Assembly: GCF_012935695.1 (NCBI RefSeq)
Contig: NZ_CP052859.1
Coordinates: 1,405,001 to 1,469,000 of the forward strand
Origin: Pseudomonas sp. ADAK18
GTDB lineage: Bacteria > Pseudomonadota > Gammaproteobacteria > Pseudomonadales > Pseudomonadaceae
Reading direction: 5' to 3'
Length of the DNA stretch: 64,000 nt
In this document: positions 1-64,000 of the stretch, piece by piece
Numbering within the stretch: the first letter of the stretch is position 1
How the letters are laid out: each line of letters starts with the position of its first letter
The notes under the pieces: generated by a model
What the model was told of the DNA's origin: nothing
The model's database searches: none
What the model saw: the letters and a program-made list of their open reading frames with translations, nothing else
Made by a program: the position numbers and the translations under genes

Positions 1-363
1 GCTCCCACAGTAGACCGTGCCCGTTTTTGATTTTGCCTTCGATTCACACCACTCAAGCCGGCCGGTAGGCCGCTGTGTTCTTGATCTGCTTTTGACTTTG
101 ATCTTAGGCGCCCCGTTAAACCACGCTGGCTGAACGTAGGCATTGGTCCGTGGGTAAACCGGCAGGACGCCGGTTTAGCCGCACTGGGCCAGGGATGGCC
201 CATTGCGGCGGCCCACGGACCAATGCCGGAGTGAGGGCACACCGAGCCTAGGCGAGGTGCCGAGTGGTGGGGCAAGAGCGTTTTGCTTACTTTTGCGCTG
301 TTCAAAAGTGAGCCGCTGTAAGAGCGGAACCCTAATCAGCCATCACCGCAACAACGGATATGC
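1..363. repeat. Right half of a ~0.8 kb palindromic element (copy 1, cut by window start)
   Basis: This stretch is nearly identical to 16630-16992 and 47184-47546, with only scattered substitutions. It begins inside the central REP hairpin (GCTCCCACAG) and ends with the GGATAT terminus shared by the other copies. The left half would lie before the window. It abuts the 3' end of the minus-strand regulator at 366. Short open frames here, such as 203-409, recur in the repeat copies and are not credible genes. Confidence 0.85.
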
Positions 364-365
364 AC

Positions 366-1766
366 TCAATCACCCCTCAACAACCCCTCAACCCCCTCCC
401 AAACCCTAAAATCATCACAATGCCCCACATTAAACCGCATAAAATCCCGCATCCCCCCCTCATACCCAAACAACGCCCCCGGCGCCAACACCATCCCGCG
501 TTTCAACCCCGCCTCAGCCAGCCGCTCCCCATTCACCCCCGCCGGCAACCGCGCCCAGATAAACATCCCCCCTTCAAACCCCATGGGCAACTCACACCCA
601 CACCGCCGCAACCACTGCTCAACCCGCCCTCCGGCCTCCAGCAACCGCTGAACCATACGCTTGCGATGCTTGGCATAACTCCCCTCACTGAGCAACCGAT
701 AGACAATCTGCTCAAACAACTCCGACGTAATCCCGCCACTCATCAACTTCATATTGGTCAAGTTGGCCGCCAATTGCGGCGCCGCCACCACATAGCTGAC
801 CCGCACATTCGCACTGAGGCTTTTCGAAAACCCGGATAGATAAGTCACCTGTTCCAGCCCGGCGAGGGCGGCCAGACGTGGCGGTGGGTTGGGGTGCAGG
901 TCGCCGTAAAGGTCGTCCTCGACGATATGGCAACCGTATTGCCGGGTCAGTTGCAACAGGCGAAAGGCTTGCCCCGGGCTGAAGGAATGCCCGGTGGGGT
1001 TGTGCAGCACGCCGGTGGTCAGGTACAGGCTGGGTCGCTGCTCGGCGAGTAGTTGCTCCAGGGCGGCAAAGTCGAAGCCGTCTGGCCGCCGCGCGATCGT
1101 CACCACCTTGACCCCGTGCAACGCCAGGTTGGCGTGGAAGTTGAAATAGCAGGGGGCGTCCAGCAGCACCGTATCCCCGGGGCGCGCCAGCAGACGCATC
1201 AACATATCCAGGCCTTGCAGGGTATTGGGGGTGGTGATGATTTGTTCCACCGGTACCGACAGCCCTTCGCCCTGGAGTTTCTGTTGCAGGGCTTGGCGCA
1301 AGGGCAGCAGGCCGGCCGGGGTGCCGAGGCTGGCGACACGCAGGGACGGTGCGCGCACTGCGCTGCGCATGGCTTGGCGCAGGGCGTCGGAGTCGAGCCA
1401 GTCTTCCGGCAGATGGCCGCCGCCGGGGCGCAGGCCGCCGGGGGCGATTGCCAAAGGGCGGCGCAGTACGCTGAGCAGGTCCTGAGGGAGCAGATCCACC
1501 CAGGTGCTGGAGGACGGCTGGGCCAGGCGGCTGGCGACAAAGTGCCCGCGACCCTGGCTGGAGGTCAGCAGATGGCGACCGCGCAAGCGGTCCAGTGCCT
1601 CGTTCAGGGTGAATTTACCGACCCCCAGTTGCTCGCCCAATTCACGTACCGACGGCAGTTTGCTGCCGGCGGCCAGCTCGCCTGTTTCGATGGCCTGGGT
1701 GAATGCATCGACGATTTGCTGAACCTTGGGCGCACGGTCATGGAAGCGAATCTGCGGAATAGGCAT
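366..1766 (-). CDS. MocR-type (GntR-HTH plus aminotransferase fold) transcriptional regulator
   Basis: This 466-residue protein has an N-terminal winged-helix GntR domain (about residues 5-75, with SKLPSVRELGEQLGVGK) and a class I/II aminotransferase-like domain (about 100-460). The fold type I lysine is visible as SGFSKSLSANVR, Lys315. MocR regulators bind PLP as effector cofactor and commonly control a divergent neighbour. Here the neighbour is a LysE-type exporter, and the 124-bp gap between them carries a 16-bp perfect palindrome and repeated TTTACC boxes. The ATG at 1766 has an AGGA-type ribosome site upstream. The length fits the family. The ligand is unknown, and the protein could be mistaken for an aminotransferase if the HTH were overlooked. 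Confidence 0.9.
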   Translation of the reverse strand: MPIPQIRFHDRAPKVQQIVDAFTQAIETGELAAGSKLPSVRELGEQLGVGKFTLNEALDRLRGRHLLTSSQGRGHFVASRLAQPSSSTWVDLLPQDLLSVLRRPLAIAPGGLRPGGGHLPEDWLDSDALRQAMRSAVRAPSLRVASLGTPAGLLPLRQALQQKLQGEGLSVPVEQIITTPNTLQGLDMLMRLLARPGDTVLLDAPCYFNFHANLALHGVKVVTIARRPDGFDFAALEQLLAEQRPSLYLTTGVLHNPTGHSFSPGQAFRLLQLTRQYGCHIVEDDLYGDLHPNPPPRLAALAGLEQVTYLSGFSKSLSANVRVSYVVAAPQLAANLTNMKLMSGGITSELFEQIVYRLLSEGSYAKHRKRMVQRLLEAGGRVEQWLRRCGCELPMGFEGGMFIWARLPAGVNGERLAEAGLKRGMVLAPGALFGYEGGMRDFMRFNVGHCDDFRVWEGVEGLLRGD

Positions 1767-1779
1767 GCTGAGTCCTGGG

Positions 1780-1831
1780 TTTACCGCAAACTTTACCGGT
1801 AAAGTCTGCGTGGATATACACAGAGTTTACC
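1780..1831. promoter_or_regulatory. Candidate MocR operator: TTTACC repeats around a 16-bp palindrome
   Basis: In the divergent gap, ACTTTACCGGTAAAGT (1790-1805) is a perfect palindrome. TTTACC occurs at 1780-1785, 1792-1797 and 1826-1831, and its reverse complement GGTAAA at 1798-1803. Arrays of direct and inverted half-sites are typical targets of MocR regulators. Assigning them to the flanking regulator is inference. Confidence 0.6.
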
Positions 1832-1890
1832 TGCCTCGGGCAGGCCTTGCAGTTCTAGACTGCACGGCATTCCTTCCTGTGGTGAAACCC

Positions 1891-2526
1891 ATGGCCAGCG
1901 CCCTGACCCTGTCGTCCTTTCTGTATTTCCTGCTGTTGTGCACCACCCTGGCGTTCAGCCCGGGCCCCATGACTCTGTTGTTGCTTAGCCTGGGCCTTAA
2001 GGATGGCCTGCGGCGTTCCTTGCCGGCGCAGTTCGGGGCCAGTGTGTCGTACCTGATCTCGATTCTGATTTTTGCGGTGGGCTTTTCCGAGCTGATCAAA
2101 GGCTATCCGCTGATCACCCAGGGCATTCAACTGGTGGGCGTGGCTTACATCCTCTATTTGGCGTTCAAGCAATGGACCAGCAGTGGCGTGTCGATTGACA
2201 CCGGGGCCCAGGGTCAGGAAACCACTCGCAGTCTGTTCAGCAAGGGCCTGTTGACCGGGTTGTCGAACCCCAAGGCGATCATCCTGTTCAGCGCAGTGTT
2301 TCCTCAGTTCGCCGCCGTGGGCCAGGAAAGTGCAGCGCGTGATATCGCCATCCTCGGTCTGACATTCCTGATGCTGCAGTTCGCCAGTGGCTGCCTGTAT
2401 TGCTATTTCGGGCAGCGCATCAAACATGTGCTGGAAGACCCAAAACGGCGGGTGCTGTTGCAGAAGGTTACTGCGGTGTTGCTGCTGGGGGTGGCGATGA
2501 TGTTGGCGCGGGGTTTTTCCAACTAG
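1891..2526 (+). CDS. LysE/RhtB-family amino-acid exporter
   Basis: A 211-residue, very hydrophobic inner-membrane protein with about six membrane segments. The family signature near the N terminus is seen (LAFSPGPMTLLLLSLGLKDG), as is the mid-protein GLLTGLSNPKAIILF motif. The family exports amino acids or derivatives in exchange for protons. The open frame extends upstream to 1726, but that would run through the regulator's operator and add a non-hydrophobic tail, so ATG 1891 is chosen. It is divergent from the MocR gene and is its likely target. The substrate cannot be read from sequence. Confidence 0.88.
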   Translation: MASALTLSSFLYFLLLCTTLAFSPGPMTLLLLSLGLKDGLRRSLPAQFGASVSYLISILIFAVGFSELIKGYPLITQGIQLVGVAYILYLAFKQWTSSGVSIDTGAQGQETTRSLFSKGLLTGLSNPKAIILFSAVFPQFAAVGQESAARDIAILGLTFLMLQFASGCLYCYFGQRIKHVLEDPKRRVLLQKVTAVLLLGVAMMLARGFSN

Positions 2527-2620
2527 GTGCCTTGGCACGGGTGTTCCAGTCTTCGGGCGGCAGTGGCTATTTGCTTTTCCCCTGATAGACTTCGAGCATT
2601 CATTCAGGATCACGCCAGAC

Positions 2621-3679
2621 ATGTCAGTCGCAGGAGGAAAGGGACTTTCGCTCGCCGCACGCCTGTACAAATCCCGCGCCCTGGGGCTGACCCTCGGGTT
2701 TGTCTGTGTGGCGGCCGGGATGTACCCGTTTCATCCGTCGGGCTGGGTCTGGGCCTTGATGATCGCCAACGGTTTTATCTGGCCGCACTTGGCCTACCAG
2801 TGGTCGCTTCGTTCCTCCAACTCCCTGCGCGCAGAAACCCGCAATCTGCTGTTTGACTCGTTTTGCGGCGGCTTCTGGGTCGGTGCCATGCATTTCAATC
2901 CGTTGCCCAGCGTCACCACTTTGTCGATGATGACCATGAACAATGTCGCCATCGGCGGGCCTCGGTTCATGCTGGCCGGCTGGGTGGCCCAGGCGCTTGG
3001 GGTGGGCGTGTCGATGCTGGTGTTCACCCCGGCGTTTATTGCGGTGACCAGCGAGGCGCAGCTCTATGCCTGCCTGCCGATCCTGATGCTGTATCCCCTG
3101 GTCCTGGGCTGGATTTGTTACCGCCAGACCATCACCTTGTCCCGGCACAAGCGCGAGCTGTTGGCCCTCAGTCGCACCGACAGCCTGTCCGGGTTACTCA
3201 ACCACGGCGCCTGGAAAGATCACCTGGAAATCGAGTTCCAGCGTTGCCGTCGGGGGCAGCAGGGCGCGGCCATTGCGTTGATCGACATCGACCACTTCAA
3301 GGCCATCAACGACACCTACGGCCACGTCACTGGCGATATCGTGCTGCGCCAATTGAGCAAGGTGTTGCGCCAGAACCTGCGAGCCACCGACCTGGCTGGG
3401 CGCTACGGCGGTGATGAGTTCTGTGTGATCCTGCCGGACATGCCTCTGGGCCGGGCCACGGAAGTGATGGACGCCTTGCGCGACCGCTTCAATTGCCTGG
3501 GCTATGCCCAGGATCCGACGCTGCGCGCCAGCTTGAGCATCGGCCTGGCGCCGTATCAGGCGTCCCACAGCGATGCCATCAGTTGGCTCAATGATGCCGA
3601 CCAGGCGTTATACGAAGCCAAGAGCAGCGGGCGCAACCGGGTCAGCTCGGTGTTGGGGAGTTGGTTGAAGTCGGTTTGA
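2621..3679 (+). CDS. Diguanylate cyclase with MASE2 membrane sensor (AdrA/DgcC-like)
   Basis: This 352-residue protein has an N-terminal membrane domain of the MASE2 type (about residues 15-175, starting LYKSRALG) followed by a GGDEF domain. The catalytic GGDEF is intact at 263-267 and is preceded by RATD at 254-257, the RxxD product-inhibition site. The protein should therefore make cyclic di-GMP from two GTP at the inner membrane and be feedback-inhibited. MASE2-GGDEF proteins of this size resemble E. coli AdrA (DgcC), which promotes cellulose synthesis. No cellulose genes are nearby. It stands alone between the exporter and the carboxypeptidase genes. Confidence 0.92.
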   Translation: MSVAGGKGLSLAARLYKSRALGLTLGFVCVAAGMYPFHPSGWVWALMIANGFIWPHLAYQWSLRSSNSLRAETRNLLFDSFCGGFWVGAMHFNPLPSVTTLSMMTMNNVAIGGPRFMLAGWVAQALGVGVSMLVFTPAFIAVTSEAQLYACLPILMLYPLVLGWICYRQTITLSRHKRELLALSRTDSLSGLLNHGAWKDHLEIEFQRCRRGQQGAAIALIDIDHFKAINDTYGHVTGDIVLRQLSKVLRQNLRATDLAGRYGGDEFCVILPDMPLGRATEVMDALRDRFNCLGYAQDPTLRASLSIGLAPYQASHSDAISWLNDADQALYEAKSSGRNRVSSVLGSWLKSV

Positions 3680-3746
3680 CGATCAACAAATCGGTGTTTG
3701 TCAGGTAGGGTGTGCAACGACTCCCAACAAAAACAAGGACCGGTTC

Positions 3747-4982
3747 ATGACTTTCAACTTCCGCCGTACGGCCCTGGCCGCCACCCTGGCACTTTCCTTC
3801 GGTTTCACGTTCCCGGCCTTTAGTGCCGAACCCCACAAACAGATCCAGGCTGATGCCGAGCAGTACAAGGCTGATGCCCTGAAACTGCTGGAACGCCTGG
3901 TGAATATCGATTCGGGTTCCGGCTACGAGCCAGGCCTGACCCAGGTCCGCGAGATTGCTGTCGACGAGCTGAAAAAGCTTGGTTTCAGTATTGAACTGGT
4001 GCCCGATGCCGCTGCTAAAAACAGCCATGTCATCGCCACCCTCAAGGGTACCGGCAAGGCAAAAATCCTGCTGATGGCCCACATGGATACCGTGTTCAAG
4101 GAAGGCTCGGCCGCCGAACGACCGTTCCATATCAAGGACGGTCGCGCCTATGGCCCAGGGGTGATGGACGACAAGGGCGGGATCGTCGCCGGGATCTACG
4201 CGTTGAAAGTCCTGCAAAACCAGGGTTTCAAGGACTACGCGCAAATCACTTTCCTGCTGGATGCCAGCGAGGAGACCGGTTCGGAGGCTGCCTCCGAACT
4301 GATCCGCAAAACCGCCAAGCTCAACGACGTGACCCTGAACCTGGAGCCGGGTCGTCCAGCCGATGGTCTGGTGGTGTGGCGCAAGGGCAGCGCCACCGCT
4401 GTGGTTGAGGTCAAGGGCAAGGCCGCCCACGCCGGTGTTGCTCCGGAATTGGGGCGCAATGCGGCGATGGAAGCGGCCCACCAGATCCTGCAACTGGGCA
4501 AACTGGGGGACGCCGAGAAGAAAACCACCATCAACTTCACCGTGCTCAACGCAGGGGATCGGGTCAACGTGATCCCGGACCAAGCCACCGCCAAGGCGGA
4601 TGTGCGGGCGGCGGTGCCGGAAGAGTTTGATCGGATCGAGAAGGACTTGGCGCGGGTCTCGGCCAACAAACTGATTCCCGACACTGAAGTGACCACCAGC
4701 CTGCACCGCGGCTTGCCGCCGATGCCGCAGACGCCGGAGTCCGACAAGTTGGTGGCGATTGCCCAAGGGATCTACGGCGAGTTGGGACGCAAACTGACCG
4801 TTGAAGGCAGCGGCGGGGCGGCTGATGCCAGCCTGTCGGCGGGCGTGGGCACGCCGACCCTGGATGGGTTCGGGATTGTCGGCGGCAATATTCATACGCC
4901 TGAGGAATATGCCGAGGTGGAGAGTGTGGCACCACGGATCTACCTGTTGAGCCGGATGATCATGGAGCTGTCCAAGCGCTGA
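3747..4982 (+). CDS. Secreted M20 metallopeptidase, glutamate carboxypeptidase (CPG2)-like
   Basis: A 411-residue protein with a Sec signal peptide (cleavage near PAFSA-EP, residue 27) and the di-zinc M20 fold. His112 and Asp114 lie in MAHMDTV, bridging Asp141 in GPGVMDDKGG, and the catalytic and metal glutamates E175/E176 in DASEETGS. Overall it resembles Pseudomonas carboxypeptidase G2, which removes C-terminal glutamate from folates and peptides in the periplasm. The dimerisation-domain insert (about 215-330) is present. Start ATG 3747 follows ACAAGGACC. The gene converges on the RND operon, with a perfect REP hairpin between them. Exact substrate is unproven. Confidence 0.88.
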   Translation: MTFNFRRTALAATLALSFGFTFPAFSAEPHKQIQADAEQYKADALKLLERLVNIDSGSGYEPGLTQVREIAVDELKKLGFSIELVPDAAAKNSHVIATLKGTGKAKILLMAHMDTVFKEGSAAERPFHIKDGRAYGPGVMDDKGGIVAGIYALKVLQNQGFKDYAQITFLLDASEETGSEAASELIRKTAKLNDVTLNLEPGRPADGLVVWRKGSATAVVEVKGKAAHAGVAPELGRNAAMEAAHQILQLGKLGDAEKKTTINFTVLNAGDRVNVIPDQATAKADVRAAVPEEFDRIEKDLARVSANKLIPDTEVTTSLHRGLPPMPQTPESDKLVAIAQGIYGELGRKLTVEGSGGAADASLSAGVGTPTLDGFGIVGGNIHTPEEYAEVESVAPRIYLLSRMIMELSKR

Positions 4983-5021
4983 CTTAAAGCCTCATCAATT
5001 TCCTGTGAACACAGATCGAAA

Positions 5022-5111
5022 TGTGGGAGCGGGCTTGCTCGCGAATGCGTTGTATCAGTCGACATATTCTGTGACTGACACTCCGCATTCGCGAGCAAGC
5101 CCGCTCCCACA
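5022..5111. repeat. REP-type hairpin with perfect 28-bp arms
   Basis: Arms 5022-5049 and 5084-5111 are perfect reverse complements (core GTGGGAGCGGGCTTGCTCGC) around a 34-bp spacer. It lies between convergent genes and probably acts as a bidirectional transcription end or mRNA stabiliser, as REP doublets do in pseudomonads. Confidence 0.9.
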
Positions 5112-5134
5112 GGGGGTTTACTGCGTCTTTGAAG

Positions 5135-8100
5135 TCAGGTTGGTGCCACCATCTCCCGCGTCTTCTGCCGCCCCAACACCAAGCTGCACAACGCCGGCAA
5201 GAACAGCAGCGTCAACACCGTCCCCACCAACACCCCGCCAATCAACACATACGCCAGCGACGACCAGAACACCGACAACGTCAGCGGAATAAACGCCAAT
5301 GCCGCCGCCAGCGCCGTCAAGATCACCGGCCTGGCCCGACGCACCGTCGCTTCGACAATTGCCTCGTGAATCGCCAGGCCCTGGTCCTGGTTTTGCCGAA
5401 TCTGGTCGGTAAAAATCAGCGTGTTGCGCATCAAGATCCCGCCAATCCCGATCAACCCCAAAATCGCATTGAAGCCAAACGGCTGGTTGAACAGCAACAA
5501 GGTCGGTACGGCACCAATCAAGCCCAATGGCGCCGTGGCAAAGACCATGAACATCACCCCGAATGAACGCACCTGGAACATGATCACCGTCAAGGTCAGC
5601 AGGATCATGATCGGGAACAGCGCCGCCAGGGCAACGTTGGCCTTGGCGCTTTCTTCCACCGGGCCACCGATGTCGATGCGATAGCCGGCGGGCAGTTTGG
5701 CGATCAGCGGCTTGAGGTCGGCATATACCGCCATTTCCACGTCTGGTGGTTGGGTGCCGTCGACGATGTCCGCACGCACTTCCACGGTCGTCGCACGGTT
5801 GCGGCGCTTGAGGATCGGTTCTTCCATCACAGCCTGGAAATGCCCGACTTGAGCCAAAGGCACCGACACGCCTGTGCGGTTGGTCAGCGTCATATTGTCC
5901 AGGTTGCCCAGGTCTTCGCGCTGGCTCACTTGAGAGCGGGCCACCACCGACACCGTGCGATTGCCTTCGCGCACTTCGGTGATCGGGTTGCCGCTGAGCA
6001 GGGCATTGAGCTGGGATTTCACTTCATCAGGAGTGAAGCCCAACAGGCGCAGGCGATCCTGGTCGAGCACCAGTCGATAGCCGCTGGCGCGCTCGCCCCA
6101 GTCGAGAAAGCTGTCTTGGGTCAGTTTGTTGGCCGCCACTATTTGGCGCACGTTTTCGGAAAGACCGCGCAGCACATTCAGGTCCGGACCGGACACGCGA
6201 AACACCACGGGGAAGGGCACGGGTGGGCCGAACACCAGTTGGGTGACCCGCACCCGCGCTGAAGGAAATTCCCCGGCTGCGATGCGTTCACGCATGCGCA
6301 GTTTCAAGGCGTCTCGGGCATGCGCGTCGGGCGTTTGCACGATCAGCTTGGCGAAGGCCGGGTCCGGCAGTTCGGGGTTCAGAGACAGGAAAAACCGGGG
6401 GGCACCACCGCCGACATAGGTATCGACCATCGTGGTTTGCGACTCTTCCATCAGCGCCTTTTCCACCTGTGCCGCCACCGCCTCAGTGCTTTTGAAGGCG
6501 CTACCGGGCGGCATGTACACCTCAAGAATCAGCTCGGAACGGTCGGAGTTGGGGAAGAATTGCTTCTTCACCACTCCCATGCCCAAGCCGCAGAGCACAA
6601 ACGCCAATACCACCCACCCGGTCACCCACCAGCGTTTGCGCACGCAAGTCTCCACCAGGCTGCGCAGCTTCTGGTAATAACGGCCGGCATAAATCGCGTC
6701 ATGGCCGCCCGGCACCGGTTTGATTTGCGGCAGCAGCTTCACCCCCAAGTAGGGGGTGAAGACCACCGCCACCAACCACGATGAAATCAACGCAAAGCCG
6801 ACGATCCAGAAAATATTGCCGGCGTATTCCCCAGCCCCCGAGCGGGCAAAACCCACCGGCAGGAAACCTATAATCGTCACCAGGGTCCCGGTCAGCATGG
6901 GTGCTGCGGTAGAGCGCCAGGCAAAGGTGGCCGCGTGGATACGGTCAAAACCTTCTTCCAGTTTCACCACCATCATCTCGATGGCAATGATCGCGTCATC
7001 CACCAGCAGGCCCAGGGAAATGATCAGCGCACCGAGGGTGACCCGGTCGAATTCGCGGCCCGTCATCAGCATGATCACAAACACAATCGACAGGGTCAGT
7101 GGTACTGCTGCGGCCACTACCAGGCCGACGCGAAAGCCCAGGGCCAAGAGGCTGATCACCATCACTACCGCCAGGGCGACGAAGAATTTCAGCATGAATT
7201 CGTTGACCGCCAGGCTGATGTTTTTCGCCTGGTCGGACACCTTGGCGAAGTTCACGCCCAGTGGCAGGTCGGCCTGGATTTTTGCTTCCTCGGCCTTGAG
7301 ACTCTTGTCCAGCTCCAGGCCGTTCCAGTGTTTCTCCATGACCACCCCGAGCATCAGCGCCGGGTCACCCTGATGGCGAATGCGGTAGCTGGGCGGGTCT
7401 TCATAACCACGGCTGACGGTGGCGACATCGGCGATACGCAGCACCTTGCCGTTGGCTTCCAGGGGAACGTTTTCGATCAGCGACAGGCTGTCGAAGGCGC
7501 CATCGATACGGATATACGCCCGTGCGCCGGCGGTTTCGACAAAGCCTGAAGGTGCCACGGCGTTTTGCGCGGAGAGGGCAGCGAAGATCTGTTCGGGCTT
7601 GATGCCCAGCGTGGCCAGGCGTTCATAGGAAAACTCGACGAAGATTCGCTGGGCCTGTTCGCCGAGGATGTTGACCTTCTTCACCCCCGGCAGGTTGAGC
7701 AAACCCTGGCGCATGGCTTCTGCCATTTGCACCTGTTGCCGGTGGGGCAGGTGTTCGGCTTCCAGGGCGTACAACGCGAAGTACACGTCGGAGTACTCGT
7801 CGTTGAAGAACGGGCCGATCACGCCTTTGGGCAATTTCGACGCTTCGTCGCTGAGCTTCTTGCGGGTCTGGTAGAACAGGTCCTGGATCTCGCTGGGGCG
7901 CGTGGACTCCAGGTAAGTCATGCGCATCGAGACAAAACCGGGCTGGGCGATGGTCTCGACGCGGTCGTAGTAGTCCAGCTCCTGCAGGCGTTTTTCCAGG
8001 CGGTCGGCCACCTGTTCCTGCATTTCCTGGGCCGTAGCACCGGGCCAGGCGGCGGTGATGGTCATGACCTTGACGGTGAACAGCGGGTCTTCTGCGCGCC

Positions 8101-8206
8101 CCAGTTTGCCGAAGGCAAAAATCCCGGCGGCGAGGATCGCGATGATCAGGAACAACGTGACGGCGCGGTGTTTGACGGCCAGTTCGGAGAGGTTGATGCC
8201 GCGCAT
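5135..8206 (-). CDS. RND (HAE1-type) efflux transporter inner-membrane subunit
   Basis: At 1,023 residues this has normal RND length. An N-terminal membrane helix (about 13-33) is followed by a large periplasmic loop, a block of helices (about 335-540), a second loop and a second helix block. The proton-relay aspartate pair lies in membrane segment 4 as GLLVDDAIIAIE, Asp403-Asp404. It pumps drugs or lipophilic compounds with the periplasmic adaptor encoded immediately upstream, whose stop is one base before this start, and presumably an outer-membrane channel encoded elsewhere. ATG 8206 (MRGINLSELAVKHR) is chosen over a longer frame that would overlap the adaptor. Resembles the MexK/TriC branch; substrates unknown. 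Confidence 0.9.
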   Translation of the reverse strand: MRGINLSELAVKHRAVTLFLIIAILAAGIFAFGKLGRAEDPLFTVKVMTITAAWPGATAQEMQEQVADRLEKRLQELDYYDRVETIAQPGFVSMRMTYLESTRPSEIQDLFYQTRKKLSDEASKLPKGVIGPFFNDEYSDVYFALYALEAEHLPHRQQVQMAEAMRQGLLNLPGVKKVNILGEQAQRIFVEFSYERLATLGIKPEQIFAALSAQNAVAPSGFVETAGARAYIRIDGAFDSLSLIENVPLEANGKVLRIADVATVSRGYEDPPSYRIRHQGDPALMLGVVMEKHWNGLELDKSLKAEEAKIQADLPLGVNFAKVSDQAKNISLAVNEFMLKFFVALAVVMVISLLALGFRVGLVVAAAVPLTLSIVFVIMLMTGREFDRVTLGALIISLGLLVDDAIIAIEMMVVKLEEGFDRIHAATFAWRSTAAPMLTGTLVTIIGFLPVGFARSGAGEYAGNIFWIVGFALISSWLVAVVFTPYLGVKLLPQIKPVPGGHDAIYAGRYYQKLRSLVETCVRKRWWVTGWVVLAFVLCGLGMGVVKKQFFPNSDRSELILEVYMPPGSAFKSTEAVAAQVEKALMEESQTTMVDTYVGGGAPRFFLSLNPELPDPAFAKLIVQTPDAHARDALKLRMRERIAAGEFPSARVRVTQLVFGPPVPFPVVFRVSGPDLNVLRGLSENVRQIVAANKLTQDSFLDWGERASGYRLVLDQDRLRLLGFTPDEVKSQLNALLSGNPITEVREGNRTVSVVARSQVSQREDLGNLDNMTLTNRTGVSVPLAQVGHFQAVMEEPILKRRNRATTVEVRADIVDGTQPPDVEMAVYADLKPLIAKLPAGYRIDIGGPVEESAKANVALAALFPIMILLTLTVIMFQVRSFGVMFMVFATAPLGLIGAVPTLLLFNQPFGFNAILGLIGIGGILMRNTLIFTDQIRQNQDQGLAIHEAIVEATVRRARPVILTALAAALAFIPLTLSVFWSSLAYVLIGGVLVGTVLTLLFLPALCSLVLGRQKTREMVAPT

Positions 8207-8207
8207 A

Positions 8208-9320
8208 TCAGTGGCCCTGCTTACGGTTGAGTGCCAGCACCTGGGCCGGTAGCAGGCGTACCGCGTCACCGCTGTGGAGCAGGTGCGCGCCAAGGGCTAC
8301 GACAATCTGGCCGGGGCTGACACCGCTGTTCAGCAGCGCCTCTTCCTGGCCAAGACTGGCGACGCTCACCGGGACGAAACTGACCTTGTCATCATCACCA
8401 ATCAGCCACACCCCGGTGCCGTTGCCGGCATCCTGCAGGGCACCGATGGGCACGCGGGTCTGTTGCGCCTGGCCATTGCCTTGCAAGCGTACGGTGATGG
8501 TCGAGCCAAGAGCGAAACGGTCGACGGCGCCGTGCAGCACATAACGTGCGCGGTAGGTGCGGGTGGTCGGGTCGGCGCTGGCGGACAGCTCACGCAACGT
8601 GGCAGTCACGGCCTGGTCAGGGGCGCCGAAGGGGAAGGCCAGGGCTTTTTGCGAGGCCTGGTCGCGCTGGTTCTCCGGCAGGTTAACGATGGCTTCCCGG
8701 GCGCCATCGTGGGCCAACCGGGCGACAACTTGCCCTTCGGCCACCACTTGCCCGCGATCCACCCGTACGTCGGTGATGATCCCGTCACCGTCGGCCTTCA
8801 GTACCGAGTAGGTGCGGCGGTTTTCGATCTGGCTGGCATCGGATTGCGCGGCGGAAAGCTCCGCTTCGGCGACCCGCAGATTGGTGGCGGACTGGTCGAA
8901 AATCTGCCGCGACACGGCGCCGGTATTGGCCAGGCGCTGGTAGCGGTTTTCGTCGTCACGCCGTTGGCGCAGCTGGGCCTGGGCGGCATTCACGCGGTTT
9001 TTTGCCGAGCGTAGGGCCAGCTCGAAGTCGCCGATGTCCAGCACCAGCAAGGTATCGCCACGGGCTACGCGCTGGCCGGGGTCGACCTTGCGCTCGATCA
9101 CCTTGCCACTGACCCGGAAGCCCAGGTCGCTTTCGGTACGGGCCGCGACCACTCCGGTGTAGGCGCTTTGCTGATTGGCGGCGGCTTCGACCTTGGCGGC
9201 GAGCACCGGGCGGGGCAGGGAGGCTTGTGCAACGGGGTCGGCTTTGCTGTTGCAACCGCCGAGCATCATCAACAGTGCCAAGGATGGGAGAAGGCTTAAG
9301 CGATGAGAAAGTGGGTTCAT
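8208..9320 (-). CDS. RND periplasmic adaptor (membrane fusion) lipoprotein
   Basis: This 370-residue protein has a lipoprotein signal ending in LGGC (Cys about residue 22), then the hairpin, lipoyl and beta-barrel arrangement of membrane fusion proteins: GVVAARTESDLGFRVSGKV at the N-terminal lipoyl half, a coiled-coil hairpin (about 90-150), and the second lipoyl half near DGIITDVRVDRGQVV. It bridges the RND pump at 5135-8206 to an outer-membrane channel. ATG 9320 (MNPLSHRL) has GGAG upstream and gives a proper lipobox; the longer frame to 9359 does not. It is first gene of the two-gene operon, divergent from the MFS gene. Confidence 0.88.
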   Translation of the reverse strand: MNPLSHRLSLLPSLALLMMLGGCNSKADPVAQASLPRPVLAAKVEAAANQQSAYTGVVAARTESDLGFRVSGKVIERKVDPGQRVARGDTLLVLDIGDFELALRSAKNRVNAAQAQLRQRRDDENRYQRLANTGAVSRQIFDQSATNLRVAEAELSAAQSDASQIENRRTYSVLKADGDGIITDVRVDRGQVVAEGQVVARLAHDGAREAIVNLPENQRDQASQKALAFPFGAPDQAVTATLRELSASADPTTRTYRARYVLHGAVDRFALGSTITVRLQGNGQAQQTRVPIGALQDAGNGTGVWLIGDDDKVSFVPVSVASLGQEEALLNSGVSPGQIVVALGAHLLHSGDAVRLLPAQVLALNRKQGH

Positions 9321-9358
9321 GGGGGAGGCTCCGTGGGATTCACTCTGACCGTCGGGCA

Positions 9359-9396
9359 AAAAATTATGGACATAATTTTTTACTCATATTATGGTC
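9359..9396. promoter_or_regulatory. Candidate operator in the RND/MFS divergent promoter
   Basis: AAAAATTAT (9359-9367) and ATAATTTTT (9372-9380) form a perfect 9-bp inverted repeat around GGAC. The core ATTATGG(A/T)C recurs directly at 9388-9396, 25 bp downstream. Such a site suits a TetR/MarR-type repressor of the pump genes on both sides, but no such regulator is encoded next to it. Confidence 0.5.
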
Positions 9397-9432
9397 GAAA
9401 TATAAATTAATCCAGCCCCCCGGAAAGCCCCC

Positions 9433-10635
9433 ATGTCGAACGACCCGACGCCGTCTCGTAGCTTGTTGTTTCTACTGGTGGCCCTGACGGCATTGGGTGA
9501 AGTCTCGACCCAACTGATCATTCCCGGCCTGGGTTCCATCGAGCAGGCGCTGGTCGCACCACCCGGTTCAGCGCTGGCGGCGTTGTCGGCGTTTGTCGCG
9601 GCCTTTGGCTTGGGGCAGTTGCTGTTGGGGCCGTTGTCGGACCGAATCGGCCGGCGTCCGGTACTGATCGGCGGCTTGCTGCTGTATGTGGCGGCAACGT
9701 TGTGGATGCTGCTGGTCAGCAGCATGGGTGAGTTCATCGCCGCCCGTGTCCTCCAAGGCCTTGGCGCCTGTGCAGCGCTGGTGCTGGCGCGCACGGTGGT
9801 ACGGGACGTGTGGAAAGCCGAGGCCGGCCCGGCCCTGGCGTTGACGGTGATTGGCATGCTCTGCGCTATCGTTGTCTCGCCGATGCTGGGCGGCTTGCTG
9901 GTGAAGCTCGGCGGCTGGCATGCACCGATCCTGCTGGCGTTGGCGATTGGCGTGATTGCGACCCTGGTCGTCGTGCTGTTCTACCGCGAAAGCAACCAGA
10001 ACCTCGACCCCAAGGCCGGCCATTGGAAAACCCTCGCCGGGCAATACCTGGATTTGCTCAAGGGCCGCTCCTACCGCGCGTTCGCCGTGACCCTGGCGTG
10101 TACCTATGGCGCCATGTTTGCGGTGATCGCCGGTTCATCGGCGGTGTACATCAACCTGCTGGGCCTGAGCAGTGCGCAGTACGGCGTGACCTTCGGGTGC
10201 ATGGTGTCGATGCTGATCGTCGGCGCCACCTTCACCCGGCGCAGCATCATGCACCTTGGGGCGGAGCGTATCGTCGCCATCGGCGTGACCCTGGTGGCCA
10301 TCGGCGGGATAACGACGGTGGTGATTTTCGAGGTGTTCGGTTTGTCGGTGTTGGGCCTGAGCCTGCCGGTTGCCCTGGTGACTCTCGGCGGTGGCTTGGT
10401 GCTGCCTGGTTCGGTGACCGGCGGGGTGATGCCCAATGCCCACCGCGCCGGTCTGGCGGCCGGGTTGATGGGCTTTTCGCAGATGCTTGGCGCCACCTTC
10501 AGCGGCGTGCTGTTGAGCACCCTGCGAGACGGCAGCGCCACGCCGATGATCCTGCTTCAGGGCGGATTTGCGGTGGTGGCATGGGGCGCGTTTCATCTGT
10601 TGCGCCAACGCCGGGTGGTGTTGGTGCCAGCCTGA
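9433..10635 (+). CDS. MFS drug exporter, Bcr/CflA (DHA1) type
   Basis: A 400-residue protein with about twelve membrane helices. MFS motif A lies in loop 2-3 (GPLSDRIGRRPVLIGG), and RVLQGLGACAALVLARTVVRD matches the Bcr/CflA family in segment 4. This family extrudes bicyclomycin, chloramphenicol, sulfonamides or small metabolites by proton antiport. It is divergent from the RND operon and shares its promoter region. Its stop codon is directly adjacent to the stop codon of the convergent LysR gene, with no gap. Start ATG 9433 follows a weak GGAAAG site. Substrate unknown. Confidence 0.88.
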   Translation: MSNDPTPSRSLLFLLVALTALGEVSTQLIIPGLGSIEQALVAPPGSALAALSAFVAAFGLGQLLLGPLSDRIGRRPVLIGGLLLYVAATLWMLLVSSMGEFIAARVLQGLGACAALVLARTVVRDVWKAEAGPALALTVIGMLCAIVVSPMLGGLLVKLGGWHAPILLALAIGVIATLVVVLFYRESNQNLDPKAGHWKTLAGQYLDLLKGRSYRAFAVTLACTYGAMFAVIAGSSAVYINLLGLSSAQYGVTFGCMVSMLIVGATFTRRSIMHLGAERIVAIGVTLVAIGGITTVVIFEVFGLSVLGLSLPVALVTLGGGLVLPGSVTGGVMPNAHRAGLAAGLMGFSQMLGATFSGVLLSTLRDGSATPMILLQGGFAVVAWGAFHLLRQRRVVLVPA

Positions 10636-11541
10636 TCAGGCCATATCGCTCTGGGAAAACTCCTCCCCGAGGAAATCAATCAACGTGCGCACTGACGGCA
10701 ATAATCCCCGGCGCGAGGGGAAAATCGCGTGGACAATCCCGGTCCTTGGCGACCAGCCGGGGATCAGGCTCACCAGGCGTCCCGCTGCGATGTCTTCGCG
10801 CACCACTACACTGGGCAAGTGCGCGATACCCACTCCGGCACAGGCCGCATGCCGCAGCGCCAGCAGGTCATCGGTGACCATCCGCGGATAATGCCGGATG
10901 ACCGCGCTGGCACCGTTCTCACCAAACAATTCCCACTGATATTCCCGGTGCGGCGATCCCCAATGCAGGCTCGGCAGACCATTGAGGTCCGCCGGCGAAG
11001 GCGGGGTCGACAGCTGTGGCAAAAATTGCGGGCTGCCCACCAGGCACTGGGTGCTATTGCCCAGAACCTTCATCACCAGGTCGGTATTTTCCAGCGGCGG
11101 AAAGCGAATCCGCAGGGCGATGTCGAAGCCCTCATAAATCACGTCCACTCGACGGTTGGTGCTCTCGACATGCAATTCCACCAGCGGGTACTGCAGCATG
11201 TAGCGGGTGAGCATCGGCCCGACCCACGAGTTGAGCAGGGCGGTGGGGCAACTCAGGCGCACGATGCCCTGAGGCTCGGAGCGGTTGAGCTCGATGACCT
11301 CGGCGGCGCTTTCGGCTTCCACGCGCATCGCCAGGCAACGCTGGTAATAGGCCTGGCCGATTTCGGTGAGGGAACAGTGGCGGCTGGTGCGATTGATCAG
11401 GCGCACGCCCAGGCGTTCTTCCAACTCGCTGATGCGTCGGCTGAGCTTGGACTTGGGCATGTCCAGGGCTCGTCCGGCAGCGGCGAAACCACGGTGCTCG
11501 ACCACCTGGGTGAAGTAGTAGAGGGTGTTGAGGTCTTCCAC
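10636..11541 (-). CDS. LysR-family transcriptional regulator
   Basis: This 301-residue protein has the LysR N-terminal HTH (residues 1-60, GFAAAGRALDMPKSKLSRRISELEERLG) and a periplasmic-binding-like effector domain (about 90-295). The start is GTG at 11541, with GGAG seven bases upstream. It is divergent from the pirin gene, and LysR regulators often activate the divergent neighbour. An inverted repeat (GTTCT-N6-AGAAC, 11546-11561) overlaps the ribosome site and could support autoregulation. Close resemblance is to the large uncharacterised group of Pseudomonas LysR regulators paired with pirin or quinone-related genes. Confidence 0.9.
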   Translation of the reverse strand: MEDLNTLYYFTQVVEHRGFAAAGRALDMPKSKLSRRISELEERLGVRLINRTSRHCSLTEIGQAYYQRCLAMRVEAESAAEVIELNRSEPQGIVRLSCPTALLNSWVGPMLTRYMLQYPLVELHVESTNRRVDVIYEGFDIALRIRFPPLENTDLVMKVLGNSTQCLVGSPQFLPQLSTPPSPADLNGLPSLHWGSPHREYQWELFGENGASAVIRHYPRMVTDDLLALRHAACAGVGIAHLPSVVVREDIAAGRLVSLIPGWSPRTGIVHAIFPSRRGLLPSVRTLIDFLGEEFSQSDMA

Positions 11542-11545
11542 TATC

Positions 11546-11561
11546 GTTCTCCAAATAGAAC
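11546..11561. promoter_or_regulatory. Candidate LysR-type operator
   Basis: GTTCT and AGAAC form a perfect 5-bp inverted repeat with a 6-bp spacer, just upstream of the LysR GTG and overlapping its ribosome site. The arrangement is compatible with a T-N11-A type site; no direct evidence of binding. Confidence 0.4.
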
Positions 11562-11650
11562 GCTAAGGGTTATTTTTGCCGTCTAGCGCTGCAAAGGTAA
11601 CGGATTTAAGGTGTATCCATGAACTGCTTTCACCCATTTGGAGACACACC

Positions 11651-12517
11651 ATGAAAAATATCATCGGTATCTACACCAGCCCACGAGGCCATTGGGTGGG
11701 CGACGGCTTCCCGGTTCGCACCCTGTTTTCCTACGACACCATGGGCAAGCACATCAGCCCATTCCTGCTGCTGGACCATGCCGGCCCCGCCGATTTCACC
11801 CCGACCGAACATCGTCGCGGTGTTGGCCAGCATCCCCATCGCGGTTTTGAAACCGTGACCATCGTCTACAAAGGCGAAGTCGAGCATCGGGATTCCACCG
11901 GAGCCGGCGGCACCATCGGCCCGGGCGACGTTCAGTGGATGACGGCGGCGAAGGGCATTTTGCATGAAGAGTTCCACTCCGAGGCTTTCGCCCGCAGTGG
12001 CGGCGCCCTGGAAATGGTCCAGTTGTGGGTCAACCTGCCGGCCAAGGACAAAATGACCGACGCCGGGTACCAGACCATTCTCGACAGTGACATTCCATCG
12101 CTGCCTCTGGCCGATAACGCCGGCAGCCTGCGCCTGATCGCCGGGGAGTTTGCCGGTGTCAAAGGTCCGGCTCGCACCTTCACGCCGATTGACGTGTGGG
12201 ATGTACGGCTCAACGCCGACAAGGCCGTGACGCTGGACTTGCACGCAGGGCGCAATACCGCGCTGGTGGTGCTCAAAGGCACGGTGCAGATCAACGGTGT
12301 GGAATTGGCGCGTGAAGGGCAACTGGTGTTGTTCGAGCGTGACGGCGACCAGCTCAGCCTTGAGTCGAACAACGACGCCACGTTCCTGCTGCTCAGCGGC
12401 GAACCTATCGACGAGCCTATCGTCGGCCACGGTCCGTTCGTGATGAACACTGAGCAGGAAATCCACCAGGCCTTTGCCGACTTCCAGTCCGGCGAGTTCG
12501 GCCAGATGCACAGCTGA
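11651..12517 (+). CDS. Pirin-family protein (cupin; possible quercetinase-type dioxygenase)
   Basis: A 288-residue two-cupin protein. The N-terminal cupin carries the conserved iron ligands of pirins: His61 and His63 in [10 protein letters not shown], His105 and Glu107 in ILHEEF. Bacterial pirins bind Fe(II); some degrade quercetin, others act as redox-sensitive partners of enzymes or regulators. Start ATG 11651 has GGAG ten bases upstream; the longer frame to 11576 overlaps the promoter region. It is the first of three co-directional genes with the two isochorismatase-like hydrolases and is divergent from a LysR gene. Confidence 0.9.
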
Positions 12518-12608
12518 TACACCCCCGCAACACCCCCCATGGAACACGACAGCCAGGCCGGTTTACCGGCCAAGGATGGCTGTTGCCCAGAGAAAAGAGG
12601 AAAGCCCT

Positions 12609-13292
12609 ATGACCCTTCACGCACCGGCCAACTTCAACGGCCACAAGCCAACCATCGACGCCAGCGACGCAGCGATGTTGTTGATTGACCATCAGAGCGG
12701 CCTGTTCCAGATCGTCAAGGACATGGACGTGCCGCAATTGCGCGCCAATGCCATTGCCCTCGCACGTGCAGCAACCCTGTTGAACATGCCCGTGATCACC
12801 ACCGCCTCTGTGCCCCAGGGGCCCAACGGTCCGCTGATCCCCGAGATCCACCAAGCCGCGCCTCACGCTCAATACGTGGCTCGCAAAGGTGAAATCAATG
12901 CCTGGGACAATCCTGAGTTCCACGCCGCAGTTAAGGCCACCGGCAAGAAAACCCTGGTGATCGCCGGCACCCTGACCAGTGTGTGCCTGGCGTTTCCGTC
13001 CATTAGCGCGGTGTATGAAGGCTACAAGGTGTTTGCCGTGGTCGACGCCTCGGGCAATCACTCCAAGTTGGCCACTGACCTGAGCATCGCCCGCCTGGCC
13101 CAGGCCGGCGTGGTGCCCATCGATATCATGGCTACGCTGTCTGAGCTGCAAGGCAGTTGGAACCGCCCGGATGCCGAGCAATGGGCACAGGTTTACACCC
13201 AGGCAATGCCGCACTACCAACTGCTGATCGAAAGCTATATCAAGGCCCAGCAGGTGGCGAACGAACACGAAGTGCTGGATTCCCAGCGCTGA
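12609..13292 (+). CDS. Isochorismatase-like cysteine hydrolase (YcaC-type), paralogue 1
   Basis: A 227-residue alpha/beta hydrolase of the isochorismatase-like superfamily. The catalytic Asp27 lies in LLIDHQ and the nucleophile Cys126 in TLTSVCLAF, preceded by a conserved alanine-rich strand. The family hydrolyses amides or vinyl ethers. YcaC-type members have no settled substrate. Start ATG 12609; AGAGGAAAG lies upstream. It is 91 bp downstream of pirin and 45 bp upstream of a second, related hydrolase, suggesting duplication within a small operon controlled by the LysR protein. Confidence 0.88.
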
Positions 13293-13337
13293 GTGCAACC
13301 GCAATACCTACCTTCATTGATGAAAGAGGACTACCCC

Positions 13338-13964
13338 ATGAGCACTCCCTACAAGCGTCTCGACAAGGACAATGCCGCCGTTCTGTTGGTGGATCATCAA
13401 GCGGGCCTGCTGTCCCTGGTGCGTGACATTGAACCGGACAAGTTCAAAAACAACGTGCTGGCCCTGGCTAACCTGGCCAAGTACTTCAAGCTGCCAACTA
13501 TCCTCACCACCAGCTTCGAAACCGGCCCCAACGGCCCGCTGGTGCCGGAACTCAAGGCGCTGTTCCCGGACGCGCCGTACATCGCCCGTCCAGGCCAGAT
13601 CAATGCCTGGGACAACGAAGACTTCGTCAAGGCCATCAAGGCCACTGGCAAGAAGCAACTGATCATCGCGGGTGTGGTGACCGAGGTGTGCGTGGCGTTC
13701 CCGGCGCTGTCGGCCCTGGCAGAAGGATTTGAGGTGTTTGTGGTGACGGATGCTTCCGGCACCTTCAACGAAATCACTCGTGACGCGGCCTGGGATCGTA
13801 TGTCGGCCAACGGCGCACAACTGATGAATTGGTTCGGCGTGGCGTGTGAGTTGCATCGCGACTGGCGCAACGATATCGAAGGCTTGGGTGCCTTGTTCTC
13901 TAACCATATCCCGGACTATCGCAACCTGTTCACCAGCTATAACGCGTTGACCGGCGCTAAATAA
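13338..13964 (+). CDS. Isochorismatase-like cysteine hydrolase, YcaC-like, paralogue 2
   Basis: A 208-residue protein with Asp19 in LLVDHQ and nucleophile Cys118 in VVTEVCVAF, the same positions as in E. coli and P. aeruginosa YcaC (about 208 residues). It shares the APY(I/V)AR-G-INAWDN segment with the upstream paralogue. YcaC proteins form octameric rings and are predicted amidohydrolases of unknown substrate. ATG 13338 has AAAGAGGA upstream; a GTG at 13293 in the same frame lacks a ribosome site. Probably co-transcribed with pirin and paralogue 1. Confidence 0.9.
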   Translation: MSTPYKRLDKDNAAVLLVDHQAGLLSLVRDIEPDKFKNNVLALANLAKYFKLPTILTTSFETGPNGPLVPELKALFPDAPYIARPGQINAWDNEDFVKAIKATGKKQLIIAGVVTEVCVAFPALSALAEGFEVFVVTDASGTFNEITRDAAWDRMSANGAQLMNWFGVACELHRDWRNDIEGLGALFSNHIPDYRNLFTSYNALTGAK

Positions 13965-13991
13965 CAGCACACCAGATGTGGGCACGGCTTG

Positions 13992-14078
13992 TGTGGGAGC
14001 TGGCTTGCCTGCGATAGCATCGCCTCGGTATTACTGAAAGACCGAGGCGCTTGCATTGCAGGCAAGCCAGCTCCCACA
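13992..14078. repeat. REP-type hairpin
   Basis: Arms 13992-14015 and 14055-14078 (core GTGGGAGCTGGCTTGCCTGC) are reverse complements with one mismatch. An inner stem GCCTCGGT/ACCGAGGC is nested within. It follows the end of the pirin-hydrolase operon and probably marks or stabilises its 3' end. Confidence 0.9.
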
Positions 14079-14155
14079 TGAACCGTGCCCACACTGCTTT
14101 TGCGGCGCACTCTTTTTCATGCGATCTTCATCCCATTCGCCCTGGAGTCGCCCGG

Positions 14156-15598
14156 ATGCCCTCATTTATCGCTGATCACCCGATGTTCTGCGCCCTGGCG
14201 CTGATCCTGATCGATCTTCTCCTGTGGCGGCTGATCGCCACTAATGCAAGCAACTGGAAGCTGGTGGTGCGGCTGGTGATCTTTGCTGTGTTCAGCGCCT
14301 TGCTGTTCAACGAAGGCATGAACCCGATGCAGGTCGCGCCTTGGGTGGAGAACGTGCCGTTGCACCTGGCGGCCACGGCGTTGCAGATCGGTTGGTGGCT
14401 GTACGCCGCGCGTACCCTTACGGTGTTGCTCGGTACGGTGATGATGCAGCGGGTCGGGCACGGCGGGCGGCTGCTGCAAGACCTGATAGGCGCGGTGATC
14501 TTCCTGATTGCGATCATTGCCGCCATGGCCTACGTGCTCGACCTGCCGGTCAAGGGCGTGTTGGCCACCTCCGGCGCGGTGGCGATCATCGTCGGCTTGG
14601 CGTTGCAAAGCACATTAAGTGATGTGTTTTCCGGCATCGTGCTCAACACCACCAAGCCCTATCAAGTGGATGACTGGATCTCCATCGACGGCACCGAAGG
14701 CCGGGTCACCGACATCGACTGGCGTGCCACGCGGCTGCAAACCTCCCAGGGCAGCATGGCGGTGATTCCCAACTCGTTGGCGGCCAAGGCCAAGATCATC
14801 AACTTCTCGCGCCCGGCGGATATGTTCGGGCTGGCGGTCAGTGTGCAAGTCAGCCCCCATGCGCGGCCGCAAGTGGTCATCGAAGCCCTGGAGCGGGCCA
14901 TGCAAGGTTGCCGGCCACTGTTGGTCAAGCCGGCGCCCAGCGTCGCCTTCAAGACCTCCGTCAGTGGCGGGGTGGAATATGAAATCAGTGGTTTCGTGCC
15001 GGCCATGGGGCAGAAACGCGAAGTGCGCAACCAGCTTTACGACTTGGCTTATCGGCATCTTGCAGCGGCGGGTGTGAGCCTGCTGTCGGCCACCGAAGGG
15101 GCCACGCCGGCGGCCACATCACGGGCGCGGGCACTGCTGGAAAGCTCGAATATCTTCTCCACCCTGCGTCAGGAGGAGAAGGAAACCTTCAGCCAGAACA
15201 TGACCCTGAAAACCTTCCGTGCCGGGGAGATGATCCTGCCGGCCGGAGAGGTCAGCGACCACCTGTTTATTGTCGAGTCCGGCGTGGTCTCGGTGATCTT
15301 GAGCAAAGGCGGGCACAAATTCGAAGCCGGACGCATGGGACCGGGGGAAGTCATCGGCGAGGGCGGGATCCTGTCTGACCAGTCAGTGCCGGCGGACTTC
15401 ACGGCCAAGACCTATTGCACGCTGTACCGGATTGAGAAGGAATACCTCAAGCCTTGCCTGGATGCGCGCCACGACATTGGCGAGGCGATGAAAAACCTGC
15501 TGGATTTCCGCTTGCATGCGGCCCAGAACCTGACTCAGGAAGCGCCGGTAGTGCCGGTGAAGAAGGGGTTCTTGCAGTGGCTGCGTAGCCGAACCTGA
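14156..15598 (+). CDS. MscS-type channel fused to a cyclic-nucleotide-binding-like domain
   Basis: This 480-residue protein has about four N-terminal membrane helices, with the MscS pore-lining helix near GVLATSGAVAIIVGLALQSTLSDV, then the beta domain (KPYQVDDWI... VIPNS) to about residue 330. A CRP-like domain follows (about 355-455, AGEMILPAGEVSDHLFIVESG). Such fusions are known as bacterial cyclic-nucleotide-gated channels of the MscS superfamily. The phosphate-binding cassette reads GEGGILSDQSVPAD, lacking the usual arginine, so ligand binding may be altered. ATG 14156 has GGAG upstream; the frame extends to 14051 inside a REP hairpin, which is unlikely coding. Confidence 0.87.
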   Translation: MPSFIADHPMFCALALILIDLLLWRLIATNASNWKLVVRLVIFAVFSALLFNEGMNPMQVAPWVENVPLHLAATALQIGWWLYAARTLTVLLGTVMMQRVGHGGRLLQDLIGAVIFLIAIIAAMAYVLDLPVKGVLATSGAVAIIVGLALQSTLSDVFSGIVLNTTKPYQVDDWISIDGTEGRVTDIDWRATRLQTSQGSMAVIPNSLAAKAKIINFSRPADMFGLAVSVQVSPHARPQVVIEALERAMQGCRPLLVKPAPSVAFKTSVSGGVEYEISGFVPAMGQKREVRNQLYDLAYRHLAAAGVSLLSATEGATPAATSRARALLESSNIFSTLRQEEKETFSQNMTLKTFRAGEMILPAGEVSDHLFIVESGVVSVILSKGGHKFEAGRMGPGEVIGEGGILSDQSVPADFTAKTYCTLYRIEKEYLKPCLDARHDIGEAMKNLLDFRLHAAQNLTQEAPVVPVKKGFLQWLRSRT

Positions 15599-15701
15599 CG
15601 TTGGGGCATTGGCTACCTGTTCTTCCCCCGAATTGGCTATTTGTCCGGGGCAGTGGGGTGACTAAGCTGGGCACCACTTCCTACTGTCTTGGAGTATCAC
15701 C

Positions 15702-16139
15702 ATGCACGCTCGTACCGACTTTTACACTGCTTCGCCTGATGCCATGAAAGCCATGCTTGCCCTGGAGGCGGCTGTCGGCAAGCTGTCGCTGGAACTGCCG
15801 TTGCTGGAGCTGGTGCGCCTGCGGGTTTCGCAGATCAACGGGTGTGCGTTTTGTCTGGACATGCATACGGCTGATGCCCGTAAAGGCGGGGAGACGGAGC
15901 GTCGGTTGTATACGTTGTCGGCTTGGCGTGAGACGCCGTTCTTTACTCCGCGTGAGCAGGCGGCGTTGGCTTGGGCAGAGAGTTTGACGTTGATCAGTCA
16001 GACGCATGCTTCGGATGAGGATTATGCGCGGGTTGCTGCGGAGTTTAGTCCGAAAGAGCAGGTGGACTTGAGTGTGGCGATTGCTACGATTAATAGTTGG
16101 AATCGGTTGGCGATTGGGTTTCGCAAGATGCCTAAGTAA
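15702..16139 (+). CDS. AhpD-like carboxymuconolactone-decarboxylase-family protein
   Basis: A 145-residue all-helical protein with the redox motif CxxCxxxH at Cys48, Cys51 and His55 (INGCAFCLDMH), as in AhpD alkylhydroperoxidases. Members reduce peroxides with the two cysteines. Length matches the short single-domain members. Start ATG 15702 follows CTTGGAG. The final third uses many GTT/GTG/GCG codons unlike flanking genes, a mild compositional shift only. It converges on the TonB receptor across a long palindromic repeat. Confidence 0.88.
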   Translation: MHARTDFYTASPDAMKAMLALEAAVGKLSLELPLLELVRLRVSQINGCAFCLDMHTADARKGGETERRLYTLSAWRETPFFTPREQAALAWAESLTLISQTHASDEDYARVAAEFSPKEQVDLSVAIATINSWNRLAIGFRKMPK

Positions 16140-16190
16140 TCAGGGGGACGTGGCGGCCTGGTAGCCGACCAGGCTGTTTGGTTGTTTGAG

Positions 16191-16995
16191 TACATATCCA
16201 TTTCTTCGGTGATGGCTACCTATGGTTCCGCTCTTACAGCGGGTCACTTTTGGCAAACGCCCCAAAAGTAACCAAAAAGTCTTGCCCCACCATTCGGCGC
16301 CTCGCCCAGGCTCGGCGTGCCCTCACTCTGGCATTGCTCCGTGGGCCGCCGCGACGGGCCATCCATGGCCCAACGCGGCTATCCCGGCATCCATGCCGGG
16401 ATGCCCACTGCGCAATGCCTGCGTTCGGCCATCATGGTTAACGGGGCCGGATAGATCAAAATCAAAAGCACGGCGGCCTGAAAGCCGACCTGAGTGGTAG
16501 AAGCAAAGGCAAGGTCCAGCAAGGACCAGAGCGAAAGCAGATCTGCTTTTCTGTGGGAGCTGGCTTGCCTGCGATGCAGGCAACTCGGTCTTTCAGGAAC
16601 ACCGAGGTGATGCCATCGCAGGCAAGCCAGCTCCCACAGTAGACCGTGCCCGTTTTTGATTTTGCCTTCGCTTCACACCACTCAAGCCGGCCGGTAGGCC
16701 GCTGTGTTCTTGATCTGCTTTTGACTTTGATCTTAGGCGCCCCGTTAAACCACGATGGCTGAACGCAGGCATTGATCCGTGGGTAAACCGGCAGGACGCC
16801 GGTTTAGCCGCACTGGGCCATGGATGGCCCATTGCGGCGGCCCACGGAGCAATGCCGGAGTGAGGGCACACCGAGCCTAGGCGAGGTGCCGAGTGGTGGG
16901 GCAAGAGCGTTTTGCTTACTTTTGCGCTGTTCAAAAGTGAGCCGCTGTAAGAGCGGAACCAATAGCAGCCGTTACCGCAGCAACGGATATACCCC
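16191..16995. repeat. ~0.8 kb imperfect palindromic element (copy 2)
   Basis: The outer ends (ATATCC at left, GGATAT at right) begin two long arms that are imperfect reverse complements of each other. The element contains smaller palindromes and a central REP hairpin at 16551-16639 (core GTGGGAGCTGGCTTGCCTGC). The right half matches copy 1 (1-363) and copy 3 (47184-47546) closely. It fills the gap between the convergent AhpD-like and TonB receptor genes. I see no transposase or credible open frame, so its role as a bidirectional transcription end or topological insulator is inference. Confidence 0.85.
16551..16639. repeat. Central REP hairpin of palindromic element copy 2
   Basis: CTGTGGGAGCTGGCTTGCC at the left is matched by its reverse complement at the right end (16621-16639), with the inner stem CTCGGT/ACCGAG. 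The same hairpin forms the centre of copy 3. Confidence 0.85.
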
Positions 16996-17010
16996 CCAAA
17001 ACCGCCTACC

Positions 17011-19170
17011 TCAAAAATTAACCGAAGCACTCAACCGAGCCGTCAACGGCGCCCCTTGGAACAAATAATCATCCCCCAGATACTCCCCTGCATCCCGCCA
17101 ATAACGCTTGTCAAACACGTTATCCACCGTCAACCGAAAAACAGTCTCATACCCCTCGATCCGCGTGGTGTAACGACTCCCCACATTGAAGATTGCATAA
17201 TCCCCGACCTCAACCTGCCCAGTACGATTGGCATACTTGCTGGCGCTGTACTGCACCCCACCAAGCACCGCCAGCCCGTCCACCCAGGGCAAGGCATAGT
17301 CAGCATACAAACTGGCCCGCAGCTTTGGCACGTTGATCGCCTGATGGCCCTCATATTCCGGCGTACCACTGCCACTGACCCGAGCCCGAATAGCCGCAGC
17401 ACTGGCCGCAATCTGCAAGCGCGACGTCACCCAACCGTTGGCAGACAACTCCAGTCCGGTGTTTTTCTGTTCGCCCTGTTGCACGTAGGTGTAGGTGCCT
17501 GCGTCATCCGGCTTGGCGTATTGATAGGCCTGGCGTGTCTGGAATACGGCGGCGGCAAAACTGATACGGCGCCAGTCGTATTTCACCCCGGCTTCGATTT
17601 GGCGGGAGACGGTAGGGGCGAGGGTTTCGAAGCTGTTGAGGGCAAACCAAGGTGCTGTGCCGCCCAAGGACAAGCCCTTGCTGTAGCTGGTATACAGCGA
17701 CAGATTCTCCACTGGCTTGTAGATCAGTGCTGCCTGGGGCAGGAACACGTACTGTTGGGTGTGACGTGACGGATTGCCGTCCTTGTCGAAGGCGTGCTCG
17801 TCGAGGCGCACTTCGCGGCCACCCAGTACGGTCTGCCATTGTTCGTTGAGGCTGATGCGATCGGTCAGGAACAGCCCGTATTGACGGCTATCGAGACGGC
17901 GGTGACTATCGTTAAGCTTTCCGCTATAGCGGGGAAAATTTTCCGGCTCCTGATCGATATTGCCGATGCCGATAAATTCATTGATCGGTTCTCGCTGGTT
18001 CACTATTTGGCGAAATGCACTCGTGCCAAATGTCAGCTCATGACCCAGGCCTGCGGTATTGAACAGCCCGGTCATTGCCGCCTGTACTTCGTCATTACGT
18101 CGAGTGTCATCAGGACTACGGAAGTCGTAGATGCCGTAGTCACCATTCGGGCTGAAGTAGTTGCCATTACCTGCCGTATCACCGCCCCACGCAAACGAAC
18201 TGTAATCATCAATCACCACCTTGCTGCGCGAGGCACTGACACTGCCTTTCCACTGGTCGCTGAAACGATACTCAAACTTGCCATTGAGGTTCAGCGAATC
18301 AATGCCCACCTGATTGGCACCGCTCTGATGCCCCAGCAGTTTTTTCGGTGAAGCGTGATGCGGCAACTCCGTACCCCCGAGCAACTGGTATCCAGGCACC
18401 GAACGCTGTTGCTTGTTCTGATACTCGACGTCCAGTTGCAACAGCGCATCCGGGCTGATGCTCCAGTCAAAGGCCAGCGACAGGAAGTCCCGCTGGCCAT
18501 TGGCGTGTTCGACATAAGAGTTGAGGTCTTCATGGGCCACGTTGGCCCGCAGGCCGAATTGTTGCTCGCTGCCAAACCAGCCACCTACATCCGTGGCGAT
18601 ATAGCCGCTGCCGCGATCGTCGGTGGACACCGTCACCGAACGCACATCTTCCGGGCGTTTGGTCACGTAGTTGATCACGCCGCTGGGTTCGGAAATGCCG
18701 CTTTGCAAACCCGACAAGCCCTTGAGCAATTCCACCCGCTGTTTGTTTTCCAGGGCGACGTTTTGCTCACCGGTGATGGTGCGGCCATTGATCTTGTAAC
18801 TGCTGGCAGCATTCAGGGAGAAGCCGCGTACCACGAAGTTTTCGTAGTAGCCGATGGGCGCATAACTTTCACCCACTGAGGCGTCATTACGCAGCACTTC
18901 GCTGAGCAGGCGCGCCTGCTGATCCTTGATCATTGACTCGTTGATCACCGTTATCGAGGCCGGTGTATCCAGCAAAGGTGCTTCGTCAAAACCACCCACC
19001 GAGGCGCTGCTGTTTTGATAGCCGGAAGGTGTGTCGCCCTCGATTTGGGTGGGCGCAAGCTCTAAGTCTGTGGCACGGCTGGTGGAGCTCGTGGCCATCA
19101 GCAGGCTGGCGGTCATGAGGTTGAGGGCGAAACGGCCCGTCAGGGCAGATGAGCGATACAGCATAACCAT
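17011..19170 (-). CDS. TonB-dependent siderophore receptor
   Basis: A 719-residue outer-membrane protein. A signal peptide ends near SRA-TDLEL (about residue 32), followed by a plug domain (DTPASITVINESMIKDQQ..., about 60-180, with VRGF and INGRTI) and a 22-strand barrel ending in the expected C-terminal Phe (SASVNF). This fits the FhuE/FpvA-type ferric-siderophore family; there is no extra N-terminal signalling domain, so it is not a surface-signalling transducer. ATG 19170 has GGGAG upstream. I find no clear Fur box in the 143-bp upstream gap, which is odd for an iron gene, and no sigma/anti-sigma pair nearby. It may be read with hddA-hddC. Confidence 0.88.
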   Translation of the reverse strand: MVMLYRSSALTGRFALNLMTASLLMATSSTSRATDLELAPTQIEGDTPSGYQNSSASVGGFDEAPLLDTPASITVINESMIKDQQARLLSEVLRNDASVGESYAPIGYYENFVVRGFSLNAASSYKINGRTITGEQNVALENKQRVELLKGLSGLQSGISEPSGVINYVTKRPEDVRSVTVSTDDRGSGYIATDVGGWFGSEQQFGLRANVAHEDLNSYVEHANGQRDFLSLAFDWSISPDALLQLDVEYQNKQQRSVPGYQLLGGTELPHHASPKKLLGHQSGANQVGIDSLNLNGKFEYRFSDQWKGSVSASRSKVVIDDYSSFAWGGDTAGNGNYFSPNGDYGIYDFRSPDDTRRNDEVQAAMTGLFNTAGLGHELTFGTSAFRQIVNQREPINEFIGIGNIDQEPENFPRYSGKLNDSHRRLDSRQYGLFLTDRISLNEQWQTVLGGREVRLDEHAFDKDGNPSRHTQQYVFLPQAALIYKPVENLSLYTSYSKGLSLGGTAPWFALNSFETLAPTVSRQIEAGVKYDWRRISFAAAVFQTRQAYQYAKPDDAGTYTYVQQGEQKNTGLELSANGWVTSRLQIAASAAAIRARVSGSGTPEYEGHQAINVPKLRASLYADYALPWVDGLAVLGGVQYSASKYANRTGQVEVGDYAIFNVGSRYTTRIEGYETVFRLTVDNVFDKRYWRDAGEYLGDDYLFQGAPLTARLSASVNF

Positions 19171-19313
19171 GGAAAGCTCCCGGACTACCGCAGTCCCTTG
19201 CCAGATCAAACGTGCGGGCACGGTCAATCTTCAGGGCGCAGTGGATGATTCAGGCTGGAAAGGGGGGGCACTATACCCAAAGCCAGGCTTTTGGGGGCAA
19301 TTGTGGTTCGGTG

Positions 19314-20045
19314 CTATGGGTATCTGATGGCCGGGAGAGGGAGCAGGGCGCCGGCGCGGTGGTAATCGTGTGGCAAGCCGATGTCGATAAAGCTGCCCGA
19401 GGTTTCAAACCCCAGGAGTGGAGTACCGTTGTCCATCAGTTTGGGCAGCAGTTGTTCTTCCAGAGACAGGACCTGGCCGGGCTGATAGTCCAGGTGGTTC
19501 AGGCTGGTGCGGCGGACCCAGTACACCCCGCCATTTGCCAGTGCCCCGAGCTGGCCGCGTTGGGATGCGAACCTGTGGATATGACCATCGGTGTCGATAT
19601 CAATGCCCATGTAGCGATCGGCTTCGCTCGCTCGAAATAGCGCCAGGCAGACGCCCGCGCGATGTTGTTCGGCAAACTGCTGGAAGGCCATCAGGTCTAG
19701 GGCGAACCAGGTGTCGCCATTGAGCAGCAGGAAACTCTCCTCACCCTCCGTCAGATGCTCAAGGGCCAGCAGCAGTCCCCCGCCGGTGCCCAGGGGCTGT
19801 GATTCGAAGGCATACGCAATCGGTACCCGGCGATAGCCGTTACCGAAGTGATCGACGATCACGTCACCGCGATACCCCACCGACAGGATGAAGCGCTCGA
19901 TTCCCTGGTCTATCCAGTAGTCCAGTAAGTACTCGAGGAACGGCCGACCTTCGATCGGGGCCATGGGTTTGGGAACATCGGTCACGACACTGCGCAAGCG
20001 GGTACCGAGGCCTCCGGCGAGAATCACAGCGGTACGTGTTTTCAT
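19314..20045 (-). CDS. hddC: HddC-like D-glycero-alpha-D-manno-heptose-1-phosphate guanylyltransferase
   Basis: This 243-residue nucleotidyltransferase has the N-terminal pyrophosphorylase loop AVILAGGLGTRLR (residues 6-18), KPMAPIEGRPFLEYLL, and a LLNGDTWF metal motif. HddC joins D-glycero-alpha-D-manno-heptose 1-phosphate with GTP to make GDP-heptose, used in LPS, capsule or natural-product glycans. The assignment is supported by the GHMP kinase of HddA type encoded 15 bp upstream on the same strand. Start ATG 20045 with AGAGTCCCTT upstream. Related nucleotidyltransferases with other sugars cannot be excluded from sequence alone. Confidence 0.75.
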   Translation of the reverse strand: MKTRTAVILAGGLGTRLRSVVTDVPKPMAPIEGRPFLEYLLDYWIDQGIERFILSVGYRGDVIVDHFGNGYRRVPIAYAFESQPLGTGGGLLLALEHLTEGEESFLLLNGDTWFALDLMAFQQFAEQHRAGVCLALFRASEADRYMGIDIDTDGHIHRFASQRGQLGALANGGVYWVRRTSLNHLDYQPGQVLSLEEQLLPKLMDNGTPLLGFETSGSFIDIGLPHDYHRAGALLPLPAIRYP

Positions 20046-20060
20046 GCAAGGGACTCTCGA

Positions 20061-21053
20061 TCAAAGCCCATTGGGCTGGTACAGCACGATCCGGCTGCCG
20101 GAGTGTTCGAACTGAAAGGGCACATGCACCAGGTCGCGCAGGCTTTCGCGAACCCTGGCCTGGAGTTCGGGCTTGACGAACAACAGCATGAAGCCGCCGC
20201 CACCGGCGCCCAAGAGCTTGCCGCCTATGGCGCCTGATGATCGGGCGATGGTGTAGAGATGGTCCAGATCAGGGTTACTGACCTTGTTCGACAAGGTTTT
20301 TTTCAACTGCCAACTGTGATCCAGCAGTTCACCGAAGGCTTCCAGCGGCCCCGAGCCCTGCAGAATGTCGAGCGCTTCGTCGACCATGGCGTGGATTTGG
20401 GTCAGCTCCACATGCCGTGCGGCGAGGTTATCGATTTTTGATTGGGCGATTTGGGCAGCGATCCGTGAGAACCCGGTAAAAAACAGCATCAGGTGTGTTT
20501 GCAATGCCTCCAGGCGAGCCTTGGGTACGATGGTGGGGGTGACATTAAAGCCGCCTCCCCGCAAGAAATCGATTCGGTTAAAGCCGCCAAATGCTGCGGC
20601 GATTTGATCCTGGGAGCCAACACTTTCGGCGATGACCCGTTGCTCGACATGGATAGCCAGTTCAGCCAGGGATTCGTGGGAGATGTGTTGGCCTTGCAAC
20701 GCCTTGATGGCATGCAGCAAACCGACAGTGAATGATGAACTGGAGCCCATGCCCGAGCGGGCAGGCAGGTCGCCATCGACATGCACTTCCAGGCCTTCAT
20801 CGCAGCCCAGATGTCCGAGTACTGCACGTACCGCCGGGTGTTGTATTTCACTGGGGTGCATGACGTTTTCGATACGCGAATAAACGATCCGGTATTTGTG
20901 GTCAAAAAAAGGTGGCAGGTGTCGACAGCTGATGTAGCAGTACTTGTCGATCGAGGTGGACAGTACGGCGCCGCCATGGTCCTGGTACCAAGCCGGATAA
21001 TCGGTGCCTCCGCCAAAAAAGGAGATGCGATAGGGGGTGCGAGTAATGATCAC
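20061..21053 (-). CDS. hddA: HddA-like D-glycero-alpha-D-manno-heptose-7-phosphate kinase
   Basis: A 330-residue GHMP-family kinase: N-terminal RTPYRISFFGGGTDYP, the glycine/serine-rich phosphate loop DLPARSGMGSSSS (about residues 94-106), and the C-terminal GGKLLGAGGGGFM. This is the pattern of HddA, which phosphorylates heptose 7-phosphate at C1 in the GDP-heptose pathway. The isomerase and phosphatase of that pathway are not in the window. Start codon is GTG 21053 with GGGAG upstream. It is divergent from the large aminocyclitol-like cluster, separated by a 0.63 kb AT-rich gap, and may supply its sugar donor; that link is inference. Confidence 0.78.
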   Translation of the reverse strand: MIITRTPYRISFFGGGTDYPAWYQDHGGAVLSTSIDKYCYISCRHLPPFFDHKYRIVYSRIENVMHPSEIQHPAVRAVLGHLGCDEGLEVHVDGDLPARSGMGSSSSFTVGLLHAIKALQGQHISHESLAELAIHVEQRVIAESVGSQDQIAAAFGGFNRIDFLRGGGFNVTPTIVPKARLEALQTHLMLFFTGFSRIAAQIAQSKIDNLAARHVELTQIHAMVDEALDILQGSGPLEAFGELLDHSWQLKKTLSNKVSNPDLDHLYTIARSSGAIGGKLLGAGGGGFMLLFVKPELQARVRESLRDLVHVPFQFEHSGSRIVLYQPNGL

Positions 21054-21685
21054 AGGTGAAGGGCTCCCGATAGGGCCGCCAGGAAGTCAGATTGGAAATA
21101 AAAGAATGGGCGCTGCAGTAAATAACCGTGAACTACGGGTGATCCGTCCATGGCAATCCTTAACTAATACGCATTGTTTGTAAGAAAATACCTACATTAT
21201 ATTTTGTCGTTTTGAACACGTTCCTGTGTTTCGTAACGTTCATCAGGTTTGGTGGGTTAAGTCAGGCAGTTACGGCAATGGTTATTGTGGGTTTGCCAGT
21301 TTTTTATAGATTGTGGTTATAACGGTTCCATTCGTTTTTGATACTCGCTAAGGGCCAGCATAGCAGTGGTTAAGAACAACGCACCCGCCGTTTGTCGGCG
21401 ACGATAAGGCTGTTTCAGAGGGGCTAATAAAAATTTGCGTAGTGGTAAACAACTGCTAGCGTAGAACAACACTGAAGGCCTCTGCGGTTCATGAGTTGTC
21501 GGTTCCGAGGGATAAGGTCGTCAAAATCGTTGTTTCAGGGAAGATGTTGAAATGTACTAGGGATAATTCGCTATAACCGGATCGAAAATTATCGTGAATG
21601 CTGCTTATGACAGTGGCATGGATTTTTTTGATCAAAAGTTAATTATTTTTCCCCATTACTGTTTGAGTGCAAGGGGCGTTCGGCT
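21054..21685. promoter_or_regulatory. AT-rich 632-bp divergent leader between hddA and the large cluster
   Basis: No credible open frame lies here. Composition is clearly more AT-rich than the flanks (for example 21181-21215 and 21625-21660), and this continues into roughly the first 100 bp of the radical SAM gene. The region must hold the promoters for both directions. I see no JUMPstart/ops element, no attachment site and no clear sigma-54 box. Such composition would suit silencing by MvaT/MvaU-type proteins and a horizontally acquired origin, both inferences. Confidence 0.6.
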
Positions 21686-22744
21686 ATGAATGATGTTATT
21701 CAGTTTGTTCAAGTTCAAAGTTCTTGTAATAACCCTTTGATTCATGCTGAGTTACCAAAGGCTATATACATAGAACTGACAGATCGCTGTAACTTGACCT
21801 GTCCGATGTGCCGCTGCAGTCCGGTAAAAGGCAATATCCTGCCTTTGCCATTGTTCAAGGAAATGGCCGCAACGTTATTTCCCGGCGCCACGTTTGTGGA
21901 CCTGCGTGGCTGGGGGGAGAGCACCATCATTCCGGGCTTTCTCGACTACCTCGATGTGGCGTTGGCCTACCCGGTCAAGATCAAGCTGATCACCAATGCC
22001 GTGGTACGCAAGCCGTCAATGTGGCAGCGCCTGGGCCAGGAGGGCATTACGGTCGGGGTGTCGTTCGACGCCGCCACCGCACCGTTGTTTCGCGAGTTGC
22101 GAGGGGGTGCCAATCTCGAGCACGTCATGGCCAATCTGCGGCTGCTTACCGCTGCTCAACGAGAGGCGGGCCATGATCCGGCGGAAAAGCTTTATCTGTG
22201 CGTGACCATCAGCGGGCGCAATCTCGACGAGCTGGAAGACATCATTGCCCTGGGCATGAGCCTTGGCGTGCGGCGCTTTAAATTCGAACCATTGTGGGCA
22301 CCTGACGATGATCCCAATCGCCTGGAGTTCCACGCCGAACGAGTAGCGACGGTCATGCGGCGGCTGACGGCGCTGCGACGCCAGCACGACCTGCAGATTG
22401 AACTGTCGGCCGCACTCTCCGAAGCCAGCATCCAACCCAAGGCGATCCACAAGGTCTGTATCCATCCCTGGCAGTACCTCTACATCAACAGCCGTGGGCG
22501 CCTGGGCTTTTGCGATCACCTAAATGGCCGTGATGAATTCACCTTTGGCAGTTGGCAGGAAGGCACCTTCGATCAGTTCTGGAACGGTGCCGACATGCGC
22601 CAACTGCGTGCCGAACACATGCAACGCCTGGGGGGCGAGGCAATCAAGCGTTGCGCAGACTGCAATTGGTGTTACGAGCGGCGCTATATGGATCTTGAAG
22701 ACTGGCTAGAGCCCGAATGGGCCAACTACAGGGTGACCCTATGA
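21686..22744 (+). CDS. Radical SAM protein with SPASM-type C-terminal domain
   Basis: A 352-residue protein with the radical SAM 4Fe-4S motif CxxxCxxC at Cys35, Cys39, Cys42 (DRCNLTCPMCR). Its C-terminal cysteine set (Cys258, Cys276, Cys323, Cys326, Cys329) fits a SPASM or twitch auxiliary-cluster domain. In butirosin biosynthesis the SPASM-type enzyme BtrN oxidises 2-deoxy-scyllo-inosamine; this protein could do the equivalent step, but it is about 100 residues longer than BtrN, and SPASM enzymes do many reactions, including peptide maturation. It is first in the unit, with AAGGGGCG upstream of ATG 21686. The first ~100 bp are unusually AT-rich compared with the rest of the gene. Confidence 0.8.
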   Translation: MNDVIQFVQVQSSCNNPLIHAELPKAIYIELTDRCNLTCPMCRCSPVKGNILPLPLFKEMAATLFPGATFVDLRGWGESTIIPGFLDYLDVALAYPVKIKLITNAVVRKPSMWQRLGQEGITVGVSFDAATAPLFRELRGGANLEHVMANLRLLTAAQREAGHDPAEKLYLCVTISGRNLDELEDIIALGMSLGVRRFKFEPLWAPDDDPNRLEFHAERVATVMRRLTALRRQHDLQIELSAALSEASIQPKAIHKVCIHPWQYLYINSRGRLGFCDHLNGRDEFTFGSWQEGTFDQFWNGADMRQLRAEHMQRLGGEAIKRCADCNWCYERRYMDLEDWLEPEWANYRVTL

Positions 22745-23562
22745 ACATCGACGACCTCACCCTCAACCCGCCCTGGCTGGCGCACTTCTATGACCCCGCG
22801 CTGTTTGATGCCAGCGCAGGCGACGCGGATTCAGCTGCGACCATCGGCTATTACCGCACCCGACTCGAAGGGCCACAGCGCAGCGTACTGGATATTGGCT
22901 GCGGCACTGGCCGTCTGGCCCTTCCCCTGGTGCAGGACGGGCATAGCGTACACGGCGTGGACATTAGTGAGCCGATGCTGGGTTACCTGGCAGCCAAGGC
23001 CGAGGGCTTGGATCCGGACGTCCGGACGCGATTGACCTGGGCTTGTGGCAGCGTGTTGGACATGCCCGTCACCCAGACCTTCGACGTACTGGTGGCGGCA
23101 GATGACTTTGTCACCCATTTCGACCTGGATGAGCTGGGCCGTTTCCTGGTCATTGCTCACCGTTGGCTGCGCCCGGGAGGCATGTTGCTGACCGATATGC
23201 GCGAGCGCTCACCCGCTCGCCTGGACGCCGCTGCGGCACCTTTTCCCAAGCCAATGCAGAGCCATGGCCTGGCCAGTGGCATCGCGACCGAAAACGGCCC
23301 GCGCTACGCGGCAATGATGGGCTGGGAAGAGTACGACCCCCACAGCCGTTGGTTGGTCAGTCATCAGTTATTCAGCTTTATCGATCCACTGGGCCAGGAA
23401 GAACGACGCAACTGGAAGACTATCCGTCAACGTAACCACAGCAACGCTGAGTTCATCGAAGCCGCGCATCAGGCTGGCTTCAAGGTTGAACAGGCCACCG
23501 GTCGTGGTCCGCAGGGTTCGCTGGGTGAACAAGGCGGCTTTTTCCTGCTGGTGCAGGCGTGA
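22741..23562 (+). CDS. Class I SAM-dependent methyltransferase
   Basis: A 273-residue Rossmann methyltransferase. Motif I is visible at residues 49-59 (VLDIGCGTGRL), then an acidic loop (VHGVDISEPML) and motif II region DVLVAADDF. The target atom (O, N or C) is not evident. It starts at ATG 22741, overlapping the radical SAM stop as ATGA, so the two are translationally coupled. In the cluster context it would methylate the sugar or cyclitol product; this is inferred from position only. Confidence 0.85.
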   Translation: MNIDDLTLNPPWLAHFYDPALFDASAGDADSAATIGYYRTRLEGPQRSVLDIGCGTGRLALPLVQDGHSVHGVDISEPMLGYLAAKAEGLDPDVRTRLTWACGSVLDMPVTQTFDVLVAADDFVTHFDLDELGRFLVIAHRWLRPGGMLLTDMRERSPARLDAAAAPFPKPMQSHGLASGIATENGPRYAAMMGWEEYDPHSRWLVSHQLFSFIDPLGQEERRNWKTIRQRNHSNAEFIEAAHQAGFKVEQATGRGPQGSLGEQGGFFLLVQA

Positions 23563-24650
23563 GTGCCAGGCTAAGGCTGATCTGGGTGGTGCCCTCACTG
23601 GCCGGTCTTGGAGGCAGTGAATACGCTGCCGTGACCTTCGCTCGCCTGGTGGCTGGCGATGGACATCATTTGCGGCTGTTGACCGGGCCGCAAGTACACC
23701 CGGCGTGGCGTGAATTGTTGCAGGTCGAGGGCCTGACGTTGATTGAGGACCCGTCCGGCAGCCCCCAGGCACTGTGCGAAACCACCGAGCGCCTGCTTGA
23801 ACACCAACCAGCGGACCTGATCCAGTTCATGCCCCTTGAGGAGCACTGCCTGGCCTGGTTGCGCAAGGCCCTTCCAGTTCCTGTCATTGGTTGGGAACCC
23901 ACCGATCTGAGCCCACAGTGCTGGTGGTTGCCTGCGGCCTTGAAGACCCAAATCCATGATCTGAATGCCTTGCTCGTACTGAACCCCTGCGCCGCCCGGC
24001 ATGCTCGCGAACACTATGACTACCGGGGCCCGGTGACGGTGTTGCCCAACACCCTGAACGGTGTACCGGCCAAGATATCGGCTGATCTGCACGGTGACCC
24101 GGTGGTGGGCTGTATTGCGCGTTTATCGGCAGAAAAGGGCCTGGAATACCTGTTGGCGGCATTCTCGTTGTTGCTCGTGCGCTGCCCGCGGGCCATTTTG
24201 CGTTTGTGGGGTGAGGGTGAGGACCTCCAGCGTCTGGAGAATCTGGCGAAGATGCTGGGTATTGAGTCACAGGTGCAGTTTGTGGGCGGGTTTGAGCCGT
24301 TCAGCGGGATAGATGAGGTGGCCGCGTCCGCTGATGTGTTTGCCTTGAGCTCGCTGTTCGAAGGGGCCCCGGTGGCCTTGCTGGAGCTGGCCGCCAGGGG
24401 CCGGCCGGTGGTTGCCTCGCGGACCTCGGGAGCACGCTGGGTGTGCGGCGAAGACTATCCGTGGCTGCCTGCTGTCGGTGACACCCGGGCCATGGCCGAT
24501 GCCCTGGCGGATGCGCTCAACGGCCAAGGCCGCGAAACCCTGGGTGAGCAGTTGTACCAACGGTTTCATCGACAGTTCGCTGCCCGCCCGGCGTTGGCCG
24601 CGCTCAATGCCGCGTATGCCGACGTACTGTCAGCCGGAGTCCGGTTGTGA
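23559..24650 (+). CDS. GT4-family glycosyltransferase
   Basis: A 363-residue GT-B glycosyltransferase. The N-terminal half begins RLIWVVPSLAGLGGSEYAA (acceptor domain). The C-terminal half carries GCIARLSAEKGLEYLL and the EX7E donor site, Glu268 and Glu276 in EGAPVALLELAARGRPVV. In 2-deoxystreptamine clusters a GT4 enzyme (BtrM/NeoM) adds N-acetylglucosamine to the cyclitol, later deacetylated by a PIG-L enzyme; the next gene is exactly such a deacetylase. Start is GTG 23559 overlapping the previous stop (GTGA). Donor is uncertain; GDP-heptose from the divergent hdd genes is an alternative to UDP-GlcNAc. Confidence 0.85.
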   Translation: MSARLRLIWVVPSLAGLGGSEYAAVTFARLVAGDGHHLRLLTGPQVHPAWRELLQVEGLTLIEDPSGSPQALCETTERLLEHQPADLIQFMPLEEHCLAWLRKALPVPVIGWEPTDLSPQCWWLPAALKTQIHDLNALLVLNPCAARHAREHYDYRGPVTVLPNTLNGVPAKISADLHGDPVVGCIARLSAEKGLEYLLAAFSLLLVRCPRAILRLWGEGEDLQRLENLAKMLGIESQVQFVGGFEPFSGIDEVAASADVFALSSLFEGAPVALLELAARGRPVVASRTSGARWVCGEDYPWLPAVGDTRAMADALADALNGQGRETLGEQLYQRFHRQFAARPALAALNAAYADVLSAGVRL

Positions 24651-25354
24651 ACGCCGTTGGCGGTACCTGGTTGCTGGCGCCTCACTGTGACGACATTGCC
24701 TACTCCCTGGCCGGCCGGCTGTTCTCTGGAGTGGAGGGGAGGCGGCGCATGCAGTTGCTGACGATTTTCTCCCGCAGCCGTTTTGCCCCCTACGCCCCTT
24801 ATGCGACCACCGAAGCGCAAATCACTGCATTGCGCCAAGACGAAGAGTCGCGTTTCTGTGCCGCCCTGCACCTGGAACACGACTGCCTGGACCTGGCCGA
24901 AGCGCCGCTGCGGGGCTATCTCGATGTCGACTCGCTGTTTGCCGAAGACGGCGTTACCCCAAATGACCCAATACTGGAGTGCCTGGAGCAGCGATTGCGC
25001 CAGCGCCTGGAGGTTGCCGCCCCCACCAGGGTTTTTGCGCCCTTGGGAATCGGTGGCCATGTCGATCACCTGATCACGCGCGCTGCTGCGCAACGGGTAT
25101 TCGGCGGCGTCTGCCCGCTGTTGTTCTACGAAGACTTGCCCTATGCCGGCGAACTGCAACCCGACGAACTGACCCGTCAATTGTCCCGTGATGCCCAAGG
25201 CTTGCGACCGTTGCTGACACCTCTTGGTGATTGGTTGCCGGACAAGCTGGAGCAGTTGGCCGGATACGCCTCCCAGGTGGCGCCCAAAGACCTGGAATCG
25301 GTAGTAACCCATGCTCATTTGATTGGAGGTGAACGTGTCTGGACCCTTGGCTGA
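24647..25354 (+). CDS. PIG-L/LmbE-family N-deacetylase
   Basis: A 235-residue protein with the zinc and catalytic motif APHCDD (His13, Asp15, Asp16; usually PHPDD or PHxDD) and the second motif GGHVDH with His138 and His141. The family removes N-acetyl groups from GlcNAc-containing compounds, including the paromamine precursor in neomycin and butirosin pathways (NeoD/BtrD step). Start GTG 24647 overlaps the GT4 stop as GTGA. Its position directly after a glycosyltransferase supports a glycosyl transfer plus deacetylation pair. The Cys in place of Pro within the first motif is unusual. Confidence 0.85.
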   Translation: MNAVGGTWLLAPHCDDIAYSLAGRLFSGVEGRRRMQLLTIFSRSRFAPYAPYATTEAQITALRQDEESRFCAALHLEHDCLDLAEAPLRGYLDVDSLFAEDGVTPNDPILECLEQRLRQRLEVAAPTRVFAPLGIGGHVDHLITRAAAQRVFGGVCPLLFYEDLPYAGELQPDELTRQLSRDAQGLRPLLTPLGDWLPDKLEQLAGYASQVAPKDLESVVTHAHLIGGERVWTLG

Positions 25355-26144
25355 TGTGTGCATTTTGACGTTTGCTGTCGATCGGCCCGAGGCGCTGGCG
25401 CGTTGCATTGCCAGCGTCGCCGCGCAGCAGGGCTCGATCCGTATCGAGCAACGAATTTTGTCCGAGCGTGCCGCGGCGCTGCGGGCGCATCCGGCATTGG
25501 CGCCCTGGCGTGACCGGGTGCAGTGGCAGCAACTGGCGGGGCAACCTTTCCAGGGTCCGTCTTCGGCACGCATGGCCCGTTTGCGCGCAACGGCGGTGGC
25601 CCAGGTAACGCAGCCACTGGTAGGTTTCCTCGACGATGACAATGAGCTTGAGCCCGAGCACCTGGATTCCCTTTGCCAACTGCTGCGAGACCCTGAACTG
25701 CAGGCGGCCCATTCCTGGCGACAGGTGCTCAACCCGGATGGTTCGGCATTTTTGTTCGAGCATTACCCGTGGCACGACGACCCGCGTGTAGCCCACAAGA
25801 TGTATCAGTGGGGCCTGGAACAAGGGGTTTTTGCGCCGGGCAGTCCGGTGATGCGGGACGGCGTCCGAGGGCCTGATTGCCCCGAAAACTGTGCCACCGT
25901 CGACATGAATGAATGGCTGTTTCGCACCGCATGCTTGCGTGGCCTGGGATTTGACGATCGCTTCAGTCAGTTTGAAGTCGAGCACCGGGTGGGCGAGGAC
26001 GACAAGCTGTTCCAGCGGGCCCGTGCCGAGGGCGTGAAGTTTGTGTGTTCGCAGCGCCCCACGGTGCGCTACTACTTGGGTGGGGTGTCCAATTTGCGCC
26101 TCACCAGCGGCCCGACCCTGGCTGTCGCCGGAGCCTGCTCATGA
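25335..26144 (+). CDS. GT2-family (GT-A fold) glycosyltransferase
   Basis: A 269-residue protein beginning VCILTFAVDRPEALARCIASV, the nucleotide-sugar-binding start of GT2 enzymes, with the metal-binding acidic cluster Asp100-Asp102 in VGFLDDDNELEPEHL. A C-terminal acidic stretch (FEVEHRVGEDDKLFQRA) fits the base or acceptor region. It probably adds a second sugar to the cluster product. Start is GTG 25335 with GGAGGTG just upstream; this overlaps the deacetylase gene by 20 bp. A TTG at 25323 would displace the ribosome site. Donor and acceptor unknown. Confidence 0.8.
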   Translation: MSGPLADVCILTFAVDRPEALARCIASVAAQQGSIRIEQRILSERAAALRAHPALAPWRDRVQWQQLAGQPFQGPSSARMARLRATAVAQVTQPLVGFLDDDNELEPEHLDSLCQLLRDPELQAAHSWRQVLNPDGSAFLFEHYPWHDDPRVAHKMYQWGLEQGVFAPGSPVMRDGVRGPDCPENCATVDMNEWLFRTACLRGLGFDDRFSQFEVEHRVGEDDKLFQRARAEGVKFVCSQRPTVRYYLGGVSNLRLTSGPTLAVAGACS

Positions 26145-27418
26145 ACCGCCTGGCGCTCCACGGCGGGGTACCTGTGCGTTGCGAGCCCTGGCCGCAATGG
26201 CCACAGTCCACGGTGCAATCCGAACAGGCGCTGCTGACGGTGATGCGCAGCGGGCGTTGGTCGGTCAGCGGCCTGGAAACCGATGGCAGCCCGGCCTGGG
26301 ATACCCGGTTCGCCCAAGCGTTTGCCCGTTACAACGGCGTGGAGTGTTGTGTGCCCACCGCCAATGGCACCAGTGCCTTGATGTCATCCATGCAGGCCTT
26401 GGGGATCGGCGCGGGCGACGAAGTTATCGTGCCGGGTATGACGTGGGTTGCCTGCGCCAGTGCAGTGCTGGCGATCAATGCAATCCCGGTCATTGTCGAC
26501 ATCGATCCGCTGTCCTTGTGCCTTGACCCGCGTGCCGTGGAAGCGGCTATTGGCCCGAGGACCCGAGCCGTCATGGCCGTGCATTTGTACAACGCGATTG
26601 CCGACCTGGATGCCTTGCTGGCCCTGACCCGGCAGCACGGCCTGCACCTGATCGAGGACTGTGCCCAGGCCCATGGTGCCCTGTGGCGTGGTCGGCGTGT
26701 AGGGAGCATCGGTACGGTGGGCACTTTCAGCATGCAGAACGGCAAGGTGCTGACCAGTGGTGAAGGCGGTGCCTGTATTTGCGACGACCCGCAACTGGCC
26801 GCGCGTATCTATCGTCTGCGCTCGGACGGCCGACGACTGGCCAGCCAGCCGGTGCCGTCCGGTCATATGAACCTGGAGGAGGGCGGCCCGGGGTTTGCCC
26901 AGAACTTCTGCCTGAGTGAGCCCCAGGCGGCGATTCTGCTCTGCCGCCTGGAAGACCTGGACCAGGAAAACGCCCAGCGTGCGCGACAGGCCCAGACGTT
27001 GCGCAGGCACTTGGAGGAAATCGGCGGATTTGGCTTCCAGCACTCAGCCCCAGGTACCGAGGCGACCACCCTCTACCACTTCCCTATTCGGCTGGAGGGG
27101 CCGGAGTTTGACGGCGTGGATGTCGAACAGGTCTGCCAGGCATTGTCTGCTGAGCTGGGATGCTGGGTGCATCCGACTTACCCGCCGATGGATGAATTTT
27201 CTTTGCTTGCCCCGGGGCTTTCACGGCGTTTGTTGGCGCCGCCTCGGGTGCCGCAACCGTTGCTGGGTGCCCGCAAGGCTCGTCGGCAACATGTGGTGTT
27301 GGCCCATTGGCTGTTTTTGACTGACAGCCACGCCATGGCCCAGATAGCCGACGCTTTTGCCAAGGTCAAACAGCAGGCAGCGAGCTTGCGCGTGCGCCAA
27401 GGAGAAGGACAATTATGA
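26141..27418 (+). CDS. DegT/DnrJ/StsC-type PLP aminotransferase (inosose aminotransferase-like)
   Basis: A 425-residue fold type I aminotransferase. The PLP lysine is Lys202 in FSMQNGKVLTSGEGGA, a motif that closely follows the L-glutamine:scyllo-inosose and 2-deoxy-scyllo-inosose aminotransferases (StsC, BtrR/BtrS, NeoB) rather than the perosamine-type sugar aminotransferases. These enzymes transfer the amino group of glutamine to the cyclitol ketone. The gene for a 2-deoxy-scyllo-inosose-synthase-like enzyme follows with a 4-bp overlap, which would supply the keto substrate. Start ATG 26141 overlaps the GT2 stop (ATGA). Confidence 0.85.
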   Translation: MNRLALHGGVPVRCEPWPQWPQSTVQSEQALLTVMRSGRWSVSGLETDGSPAWDTRFAQAFARYNGVECCVPTANGTSALMSSMQALGIGAGDEVIVPGMTWVACASAVLAINAIPVIVDIDPLSLCLDPRAVEAAIGPRTRAVMAVHLYNAIADLDALLALTRQHGLHLIEDCAQAHGALWRGRRVGSIGTVGTFSMQNGKVLTSGEGGACICDDPQLAARIYRLRSDGRRLASQPVPSGHMNLEEGGPGFAQNFCLSEPQAAILLCRLEDLDQENAQRARQAQTLRRHLEEIGGFGFQHSAPGTEATTLYHFPIRLEGPEFDGVDVEQVCQALSAELGCWVHPTYPPMDEFSLLAPGLSRRLLAPPRVPQPLLGARKARRQHVVLAHWLFLTDSHAMAQIADAFAKVKQQAASLRVRQGEGQL

Positions 27419-28593
27419 GTACCCCTCTGCATGAAACAACGGCTCGGCGCCCAGCACCGGCGCCTGCTGTGCAAACCCTGAGCTTCCGATTCGCTGACCA
27501 GACGATGGAAATGCTCCTGGGCTATCAGTACACCGAACAGATTGCCACGCGGGCCAGTGAGGACGCCGAACACATCATTCTGGTGGCTGACCGTCGGGTT
27601 TACGAACTGTGGGGCGCTCCATTGCTGAGCGCCCTGCAGCGCCACTTGCCGGTGACCTGCCTACTGGTAGAAGCCGATGAAGTCCACAAGACTTTGGCGG
27701 TATTGCAGAGCTTGCTCGATCACGCGGTGGCCGACGGCGCGACACGCCGTTCGGTGGTGGTGGCGTTTGGCGGTGGGCTGACGGGGAATCTGGCCGGTTT
27801 GCTTGCTGGCTTGCTGTACCGCGGTATTCGCCTGGTACATATCCCTACCACGCTGCTGGCAATGTCCGATTCGGTGCTGTCGCAAAAGCAGGCCGTCAAC
27901 GGAGCGAATGCCAAGAACATGTATGGCTTGTACCACCCTGCGACCTTGTGCTGCGTGGACGTGCAGTACCTGGAAAGCCTGCCACCGCAGGACTTTTCCG
28001 CCGGTGTGGTGGAACTGTGCAAGAACGGCTTGGCTTTCGATGTCGCCACAGTGCCTGAGCTCAAACGTTTGGCTGCTGACCCGTCACCTGTCGGCCGTAT
28101 CGACTTGGTGAAGCTGGGTATTCGGGCCAAGCAACGGTTGCTGCTGGACGATCCACTGGAGCATGACTTGGGCGTGGTGCTGGAATATGGACACACCGTC
28201 GGGCATGCCCTGGAGTTGGAAACCGGCACCTTGACCCACGGCCATGCGGTGGGGTTGGGCATGCTGGTGGCCGCCGCCATCGCCCGAGGGCGTGGCTGGT
28301 TGACCGAGCAAGACGAGCGCCTGCATGCCCAGTTGCTGGCCCGCAGCGGTGCGCCCTGCAGCTTGCCGTGGCCCGTGCCGTTCGACGCCGTCATGGCACG
28401 GGTTCGCCTGGACAACAAGCGCGGGCGTATCCCGGTGAGCGCCGGACACTACCCCTTCGTCCTGTTGCGTCGCCTCGGCCAGCCGGCCATGACCCAGGGG
28501 CAGCCGCTGGTGGGCGTGGAGGAAAGAGAAATTCGCCAGGCTTACGAAAAATTGCAGTCGGGGTATTACGCCGCCCTGGTGTTTGCCGAGTAA
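27415..28593 (+). CDS. 2-deoxy-scyllo-inosose synthase-like cyclase (dehydroquinate-synthase superfamily)
   Basis: A 392-residue sugar-phosphate cyclase. The NAD-binding segment reads VVVAFGGGLTGNLAGLLAGLLYRGIRLVHIPTT (shown across residues 116-148), followed by AMSDSVLSQKQAVN, close to the segment of BtrC/NeoC that distinguishes inosose synthases from AroB. Zinc ligands are Glu200, His260 and His277, and the VVELCKN segment (Lys203-Asn204) follows the inosose-synthase pattern. The enzyme would convert glucose 6-phosphate to 2-deoxy-scyllo-inosose. Its neighbour is the matching aminotransferase. An epi-valiolone-type synthase is a less likely alternative. Start ATG 27415 (ATGA overlap). Confidence 0.82.
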   Translation: MSTPLHETTARRPAPAPAVQTLSFRFADQTMEMLLGYQYTEQIATRASEDAEHIILVADRRVYELWGAPLLSALQRHLPVTCLLVEADEVHKTLAVLQSLLDHAVADGATRRSVVVAFGGGLTGNLAGLLAGLLYRGIRLVHIPTTLLAMSDSVLSQKQAVNGANAKNMYGLYHPATLCCVDVQYLESLPPQDFSAGVVELCKNGLAFDVATVPELKRLAADPSPVGRIDLVKLGIRAKQRLLLDDPLEHDLGVVLEYGHTVGHALELETGTLTHGHAVGLGMLVAAAIARGRGWLTEQDERLHAQLLARSGAPCSLPWPVPFDAVMARVRLDNKRGRIPVSAGHYPFVLLRRLGQPAMTQGQPLVGVEEREIRQAYEKLQSGYYAALVFAE

Positions 28594-28630
28594 CCCCACC
28601 GGCAGGTCTTTCGCGATAAGGAGTGTCGTG

Positions 28631-29986
28631 ATGTCTGAACTCAACGTTACCCTGGCCTGGCTGGATGAGCAGCGCCTGGCGAACGCCATCGACCAGGCGA
28701 ATCACCAGCAACGGCCCCTGTACATGATTGTCCTGGCGACCAAGCCTTGCTACATCAAGCTGGCGAGCCTGGTATTGGCCTGTGAGGCCGGGGAAGTGCC
28801 TTTTTTGTTGGTCGACAGCGGCCAACATTATGACGAGGCACTGACGCAGGCCAAGCAGGAGCTGGGCTATGAGCATTTGCTGGCGGTGATTTTCGGCATA
28901 CGGGGTTCGCTATTGATGCGCACCGCGCAGTTGGCAATCGGCATCGAGCAGCTTGATGCCCGGCTCAAGGCCGGTGGCATTCGCCAGCCCGTGGTACCGG
29001 TGGTGTCCGGTGATACGGCCACCGCAGCGATGTTTGCCCAGTTCTGGTACTTCGCCCATGGTGTGCGCAGTGTGCATGTCGAGGCCGGGTTGCGCAGTTA
29101 CGGGCCCCATGTCCAGGACTGGGAAAACCTTCATGACTTGACGCAACAGCGGCATTTTCATTGGCAGCGCTTTCGTGACGAGCCCTTCCCTGAAGGTGTC
29201 GATACCGCGTTGGCCAGCGTGGTCTGCGATCTATTGCTGGCGCCGGTGTGGCGCAATGTTGAACAGCTGCGCACCGAGGGTTACCACGAACAGCAGATTA
29301 GCCAGGTTGGCTCCTTGAGCAGTGATGCTGTGCGCCTGGCGTTGCCCCAAGCAGGGCGTAGCCAGATCTTCCAGCAATATCCGCAGCTGGCTCACGGCCG
29401 TTGGTTGCGGGTGGATCTGCACCGACGCGAGAGTATGACGGCGGATGCTTTGCGTGCCGTGTTACAGGGCTTGGGCAGACTCGCGGCGGATGGCATCCAG
29501 GTGGTGCTGATTCGCACCAACGCTTTTAACGGTGCCCTGGTTCAACATCAGCTCACTGATGTGTTGGACGAGGCTCGGTACCAGGGTGTGGTGGTGCAGC
29601 CAATGTGGCCACACTACACCGATGTCATCCACTTCCTCACGTCCAGCCATTGCCTGGCGTTGTACACCGACAGCGGTGGCCTGCAAGAGGAAGCCAATAT
29701 ACTCAGGGTGCCATGCCTGACCTGCCGCCTGAGCAGTGATCGCCCGGAAACGGTACTCGACGCCCAGACCAACTTGCTGCTGCCACCCCTGTCGGCGGAG
29801 TTTGTCCACCGGCACCTGAGTTGGGCGTTGGCCCAGCCACCCGCCACGGTCTGGCCCGGGCTCACGCGAACACAGCCGCTCTACGGTGAGGACGTGGGCC
29901 AAGGCATCGCTCAACTGCTCAAGGCCCACCCGGCGCCTGTGCCATTGGCAGGCGCACAAGCGCAGTTTCTGTCGCGGGGTGCCTGA
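28631..29986 (+). CDS. WecB-like (UDP-GlcNAc 2-epimerase superfamily) protein with divergent active site
   Basis: A 451-residue GT-B-fold protein of the UDP-GlcNAc 2-epimerase family: SGDTATAAMFAQF, VHVEAGLRS (first catalytic Glu), the HRRES histidine, and YTDSGGLQEEANILRVPCL with RPETV. The segment after VHVEAGLRS, which in WecB gives PEEANR with the second acidic residue, reads GPHVQDWENLHDL here, so ordinary epimerase chemistry is uncertain. It may hydrolyse or otherwise process a UDP-sugar, or bind one. ATG 28631 has AAGGAG upstream; gap to the cyclase gene is 37 bp. Confidence 0.72.
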   Translation: MSELNVTLAWLDEQRLANAIDQANHQQRPLYMIVLATKPCYIKLASLVLACEAGEVPFLLVDSGQHYDEALTQAKQELGYEHLLAVIFGIRGSLLMRTAQLAIGIEQLDARLKAGGIRQPVVPVVSGDTATAAMFAQFWYFAHGVRSVHVEAGLRSYGPHVQDWENLHDLTQQRHFHWQRFRDEPFPEGVDTALASVVCDLLLAPVWRNVEQLRTEGYHEQQISQVGSLSSDAVRLALPQAGRSQIFQQYPQLAHGRWLRVDLHRRESMTADALRAVLQGLGRLAADGIQVVLIRTNAFNGALVQHQLTDVLDEARYQGVVVQPMWPHYTDVIHFLTSSHCLALYTDSGGLQEEANILRVPCLTCRLSSDRPETVLDAQTNLLLPPLSAEFVHRHLSWALAQPPATVWPGLTRTQPLYGEDVGQGIAQLLKAHPAPVPLAGAQAQFLSRGA

Positions 29987-31873
29987 ATGAACCGCCCCGT
30001 GTTTTGCGCGGATGCTCGCCATTCTCCGTCGGCCTTGTGCGGCGGGCTCGACGGTGAAACCGGCGACCTGGCCTTATGGCTAGGGTCACTGTGCCGGGCG
30101 ATTGGCATCAACCCTGACAGTCTGCCCTCCCGACAACACACCCATACGTTGTGGTACGGCGAATTGTTCAACCGTGCGCAGTTACTGGAATGGCTGGGGC
30201 TGTCATCGCCGGCCCTGACCGACAGCGAGCTGCTGACCCGGGCCTTTCTGGCCTGGGGCGAGTCGCTGACCCTGAGGCGGATCAGTGGCAAGTTCGCCCT
30301 GGCGTATTGGAACGCCGAACATCAGCACCTGATCCTGGCGTGCGATGGCACCACCGAGGTCAATCTCTTCTATGGCCGTATCGGCAGCCATTGGTTGTTC
30401 AGTTCCGACTTTGCAGCTTTCCGGCCGTTGCACCGACATCTGGAGGTCGATCGCCAAACCCTCGGGTTGTTCGTGCGCTATGGCTTTGTACCTGCGCCCC
30501 ATACGTTTTATCGCGAAGTCCGCAAGTTACTGCCTGGGCACTGGGTTTCATTATCTGGTCGATCTGGCGCAGACGTAGCCGTGCAGCAGCCCTATGCATC
30601 GTCGTTATTTGCCTGCCAGCCGACGCCCCGGGTCAAGGTGGCCGAGGCACACGAGGCTACGCAAGCCTTCGAGAGCCGGTTGATGCAGTCCATCGCGGCG
30701 CGCCTGGACGGGACGACGACGGGAGCGTTTATGTCCAGTGGTTTTGACTCGACCCTGGGCGCAGCACTGTTGCAGAAAACCCTTGGCGAACCCATTCACA
30801 CGTTCACCGCAGGCTTTTATGGCATGCATTGCAATGAAGCTCCGGCGGCCAAGGCCATCGCCCATCACCTGGGCACCCTCCATCATGAAATCTACCTGGA
30901 TGACCGTGCATTAGCGGGGGCAGTCCATGACATTCCCAAGACCTATTCCGAACCGTTGGCTGACTCCTCGCAGTTGCCTTCCATGCTGTTGGCCCGGGCC
31001 GCGAGTGAGCACGTGAGCACGGTCTTTGCCGGCGATGGCGCAGATTGTGTGTTAGGCGAATACGCCCAGCGCCTGGACATGTACCGGGCGTTCGTACGTG
31101 CCCGTGCACTCGGCCCACGGCTCAGGGAGGCACTGACCGCAGGACTGTTGCTGGCCGAGCGCTGTTCGCCGCGCCTGGGAGGGTATGTGGCCAATCACCT
31201 GGCTCACCGGCTGGCCCTTGATGATCCGGGGCGTGATGCCTTGGAAGACGTCCGTGGCGTGTTGGCGGCTGAGGGCCTGGGGCAGGTCGAGCAAGTCCTT
31301 GGCGCCCGGGTATTGGACCCGGGGCGACTGGTATTGGGGGAGGCATCGACGGATATCCCCTGGCCAGGCCTTCAAGCACCGCCGCGCTTGTCGGTGCTGC
31401 TGAATCAGTTGGTGCAGGTGCAGGGCGAGATCCTCCTCGCACCGGTGATTCACAAGACTGTCGCGGCCTGTGCCAGGCAGGGCCTGCGTGTGGCCATGCC
31501 GTTTCTCGATGCCGGGCTGCTGGATTTTGCCAGCGGTTTGCCCCACCGCCTCAAGTACCGCAAGCACACCTCCAAGTGGCTGTTGCGCCAAGTGGCGTAC
31601 CGGCACATTCCCCAAGTGCTGCTGGACCGCCCGAAACTGGGTTTCAGTATCTGGCTCAGCCCGCTGCTGCGTCACCACCTGCGCGAGTGGGCCGAGCACT
31701 TGCTGGCGCCCGAACGGTTGCATAACGACGGCTTTTTTGACGTGGCACAAGTTCGCCGGGAATGGACGCGGTTGCTGCACCACGGGGAAAACTTCCGGGA
31801 GGAACGGCTGTGGTCGATCCTCATGTTTCAACAGTGGCTGGACACCAGCCGTGCCTTATCCCCTGCGGAGTGA
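29987..31873 (+). CDS. Asparagine-synthetase-B-like amide ligase lacking the glutaminase cysteine
   Basis: A 628-residue protein with an N-terminal Ntn-type domain (about 15-200) and a C-terminal ATP-pyrophosphatase synthetase domain. The ATP loop is SSGFDST (residues 250-256, a variant of SGGxDS) and the second motif FAGDGADCVLGEY replaces the usual Glu with Cys. The protein begins MNRPVF, so Cys2, the glutaminase nucleophile of AsnB, is absent. It therefore probably adenylates a carboxylate and uses an amine other than glutamine-derived ammonia, as beta-lactam synthetases and other AsnB-like ligases do. Substrates could be an aminosugar or the cyclitol amine; this is inference. Start ATG 29987 directly follows the previous stop. 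Confidence 0.78.
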   Translation: MNRPVFCADARHSPSALCGGLDGETGDLALWLGSLCRAIGINPDSLPSRQHTHTLWYGELFNRAQLLEWLGLSSPALTDSELLTRAFLAWGESLTLRRISGKFALAYWNAEHQHLILACDGTTEVNLFYGRIGSHWLFSSDFAAFRPLHRHLEVDRQTLGLFVRYGFVPAPHTFYREVRKLLPGHWVSLSGRSGADVAVQQPYASSLFACQPTPRVKVAEAHEATQAFESRLMQSIAARLDGTTTGAFMSSGFDSTLGAALLQKTLGEPIHTFTAGFYGMHCNEAPAAKAIAHHLGTLHHEIYLDDRALAGAVHDIPKTYSEPLADSSQLPSMLLARAASEHVSTVFAGDGADCVLGEYAQRLDMYRAFVRARALGPRLREALTAGLLLAERCSPRLGGYVANHLAHRLALDDPGRDALEDVRGVLAAEGLGQVEQVLGARVLDPGRLVLGEASTDIPWPGLQAPPRLSVLLNQLVQVQGEILLAPVIHKTVAACARQGLRVAMPFLDAGLLDFASGLPHRLKYRKHTSKWLLRQVAYRHIPQVLLDRPKLGFSIWLSPLLRHHLREWAEHLLAPERLHNDGFFDVAQVRREWTRLLHHGENFREERLWSILMFQQWLDTSRALSPAE

Positions 31874-31876
31874 CTC

Positions 31877-32923
31877 ATGACAGCGATTAAAACGGCTTTG
31901 ATCGGATGCGGCACGGTCTGTGATTGGCACCTGGAAGAACTGGTGAAATTGAAGGACCTGTTCAAGGTGCGCTGGCTCTGTGACAACGTCCCGGGCAAGG
32001 CGCAACAGTTGGTGCACAAGTGGCAAACCGGGCGCTGGACCGAGGACTATCAGCAGGTACTGGATGACCCCGAGGTCGAGTGCGTCTGGGTACTGACCCC
32101 GCCTTTCAACCACGCCGAGGTGGCCATCGCCGCGCTGCGGGCCAACAAACATGTTTTCTGTGAGAAACCCTTGGCCAAATCCTCTGTGCAATGCCAGGAG
32201 GTGGTGCGGGTGGCCGAGGACAGCCAGCGGGTGTTTCTGCTGGGATATCCGATGCGCTTCTCCGCCGACGCCGCCAACCTGCGCCAGGTGGTGCAAAGCG
32301 GCGTACTCGGCCGGCCGGCAGTGTTCCGTGATGTCTGGGCAGTGTGCAAGGGCTCGGACAGCCCGGCCATCCACGATGCTGAACTGGGCGGCGGCGTGGT
32401 CTTCGAACATACCCATTGGCTGGATTTCGTGACCTGGATGTTCGGCCCCGCACAAAAGGTCTATGCCTCCACCCGCAAACTCAAGGCGGGTCCTACCACT
32501 GCCCATGACACCTTGATCGCGGTGATCGATTTTGTCTCCGGTGACCAGGCCGTCTGGTCCGAGTCCTGGGCCGCCACCGGCATGGGTTGGGAGCCGCTAT
32601 GCGTGGGCCGCGCCGGGATCCGGCCGACCTTCGACGTGATCGGTGAGCGGGGCGTCCTGCAGTTTCCCAATGCCCGTGGAGAGAAGGTCTTGAGTCTGTA
32701 TCGCTTTGATGCGCCCGAGCAGCCGGTCAGTACCTGGACCTGGCAAAACGATTGGGGCACCAACGACGATGCGTTCCCCAATGAACATCGACATTTGTAT
32801 GACTGCATCCGGCACGGTACACCGCCCATTTGCCAGGCCCGGGACGGGCTGCAAGCGGTGCAGTTGGCCGAAGCCATTCTTGAGTCCAGCCGCAGTGGCC
32901 TGCCGGTATTTTTCCAGCAGTAG
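31877..32923 (+). CDS. Gfo/Idh/MocA-family NAD(P)-dependent oxidoreductase
   Basis: A 348-residue protein with an N-terminal Rossmann motif GCGTVCDWH (Gly10, Gly12, His18) and the catalytic EKP motif with Lys97 in FCEKPLA. The C-terminal half has the conserved FEHTHWLDFVTWMFG histidine segment (DxxxH equivalent). The family oxidises sugar or cyclitol hydroxyls, including inositol and scyllo-inosamine types. In this cluster it could make an additional keto group for amination, doing the NeoA-type step in parallel with, or instead of, the radical SAM enzyme. Gap to the preceding gene is 3 bp, with GCGGAGTG as ribosome site. Confidence 0.85.
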   Translation: MTAIKTALIGCGTVCDWHLEELVKLKDLFKVRWLCDNVPGKAQQLVHKWQTGRWTEDYQQVLDDPEVECVWVLTPPFNHAEVAIAALRANKHVFCEKPLAKSSVQCQEVVRVAEDSQRVFLLGYPMRFSADAANLRQVVQSGVLGRPAVFRDVWAVCKGSDSPAIHDAELGGGVVFEHTHWLDFVTWMFGPAQKVYASTRKLKAGPTTAHDTLIAVIDFVSGDQAVWSESWAATGMGWEPLCVGRAGIRPTFDVIGERGVLQFPNARGEKVLSLYRFDAPEQPVSTWTWQNDWGTNDDAFPNEHRHLYDCIRHGTPPICQARDGLQAVQLAEAILESSRSGLPVFFQQ

Positions 32924-32945
32924 CCGATCAACAAGGAGTGTCATC

Positions 32946-35900
32946 GTGCAGCAATTCAATCAGATCGTGTCGGTGAATTTTCAGGGTGTGGTGGTGGTCT
33001 TCGGCCGTGAGCTGGCGGGCAAACAGGCTATCTATTTCGATGTACTTGGCCAGGACGTAGACAGCACCGACGATGACCTCGACTGGTCGGGCTTCACCCC
33101 GGTGGGGTTTACCGAGCAGGTTCGACAGGTAGGCATGAGCATCATCACCGTGGACTGCGAGGCATCGACCCTGATGCCGTCGACGGCGCCTTTTCGGGTA
33201 GTGACCGATCAGAAGTACATTTCGGTCATTCAGCAATCTCTGAGCGGTACCTTGTATGTCAACCGTTTTCGCCTGCTCAAGACCAAGTCCGGCACCGATC
33301 AGAAGACCACCGCCTACGTGCTATCGCCCGCCTGGGAGGTGCGTTACGCGCGCAGTCATAAGGAGGATGTACCGGCTGACAAGTCCGACAAACAGGACTT
33401 TCTGGACCCCGATGCCCAGCCCTTCCTGGAGCCGTCCCTTGAGCTGTCGATGATCACTGGTGTGACCGACGGTAATTTCGATGCGCTGTTGCTGCCGATC
33501 TCAGGCAGCGAGAGTTTCGCCTGGCAATTGCTCTCCCTGGATGGCGCCAAGACAGCCGTCCGGTTGTTCAACTTCCCGGCCACCGACAACGGCCTGTTCG
33601 ACGTGGCCGGCAAACCCGTCGGCAGTGACCTGCGCATACTGCCGGACAGCGTCTTCAGCGTGGCCAAGGCCGGCTCCACCGCTGCCCTGACGATCACCTC
33701 GGCGCCACGGGCGGTGACCTACGTCAAGCATGAGAAGGTGGTACAGCCTGACGGCTCTAGCATCGGCGTGCGCCGTGCGACCCGTGCCATGATTACCCTG
33801 ACGGTCGCCGATGGCACCGCTACCGTAGATTCGGCCATCAGCGTGAGCGGGACGATGGCTGATCTATCAGGGGTAATTGTGACCTCCAATATTGTGCCCG
33901 CCGAATTCGATTTGCGTTTTGATGGGGTTTCCAGTCTTGGACTGGTGCCGCCTGGCAGCGGTGCCAATCCGTTGGTAATCAACGGCCCCTTCGAGATCAC
34001 CCTGATGTTGGCGCCGGGGATCAAGGGCGATGGCCTCAGCGTCGTCGCAGGCGCGGCCCAGTCAGAGGAAAAGAATCTCGCGCCGTATGTGTCGATCGTT
34101 GATGGCGACAAGATTGAGGTGGGCTTTGGTAATGGCAGCGCCCGGGTCAGTTGCCGCACGTTGCATCAGGTGTTGTTCAACGAGGTGTGGACCGATCTGC
34201 ACATCCAGTACGCCGGCAAGGGCGACAACCCGTTCACCCTGACGGTCAACGACTCCTCGGTCCCTCTTACGCCGTGCACCACTGCGGCAGAGCCTTGCGG
34301 CACGCCGCTGGCCCTGGTCGGGGCCGCCAGCAAGGGCTTTGTGGGCGCGTTGAAAAAACTTGAAGTCAAGGTCGCGGGCACCAGTGTGGTGTTGCTGGAC
34401 TGCAACAGTGTGAACTACAGCGTCAACCCGCCCACCACCCTGAACCAGGCGGCATCTGCAGTGGTGGTGACGGTCACGGGGGCACGCCTGGAACCTTCGG
34501 CCTCGCCGGTCAACAGCGACATGAGTGGCGCGTTCTATATCGATGCCATGGGCCTGACCTATTACGCCGGCCTTGCCGGGTTTATCCGCCCGGATGCCGC
34601 AGCGTGCCTGATCGATGGCTCCGATGGCCTGCTGCATTTGTATTACCAGGGCGATAGCAGTTTGCTGACGGTGGCGCAATTTTCCACCCAGTCGGCGCGC
34701 GCCACCTTCACCGTGGACTGGACGACTCAATGGAGCAGCAGCGGGCTGAGGGCGGCGGCACTGGAACAGCCTTCAACGTCCGTGGCCCTGTATCGCGGCT
34801 GGGGCTGCGAGACCTGGGCGCCGGTTGGCGCGCGCTTGTTAGCGGCACCCGACACCACCCAAAGCGGCTTCCTGAACTTCGTTGCCCACCGGGTGGGCAC
34901 TTATATGAACGGTACGCAAATCACGGTCAGCGCTTCCAGCGTATCGGAGCTGTTGTGCGACATCAGCGTAAAAGCCGCGCAAGATGTGGGTACCGAAACC
35001 TGGCACGGCCTGCCACGGGACGTTGGGCAGTTGTCACAGATCTGGAACGGTGCTGGCTCCAACAACCCTGACGACCCGGATGTACTGAACCAGTCAAAAC
35101 CCTATTACGACTACGCCGCGAGCGCCCCAGCGGTGCTGATACCCACACTTGCCGGTGGCAACGGCAGCTTTTTTCTGTTGACCTCAGTGCCGCAGTTGCC
35201 GGTGACCCTGACGTCGGTGCAGGTCGCTGCCGGGGCTACCGCAGAGTTTGTCGTTATTGATGTGACGATCAAGGCGCCTCCTCGTTGGCCGGCTACCGCC
35301 ACTCTTAATCAGCACTGGCCCACCGTGCCCGCTGCACCGCGTACCTTGCTGGATGTGTTCGCCGGCAAGGCCAGCCATTATGACTACAGTGCCGTGACCA
35401 CGACAGGCAGCCGCGCCTATGGTCTGCCTATGAGCCTGGCGCGCTCCGACGAGCAAGTCAGCCATGTGCTGATGTTTGTGCGCGATGAGCAGAAGGACTT
35501 CTCGGTCACCGTCGCCCAGGGCAGCCGACCGGCTTTGTGCAATGTTGCTATCTGCGGGGTGAGCTTGACCGACGTGCCTCGTGAGCAGGCCGGGTTCGTC
35601 CGGGTACTCAATGGCGACGACCCGAGCTACCCATACCCCAGCGGTTATCAAACGGGCTTGGCGACATTGATTTACGCCTTGGGCAACGGTTTGAGCGCCG
35701 ATGTCGTCGACACCCCGGCGCCTGCCCCGGAGGGTGGCGCGTTTGCCTACGCGGGGTTGTTGCGGGTGCTGTTTCAGGGGCCAAGCTACGATGCACCGGG
35801 CATGGCCACTCAGGCATTGACCGCAGCGGCGGTGATCCAGGGTGCGCGCCTGGCCTTCCAGGGCCGTGACGATGCGCTTCGCGGCTCGATGCTGTTTGGT

Positions 35901-38900
35901 GCGCTGATCGACTCGCCACCCACCGACGGTGGTGTCGGGCGCCTGACCAATACTTCAGTGCATCAGGACGGTATCGCCCCAGTGCTGACGCCTGGGGTCA
36001 ACGGTGGTTGGATGCCGCTGTCACCCAGCTTCAGCCTGGACGTGAACCCGCAAAGCAAAACCAATTATGTGGGGTTCAATGTTGATAAGGCGTTTTCCCC
36101 CTCGGATCAATTGGCGATTCTGTCCGACCTGACGGTAGAAACCTGGCTGGCCCAGAGCGATGCCCGAATCAATCCGTCGTCCCGGGTCTTGTCCTATAAC
36201 GTCCTTGGCAACCGCCAGCACCCGGACTTGCCGGTGCAGTACATGATCGGTGCCCGGCAAGGGCCGGGGCTGGTAATGAACGACAGCACCTACGTCAGTC
36301 GCTCGTTCAACTTCAAACCGCCGGCCTTGTCATTGCAGGTTTACCTGTACCTGTCGCAAAGTAATTTGACCGGTATTGTGCTGACGGTTTCGCAAGTGCG
36401 GGGTAGCGCCCGGTACGTGCAACTGTCGTTGGACGAGTACGGCAAGGCGGTGCTGACGTTCCTCCAGAATGCCGGCCAAGTGCAGACGGCTCAGCCCCTG
36501 CCGGTGGGCGCCTGGGTGTGTCTGACCGCGGTGGTCGCCGATGCAGGGCAGGGGCAGGTGACCCTCAAACTGTCGGTCAACGCCGATGCACCGGTCAAGG
36601 CCACGGTGGCCAACAGTTTCAGTGGCGACCTCGGCGCCCTGATGTTGGGCGACAACCAAGGCAACAGCTTGCCGGCGCGCGTCAATGGGGTGGCGTTCTG
36701 GCAGCGGGCCTTGAGTGATAGCCAGATGCAAAACAGTTACCGCTATGGCTTTGCCGACACCGACTCGATGCTGGGTATTCGCTGGAACTTGGCCGAAGGG
36801 AGCGGGGTAGCCGTCGTCAATTCAGCGGCCACTGGCATCGAGTACGACGCAACGGTCATCAACCCGTCGAGCCCCGGCTGGGATGTGCACGGGGCGTTTC
36901 AGGTGCCCTATGCCGGGCGCAATGACCTGGTGCTCACCTCCAACCGCATCCTCAAAGGCTGGACCCACGTTGCCCTCGCATCCAGCCAGGGTCATGGGCT
37001 GAAACTGCTGGCCAGCAACTACGGCAAGGTGACCGATGGTGATGGCTTCAATCCGTCCAGCACCTTTGCTCTGGAAACCTGGGTTGCCCCATCGGCGCTG
37101 AACCGCAAACAGGTGCTGCTGGAGAAAAACGGCAGCTATTCGCTGTACATCAACACGCTGGGCCAAGTGTGCCTGACGGTGCAGTTGCAGAGGGACGGCT
37201 CCAAGTACGATGACCCGCCCATCAATTTCACACACGAGGTGAAGTTCGCCATCACGGCTGGCGTCACCACCTACGTGGCCGTGAACTTCAGCACCGGTAC
37301 CGTGGCCAATGACAGCGGCAGCAAGGACTACGTGGCGCAGAAGTATTTTGTGCGCGCAGGGCTGTACCTCAACGGCACACGGGTCGCGGAACAGTTGAAC
37401 AGTGCCCTGGACCAGCCAGCCACTGTGCGTACCCGGACGTCGTCCTATTACGTGGGAGTCAATGAAGACTTGAGCTTCAACTTCGAAGGGTTGATCTCCC
37501 ATGTGCGGGTATGGAACCGCAACCTGACCACCGACCAGATCGCCCAGACCTATGCGTTGCGCCTGACGCCCACCGCCATCGATGGGCTGGTGGCGGGCTG
37601 GGATTTCGATGAGATGACCGGCACCACCGCCCAGGACCTCACAGGCAATAACACCTTGGTGCTGACCAGTAACCAGTTGTGGACGATCTGGCAGGATGTG
37701 GCCCAGGCCAACCTGATCGTCAACGGTCGTCGCAGCTTGCCATTGCGCCTGACGGTCGCGGATGTCGGCGGTTATCAGGACAGCCAGTTCACCTTCGGTG
37801 GCGCACTTCAGGGTTCGAACCTGACGTTGCCTTACAGCGGCCAGATTGATGATGTGCGGCTGTTCTCCACGCGATTGACCGAGCAGCAGATTCGCGAAAG
37901 CATGAACAAGGCACTCACCGGTGGCGAAGATCACCTGGCAGCCTATTGGCGCATTGAGGCCGGCTCCGGACCGACCCTCTATGACATGACCGGCTATGGC
38001 AACAACGGCACCTTGCTGCCAGCGGCCAATCCGCCCTTGTGGAAAAACTCATCCGCACCGATCCAGAACGAAGCCCAGTACGTGGTCAATGCCCTGGGGG
38101 GCACACCGAACTATTTTGTCGCCCAGATCCAGGGCCAGCCTTCGGTCATTGAGTACGCCAGTGCCGAGCGGGATGCCTACGGCAAGGTCTTCAGCGTGAT
38201 GAAACGGGGTTATTTCTACGAAAGCAGCGATGGCGTAACGGCGCTGGAAGTGGGCTACAAGGTGGGTGACCTGGACACCTTGTTCGTCGGCCAGGTGCAA
38301 AGCAAACCGACGATCATCGGCTTTATTGAAGGCGGGCCGCCGTTGCCCAGCGAGAACCAGACCCTGGCCTATTGGGTTGGTGATGGTGGCGGGCCGGCCC
38401 CGGACTATGCGTCGGCCTGCTCGGTTACTTACCAGGAGAGTGAGACCAAAAGCTGGACCTTTACCGGCAACAAAACCTCAACCTTCAACGGCGAATTCAA
38501 CCTCAAGGGCGGCCTGTACCAGAAGAGCAAAAGTGATGTCTCGGTGGGGTTGGGGGCTGAGGCCGAAACCATGGTGCTGGAAACCACCATCACCGGCGGC
38601 GCCAAGATGGTCCTGTCGGGCAACCTGGGTGACGGCCTGGAGGTGTCACAAAACCACTCCAGCAGCGTCAGCCTATCGACCTCGATGACACCTTCCGGCA
38701 GTTGGGAGGCGGCCAATGCCTTGCTCAACCCTGTCGTGGGGCGGCGTTATATCCAGAACAACGTCGGCATCGCTCTGGTCAAGTCGTCGACGGCAGACCT
38801 GTACATGCAGGCGCTCAAGGGCACGCAGACTCCGGTGGGGTACGTCCTGGCGCCGAATACGACGATTCCGGTGGACACCAATATCATCGATTTTCCGATC

Positions 38901-40058
38901 AACCCGCGTTATGTGAAAAATGGCACGCTGGACGGCAAGGTCGGGCTGGTCAACGACCCTGATTACCCTGAAGCCAATGACGAGCGTGGCAGCTACTTCA
39001 AACCCTTGGAGGCCTACGGCACCAAGCGCAAGATCGAAAAACAGGAGCAGCAGCTCAAGGCCTATTACGACCAGTTCGATGTCAGCAAATACCGCACGGT
39101 AGCGGCCATGGACAGCCTGCGGGATAAGCTCAAGTCCAACCAGTTCTATGATTTCGCCAACCAGAAGAACCTGCGCAGCCTCTACAACAACTACGTCTGG
39201 ACGGCAGCGGGCGGGCTGCACAAAGAGGAGCACAGCTTCGCTAACAGCTACAGCGAAACCTACAGCGGCACCAGCACCCTGACGTTCGCCGCCGGGCTGG
39301 AGTTCAAGGCGGACATCGGCACACCCTTTGGGGGGTACTACATCGAGGCCGACACCTTGCTGGGCAACACGTGGACCATGACCGCCACCAAGGTTGAAGC
39401 CCTGTCCAACGGCTTTGCCTTGAGCTGCAGCGTGACCCCAACCAACTTCCTGCCGGCGCCGATCCTGACCCAGGATGGCAATAACCTGAAATTCAGTGGT
39501 TACGGCGCCAACGCCGCGCCGGGCAAGGTGGATGCTTATCGCTACATGTCATTCCTGTTGGCACCCGCTGCCGATAACTTCGCCGCGCTGTCCCAGGTGG
39601 TGGACGCGAATTGGCTGAACAATTCGACCACAGCCTCGGCAGCGGCCATGCGCGAAGCGATGAACAACCCCAGCGAACCCTGGAGGGTGATGTATCGCAC
39701 GACCTACGTCAGCCGCGTGCCCGCAGCGTTCCAGCCGGTCAAGGCTGACACCAATGCACCCAACATCACCCCGCCCGCCAACCTGCCTTCCAACTACTGG
39801 CTGGTGACAGTGATCGAAAAACAACTGAACAAGCCTGACCCGACGCGTCTGGAAATCGGTACGGCGATTGACACGGTACTGGGTAGCCCCGGCGCCGCAC
39901 CCGGCCTGCTCAAGGATCTGATTCCTTGGTGGACCGCTTTCTACTCGGCGGCCAAGGTCTATGGAACTGATGAATTCCTTGAATTAGCCGAGCTGCGGGT
40001 GGACTTGCTGAACTACATGGCCAGCAAGTACGAAGCAGACAACTACCGCAACAGCTGA
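32946..40058 (+). CDS. Giant LamG-repeat protein of unknown function (about 2,370 residues)
   Basis: No signal peptide and no membrane helix are evident. The N-terminal 300 residues are unrecognised. LamG/concanavalin-A-like modules are suggested at about residues 316-440, 1040-1275, 1368-1540 and a shorter one at 1610-1660, each ending in patterns such as GLISHVRVWNRNLTTDQI or GQIDDVRLFSTRLTEQQI. The last 550 residues contain two Ser/Thr-rich alternating stretches (around 1825-1905 and 2095-2125) that could form amphipathic beta hairpins. Start is GTG 32946 with AAGGAGTG seven bases upstream; the frame continues upstream to 32706 inside the oxidoreductase gene and is rejected. It is co-directional with and 22 bp after the sugar genes. 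Confidence 0.82.
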   Translation: MQQFNQIVSVNFQGVVVVFGRELAGKQAIYFDVLGQDVDSTDDDLDWSGFTPVGFTEQVRQVGMSIITVDCEASTLMPSTAPFRVVTDQKYISVIQQSLSGTLYVNRFRLLKTKSGTDQKTTAYVLSPAWEVRYARSHKEDVPADKSDKQDFLDPDAQPFLEPSLELSMITGVTDGNFDALLLPISGSESFAWQLLSLDGAKTAVRLFNFPATDNGLFDVAGKPVGSDLRILPDSVFSVAKAGSTAALTITSAPRAVTYVKHEKVVQPDGSSIGVRRATRAMITLTVADGTATVDSAISVSGTMADLSGVIVTSNIVPAEFDLRFDGVSSLGLVPPGSGANPLVINGPFEITLMLAPGIKGDGLSVVAGAAQSEEKNLAPYVSIVDGDKIEVGFGNGSARVSCRTLHQVLFNEVWTDLHIQYAGKGDNPFTLTVNDSSVPLTPCTTAAEPCGTPLALVGAASKGFVGALKKLEVKVAGTSVVLLDCNSVNYSVNPPTTLNQAASAVVVTVTGARLEPSASPVNSDMSGAFYIDAMGLTYYAGLAGFIRPDAAACLIDGSDGLLHLYYQGDSSLLTVAQFSTQSARATFTVDWTTQWSSSGLRAAALEQPSTSVALYRGWGCETWAPVGARLLAAPDTTQSGFLNFVAHRVGTYMNGTQITVSASSVSELLCDISVKAAQDVGTETWHGLPRDVGQLSQIWNGAGSNNPDDPDVLNQSKPYYDYAASAPAVLIPTLAGGNGSFFLLTSVPQLPVTLTSVQVAAGATAEFVVIDVTIKAPPRWPATATLNQHWPTVPAAPRTLLDVFAGKASHYDYSAVTTTGSRAYGLPMSLARSDEQVSHVLMFVRDEQKDFSVTVAQGSRPALCNVAICGVSLTDVPREQAGFVRVLNGDDPSYPYPSGYQTGLATLIYALGNGLSADVVDTPAPAPEGGAFAYAGLLRVLFQGPSYDAPGMATQALTAAAVIQGARLAFQGRDDALRGSMLFGALIDSPPTDGGVGRLTNTSVHQDGIAPVLTPGVNGGWMPLSPSFSLDVNPQSKTNYVGFNVDKAFSPSDQLAILSDLTVETWLAQSDARINPSSRVLSYNVLGNRQHPDLPVQYMIGARQGPGLVMNDSTYVSRSFNFKPPALSLQVYLYLSQSNLTGIVLTVSQVRGSARYVQLSLDEYGKAVLTFLQNAGQVQTAQPLPVGAWVCLTAVVADAGQGQVTLKLSVNADAPVKATVANSFSGDLGALMLGDNQGNSLPARVNGVAFWQRALSDSQMQNSYRYGFADTDSMLGIRWNLAEGSGVAVVNSAATGIEYDATVINPSSPGWDVHGAFQVPYAGRNDLVLTSNRILKGWTHVALASSQGHGLKLLASNYGKVTDGDGFNPSSTFALETWVAPSALNRKQVLLEKNGSYSLYINTLGQVCLTVQLQRDGSKYDDPPINFTHEVKFAITAGVTTYVAVNFSTGTVANDSGSKDYVAQKYFVRAGLYLNGTRVAEQLNSALDQPATVRTRTSSYYVGVNEDLSFNFEGLISHVRVWNRNLTTDQIAQTYALRLTPTAIDGLVAGWDFDEMTGTTAQDLTGNNTLVLTSNQLWTIWQDVAQANLIVNGRRSLPLRLTVADVGGYQDSQFTFGGALQGSNLTLPYSGQIDDVRLFSTRLTEQQIRESMNKALTGGEDHLAAYWRIEAGSGPTLYDMTGYGNNGTLLPAANPPLWKNSSAPIQNEAQYVVNALGGTPNYFVAQIQGQPSVIEYASAERDAYGKVFSVMKRGYFYESSDGVTALEVGYKVGDLDTLFVGQVQSKPTIIGFIEGGPPLPSENQTLAYWVGDGGGPAPDYASACSVTYQESETKSWTFTGNKTSTFNGEFNLKGGLYQKSKSDVSVGLGAEAETMVLETTITGGAKMVLSGNLGDGLEVSQNHSSSVSLSTSMTPSGSWEAANALLNPVVGRRYIQNNVGIALVKSSTADLYMQALKGTQTPVGYVLAPNTTIPVDTNIIDFPINPRYVKNGTLDGKVGLVNDPDYPEANDERGSYFKPLEAYGTKRKIEKQEQQLKAYYDQFDVSKYRTVAAMDSLRDKLKSNQFYDFANQKNLRSLYNNYVWTAAGGLHKEEHSFANSYSETYSGTSTLTFAAGLEFKADIGTPFGGYYIEADTLLGNTWTMTATKVEALSNGFALSCSVTPTNFLPAPILTQDGNNLKFSGYGANAAPGKVDAYRYMSFLLAPAADNFAALSQVVDANWLNNSTTASAAAMREAMNNPSEPWRVMYRTTYVSRVPAAFQPVKADTNAPNITPPANLPSNYWLVTVIEKQLNKPDPTRLEIGTAIDTVLGSPGAAPGLLKDLIPWWTAFYSAAKVYGTDEFLELAELRVDLLNYMASKYEADNYRNS

Positions 40059-40087
40059 TACTCAACCTACGTAAAGGAGTTACGAAC

Positions 40088-40633
40088 ATGGCTGATACAA
40101 GTTTTGCAGTGACCGGCATTTATTCGGGTCTACAAATAGCAGCGACAGGCACCGGTGGATTGGTGAGTGTCGCGTCGACGGTCTCGGCGCAGACGGGCTA
40201 TGCCATTGCCCGGCAAATGACCTCCGACGGCACGCCTTACGCGGTGCTGACGGCGGCCAACACGCAACCGGCCACCGATCCGGCGAGCCTGGTGGTTGGC
40301 GCACACTACGAGCAGACCGTGACTTACGACGAGCTCGATCTGGAGGTGCGTTACACCGATATCCCGGCGGGCACCCAGGTGTCGGTGGAGGCGACCAACA
40401 GCAAGTTGGCCATCTCGCGGCAGGCCATTAACGGCACTAGCCTGGTGGGCACCCAGAGCGAAAACCAAGAAGCATTCACCATGGACTTGAGCTTGAGTCT
40501 GTGGGTGACCAGCCCCGACACGTTGAAGAAAACCTCAGCTGTGACCCTGAGCTTGTCGAGCATCGCAAGTGGTAGCGGTGGGCCGGTGAAGAAGGTGCTG
40601 TTGCAGAAGGTCCAGATCAACCTGTCCAAGTAA
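40088..40633 (+). CDS. Unknown 181-residue beta-rich protein
   Basis: I do not recognise a family. The protein is rich in Thr, Ser, Val and Ala, without signal peptide, cysteines or membrane helix, and looks all-beta. It contains DLEVRYTDIPAGT (around residues 80-93), echoed in the next gene's DLAVVFKNIPKGT, suggesting a shared domain. ATG 40088 has AAAGGAGTT upstream and lies 29 bp after the giant LamG gene, so the three proteins of the tail are probably made together, perhaps as partners. Confidence 0.75.
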   Translation: MADTSFAVTGIYSGLQIAATGTGGLVSVASTVSAQTGYAIARQMTSDGTPYAVLTAANTQPATDPASLVVGAHYEQTVTYDELDLEVRYTDIPAGTQVSVEATNSKLAISRQAINGTSLVGTQSENQEAFTMDLSLSLWVTSPDTLKKTSAVTLSLSSIASGSGGPVKKVLLQKVQINLSK

Positions 40634-40655
40634 TCCTCTGTAAGGAGTACAGATT

Positions 40656-41684
40656 ATGGCTACTGAAACATGGAGCGGGATTGTCGTTCGCGCCACTCTC
40701 TCGGAGAACGGTACAGTTCCGCGCAGTTCCTCATCCGGCTCGCCGGACATCATCCTGGCCGGCAAGGCGCCGCTCGAGGATCCTTCGGTATTGACCGACC
40801 CTGCCAACTACAGCAACGGTTATGACAACAAGCTGTACATCGGTTGGCCGAACTTCCTCTACGTTCGCGGCAAGAACTACACCACCGGTGATCTGTCGGG
40901 CAGTTGGAACCTCTTTTGGGCCACACCCAACATCCTGCTCTACCCCTACCTGTGGGAGAAGAACCAGCTCAAGACGTCGGCGGGCAACCAGAATCCGGCC
41001 TTCACCATCAAGGCGGGAGCCATCGGTGCGTCTACCGATTGTTTCACCTGGATACCACCGAATACCTCCGACCACTACTGCATGATTGCTGTGGCCAACA
41101 CCCCGGATCATCCCAACCCGCTCAAGGGCGTGACCAATATCACCGACTTGGCGGATATTCTCTCGAAGAATGCCAACATCGCGCAGCGCAACGTGCAGAT
41201 GGTGCGCGGCGACGTTCCGCAGGTGGTGAGCACGGCGGGGTACAACCAGGGCGACGAAGGCGCGACGGTGGACCTGGCGGTGGTGTTTAAAAACATTCCC
41301 AAAGGCACCTCGTACACCGTTGCTTCCGGGACCTTGCTCAATGGAAAGGCGCTCAGCCATTCCGAAAGCAACACCCAGGACAATGACTTCAAATATGCCT
41401 GGGTCGGCCAGGATATTCCGGCCAACTGGCAGACGTTGTTTACCTTCACGCTGACGTTTGGTAGTGATTGGTCGGGCATTCCTCCCGGTAACATCCCCTC
41501 GGTCGAGATTCGCGGTGAATTGGTACAAGGGACTCAGGACCGCCTGTACCACAACCCGGCTGCGCGCCTGGCGGATCCACATCCGCACACCAAGCAAGTG
41601 CGCCTGGATGTGACCGGCGGGCCGGTGAAAGTGATTGTCGCGGGCAGCGTGACGACCGTTTACACCGATATCGGGCCGAAGTAA
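40656..41684 (+). CDS. Unknown 342-residue protein, last gene of the cluster
   Basis: No family recognised. It is rich in Asn, Thr, Ser and Trp with no signal peptide or membrane helix. An N-terminal part (1-130; WSGIVVRATLSENGT, PYLWEKNQL) precedes a part resembling the 181-residue neighbour (DLAVVFKNIPKGTSYTV near residue 207) and a C-terminal segment with HPHTKQVRLDV. Start ATG 40656 has TAAGGAGTA upstream, 22 bp after the previous stop. A perfect hairpin at 41692-41711 follows its stop. Confidence 0.75.
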   Translation: MATETWSGIVVRATLSENGTVPRSSSSGSPDIILAGKAPLEDPSVLTDPANYSNGYDNKLYIGWPNFLYVRGKNYTTGDLSGSWNLFWATPNILLYPYLWEKNQLKTSAGNQNPAFTIKAGAIGASTDCFTWIPPNTSDHYCMIAVANTPDHPNPLKGVTNITDLADILSKNANIAQRNVQMVRGDVPQVVSTAGYNQGDEGATVDLAVVFKNIPKGTSYTVASGTLLNGKALSHSESNTQDNDFKYAWVGQDIPANWQTLFTFTLTFGSDWSGIPPGNIPSVEIRGELVQGTQDRLYHNPAARLADPHPHTKQVRLDVTGGPVKVIVAGSVTTVYTDIGPK

Positions 41685-41691
41685 CCGTGCT

Positions 41692-41711
41692 GGAGCGAGC
41701 TTGCTCGCTCC
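41692..41711. terminator. Hairpin ending the large cluster, shared with the convergent araC-like gene
   Basis: GGAGCGAGC and GCTCGCTCC are perfect 9-bp arms around TT. The hairpin begins 8 bp after the 342-residue protein's stop and touches the stop codon of the minus-strand regulator. There is no T-run on either side, so it is either a REP half-unit or a factor-assisted end. Confidence 0.6.
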
Positions 41712-42622
41712 TACACCTTGTCCCGTTGGCGCTTCAGGGTTTCGCTGGGCAGCTCTTTGAACAACGCCCAATAACTATGGGAAAAACGCCCCAGGTGCCA
41801 GAACGACCAATTCATCGCCACCTCGGCCACCGTGGTCTCGGCAGACGGTGGGTTGAGTAACTCCCTTCTCGCGCTGTTCAATCGGCGCAATCGCAGCCAC
41901 TGCGCCGGGCTCATGCCGGTGTAGGTCTTGAAGCCATGCTGCAATTGGCGCAACGGCACGCCGGCGATACGCGCCAGTTCCAGCAGGTTGACGGTTTCAT
42001 CCGGTACATCCGCCGCCCATTCACCGATACGGGCCATGAGTGTTCGCTCCTCGGTGCGTCGCTGCAATGAACCTTGGTCCAGGCACACGCAGGCGTTGTC
42101 GAGAATGAACAGACAATCGTCGAGTAACTGTTGGGTCAGGGCGTCACGGCTGGGTGGATCGACGACTTCTGACAAGCGCGTCAATGTTCCGCTCAGCCAA
42201 CGGCTGAACAGGGCGTTTTGCAGGGAGGTGAGAGGGGCCATGAACAGTCCTTCGAGCTTTGCCACATCCAACCCATGGCGCTGGACGAACTGCGGGCCAA
42301 ACACCACGGCCACTTCCCGGTAGTTTTCCGGGGTGATCCAGGTGTTGCGGCTTTCGCCATTGAGCATGTACAGCGCGTTGTCGCTGCCATCAAAACAGAA
42401 CGCCAGGGAGCCCGGCGGCGCGTTGAAGTTCTGCTCCACCCGCGTGTTCATGCACTCTTCGTAGACCTCGACACCTTGCAGGTCGAGGTAGCGGATCAGC
42501 CCGGCAAAATGCCCCGGGGACATTTGCTGATACTGCTGGACCCAGCCGGGTGTGGCATTGCATTGAGCGGCTACATCGCCGGTGGCGAAGGCCTGTACAC
42601 GCAAGGGAGCTGCCTGTGTCAT
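41711..42622 (-). CDS. AraC-family transcriptional regulator of the divergent glutamyl-amine ligase gene
   Basis: A 303-residue protein with a C-terminal AraC double HTH (about 205-300; ELARIAGVPLRQLQHGF and a second helix near AEVAMNWSFWHLGRFSHSYWALF) and an N-terminal sensing domain without strong motif. ATG 42622. It is divergent from the gamma-glutamylpolyamine-synthetase-like gene with 161 bp between, so it most likely regulates that gene, with a polyamine or derived amine as effector. It is convergent with the large cluster and probably unrelated to it. Confidence 0.87.
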   Translation of the reverse strand: MTQAAPLRVQAFATGDVAAQCNATPGWVQQYQQMSPGHFAGLIRYLDLQGVEVYEECMNTRVEQNFNAPPGSLAFCFDGSDNALYMLNGESRNTWITPENYREVAVVFGPQFVQRHGLDVAKLEGLFMAPLTSLQNALFSRWLSGTLTRLSEVVDPPSRDALTQQLLDDCLFILDNACVCLDQGSLQRRTEERTLMARIGEWAADVPDETVNLLELARIAGVPLRQLQHGFKTYTGMSPAQWLRLRRLNSARRELLNPPSAETTVAEVAMNWSFWHLGRFSHSYWALFKELPSETLKRQRDKV

Positions 42623-42783
42623 GGGTAACCTGAGCGCACTCTATTGGTGCGTTTTGGGTGGCGCAAAGTGGATAGATGCCGTCGCACGGCTGGCCCAAGA
42701 TAGACCTCAATGCGCTGCGGGGGAAGTGGGTCGTCGAACCTGACCGAACCGCCGGCGCTTTCAAAACCCATGACGAGGTCCTT

Positions 42784-46731
<3,948 letters not shown>

Positions 46732-46747
46732 GGGTTTTTTGGGGGGA

Positions 46748-47546
46748 GTGTATATCCGTTATTTCGGTAACGGCCGCCTAGGGTTTCGCTTTTACAGCGA
46801 CTCACTTTGCAAAAGCGGCAAAGTAAGCAAAACGCTCTTGCCCCACCACTCGGTGCCTCGCTGTGGCTCGGCATGCCCGAACGCAGGCATTACTCCGTGG
46901 GCCGCCGCGACGGGCCATCCATGGCCCAACGCGGCTAAACCGGCGTCCTGCCGGTTTACCCACTGCGTAATGCCTGCGTTCGGCCAGCGTGGTTTAACGG
47001 GGCGCCTAAGATCACAATCAAAAGCACGGCGGCCTGAAAGCCGACCTGAGTGGTAGAAGCAAAGAAGGTCCAGCAAGGGCCAGAGCGAAAGCAGATCTGC
47101 TTTTCTGTGGGAGCTGGCTTGCCTGCGATGGCATCACCTCGGTGTTCCTGAAAGACCGAGTTGCCTGCATCGCAGGCAAGCCAGCTCCCACAGTAGACCG
47201 TGCCTGCTTTTGATTTTGCCTTCGCTTCACACCACTCAAGCCGGCCGGTAGGCCGCTGTGCTCTTGATCTGCTTTTGACTTTGATCTTAGGCGCCCCGTT
47301 AAACCACGATGGCTGAACGTAGGCATTGGTCCGTGGGTAAACCGGCAGGACGCCGGTTTAGCCGCACTGGGCCAGGGATGGCCCATTGCGGCGGCCCACG
47401 GAGCAATGCCGGAGAGAAGGCATGCCGAGCCACAGCGAGGCACCGAGTGGTGGGGCAAGAGCGTTTTGCTTACTTTTGCGCTGTTCAAAAGTGAGTCGCC
47501 GTAAGGGCGAAACCCTAGGCAGCCATTACCGAAATAACGGATATTC
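46748..47546. repeat. ~0.8 kb imperfect palindromic element (copy 3)
   Basis: The first ~40 bp (starting GTGTATATCCGTTATTTCGG) and the last ~40 bp are near-perfect reverse complements, and most of the remaining arms pair imperfectly. The centre is a REP hairpin at 47105-47193. The right half matches copies 1 and 2. It sits between the convergent PuuB-like and solute-binding-protein genes with almost no spare sequence on either side. No open frame in it is credible. Confidence 0.87.
47105..47193. repeat. Central REP hairpin of palindromic element copy 3
   Basis: CTGTGGGAGCTGGCTTGCC arms, with the inner stem CTCGGT/ACCGAG, repeat the hairpin of copy 2 at 16551-16639. Confidence 0.85.
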
Positions 47547-47569
47547 ACACAGTCACCCACCCACCCACC

Positions 47570-48601
47570 CTACCGCTCAATCGACCGACTCCACCGCGCA
47601 TTCCACTCCGGCCGCGCCTGGTTCACCTGATCCCAATCAATCGAAATCGCCGTCTCCAGATACCGATTCATCGCCTCCACCCGCTCCCGGGTTTTATCAG
47701 TAGTCGGGGTACTAGGATTCGAAGGAATCTGATCACCCAACTCCAACGCTGGCGCCTGCGCCTCGGCCGTCAACAGATACTCCGCCAGTTTCTGAGCCAA
47801 TGCAGGCTGGTCATTACGGGCAATCACGCATTCGGCCACGTTCAGCACCACCGCACCTTCTTTGGGCTGCGCATACTCCATCGGCACGCCCAGCAGTTTC
47901 TGAGTCGCCACCTGAGTCGGCGTCAGGGGAAAGATCGCCGCTTCATCGGTCTGCACCATCTCGGAGATTTTCGCCGAGCTGGCGATGTACTCCAGCACAT
48001 TGGGGCCGACCGTTTTTGGCCAGGCCTTGAAACCCGGCTCCACGTTGGTTTCATCGCCGCCCTGGATCCGGTTGAACATCAGGAACCCATGCAAACCGAA
48101 CGTCGAGGAGGCCAGGGACTGGAACACTACCTTGTCCTTGAAGCGCGGGTCGGCCAGGTCCATCCATGAAGTCGGTGCGCTCCAGCCTTTGTCCTTGAAC
48201 ATCTTGGCGTTGTAACCCAGGCCAGTGACGCCGAGGGTCACGGCGACCGCTTCGTCTTTGATCCTGGCCTTGGCCGGGATCTGTTCGAGGGTCGGACTGG
48301 CCGCGAGCTTCTCGCACAGGCCCATGGAGATGGCGCGGTACATGATGCCGTCGTCAAGGAACATCACGTGCATCTGTGGGTTGTCCTTGTTGGCCTGGAC
48401 TTTGGCCAGGATGTCCGAGGAGGTGCCGGGGACGATCACCACCTTGACGTTGTTGGTCTTCTCGAACGCGGGCAGCACCTTGTCGGCGTAGACCCGTTCC
48501 ATGGTGCCGCCGTTCATGCCCAGGTACAGCGTGGGTGCGGCGTGGGCTGTCGAGGTGAGCAGGGCGAGGGACAGGCAGGACAGCGCAATACGTGGGTTCA
48601 T
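47570..48601 (-). CDS. Periplasmic ABC substrate-binding protein (PotD/AfuA-type)
   Basis: A 343-residue SBP with signal peptide (cleavage near AHA-APTL). The mature N terminus (LYLGMNGGTMERVYADKVLPAFEKTNNVKVVIV) and LADPRFKDKV place it in the PotD/iron-III-like type 2 SBP group used by Pot-type importers. It is the last gene of a seven-gene operon with its own importer subunits and a three-subunit dehydrogenase, so it probably captures the substrate of that dehydrogenase. Gap to the preceding gene is 14 bp. ATG 48601 with GAGGAAAA upstream. Substrate unknown; a polyamine or amino-acid derivative is possible. Confidence 0.85.
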   Translation of the reverse strand: MNPRIALSCLSLALLTSTAHAAPTLYLGMNGGTMERVYADKVLPAFEKTNNVKVVIVPGTSSDILAKVQANKDNPQMHVMFLDDGIMYRAISMGLCEKLAASPTLEQIPAKARIKDEAVAVTLGVTGLGYNAKMFKDKGWSAPTSWMDLADPRFKDKVVFQSLASSTFGLHGFLMFNRIQGGDETNVEPGFKAWPKTVGPNVLEYIASSAKISEMVQTDEAAIFPLTPTQVATQKLLGVPMEYAQPKEGAVVLNVAECVIARNDQPALAQKLAEYLLTAEAQAPALELGDQIPSNPSTPTTDKTRERVEAMNRYLETAISIDWDQVNQARPEWNARWSRSIER

Positions 48602-48615
48602 GGGTGTTTTTCCTC

Positions 48616-49719
48616 TCAGGCTTGGAAACGACGGATGGAAAACGCTTCGATAGGTTGTCGGCTGGCGCCATTGCAGACCAGTTCTGCCAGGGCTTCACCG
48701 ACGGCGGGACCGAGCTGGAACCCGGCGCCGGCAAAGCCGAAACCGTGGAGCAGGCCAGGTTGGGTGCTGCTGTTGCCGATCACCGGTTCGTGATCGGGCA
48801 AGTAACCTTCGGTGCCGCTCCAGGTACGGATGGCCTGGGCACCTTTGAGGAACGGGTACAACTCGGCGGCGTTGCGCAGTATTTCCAGCACGGCGGCTTG
48901 CCCTGGTCGCGCCTGTTGCGGGCCGAGGGCAAAGCCGCGACCGCCGCCGAGGATGCAATTGCCGCGCGCCACTTGCCGTGCATAGATCCCGCCGCCTTCA
49001 ACGCCGGTGCTGACATCCATCACCCTCGGCAACGGCTCAGTCACCAGCATCGCCGGGTGCGCCGAATGCATCGGCACGGGCTCGCCAAACTGCGCGGCCA
49101 CGGTGCCGGCCCAGGCGCCGGCGCAGTTCAGCAGCCACGGCGCTTGCAAGTGCAAGCCGTTGGCGCAGCGCACCTGGAACCGGTGGCTGTCGTGTTCGAT
49201 ATGGCTCACTTCAGACTGTTCAAAGACCTGTGCGCCAAAGCGTTGTGCTGCGCGGGCAAAGGCCGGTGATACCAATCGCGGATTGGCGTGGCCGTCCTCG
49301 GGGCACAACGACGCGCCGACCGCCACATCGCCGACCCAGGGAAAACGCGCCCGCAGTTGGGCATGGTCGAGCAGTTGCAAATCCAGATCAAACCCACGGC
49401 TGGCTTCGGCGTAAGCATGCAGGGCGGCCAGATCGGTGTGGCTGCGCGCCAACTTGAGATGCCCGGAGCGCACGTACTCCCCATCAATGCCAATCAGCCC
49501 CGGCAAGTCGGCCCACAGCTGATGCGCCCGTTGCGACAGCGGCAACTGATGCAGCGGCCGGCCCTGACGCCGCACACCACCGTAGTTGACACCGCTGGAA
49601 TGGGAGCCACAGAAGTCCCGCTCCAACAGCACCACGCGTTGACCTTTTTGCGCGAGCATCAGCGCCGCCGAAGCACCGACAATCCCACCACCGAGGACGA
49701 TGACGTCACTGTCGATCAT
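48616..49719 (-). CDS. FAD-dependent DAO-family subunit of an HcnABC/opine-oxidase-like dehydrogenase (beta)
   Basis: A 367-residue D-amino-acid-oxidase-type flavoprotein: VIVLGGGIVGASAALMLAQKGQ at residues 5-26, GVNYGGVRRQGR, and the C-terminal HGFGFAGAGFQLGP. The three-subunit set with the next two genes resembles HcnC, OoxB/NoxB and the D-hydroxyproline dehydrogenases: this subunit oxidises an amino acid or opine C-N bond with electrons passing through the partner flavoprotein and 2Fe-2S proteins. It starts at ATG 49719 overlapping the partner stop (ATGA). Cyanide production is unlikely to be the role, since the order and the linked importer differ from hcn operons. Confidence 0.85.
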   Translation of the reverse strand: MIDSDVIVLGGGIVGASAALMLAQKGQRVVLLERDFCGSHSSGVNYGGVRRQGRPLHQLPLSQRAHQLWADLPGLIGIDGEYVRSGHLKLARSHTDLAALHAYAEASRGFDLDLQLLDHAQLRARFPWVGDVAVGASLCPEDGHANPRLVSPAFARAAQRFGAQVFEQSEVSHIEHDSHRFQVRCANGLHLQAPWLLNCAGAWAGTVAAQFGEPVPMHSAHPAMLVTEPLPRVMDVSTGVEGGGIYARQVARGNCILGGGRGFALGPQQARPGQAAVLEILRNAAELYPFLKGAQAIRTWSGTEGYLPDHEPVIGNSSTQPGLLHGFGFAGAGFQLGPAVGEALAELVCNGASRQPIEAFSIRRFQA

Positions 49720-51059
49720 GGCTGCACCTCAACGCCAAACGGCAGCGGCTTGATCGGTGCCTGGCCGCGTAACCGGCCAATGCTCTCCAAAGACCGGCCA
49801 CTGCGTTGGGCGACGATTTCCGCTGCCGCCAACCCACACATCCGGCCCTGGCAGCGTCCCATGCCGACCCGACAATGGGCTTTCACCCGATTCAGTTCCC
49901 AGTGGCCTTCGTCCACCACCGCGCGTACATCGCCGACGCTGACTTCTTCGCAGCGGCACAGAATCAACTCATCCGGCGCATCAGCGGCCCAGTTCTCGGG
50001 AAACGGAAATGCGGTTTCCAGTCCATGACGAAAGCGTTGGATGCTCGCCAACTGTTGTTCCAGAACGGGGCCACGGCGGTGATCCAGGGCCACGTCCAGG
50101 TCTTCCAACACCGCCAGCGCTGCTCGTTCTCCTGCCTTTTGCGCGGCGTCGGCGCCCATGATGCCGGCACCGTCGCCCGCGAGGTAAACGCCCTCGACAC
50201 TGCTGCGTCCCGCCGCGTCGCGGGTTGGCAGCCAGGCACGGTTCAATTCATTCCAGGCGAACCCACAGCCCAGCAAGTCAGCCAGTTGGGTTTCGCTGCG
50301 CAGGGCATGGGCAAAGGCGACGGCGTCACAGGCCAACGTCTGCTGGTTCCAATGAATGCCTGTGACCCGTTGCTCACCGTCAATCCGCTCCAGGGTTGCG
50401 CCCTGGTGCACCGGGATACCATGGGCGGTCAGCCAGGTGCGGTAATACATGCCTTTGGCCAAGGTCAGCGGTTGCCCGAGCAGCGCTGGCAGGGCACGGC
50501 ATTGAGCGCTGAAGGGCGCACTGTCGAGCACCGCTACGACCTTGGCCCCGGCCTTGGCGTATTGATATGCCACCAGGTACAGCAACGGTCCACTGCCGCA
50601 AAACGCCACCCGTTCACCGATAGCGCAGCCCTGATATTTCAAGGCAATCTGCGCGGCGCCCAGGCTGTAGACCCCAGGCAAGGTCCAACCCGGTACCGGC
50701 AGGATGCGGTCGGTGGCGCCGGTGGCGACGATGATTTTCGAGTACTCGATACTGGCGGCGTGGCCGTTACTGAGGGTGTCCAGGCGAGCGTTTTCGGCGT
50801 TCCACACCAGCGTCTCCGGGCGGTAATCAATCAGCGGCGCCAGCTCATCCAGTGTGCGATGCGTTGCGACGGCCTTGCTTGCTTCGAAGCCATATAGCTG
50901 CTTGGCCGAACGCTGGAAGTTGGCCGGTTGGCGGCGATAAATCTGCCCGCCGCCGCGCAGGCTTTCATCCAGCAGGCAAGCCGTCACACCGTAATCAAGT
51001 AACGTGCGTGCAGCGCTGATACCAGCAGGTCCGGCCCCGACAATTACCACTGTCTTCAT
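49716..51059 (-). CDS. FAD/NAD(P)-binding subunit with BFD-like 2Fe-2S domain (alpha; HcnB/OoxA-like)
   Basis: A 447-residue flavoprotein: VVIVGAGPAGISAARTLLDYG at residues 4-24, IIVATGATDRILPVPGW for the second nucleotide-binding region, and a C-terminal cysteine set (LCRCEEVSVGDV ... CRVGMGRCQGRMCG) of bacterioferritin-associated-ferredoxin type. This is the HcnB/OoxA subunit pattern. Start ATG 51059 overlaps the small iron-sulfur subunit's stop as ATGA. A frame extending to 51179 runs through that gene and is rejected. Confidence 0.87.
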   Translation of the reverse strand: MKTVVIVGAGPAGISAARTLLDYGVTACLLDESLRGGGQIYRRQPANFQRSAKQLYGFEASKAVATHRTLDELAPLIDYRPETLVWNAENARLDTLSNGHAASIEYSKIIVATGATDRILPVPGWTLPGVYSLGAAQIALKYQGCAIGERVAFCGSGPLLYLVAYQYAKAGAKVVAVLDSAPFSAQCRALPALLGQPLTLAKGMYYRTWLTAHGIPVHQGATLERIDGEQRVTGIHWNQQTLACDAVAFAHALRSETQLADLLGCGFAWNELNRAWLPTRDAAGRSSVEGVYLAGDGAGIMGADAAQKAGERAALAVLEDLDVALDHRRGPVLEQQLASIQRFRHGLETAFPFPENWAADAPDELILCRCEEVSVGDVRAVVDEGHWELNRVKAHCRVGMGRCQGRMCGLAAAEIVAQRSGRSLESIGRLRGQAPIKPLPFGVEVQP

Positions 51060-51346
51060 ACCTGGCACCCCGGATCTCGACGAATCGCCTGGCCCTCTTC
51101 CAGTAACGTCGAACAGGCGCGCACCCGCCGGCCATCTTCCAGGCGCACCCAGCAATCCTGGCAAGCGCCCATCAGGCAAAAACCGGCACGTCGTTCGGCA
51201 CTGAAATCACTGCCCCGCAGGTGCTCGGCGCAGGTCAGCACCGCCGTCAGCAGGGTATCGCCCAGCAAGCCCGTCGCGGGCTGTCCGTCGAGGGTAAAGG
51301 CCAGGGTCGGGCGTTCGGTCTCGGCCAATCGTTTGAACAGCGCCAT
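51056..51346 (-). CDS. Small 2Fe-2S ferredoxin-like subunit (HcnA/OoxA-N-like)
   Basis: A 96-residue protein with the FCLMGACQDCWV and ACST cysteine pattern of 2Fe-2S ferredoxin-type subunits (C-x4-C-x2-C ... C), like HcnA and the small subunit of opine oxidases. It would relay electrons from the flavin subunits. Start ATG 51346 overlaps the last base of the permease stop; the frame continuing to a TTG at 51349 is not needed. Downstream overlap with the alpha subunit gene is 4 bp. Confidence 0.85.
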   Translation of the reverse strand: MALFKRLAETERPTLAFTLDGQPATGLLGDTLLTAVLTCAEHLRGSDFSAERRAGFCLMGACQDCWVRLEDGRRVRACSTLLEEGQAIRRDPGCQV

Positions 51347-52140
51347 CAATGTTTTCCCACCAGCACCCGGTCCAGGCCGTAAACCCGGTCGAGTAGAATC
51401 ATCGCGGCGGCCGTCAAGGCAATCACCAGTGCCGACACCGCCGCCATCATCGGGTCAATGGACTCGGTGGCGTACACGTACATGCGCACCGGCAAGGTTT
51501 GCGTGGCCGGCGAGCTGACAAAAATCGACAGGGTGACTTCATCGAAACTGTTGATGAACGCCAGCAGCCAGCCACCGGCCACGCCAGGAAGAATCATCGG
51601 CAGGGTGATCTGGCGGAACAGGGTGAAGCGGCTGGCACCGAGGGATTCAGCCGCCTGCTCGGCGCTACGGTCGATGCCGATGGCAGCGGCCAATACCAGA
51701 CGCAGCACATACGGCGTGATGATCACCACGTGGGCCAGCATCAGCCAGGTGAAGCTGCCATTGACCCCCATCAATGCAAACAGCCGCAGCATCGCCACCC
51801 CCAGCACCAGGTGCGGAATGATGATGGGCGAGAGGAACAGCGCACTGAAAAAGTTGCGGCCGGGGAATTGATACCGGCTGATGGCCAAGGCTGCGGGTAC
51901 CGCAATCAGTGTCGCCAAGGTGGCGGCGACAAAGGCCAGAACCAGGCTGTTATAGAAGGCGTGGATAAAATCGGCCCGCTCGAACACTGCACGGAACCAG
52001 CGCAGAGAGAAGCCTGAGGTGGGCAGGCTCAAGGTATTTTCCGGGGTGAAGGCCACCAGGCACACCACCACCAGCGGCGCCATCATGAACAGCACCACCA
52101 GGCCGTGAAACCCCAGGGCCAAAGGACCGTTTCTCGACAT
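51346..52140 (-). CDS. ABC importer inner-membrane permease, PotC-like
   Basis: A 264-residue permease with about six helices and the EAA loop EQAAESLGASRFTLFRQITLP that contacts the ATPase. It pairs with the preceding permease (PotB-like) and the ATPase gene further upstream. ATG 52140 is 4 bp after the previous stop. Substrate follows the SBP at 47570-48601. PotC-like importers carry polyamines, but also other cations and amino-acid derivatives. Confidence 0.88.
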   Translation of the reverse strand: MSRNGPLALGFHGLVVLFMMAPLVVVCLVAFTPENTLSLPTSGFSLRWFRAVFERADFIHAFYNSLVLAFVAATLATLIAVPAALAISRYQFPGRNFFSALFLSPIIIPHLVLGVAMLRLFALMGVNGSFTWLMLAHVVIITPYVLRLVLAAAIGIDRSAEQAAESLGASRFTLFRQITLPMILPGVAGGWLLAFINSFDEVTLSIFVSSPATQTLPVRMYVYATESIDPMMAAVSALVIALTAAAMILLDRVYGLDRVLVGKH

Positions 52141-52144
52141 CTTT

Positions 52145-52990
52145 TCAGACTCCCAGGGATTTTTTGTAGCGGCCTTCGACCATGCGGTTCCAGCTCAGCA
52201 TGATCAGCAGATTGACCAACAGCAGCACTACCGCGATGGTCGCGCCCATGGGCCAGTTCAGTTCCGAGAGGTATTGGTCGTAAACCACCGTGGCGACCAT
52301 CTTCAGGCGGCGTCCACCCAGCAGGCCAGGGATGGCGAAGGAACTGGCCGCCAGGCCAAACACGATCAGCGTTCCGGACAGCACGCCGGGCATGACCTGC
52401 GGCAAGACGATCTTGCGCATCACCGTGGCCTGGCTGGCGCCAAGAGACAACGCCGCCTGTTCCGCCGAAGGGTCGAGTTTTTGCAGGGAGGTCCATACCG
52501 GAATGATCATGAACGGCAGCATCACGTGGACCAGCGCGATGATCACCGCGAACGAGGTGTACAGCAGCTTTACCGGGCGCCCACCAAGGGCCTGGATCAC
52601 TTGGTTGACCAAACCGTCAGCCCCCAGCAACAGGCTCCAGCCGAAGGCCCGCACCACCACCGAAATCAGCAGTGGGGTCAGGATCAGGATCAGGAAGATC
52701 GAGCGCCATGGTGTGCCCATGCGGCTGAGGACGTAGGCCTCGGGAACCCCGATCACCACGCACAGCAAGGTGACCACGGCGCTGATCCAGAAGGTGCGCC
52801 AGAAGATTTCATAGAAGTACGAATCACTGAACAGCGACAGGTAGTGGGCGAAGGTCCACTCATCCGCCTTGACCCCCACCTGATAGTCGAAGACGTTGAA
52901 CGACAACACCAGCGTCAGGCCCAGGGGCAGGATCAACAGCCCGAAAAACAGCACCAGCGCCGGCAACGACAGCAGGTAGCCACGGCTCAT
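52145..52990 (-). CDS. ABC importer inner-membrane permease, PotB-like
   Basis: A 281-residue permease with six predicted helices beginning SLPALVLFFGLLILPLGLTLVLSF, and EAA loop EQAALSLGASQATVMRKIVLP. It forms a heterodimer with the PotC-like partner. ATG 52990 overlaps the ATPase stop (ATGA), so the two are translationally coupled. Confidence 0.88.
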   Translation of the reverse strand: MSRGYLLSLPALVLFFGLLILPLGLTLVLSFNVFDYQVGVKADEWTFAHYLSLFSDSYFYEIFWRTFWISAVVTLLCVVIGVPEAYVLSRMGTPWRSIFLILILTPLLISVVVRAFGWSLLLGADGLVNQVIQALGGRPVKLLYTSFAVIIALVHVMLPFMIIPVWTSLQKLDPSAEQAALSLGASQATVMRKIVLPQVMPGVLSGTLIVFGLAASSFAIPGLLGGRRLKMVATVVYDQYLSELNWPMGATIAVVLLLVNLLIMLSWNRMVEGRYKKSLGV

Positions 52991-54015
52991 GTGCGCACCT
53001 CATCTGCCGCCAGTACTCGCAGTAGGCTGGCTTGCCAATCCAGGCCCACCGCCGCCCCGCAACCCAGGGGCGCGCTGCCGTCGTTGCGGCGTACGACGGT
53101 CAGTTCGCCGATGTCGGTCTTGATGCGGTACAGCCATTGGCTGCCGAAGAAATAGCTGTCAAGGATGTTGCCTTGCAGGCGTCCGGTGCCTGAGGCCACC
53201 AGGTCGATTTTTTCCGGGCGCAGGCTCAGGGTCAGTTCGCCGTCACCGGGTATATGTCGCACTTGCGGGGTGCCGAGTTCATCGAAGTCGCCAGCCAGCA
53301 AGTTGGCCTTGCCGACGAAGTCGGAGATGAAACGGGTGCGCGGGTGTTCATAGAGTTTGTAGGGCGCATCGATCTGGGTCACGCGCCCGGCTTGCATCAC
53401 GACGACTCGGTCGCTGATGGACAACGCTTCGGCCTGGTCGTGGGTGACCATCAGGGTGGTGATGCCGACTTCGCACTGGATGCGGCGGATCTCGAACTGC
53501 ATCTCCTCACGCAAATTGGCGTCGAGGTTCGACAGCGGCTCGTCCAGCAGTAACACCGGTGGCTCGATCACCAGCGCGCGGGCCAGGGCCACACGCTGGC
53601 GCTGGCCGCCGGACAGTTCCCGGGGATAACGCTCGGAATGGGGCGCCAGGCGCACCAGGTCCAGCACGGTTTTCACTCGGCTAGCGATCTCGGTGGCCGG
53701 CACTTTGCGCATCTTCAAGCCGAAGGCGACATTGTCGCGCACGCTCATGTGAGGGAACAGTGCGTAGCTCTGGAACACCACGCCGAGGCCGCGGCTGGCG
53801 GGTTTGGCGTGGGTGATGTCGCGACCATCGAGGAGGATCTTGCCGGCACTGACGTCGACGAAGCCGGCGATCATTTGCAGGGTCGTGGTCTTGCCGCAAC
53901 CCGATGGGCCGAGCAGGGAAACGAATTCGCCCTTGTCTACCGATAGGTCAGTGGCGACCACTGCATCGACGGCACCATAGCGTTTGCTCAAGGCCTGGAG
54001 TTGGAGAAAAGCCAT
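52987..54015 (-). CDS. ABC importer ATPase, PotA-like
   Basis: A 342-residue ATPase: Walker A GPSGCGKTT, signature LSGGQRQRVALARAL, Walker B VLLLDEPLSNLD, switch histidine in VTHDQ, and a C-terminal TOBE regulatory domain (about 270-340). It powers the PotB/PotC-like pair. ATG 54015 has AAGGTGG upstream; the frame extending to 54225 adds 70 residues that run through the promoter region and is rejected. First gene of the operon, divergent from the IclR gene. Confidence 0.9.
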   Translation of the reverse strand: MAFLQLQALSKRYGAVDAVVATDLSVDKGEFVSLLGPSGCGKTTTLQMIAGFVDVSAGKILLDGRDITHAKPASRGLGVVFQSYALFPHMSVRDNVAFGLKMRKVPATEIASRVKTVLDLVRLAPHSERYPRELSGGQRQRVALARALVIEPPVLLLDEPLSNLDANLREEMQFEIRRIQCEVGITTLMVTHDQAEALSISDRVVVMQAGRVTQIDAPYKLYEHPRTRFISDFVGKANLLAGDFDELGTPQVRHIPGDGELTLSLRPEKIDLVASGTGRLQGNILDSYFFGSQWLYRIKTDIGELTVVRRNDGSAPLGCGAAVGLDWQASLLRVLAADEVRT

Positions 54016-54192
54016 GTCTGCGTTCCACCTTTTTGAGTCGCGTCTAGACGCGCTTTTTTGTTTTGGGCAGATGCGAAAAGGGTCGTGCGGGTGCGTTGGC
54101 GCTCGATCTCGGTCGGCTGCCGTTAGTTGTTCATTTCGCCCCTGTGGACGCAGATTAGGACGAAGACTAGGATGGGCGAAAGGTTGAATTTC

Positions 54193-54216
54193 ACTGAAAG
54201 GAGTACTTTTTTCAGT
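54193..54216. promoter_or_regulatory. Candidate IclR operator: ACTGAAA-N10-TTTCAGT
   Basis: A perfect 7-bp inverted repeat (54193-54199 and 54210-54216) lies between the divergent ABC-dehydrogenase operon and the IclR gene, about 40 bp before the IclR start. IclR proteins bind such palindromes to control a divergent catabolic operon; assignment is inference. Confidence 0.5.
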
Positions 54217-54255
54217 TTCATTCACTGATCAGAATTTGTAGTGAGATAAAGCTTT

Positions 54256-55092
54256 ATGAATTCCACTGAGCGGAATGAAAGTATCAAAGAAGTCGGCGTC
54301 GGCAGCGTCTCGCGCTTGTTCGCGCTGTTGCGCATTCTCGGTGCGGCACCGGAGGGTGGCGAACGGGTGACGCAGTTGGCGCAACAGGTGGGCCTGTCGC
54401 AGCCCACCACCCACCGGCTGCTGCGCAGCCTGATGGACGAGGGCATGGTCGAGCAGGACGCGCGCAGTAAACGCTATCGCTTGAGCCTGGAGTTCTTCGC
54501 CCTGGCGGCCAACGCAGGCAATACCGGCAACTTGCGCGACCTGGTGCGGCCGAGCATGTTGCGGCTCAGTGCTTCGCTGGGGGACTCGTTGTTTCTGTTG
54601 GCCCGCAGCGGCTTCGACGCGATCTGCCTGGACCGCAGTGAAGGCCCGTACCCGATCCGCACGTTCACCGGCGACATCGGTGGCCGCGTGGCTCTGGGCG
54701 TGGGGCAGGGCAGCCTGGCGATCCTGGCGTTCTTGCCGGAGGAAGAGCGTGAAACGGTGATCCGCTACAACTTACCGAGGCTCAAGGATTTTCACCTGTA
54801 TGACGAAGTATTCCTGCGTTCGGAGGTCGAGAACGTCCGCCGCCTGGGCTATGCCGCGCGCAACACCGGGGTGCTGGAAGGCATGGCCGGCCTGGCTGTG
54901 CCCATCCTTAACCGTGACGGTCATGCGGTGGCGGCGTTGAGTGTGGCGACCATCAGTGACCGGTTGGGGCCGAGCCGTTTGCCGACGGTGGTGGAGCTGC
55001 TCAAGCGCGAAGCGGCAGCCATCGGCCCGCGCATCAATCCGTTTGATCCGACCTTGCGTCGGCCTTCACAAATTTTTAGTGGCAAAGATTAA
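54256..55092 (+). CDS. IclR-family transcriptional regulator
   Basis: A 278-residue protein with an N-terminal winged helix (about 15-75; ERVTQLAQQVGLSQPTTHRLL) and a GAF-like IclR effector domain to the C terminus. It most likely controls the divergent transporter-dehydrogenase operon in response to its substrate. ATG 54256; the ribosome site is weak (GAGATAAA). The gene reads away from the operon it regulates, the usual IclR arrangement. Confidence 0.88.
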   Translation: MNSTERNESIKEVGVGSVSRLFALLRILGAAPEGGERVTQLAQQVGLSQPTTHRLLRSLMDEGMVEQDARSKRYRLSLEFFALAANAGNTGNLRDLVRPSMLRLSASLGDSLFLLARSGFDAICLDRSEGPYPIRTFTGDIGGRVALGVGQGSLAILAFLPEEERETVIRYNLPRLKDFHLYDEVFLRSEVENVRRLGYAARNTGVLEGMAGLAVPILNRDGHAVAALSVATISDRLGPSRLPTVVELLKREAAAIGPRINPFDPTLRRPSQIFSGKD

Positions 55093-55101
55093 AGTTATGA
55101 C

Positions 55102-55143
55102 TAATATTGTCCGGGTAAAACAAATATCACCCGGATTATATTA
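55102..55143. promoter_or_regulatory. Imperfect 15-bp inverted repeat before the DUF2239 gene
   Basis: TAATATTGTCCGGGT (55102-55116) and ACCCGGATTATATTA (55129-55143) pair with two mismatches around a 12-bp loop. It could end IclR transcription or serve as an operator for the next gene, whose start codon shows no clear ribosome site. Confidence 0.4.
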
Positions 55144-55146
55144 ATC

Positions 55147-55731
55147 ATGAACACGCAGACATTTCCCCGTTGCACTGCCTTTCTCGGTCATCGGCGTGTG
55201 GCCGATGGTTCCTATGCCGATGTCGCCGATGTCCTGGCGGGCCTTGACCTGTCGGCAGGTGGCTTGTTGGTGTTTGATGATGTCAGCGGTATTCAAGTCG
55301 ACTACCCCTGGCCCGTGGGCTACGCTGCGGCGCAGCCAGGAGGGGGGCCGACGGCTGATGTCGAGCCAGCGGCGACGACTTCTGTGGGGCGTCCGCGTCT
55401 TGGGGTGGTGGCCCGTGAAGTGACCTTGTTGCCCCGGCACTGGGAGTGGCTGGGACAGCAGCAAGGCGGTGCATCGGCCGCGTTGCGGCGACTGGTGGAT
55501 GAGGCTCGCAACGTGCATGCCGAGCGAGATGTCATGCGCCAGGCGAAGGAATCCAGCTATCGTTTCATGAGCGCCATCGGCGGTGACCTGCCGGGTTTTG
55601 AAGAAGCCTCACGGACATTGTTTGCCCAGGATGGCGCTGATTTTTCCAATAAGATTGCCCATTGGCCGATCGATGTACAGACGTACCTCGCCTGGCTGTC
55701 GCGCAACGCTTTCCCTGTCAAACCGCACTGA
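55147..55731 (+). CDS. DUF2239-family protein
   Basis: A 194-residue cytosolic protein matching the DUF2239 pattern: an N-terminal FLGHRRVADGSYADVADV segment and a central GRPRLGVVAREVTLLPRHWEWL with QGGASAALRRLVDEAR, then a C-terminal FMSAIGGDLPGFEEASRTLF. The central LLPRHWEWL resembles ribbon-helix-helix type families of the same name seen near toxin-antitoxin or stress genes, but function is not known. It precedes the MATE gene by 13 bp, so they may be co-transcribed. Confidence 0.78.
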   Translation: MNTQTFPRCTAFLGHRRVADGSYADVADVLAGLDLSAGGLLVFDDVSGIQVDYPWPVGYAAAQPGGGPTADVEPAATTSVGRPRLGVVAREVTLLPRHWEWLGQQQGGASAALRRLVDEARNVHAERDVMRQAKESSYRFMSAIGGDLPGFEEASRTLFAQDGADFSNKIAHWPIDVQTYLAWLSRNAFPVKPH

Positions 55732-55744
55732 GACCCGAACCCTC

Positions 55745-57112
55745 ATGCAAGTCGCTATGCCACAAACCGTGCAACGGCCGCTATGGCGGATCTACCTGAT
55801 CTTTCTGGCACCGATGGTGCTGTCCAACTTTCTGCAGAGTTTTTCCGGGACCCTCAACGGCATCTACGTCGGGCAGATGCTCGGTACTCAGGCGCTGGCG
55901 GCGGTATCGGGGATGTTTCCCATCGTGTTCTTCTTTATCGCTCTGGTGATTGGTCTGGGCGCGGGCGCTTCGGTGCTGATTGGCCAGGCCTGGGGGGCGC
56001 AGGAGACGGGGATGGTCAAGTCGATCACCGGCTCCACCTTGACCCTCGGGGCGTTGATCGGGGTGATCGCGGCAGTCCTGGGCAGCCTGTTTGCCCGTCC
56101 GGCGATGCAGGCGTTGGGCACGCCGGTGGATGTGCTGGACGATGCCGTCAGCTATGCGCAGGCGATGATGCTGATCATGCCGTTGCTGTTGGTGTTCATT
56201 CTGTACACCCAGCTGCTGCGGGGGGTGAGCGACACGGTGTCACCGCTGCTGGCGCTGGTGGTATCGACCACGGTCGGCCTGGTATTGACCCCTGCGTTGA
56301 TTCTCGGCTGGGTGGGCTTGCCGCCCATGGGTATTCAGAGTGCGGTGTTCGCCAGCCTGGTGGGGAACGCCTTGGCGATGCTGTTTCTGATCTTGCGCCT
56401 GCGCCATAAAAATCACGTGATGGCGCCTGACCGAGAACTGATGGCGGCGTTGCGCCTGGACCGAGTGATCCTTGGCAAGGTCCTGCGTATCGGTTTGCCC
56501 ACCGGCTTACAGATGGTGGTGTTGTCCCTGTCGGAGCTGGTGATCCTGGCCCTGGTCAACGGTCATGGCTCCCAGGCCACGGCGGCTTACGGCGCGGTGA
56601 CGCAGATCGTCAACTATGTGCAATTCCCTGCACTGTCGATTGCCATCACCGCATCGATCCTGGGTGCCCAAGCCATTGGCGCCGGACGGCTGGAACGCAT
56701 CGGGCCGATCCTGCGCACCGGGATCTGGATCAATACGTGTCTGACCGGCGGTTTGATTGTGCTGAGTTATGTGCTGTCCCATTGGCTGCTGGGGTTGTTC
56801 ATCACCGACACCGAGGCGCGGGCCAAGGCTGAGCATCTGTTGCACATCATGCTGTGGAGCATTTTGGTGTTTGGTTTCCAGGCGGTGGTGGGCGGGATCA
56901 TGCGTGCCAGCGGCGTGGTGCTGGTGCCGGTTGGGATCTCGATCTTCTGTGTGCTGGGCGTGGAACTGCCGGTGGCGTATCTGCTCAATGCGCGGTTTGG
57001 GCTGGAAGGCGTGTGGATGGCGTTTCCGGTGACGTACCTGGCGATGTTGGGGTTGCAGACGGCCTATTACCGCTTGGTCTGGCGGCATATGCAGATTACG
57101 CGGCTGGTATAA
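55745..57112 (+). CDS. MATE-family multidrug/toxin efflux transporter
   Basis: A 455-residue, twelve-helix protein of the MATE family. N-terminal segment begins LIFLAPMVLSNFLQSFSGTLNGIYVGQMLG, with internal repeat halves and GLPTGLQMVVLSLSELVILALVNGHG at the start of the second half. MATE proteins extrude cationic drugs using Na+ or H+ gradients. ATG 55745 is chosen; a longer frame from 55583 lies within the DUF2239 gene. Probably co-transcribed with it. Confidence 0.87.
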   Translation: MQVAMPQTVQRPLWRIYLIFLAPMVLSNFLQSFSGTLNGIYVGQMLGTQALAAVSGMFPIVFFFIALVIGLGAGASVLIGQAWGAQETGMVKSITGSTLTLGALIGVIAAVLGSLFARPAMQALGTPVDVLDDAVSYAQAMMLIMPLLLVFILYTQLLRGVSDTVSPLLALVVSTTVGLVLTPALILGWVGLPPMGIQSAVFASLVGNALAMLFLILRLRHKNHVMAPDRELMAALRLDRVILGKVLRIGLPTGLQMVVLSLSELVILALVNGHGSQATAAYGAVTQIVNYVQFPALSIAITASILGAQAIGAGRLERIGPILRTGIWINTCLTGGLIVLSYVLSHWLLGLFITDTEARAKAEHLLHIMLWSILVFGFQAVVGGIMRASGVVLVPVGISIFCVLGVELPVAYLLNARFGLEGVWMAFPVTYLAMLGLQTAYYRLVWRHMQITRLV

Positions 57113-57247
57113 GGGTGGGGCCGTTTATGGCCCCTCCCTACAAAAAGATACGCTTTTTACCAGCGCCGGGTTTGATGTTTTCTACTGGTTCTTTTGGCCG
57201 ATGCGCCAAGCGTTGGTGCGGTTTTCTCGTTGGGTACTGGCCGTTCT

Positions 57248-57276
57248 GGAACTGTTTTCGGGGCGGTCGCCACACA
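57248..57276 (+). promoter_or_regulatory. hrp box (HrpL-type promoter)
   Basis: GGAACT, 16 bases, then CCACACA: this matches the hrp-box consensus GGAACC-N15/16-CCACNNA recognised by the ECF sigma factor HrpL, with one change (T for the last C of the first half). It lies 102 bp before the start of the 339-residue candidate effector and reads toward it. No hrpL or secretion genes are in the window. Confidence 0.7.
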
Positions 57277-57378
57277 ACAGTGGTCCATCTTCTTTGATAT
57301 CAAGTCCGCTTGATGGGGGGCTGACATGCCTCAGTCGAAGATGGGAACTTCAACGTCGAACGAATCCGAGATCCAGTT

Positions 57379-58398
57379 ATGACATCGTCAATACCGAGCG
57401 CATTAACTCCCTCCTTTAATCCGAATGTCGCTGGTCAAAACGCACCCCTTCCGCCTCCCGTAAACATTTATGCAAATGCGACTGACGACGACACGAAGGC
57501 GGTGATTGAAAATAATCGCGATGTGTTTCAAGACTCAAACGGGAATATCACCCAAGCTAAAATCCGCGAAGTCGCCAATCGACCTTTTACCGGAAAAACG
57601 GCTGACGACAACCTGACGATGTTGGCCAATGAGATTCTCAGGCGTCCTGCAATGAACCGTTCACTGGTCTCCGGTGGCAAGGATCAGGACAGTCAGTCAG
57701 GGAGCGTGAAGCAGAGCAGCGACGGTGCTCAGTCGGGTAATGGCTTGACACGCCATAAGTTGGAGAACCCGACTTCATCCGATAAAACACGGGCCGCCGA
57801 GAAGGAAAATCCGTACGCCAACAACAGTGCCGCGGACCTTGCCGGGTATGCACTTGCCAGCTTCAGTTCACTGGAAGACCCTGACGCCAAAGGGCACGTA
57901 ACCGATAAGTCTCTCAGCGCAGTTGCCTCTGGAACACGATTGGATGGCACGCGAGCTACGCCCGCGGAGACAAACCTGGCCAAGGCGATATTGAATAGTC
58001 CCAGTTTCTTCAGGGACGTCGATATGGATAAAAGCGGTACGTTTGACGGAAAAATCTCCAGGCAGGATCTCGGTGATGTGAAGTATCGGACGATGAGTGA
58101 CCATGATTTGCTCAGCAGCATAAAAGATGAATTCAGGGAATATACCGCCGGTGCCACTGACCGCTTCATTAATTTTAATGAACTCGAAGAGGCTGCCGGG
58201 CTGCGCGAAACAACTAGAACCTTTACCTCGGCTGCGAAGGCGCATGCCAACGAACTACTTAGTCGTCACGGGCTTCGTCGGGAGTTGGATATCGGGATTG
58301 GCGACAATGGGCCAGGCGCCGAAGATCGAAGGTTTGATATGGAAAACCTGGATTACATGTTAGCTAAGGCCTCCAAGTCTCCTCATCAGCGTAGCTGA
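57379..58398 (+). CDS. Candidate type III secreted protein, HrpL-controlled
   Basis: A 339-residue hydrophilic protein with no signal peptide, Cys-free, Ser/Pro/Asn-rich N terminus and no acidic residue in the first 30 (MTSSIPSALTPSFNPN), as is common in type III secretion signals. Two calcium-loop-like or NolX/HrpK-type helical repeat segments are suggested: ENNRDVFQDSNGNITQAKI (residues ~45-65) and a stronger DVDMDKSGTFDGKIS at 213-227. A hrp box lies upstream. It could be an effector, helper or translocator-like protein. It differs in composition from neighbouring genes. Start ATG 57379 has only a weak ribosome site. The single alternative is an unrelated EF-hand protein. Confidence 0.7.
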   Translation: MTSSIPSALTPSFNPNVAGQNAPLPPPVNIYANATDDDTKAVIENNRDVFQDSNGNITQAKIREVANRPFTGKTADDNLTMLANEILRRPAMNRSLVSGGKDQDSQSGSVKQSSDGAQSGNGLTRHKLENPTSSDKTRAAEKENPYANNSAADLAGYALASFSSLEDPDAKGHVTDKSLSAVASGTRLDGTRATPAETNLAKAILNSPSFFRDVDMDKSGTFDGKISRQDLGDVKYRTMSDHDLLSSIKDEFREYTAGATDRFINFNELEEAAGLRETTRTFTSAAKAHANELLSRHGLRRELDIGIGDNGPGAEDRRFDMENLDYMLAKASKSPHQRS

Positions 58399-58417
58399 TT
58401 GAATCTACCGATGGCTG

Positions 58418-58436
58418 CTGCCGGTTACACCGGCAG
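58418..58436 (+). terminator. Hairpin after the candidate effector gene
   Basis: CTGCCGGT-TAC-ACCGGCAG, a perfect 8-bp stem 20 bp after the stop codon, without a following T-run. It probably ends or protects the effector transcript. Confidence 0.5.
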
Positions 58437-58553
58437 TAGCTGATTCTCGAGTCGCTTGAAACGACGCTCATCATCAGCCATTGTCGTGCCGACGTTGTAT
58501 GCCATCACGCTGATGCCACTGCCCAACCCTTGAGCAGTGGAAAGAGAAAAGTC

Positions 58554-59183
58554 ATGATTGAGCTATCGGTCCTCGCCCTGTTCGCAGGGGCTTGCATTGC
58601 CCTTAACCTGACACCGGGCCCGGATATGTTGCTGATCGCGTCTCGAAGTCTGAGCCAAGGGCGGGCCTCGGCTTTTATGTCGCTGGCGGGCATTCAGGTC
58701 GGGACCTACTGTCATGCGCTGGCGGCGGCGTTGGGGTTGTCGCAGCTATTCGTAATGGTACCTGTTGCCTACGATGTGGTGCGTTTTGCCGGCGCGGCGT
58801 ACTTGGCCTATCTGGCCTGGAAAGCCTTTACCTCGACCACAACACCGCTGGCAGTCGATAAACCGCAGGTGTTGTCCCTGGCGGATATCTTCAAGCAGGG
58901 GCTGGTGACCAACTTGTTGAATCCCAAGATGGCGCTGTTTGTCCTGGCGCTGTTCCCGCAATTTGTCCAACCCGATAAAGGTTCCCTCGTCACCCAGATG
59001 ATGGTGCTGGCGACGGTGCTGAATTTCACCGGGCTGTTGGTGAATGGTGCGGTGATTGTGTTGGCGACCAAACTCCGAAGCCAGATCACCGGCAATCTGC
59101 AGGTGGCCAAGCGGCTTAATCAATTGTTGGGTATGGTTTTCCTGGGGTTGGCCTGTCGTCTGGCGTTGGTCGGGGGGCGGTAG
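58554..59183 (+). CDS. LysE/RhtB-family amino-acid exporter (second copy)
   Basis: A 209-residue, six-helix protein with ACIALNLTPGPDMLLIASRSLSQGR at the N terminus and the NLLNPKMALFVLALFPQFV family motif in the middle. It is related to but distinct from the exporter at 1891-2526. ATG 58554 has GGAAAGAG upstream. It stands alone; substrate unknown. Confidence 0.88.
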   Translation: MIELSVLALFAGACIALNLTPGPDMLLIASRSLSQGRASAFMSLAGIQVGTYCHALAAALGLSQLFVMVPVAYDVVRFAGAAYLAYLAWKAFTSTTTPLAVDKPQVLSLADIFKQGLVTNLLNPKMALFVLALFPQFVQPDKGSLVTQMMVLATVLNFTGLLVNGAVIVLATKLRSQITGNLQVAKRLNQLLGMVFLGLACRLALVGGR

Positions 59184-59720
59184 AGCGGTTGTGGGCTTTC
59201 AAAAAATCTGATTTTTCATGGTCAGGAAAATCGCTAAGGTGTGCAACTTTTTTGACGTGGCTGCAGATTTGTTTATTGGTTGATCGTAACCATGATCGCG
59301 TCTTTCCATGTGCTGACGTGCAGACCAAGGTTTCGGGTTCGGGGAACGGCTGTAAATTCTAAGTGCATTGCAGTTCATCGCGAAAGGCACCTATCGACCC
59401 AAAGAAGCTGATCGTAGACCCTACGAATAAGCGCACGTTAGATCTCGTGCGGCGATGGTGTTAAATCGTCCGGTCCTTGCGCTTTTGGTAAATCCGCACT
59501 CATACGCGTCGATCTACAGTAGGAAAAAACCGTTCAATGCCGGTTGCTTCGATGCAGCCTTTGAACGTGTTCATTCGGGAAAACGGAAGGTGTGCATGGA
59601 GTAAAAAATTCACAATCGATCGGTATTGAAATAAATACTCCGCTGCTTTACTCTCGGTCCCACGTCGTACGAGATCAACCGCTGTTAGCACCTAAAAAAA
59701 ACAAATAATCGGGAGCAAAC
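59184..59720. other. 537-bp region without a credible gene, before the amino-acid ABC operon
   Basis: The frames here are short and unlike proteins (for example 59500-59691 on the minus strand). Composition is somewhat AT-rich (around 59205-59280 and 59575-59710). It must hold the promoter of the downstream operon. I see no repeat, tRNA or recognisable mobile-element relic, though a decayed pseudogene cannot be excluded. Confidence 0.6.
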
Positions 59721-60479
59721 ATGAAAGCGAAAGTGATGTTGGGATTGTTCATGACCGCCGCAGTTGCACTACCAGCCTGGTCAGCTGACTGGACTGTAGG
59801 TGCTAACGTTGGCAACGTGCCCTGGGAGTTTCAGGACGCTAAAGGTGAATTCGTCGGATTCGAAGTCGATGTTGTAAAAGAAGTGGCCAAACGCGCCGGC
59901 AAAAGCGTCGAGTTCATCAATATTCCCTTCAACGGCCTGTTCAGTGCCGTTCAATCCAAACGTGTCGAGATCGCTATCTCGTCGATCACCATCACCCCTA
60001 AACGCCTGGAGTCGGTCGCGTTCGCTCAGCCTTACTTCGATAGCGATCAGTCCCTTACCGCGCTGACCACGTCCAAGGTCAAGAGCCTGGCCGATATGGC
60101 TGACAAGGTTGTTGGCGTCGACACCGGCTCGACCGGAGACATGTGGATTGGCCAACACAAGGACGAGTACAAGTTCGCCGATGTGTCGCGTTATGAAGGG
60201 CTATCGCCGGCGATGCTCGATCTGGCCTCCGGCAGAATCGATGGCTACCTCAGCGATATTCCTGCGGTGCTCTACTACATCAAAGACAAACCGCAATATT
60301 CCATCGTGGCGCGGATTTCCACCGGTGAGCGTTACTCGCTGATGCACGCCAAAGGCTGGGCGATGAGTGATCAAGTCAACGACATCATCAGCAAGATGAA
60401 AGAGGACGGCACTCTCGGAAAAATCCACAAGGAGTGGTTCGGCACCGAAGCCGATAAAGATTCGAGCACCATGAAGTGA
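59721..60479 (+). CDS. Periplasmic amino-acid ABC-binding protein (family 3 SBP)
   Basis: A 252-residue SBP with a signal peptide (cleavage near WSA-DWTVG, residue 21), the family-3 signature GFEVDVVKEVAKRAGKSVEF, and the paired NxPF/TITPKRLESVAFAQPYF segment that binds the alpha-amino and carboxyl groups. It collects an amino acid for the permease and ATPase encoded next. ATG 59721 with GGGAG upstream. The 81-bp gap before the permease is not unusual. Exact amino acid unknown. Confidence 0.88.
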   Translation: MKAKVMLGLFMTAAVALPAWSADWTVGANVGNVPWEFQDAKGEFVGFEVDVVKEVAKRAGKSVEFINIPFNGLFSAVQSKRVEIAISSITITPKRLESVAFAQPYFDSDQSLTALTTSKVKSLADMADKVVGVDTGSTGDMWIGQHKDEYKFADVSRYEGLSPAMLDLASGRIDGYLSDIPAVLYYIKDKPQYSIVARISTGERYSLMHAKGWAMSDQVNDIISKMKEDGTLGKIHKEWFGTEADKDSSTMK

Positions 60480-60560
60480 CCGCTGTCCTCAAGTAAGCCC
60501 TGTTGATGATGCATGTAAGTGGCGGCGCCCGTTCGCCACTTGTATTGACCGAGGTATCCC

Positions 60561-61238
60561 ATGGATCTTTTGCAGACATTTTTTAATTGGAATGTGCTCG
60601 TCGAGTCGCTTCCGCTGATGATGCGGGGTCTGGGCGTGACCATTTTGCTTGGGGTGGTGAGTATCGTCCTGGGCTTGGTGGGGGGGCTTTTGCTGGCATT
60701 GTTGCGGCTGTACTCCTATGCCCCCGTTCGAGCCCTTGCACGTATCTACATCGATATCATGCGCTCCATTCCATTGCTGGTTTTGCTGGTACTCATCTAT
60801 TACGCGCTGCCTTTTGTAGGTATTCGGCTGTCGTCCTTTGCGGCCGCTGCCAGTGCGCTCTCGCTTGTGTCCTGCGCCTACAGCGCGGAGATTTTTCGGT
60901 CGGGCATTGAGGCCATTCCCCGGGGCCAGTTCGAAGCGTCGGCCTCACAAGGTATGAGCTTTTTCAACACCATGCGCGACGTTGTTTTACCGCAAGCCAT
61001 CCGCATCGTAATGCCGCCCATGACCAGCAACTGCATAAACGTGATGAAAGACACCGCGCTTGCCTCGGTGGTAGCGATGCCTGACTTACTGAAGCAGGCA
61101 ACCCAGGCGCAGGCACTGGCTGCTAACCCGACGCCGCTGGTAGGGGCTGCCTTGCTGTACCTGTTGCTGCTGTTGCCACTGGTGCAGATGGTCAGTTGGG
61201 TTGAGCGTCGTAACGCCTCTGGAGGAAAAGCCGCATGA
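60561..61238 (+). CDS. Amino-acid ABC importer permease (HisM/GlnP-type)
   Basis: A 225-residue permease with about five helices and the conserved EAA-type loop [18 protein letters not shown] followed by [13 protein letters not shown]. Only one permease gene is present, so the channel is probably a homodimer. ATG 60561; it overlaps the ATPase start by 4 bp. Confidence 0.88.
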
Positions 61239-61969
61239 GCACGTTGATCGACATCGAAAAACTCGACAAGTACTACGGCAGTTTCAAAGCGTTGAGCGAT
61301 ATCAACCTGCAGGTTGAAGAAGGTGAAGTGGTGGTCATTCTTGGCCCGTCCGGATCAGGAAAATCGACCTTGATTCGCTGTATCAATCTGCTTGAAAACT
61401 ACCAGCAGGGCCACATCCGCGTGGCGGGTGAACGGGTTGAAGACGGTCCGCGATTGACCGCCATCCGTAGTGAAGTAGGCATGGTGTTTCAGAGCTTCAA
61501 CCTCTATCCGCACCTCAGTGTTCTCGACAACGTGTCACTGGCGCCGATCCGTGTCCGCGGTCTAAGTCGGCGTGATGCGCATGCTCGGGCCAAGGAACTA
61601 TTGGTGAGGGTTGGGATGGGCGATCACGCGCACAAATACCCGAGCCAATTGTCTGGCGGCCAGCAGCAGCGTGTTGCCATCGCCCGTACCATGGCCATGG
61701 AACCTCGCGCAATTCTGTTTGACGAGCCGACTTCGGCGCTGGACCCGGAAATGGTTGGCGAGGTACTCGATGTCATGCAGAACCTCGCCCGCTCTGGCGT
61801 CACGATGGTCGTGGTCACTCATGAAATGGGCTTTGCCCGTCGGGTCGCCGACCGGGTGATCTTCATGGAAAGTGGACGCATTGTTGAGCAGAACACCCCA
61901 GAGCCGTTTTTTACCGCACCTCAGGAACCACGCACACAAGCGTTCCTGCAGGCCATCTTGCATCATTGA
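61235..61969 (+). CDS. Amino-acid ABC importer ATPase (GlnQ/HisP-type)
   Basis: A 244-residue ATPase: Walker [14 protein letters not shown], signature [15 protein letters not shown], Walker [14 protein letters not shown] and switch VTHEMGFAR. No C-terminal regulatory domain, typical of GlnQ-type amino-acid importers. ATG 61235 (ATGA overlap with the permease). Confidence 0.9.
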
Positions 61970-61989
61970 ATCCGGCTGGAGAAAGTAGA

Positions 61990-63225
61990 GTGAATCCTCT
62001 CGATATCGATTACGTACGCAAGCAATTTCCCGGTCTGGCCGATGGCTACGCCTACATGGATAACGCCGGTGGTTCGATGGTGCTGAGTGCCGTAGCTGAG
62101 CGGGTCGTTGATTACATGCTCAACAGCAGTGTGCAACTGGGCGCGTCCTACCAACCTTCCGTTGACGCTGGCGCACGAGTGATACAGGCTCGGCACTCGG
62201 TCATGCAGTTGATCAACGCCGAGCATCCCGAAGAAGTGATCATGGGCGGCTCGACCACTCATTTGTTGCAAATACTGTGTCGCGCCATCGCCCCGTCAAT
62301 CGTTCCAGGCGATGAAATTATCGTTACCAATTGCGACCATGAGGCCAATATCGGCCCATGGGTCAAACTGTGCGAAAGCAGCGGTGCGACCTTGCGTGTG
62401 TGGCAGGTCAATCTCGATAGTTGTGAGCTTGAGCTGGAGGACCTGCAGGTCTTGCTCACTGATAAAACCCGTTATGTGGCCATGACCCACACCTCGAACA
62501 TTCTCGGTTCGGTCAATCCAGTCGCCGAGGTTGCGCGGCGTGTTCATGCGGTGGGCGCAAAGCTGTGCGTGGACGCTGTCGCTTATGCGCCACACCGTCT
62601 GGTGGATGTGCAGGCCAGCGGAGCCGATTTCTACGTCTACAGCTTCTACAAAACGTTCGGCCCGCACTTTGCCGTGCTCTGGGGGCGTCGTTATCTGTTG
62701 CTGGAATTGCCGAGCCTTAACCACTTCTTTATAGGCAAGGATGTGGTGCCTTACAAATTGCAGCCGGGCAATGTCAACTACGAGTTGTCCTTCGGTTGCA
62801 TCGGCATTACCGACTATCTGCTCGACATCGGCACCCGGCTCGGCGCGCAAGGCAGCGAACGCGAGTGCATGCAGGCTGCGCTGGATGCCTTTGAGGTGCA
62901 GGAGGATTTGCTGGCCGAGCGTCTGTTGGCATTTTTGCGCCAGCGCGAAGGCGTTCGGATCATTGGCAAAGCGCATACCCGCAATCGAGTGCCAACGATC
63001 AGTTTCGTGGTTGAGGGCGTTCAGTCAGAGGCTATTGTGTGCAGGCTCGATGAGCACCGGATAGGCATTCGCTTTGGTGACTTCTATGCGCGGCGACTGA
63101 TCGAAGCCCTTGGACTTGACCAGTTTGGTGGGGTAGTGCGGGTGTCATTGGCGCATTACAACACGCTGGAAGAAGTCGACCGCCTTATCACTGCGCTGGA
63201 TCAGGCAATCAATGCATTGCGTTGA
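61990..63225 (+). CDS. Class V PLP-dependent aminotransferase, cysteine-desulfurase-like
   Basis: A 411-residue fold type I enzyme with the PLP lysine in YSFYKTFGPHFAVLWG, the pattern of a distinct cysteine-desulfurase-like class V group, and DAVAYAPHRLVD before it. Start is GTG 61990 with GGAGAAAG upstream; a frame to TTG 61966 would overlap the ATPase. Its placement behind an amino-acid importer suggests it processes the imported amino acid by desulfuration, lyase or transamination chemistry. It is not SufS or IscS, which have other contexts. Confidence 0.85.
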   Translation: MNPLDIDYVRKQFPGLADGYAYMDNAGGSMVLSAVAERVVDYMLNSSVQLGASYQPSVDAGARVIQARHSVMQLINAEHPEEVIMGGSTTHLLQILCRAIAPSIVPGDEIIVTNCDHEANIGPWVKLCESSGATLRVWQVNLDSCELELEDLQVLLTDKTRYVAMTHTSNILGSVNPVAEVARRVHAVGAKLCVDAVAYAPHRLVDVQASGADFYVYSFYKTFGPHFAVLWGRRYLLLELPSLNHFFIGKDVVPYKLQPGNVNYELSFGCIGITDYLLDIGTRLGAQGSERECMQAALDAFEVQEDLLAERLLAFLRQREGVRIIGKAHTRNRVPTISFVVEGVQSEAIVCRLDEHRIGIRFGDFYARRLIEALGLDQFGGVVRVSLAHYNTLEEVDRLITALDQAINALR

Positions 63226-63261
63226 CTGGCGCATACACTCCTAATTTTACGAGCCTTCACT

Positions 63262-64000
63262 ATGGCCTTACCTGAAACCCTTGCAGAGCTGCGTGACTGT
63301 ATAGCGGCCCAGCACGAACAACTGACCGGTCGTCTGCGCGATGCTGCCCGATTCCTGATCGACAACCCGCACGAGATCGCACTCAACACGGTGGCCGAAC
63401 TGGGGAAGCGCTCGAGCATCGCGCCTTCCGCTTATATTCGGCTGGCTCAGGCGCTTGGCTTTGCAGGTTTCAAGGATTTGCAAAGGTTGTTCCGCGCACC
63501 GCTGCAGCAGGCTGCCGATACCCACAGCGAGCGCATTCGGTACTACGGCGGTGAGACGTTGCTGGAGGACCCGAGTGACGTCGGTGCGATTCTGCGTGAG
63601 TTCAGTCAAGCCAATATCGTTTCTCTGGAACACCTGGCCGAGGGTGGTGAGCAGGCCAATATCGAAGCAGCCATCGCCCATCTGCAAGTCGCGCGCACTA
63701 CCTTCGTCATTGGCATGCGCCGTGCTTTTCCGGTGGCGGCGTATCTGAGCTACGCGCTGAGTCGTGTGGGCCGGCGAACTGTACACATCAGCGGTGCCGG
63801 CGGCACGTTGCCGGAGCAGGTCAGCGCCATTGCCGATGATGATTTGTTGATAGCCGTCAGCTTTCCACCCTACGCCAATGACACCGTTGAGGCGTGTCGT
63901 CAGGCGCGAGAAGCAGGCGTGACGCTGGTGGCGATTACTGACAGCGTTCTGAGCCCTATCGGGCAGATGGCCGATACGGTGATCGAGGTCAACGACGCCG
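63262..64000 (+). CDS. MurR/RpiR-family transcriptional regulator (runs off window end)
   Basis: At least 246 residues are open to the window edge, with no stop. The N-terminal HTH_6 domain (about 1-77; LNTVAELGKRSSIAPSAYIRLAQALGF) is followed by a SIS sugar-isomerase-type domain (about 125 onwards; TTFVIGMRRAFPVAAYLSYAL). It follows the aminotransferase by 36 bp on the same strand and probably regulates the importer-aminotransferase operon. RpiR members usually sense sugar phosphates, but some control amino-acid or taurine-like operons. ATG 63262; the ribosome site is weak. Confidence 0.87.
   Translation, partial: MALPETLAELRDCIAAQHEQLTGRLRDAARFLIDNPHEIALNTVAELGKRSSIAPSAYIRLAQALGFAGFKDLQRLFRAPLQQAADTHSERIRYYGGETLLEDPSDVGAILREFSQANIVSLEHLAEGGEQANIEAAIAHLQVARTTFVIGMRRAFPVAAYLSYALSRVGRRTVHISGAGGTLPEQVSAIADDDLLIAVSFPPYANDTVEACRQAREAGVTLVAITDSVLSPIGQMADTVIEVNDA

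What the first reader, a model, noticed from the sequence alone, without database searches (positions are those of the whole stretch)
21686..32923. Aminoglycoside-like (2-deoxystreptamine/paromamine-type) gene set in a Pseudomonas
Seen: overlapping co-directional genes for a radical SAM/SPASM protein, GT4, PIG-L deacetylase, an aminotransferase with FSMQNGKVLTSGEGGA, and a cyclase with AMSDSVLSQKQAVN plus the E/H/H zinc ligands. Known: BtrC/NeoC, BtrS/NeoB-type aminotransferase, BtrN, BtrM/NeoM and the PIG-L deacetylase together make paromamine in butirosin and neomycin pathways, in Bacillus and actinomycetes. Inferred: this cluster makes a cyclitol-containing pseudo-oligosaccharide, further methylated, glycosylated and acylated. 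I know of no described product for such a cluster in a fluorescent Pseudomonas.
Basis: partly seen in the sequence, partly recalled or inferred. Interest (0 to 1): 0.93.

Follow-up and report, generated by a model that had tools for sequence, protein, structure and literature searches.

The report
Heptose-linked aminoglycoside gene island in Pseudomonas
This stretch of a Pseudomonas genome carries a complete, movable set of genes that looks able to make a sugar-like molecule related to aminoglycoside antibiotics, apparently with a seven-carbon sugar attached; the molecule itself has not been identified.

Summary
[quoted passage not shown] best dehydroquinate synthase 127.8), and it groups with BtrC against AroB at 100/99. 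The aminotransferase is closest to L-Gln:DOI aminotransferases. Corrections: (1) the unit spans about 22.4 kb and 15 genes (19,314-41,684): two divergent heptose-activation-like genes precede it, a 2,370-aa LamG protein and two small proteins follow; 4 of 398 Pseudomonas genomes carry it, at two sites at least. (2) The radical SAM protein belongs to a DOIS-linked family of its own, not recognisably BtrN. (3) The GT2 is homologous to one in hygromycin B-type clusters; of 80 DOIS loci, 9 of 9 with this GT2 hold heptose genes, against 1 of 71 without. Best reading: a heptosylated, amino-sugar-bearing 2-deoxystreptamine-type pseudo-oligosaccharide; nothing is shown biochemically. Another aminoglycoside-like cluster in P. 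fluorescens is already in print (PMC8719888). New variant of a known kind.

The parts
19314..20045 (-). HddC-like sugar-1-phosphate nucleotidyltransferase (predicted heptose-1-P activation)
   Evidence: Best NCBIfam model NF049965 HddC, 174.4 bits (curated cut-off 300, so below it); present in 3 of 3 other complete islands at 65-68%; an NTase domain 37% like it is fused to a DOI synthase in P0038
20061..21053 (-). HddA-like GHMP kinase (predicted D-glycero-D-manno-heptose 7-phosphate kinase)
   Evidence: Best NCBIfam model NF049969 HddA, 139.9 bits (cut-off 600, below it); homologue next to DOIS in hygromycin B-type loci L076, L028, L040, L031, L096
21054..21685 (.). Divergent intergenic region, presumed promoter region
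   Evidence: 632 bp gap between divergent genes; lies in the lowest-GC 2 kb bin of the window, 0.514; promoter role inferred
21686..22744 (+). Radical SAM protein with twitch/SPASM-type auxiliary domain, DOI-synthase-linked family
   Evidence: PF04055, PF13186; Cys 35/39/42 and 258/276/323/326; Cys172 in 42 of 42 relatives at 45% identity or more, in 0 of 78 more distant ones
22717..23562 (+). SAM-dependent methyltransferase (target unknown)
   Evidence: PF13649 1.3e-19
23559..24650 (+). GT4 glycosyltransferase, predicted HexNAc transfer to the cyclitol
   Evidence: PF13692; sub-cut-off BshA/MshA hits; role inferred from pairing with PIG-L
24647..25354 (+). PIG-L-type N-deacetylase
   Evidence: PF02585 33.7 bits; nearest solved relatives are glycopeptide pseudoaglycone deacetylases, 31.6 bits at best; 29 of 80 DOIS loci hold a PIG-L homologue
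25323..26144 (+). GT2 glycosyltransferase, predicted heptosyltransferase
   Evidence: Homologous to the GT2 of the hygromycin B cluster, 34%; 9 of 9 DOIS loci with it hold heptose genes, 1 of 71 without; DOIS-GT2 fusion P0103
26141..27418 (+). L-glutamine:2-deoxy-scyllo-inosose aminotransferase homologue
   Evidence: PDB 5w70 370.6, 5w71 316.5, 2c7t 315.1 bits; next kind 171.8
27415..28593 (+). 2-deoxy-scyllo-inosose synthase homologue
   Evidence: PDB 2d2x 212.6 bits vs 127.8 best DHQS; tree; residue map to BtrC incl. E257=E243
28583..29986 (+). Non-hydrolysing UDP-HexNAc 2-epimerase-like protein with the family's conserved motifs
   Evidence: PF02350 5.7e-34; GDT, HVEAGLRS, HRRE, DSGGLQEEA, RPET in the alignment
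29987..31873 (+). Asparagine-synthase-like amide synthetase without an N-terminal Cys
   Evidence: PF00733 1.3e-60, GATase_7; SSGFDS at 250; ATG/GTG start kept in 3 of 3 relatives, CGG only at 18-20; nearest solved 7ylz and beta-lactam synthetase, 50.6 and 43.4 bits
31877..32923 (+). Gfo/Idh/MocA oxidoreductase, inositol-dehydrogenase-like (candidate cyclitol dehydrogenase)
   Evidence: IolG model 141.7 bits, cut-off 355; EKP motif at 96; PDB relatives
32946..40058 (+). 2,370-aa LamG-domain protein, next gene in the same run
   Evidence: PF13385; 88% orthologues in the same 3 other genomes that hold this cassette and in no further one of 398; two more have 36-37% relatives; GTG start with AAGGAG before it
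40088..40633 (+). 181-aa protein of unknown function
   Evidence: 77-78% identical orthologues at the same place in 3 of 3 other genomes compared; no Pfam family below E 0.07
40656..41684 (+). 342-aa protein of unknown function
   Evidence: 85-86% identical in 2 of 2 aligned, a third indicated by a match on the complementary frame; no Pfam family
41685..41729 (.). Right end of the island
   Evidence: In 4 of 4 relatives without the island, homology to the window begins at 41,728/41,729

Best explanation
A horizontally mobile biosynthetic island makes a small pseudo-oligosaccharide on a 2-deoxystreptamine-type aminocyclitol. Proposed order: the cyclase turns glucose 6-phosphate into 2-deoxy-scyllo-inosose; the aminotransferase makes 2-deoxy-scyllo-inosamine; a dehydrogenation (Gfo/Idh/MocA enzyme, or less likely the radical SAM protein) and a second transamination give 2-deoxystreptamine; GT4 adds a HexNAc (perhaps with stereochemistry changed at C2 by the epimerase) and PIG-L removes the acetyl; HddA/HddC, fed by a GmhA encoded elsewhere in the genome, make an NDP-heptose that GT2 adds; the methyltransferase and the AsnB-like enzyme add a methyl group and an amide; the radical SAM enzyme, with an extra Cys172, more likely epimerises or oxidises one carbinol. 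Enzyme family identities and the conserved unit are shown; every reaction, their order and the product are inferred.
For: Cyclase. Aminotransferase. Heptose arm: HddA/HddC best models; gmhA and gmhB next to DOIS, GT2, rSAM and HddC-like genes in the cyanobacterium Moorena, and gmhA/gmhB hits in Oscillatoria too; hddA-GT2 directly after DOIS in a locus whose PhyH gene matches PDB 4xcb at 582 bits, taken as the hygromycin B cluster (that 4xcb is HygX is recalled); GT2-heptose association 9/9 vs 1/71; DOIS-NTase and DOIS-GT2 fusions; a GmhA-type gene elsewhere in the own genome, 207.7 bits. Mobility: different flanks in different genomes.
Against: No exporter, regulator or known aminoglycoside resistance gene was recognised in the 15 genes. 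The HddA, HddC, IolG and WecB models are all below their curated cut-offs. Own-genome GmhA is 1.75 bits under its cut-off. No gmhA/gmhB was recognised in the island itself. Only one aminotransferase, so 2-DOS needs it to act twice. The GT2-heptose loci come from only three lineages. The role of the LamG protein is unexplained.
Confidence: 0.65

Rival explanations
1. Plain paromamine/neomycin-type pathway, with the heptose-like pair and GT2 serving some other sugar.
For: DOIS, L-Gln:DOI aminotransferase, GT4 and PIG-L are all present; PIG-L homologues sit in 29 of 80 DOIS loci.
Against: HddA/HddC are the best models for the divergent pair and are kept in 3 of 3 other complete islands; GT2 tracks heptose genes; the rSAM is not recognisably BtrN.
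Confidence: 0.15
2. Surface-glycan cluster: an aminocyclitol or heptose unit for lipopolysaccharide, capsule or exopolysaccharide rather than a free small molecule.
For: Heptose, UDP-HexNAc epimerase, two glycosyltransferases and an AsnB-like protein resembling exopolysaccharide-linked ones (TIGR03108, 214.9 bits, cut-off 816.9); no exporter or resistance gene recognised.
Against: No flippase, polymerase or initiating glycosyl-phosphate transferase among the 15 genes; the core is homologous to antibiotic clusters.
Confidence: 0.15
3. The pathway product decorates, is carried by, or acts together with the 2,370-aa LamG protein.
For: Close LamG orthologues in the same 4 of 398 Pseudomonas genomes that hold the cassette, right after the last enzyme gene.
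Against: LamG proteins of like length at 62-71% identity occur in other bacteria (Tateyamaria, Aestuariivita, Salipiger); comparing by eye the two lists of 120, only one unnamed contig (24,358 bases) besides this genome appeared in both the DOIS and LamG lists. Structure models too poor to say more.
Confidence: 0.1
4. The cyclase is a dehydroquinate or C7-cyclitol (epi-valiolone-type) synthase.
For: Same fold; aroB is its best NCBIfam model, 206.7 bits (cut-off 305).
Against: PDB ranking, tree and BtrC residue map; the genome has a separate AroB-like gene.
Confidence: 0.02

Closest known systems
Hygromycin B-type clusters (L076 Streptomyces hygroscopicus; similar L028 S. abikoensis, L040 Streptoalloteichus tenebrarius)
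   Same: DOIS, DegT aminotransferase, HddA-like kinase and homologous GT2 side by side, gmhA-type gene nearby
   Different: No PhyH dioxygenase (HygX type) and no second DegT aminotransferase in the island; the radical SAM gene in the L076 cluster is not matched by our family's profile at 1e-5; our PIG-L and GT4 find no match at 1e-8 in L076, L028 or L040, though L076 has a GT4-family gene by Pfam
Butirosin/neomycin/paromomycin/tobramycin core
   Same: DOIS, L-Gln:DOI aminotransferase, GT4, PIG-L
   Different: Heptose arm; rSAM not recognisably BtrN; no oxidase, second aminotransferase or resistance gene recognised
Aminoglycoside-like cluster of P. fluorescens strain Ps639 (PMC8719888)
   Same: Pseudomonas; DOIS-based
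   Different: Reported with NeoL, NeoN, ParQ and NeoM homologues. The six other DOIS-bearing Pseudomonas genomes found here are probably of this type (inferred; Ps639 itself not compared); within 20 kb they match ours only in aminotransferase, DOIS and PIG-L, at 32-45%, and the three such Pseudomonas cyclases put in the tree (two of the six plus P. brassicacearum 48H11) fall in another clade with Photorhabdus
DOIS loci of Oscillatoria PCC 10802 and Moorena
   Same: GT2, aminotransferase, DOIS, HddC-like, rSAM (54-55%), methyltransferase, PIG-L, GT4
   Different: Carry gmhA and gmhB, and (Moorena, scanned) a LegB-type dehydratase and PseC-type aminotransferase; no match to hddA, epimerase, AsnB-like or Gfo or LamG within the 10 kb flanks held
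Rickettsia buchneri aminoglycoside cluster (PMC8770908)
   Same: DOIS cluster in a Gram-negative (passages read)
   Different: GMC oxidoreductase, exporters and a LuxR gene; no gene named as a heptose gene in the table passages seen; sequences not compared

Membership tests
2-deoxy-scyllo-inosose synthase | Closest characterised relative is a DOI synthase, with margin over DHQS and C7-cyclitol synthases | tested here: met
   212.6 vs 127.8 (DHQS) vs 83.4 bits (4p53 'Cyclase', recalled as an epi-valiolone synthase)
2-deoxy-scyllo-inosose synthase | Groups with BtrC and antibiotic-cluster DOIS apart from AroB and other cyclases | tested here: met
   55-row tree, 100/99 on the branch between the outgroup of 15 and the other 40 rows
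2-deoxy-scyllo-inosose synthase | Metal-site E/H/H, active-site Lys/Asn and the BtrC Glu243 position kept | tested here: met
   20 of 20 positions that I picked, mostly from the invariant columns, are identical in BtrC; Asn stands at the Glu243 position in the 7 AroB-type rows whose motif was found; roles recalled
2-deoxy-scyllo-inosose synthase | Makes DOI from glucose 6-phosphate | not testable with these tools
   needs enzyme assay
L-Gln:DOI aminotransferase | Nearest solved relatives are this enzyme by a wide margin | tested here: met
   370.6/316.5/315.1 vs 171.8 bits
BtrN-type dehydrogenase | Radical SAM CX3CX2C plus twitch cysteines | tested here: met
   Cys 35/39/42, 258/276/323/326; twitch pattern recalled
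BtrN-type dehydrogenase | Specific sequence kinship to BtrN | tested here: not met
   BtrN eighth of 15 hits, E 0.027; not among the 2 hits of the single sequence
Hygromycin B-type cluster | DOIS with heptose-activation gene and homologous GT2 | tested here: met
Hygromycin B-type cluster | HygX-type PhyH dioxygenase (orthoester formation, recalled) | tested here: not met
   no PhyH among the island genes scanned; present in L076 and L028
Paromamine-type core (neomycin/butirosin) | DOIS, aminotransferase, GT4, PIG-L together | tested here: met
Paromamine-type core (neomycin/butirosin) | GT4 and PIG-L specifically orthologous to NeoM/BtrM and NeoD/BtrD | tested here: inconclusive
   31-37% local similarity to the Streptoalloteichus loci L053 and L069; weak PDB hits for PIG-L
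HddA/HddC | Score above curated equivalog cut-off | tested here: not met
   139.9 of 600; 174.4 of 300, though best model in both cases
Antibiotic producer | Self-resistance or export gene in the cluster | tested here: not met
   none recognised; genome-wide FmrO search uninformative because the control rang nowhere

The most novel reading that the evidence does not exclude
A previously undescribed branch of aminoglycoside chemistry, spread over Pseudomonas, cyanobacteria and, judged by cyclase and radical SAM relatives, Rhizobiales, Burkholderia/Trinickia, Chitinophaga and Sorangium, makes heptosylated deoxystreptamine glycosides with a dedicated new radical SAM enzyme; in Pseudomonas it travels as one 15-gene island with a giant LamG protein that works with the product.
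Probability: 0.3. Interest if true: 0.85.

Novelty: new variant of a known kind. Interest (0 to 1): 0.64.

Why it matters
Identified deoxystreptamine aminoglycosides come almost only from actinomycetes and Bacillus (recalled). An open, 22 kb island with DOI synthase, DOI aminotransferase, GT4 and PIG-L in a tractable Gram-negative, whose further genes point to a paromamine/hygromycin hybrid skeleton, would give a new aminoglycoside scaffold and a direct test of the DOIS-linked radical SAM family and of the GT2 as a heptosyltransferase. The link to a 2,370-aa LamG protein, and the lack of a recognised resistance or export gene, suggest a use other than a conventional secreted antibiotic.

Tried and rejected
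Rejected: AroB or epi-valiolone-type cyclase; radical SAM as BtrN, as the rSAM of the hygromycin B cluster, which our profile does not reach at 1e-5, or as a protein of the apramycin/tobramycin producer S. tenebrarius (no hit at 1e-5 in that genome); Ps639-type cluster as the same thing; anti-phage role (of 5 proteins scanned only the rSAM matched, a viperin-type radical SAM model at 33.7 bits); glutamine amidotransferase with N-terminal Cys for the AsnB-like protein: a TTG before CGG exists in the window, but it is CTG in the three relatives and the upstream start is kept.

Led nowhere: structure of the LamG C-terminal 731 residues (mean pLDDT 62.5; no Foldseek match at E 1e-3 or better, best proaerolysin E 0.019 with probability 0.03, not used); structure of the 342-aa protein (pLDDT 35.9); FmrO-type resistance search (control empty); phylum-wide LamG search (2 of 398, this genome and G168). 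In the tree I had labelled L139 as AroB before building; it fell with the three 'other' rows, inside the outgroup. Tree rows were chosen by me: 13 of the 120 listed proteins, 40 loci, BtrC and the window; 55 in all.
Full report
WHAT IS THERE. Ten overlapping or adjoining genes run in one direction from 21,686 to 32,923. Pfam and NCBIfam scans give radical SAM with a SPASM/twitch-type domain, class I methyltransferase, GT4, PIG-L, GT2-like, DegT aminotransferase, DHQ-synthase-fold cyclase, UDP-HexNAc 2-epimerase, AsnB-like and Gfo/Idh/MocA. To the left and divergent lie an HddA-like GHMP kinase and an HddC-like nucleotidyltransferase. To the right, 22 bp after the last enzyme gene, begins a 2,370-aa LamG protein (GTG at 32,946 with AAGGAG before it), then two small proteins without a recognised family.

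ONE UNIT. Searching 398 Pseudomonas genomes with the cyclase at E 1e-60 gave 10 genomes: the own one, three with 77-80% identity and six with 39-41%. The three carry all 12 genes hddC to Gfo in the same order at 65-87% identity. P. lactucae, found in the named collection, has them too, with rSAM, PIG-L, cyclase, AsnB-like and LamG each matched in two pieces, which may be draft errors. A 1,333-aa piece of the LamG protein was found in 6 of 398 genomes at E 1e-20: in the own one, at 88% in the same three, and at 36-37% in two that are not among the ten cyclase genomes. The 181-aa gene follows in 3 of 3 (77-78%); the 342-aa gene was aligned from two of them (85-86%) and in the third is indicated by a match on the complementary frame. 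The neighbours beyond are not shared with the window. In three of three genomes a CoA-transferase gene lies left of the island and a short-chain fatty-acid transporter gene right of it; left of it in P. lactucae is a PEP-mutase-family gene. In the window the left neighbour is a TonB-dependent receptor and the right neighbours are an HTH_18 regulator and a glutamine-synthetase-family gene, whose homology to four relatives without the island begins at 41,728/41,729. So the unit sits at two sites at least. The left end was not resolved to the base: none of the four relatives matched window 4,001-19,400 next to that point.

CYCLASE. The best solved relative is 2d2x, DOI synthase, 212.6 bits; the best dehydroquinate synthase gets 127.8, 4p53 ('Cyclase', recalled as an epi-valiolone synthase) 83.4 and 5tpr 77.1. 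Against this, the best NCBIfam model is aroB, 206.7 bits, below its cut-off of 305; a hit to a DOIS model was not listed. Twenty of twenty positions that I picked (mostly invariant columns) are identical in BtrC, including E243 (recalled as DOIS-specific); the 7 AroB-type rows whose motif was found have Asn there. Overall identity to BtrC is 37%. In a 55-row maximum-likelihood tree the 40 DOIS-side rows, BtrC and the hygromycin B cluster's cyclase included, are split from the 15 AroB and other cyclases at 100/99; the window sits in a 13-row clade (99/98) with proteins from Pseudomonas entomophila, Rhizobiales bacterium GAS188, Burkholderia alba, Brasilonema, Moorea, Sorangium, Chitinophaga and unnamed sources, while three cyclases of the other Pseudomonas type fall with Photorhabdus, Trinickia and Roseateles at 100/100. 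The genome has an AroB-like gene elsewhere.

AMINOTRANSFERASE AND CORE. L-Gln:DOI aminotransferases lead the PDB list by about 140-200 bits over perosamine synthases. GT4 and PIG-L form the usual HexNAc-transfer/deacetylation pair (recalled), but their specific kinship to NeoM/NeoD is not established.

HEPTOSE ARM. HddA and HddC are the best models for the divergent pair, though below the curated cut-offs. In Moorena the DOIS gene is followed by an HddC-like gene, gmhA and gmhB; Oscillatoria has gmhA and gmhB matches too. Five actinobacterial loci have DOIS, HddA-like kinase and GT2 in a row; in one of them, S. hygroscopicus L076, the PhyH gene matches PDB 4xcb at 582 bits, which I recall as HygX of hygromycin B. 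[quoted passage not shown] The eight GT2 proteins aligned share LDDDN, GEDDK and YYLGG.SN motifs. Over the 80 loci, all 9 with this GT2 hold hddA, gmhA or gmhB at 1e-8, against 1 of 71 without (L093; Fisher p 4e-11, but the nine come from three lineages and some loci are cut short by contig ends). Two proteins from unnamed sources fuse DOIS to an HddC-like domain (37%, 107 bits) and to a GT2 (35%, 122 bits). A GmhA-type gene elsewhere in the own genome could supply the precursor (207.7 bits, cut-off 209.45). Hence GT2 as heptosyltransferase is an inference with several supports, not a demonstration.

RADICAL SAM. It is not recognisably BtrN. The radical SAM gene in the hygromycin B cluster lies at about 13.2 kb of L076, found by Pfam only (contig matched through), and was not reached by our family's profile at 1e-5, nor was anything in S. 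tenebrarius. Of the 120 relatives listed (378 found), several come from the same organisms as DOIS hits, and 13 picked by eye share a contig length with one. In the 42 relatives at 45% identity or more, Cys172 is invariant, as are 258, 276, 323, 326 and 329; in the 78 more distant ones Cys172 occurs in none (Asn in 52) and 323 is Phe in 70. I recall that HygY and NeoN use a Cys as hydrogen donor for epimerisation; by analogy Cys172 may be one. That is conjecture.

TAILORING. The epimerase keeps the family motifs, the Gfo/Idh enzyme its EKP motif; the AsnB-like protein keeps an SSGFDS loop but has no N-terminal Cys, which would fit an amide synthetase using an amine of the product. Order and targets are unknown.

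PRIOR ART. PMC8719888 (passages read) describes by prediction an aminoglycoside-like cluster in P. fluorescens Ps639, and PMC8770908 (passages read) one in Rickettsia buchneri. Paper searches listed, by title and abstract start, nothing on a heptose-linked DOIS cluster in Pseudomonas or cyanobacteria; only an open-licence library was searched and the other listed papers were not read. It is therefore filed as a new variant of a known kind: the DOIS core is known; this combination, and this mobile unit with the LamG protein, were not found described.

Noticed in passing
L006-L011 / L015-L020 (G204, G299, G002, G225, G292, G153): A second DOIS cluster type in 6 of 398 Pseudomonas genomes; two of these six cyclases, with that of P. 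brassicacearum 48H11, fall in a clade with Photorhabdus, Trinickia and Roseateles.
   Followed up: partly
window 32946-40058; L111:10645-17001; L112: Giant LamG protein family (about 2,370 aa), also at 62-71% identity in other bacteria such as Tateyamaria and Salipiger, function unknown; the distant relatives in two other Pseudomonas genomes stand next to a LysR-type regulator gene.
   Followed up: partly
L022 (Pseudomonas lactucae MAFF 301380): Five genes of the island match in two pieces each: draft errors or decay.
   Followed up: no
L042:9956-12461 (Streptomyces atratus): DOIS directly followed by a radical SAM gene of the same family, with no match to our DegT aminotransferase at 1e-8 within 10 kb; the rSAM may act on DOI itself there.
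   Followed up: no
P0038 and P0103: Natural fusions of a DOI synthase to a nucleotidyltransferase and to a GT2.
   Followed up: partly
L043, L074 (Planctomycetota), L070 (Clostridia), L084 (Acetivibrio): DOIS-side cyclases with no aminotransferase match at 1e-8 in the flanks held, two of them on long branches; possibly other functions.
   Followed up: no
window 17011-19227, minus strand: TonB-dependent receptor just outside the island, not at that place in the other island genomes.
   Followed up: no
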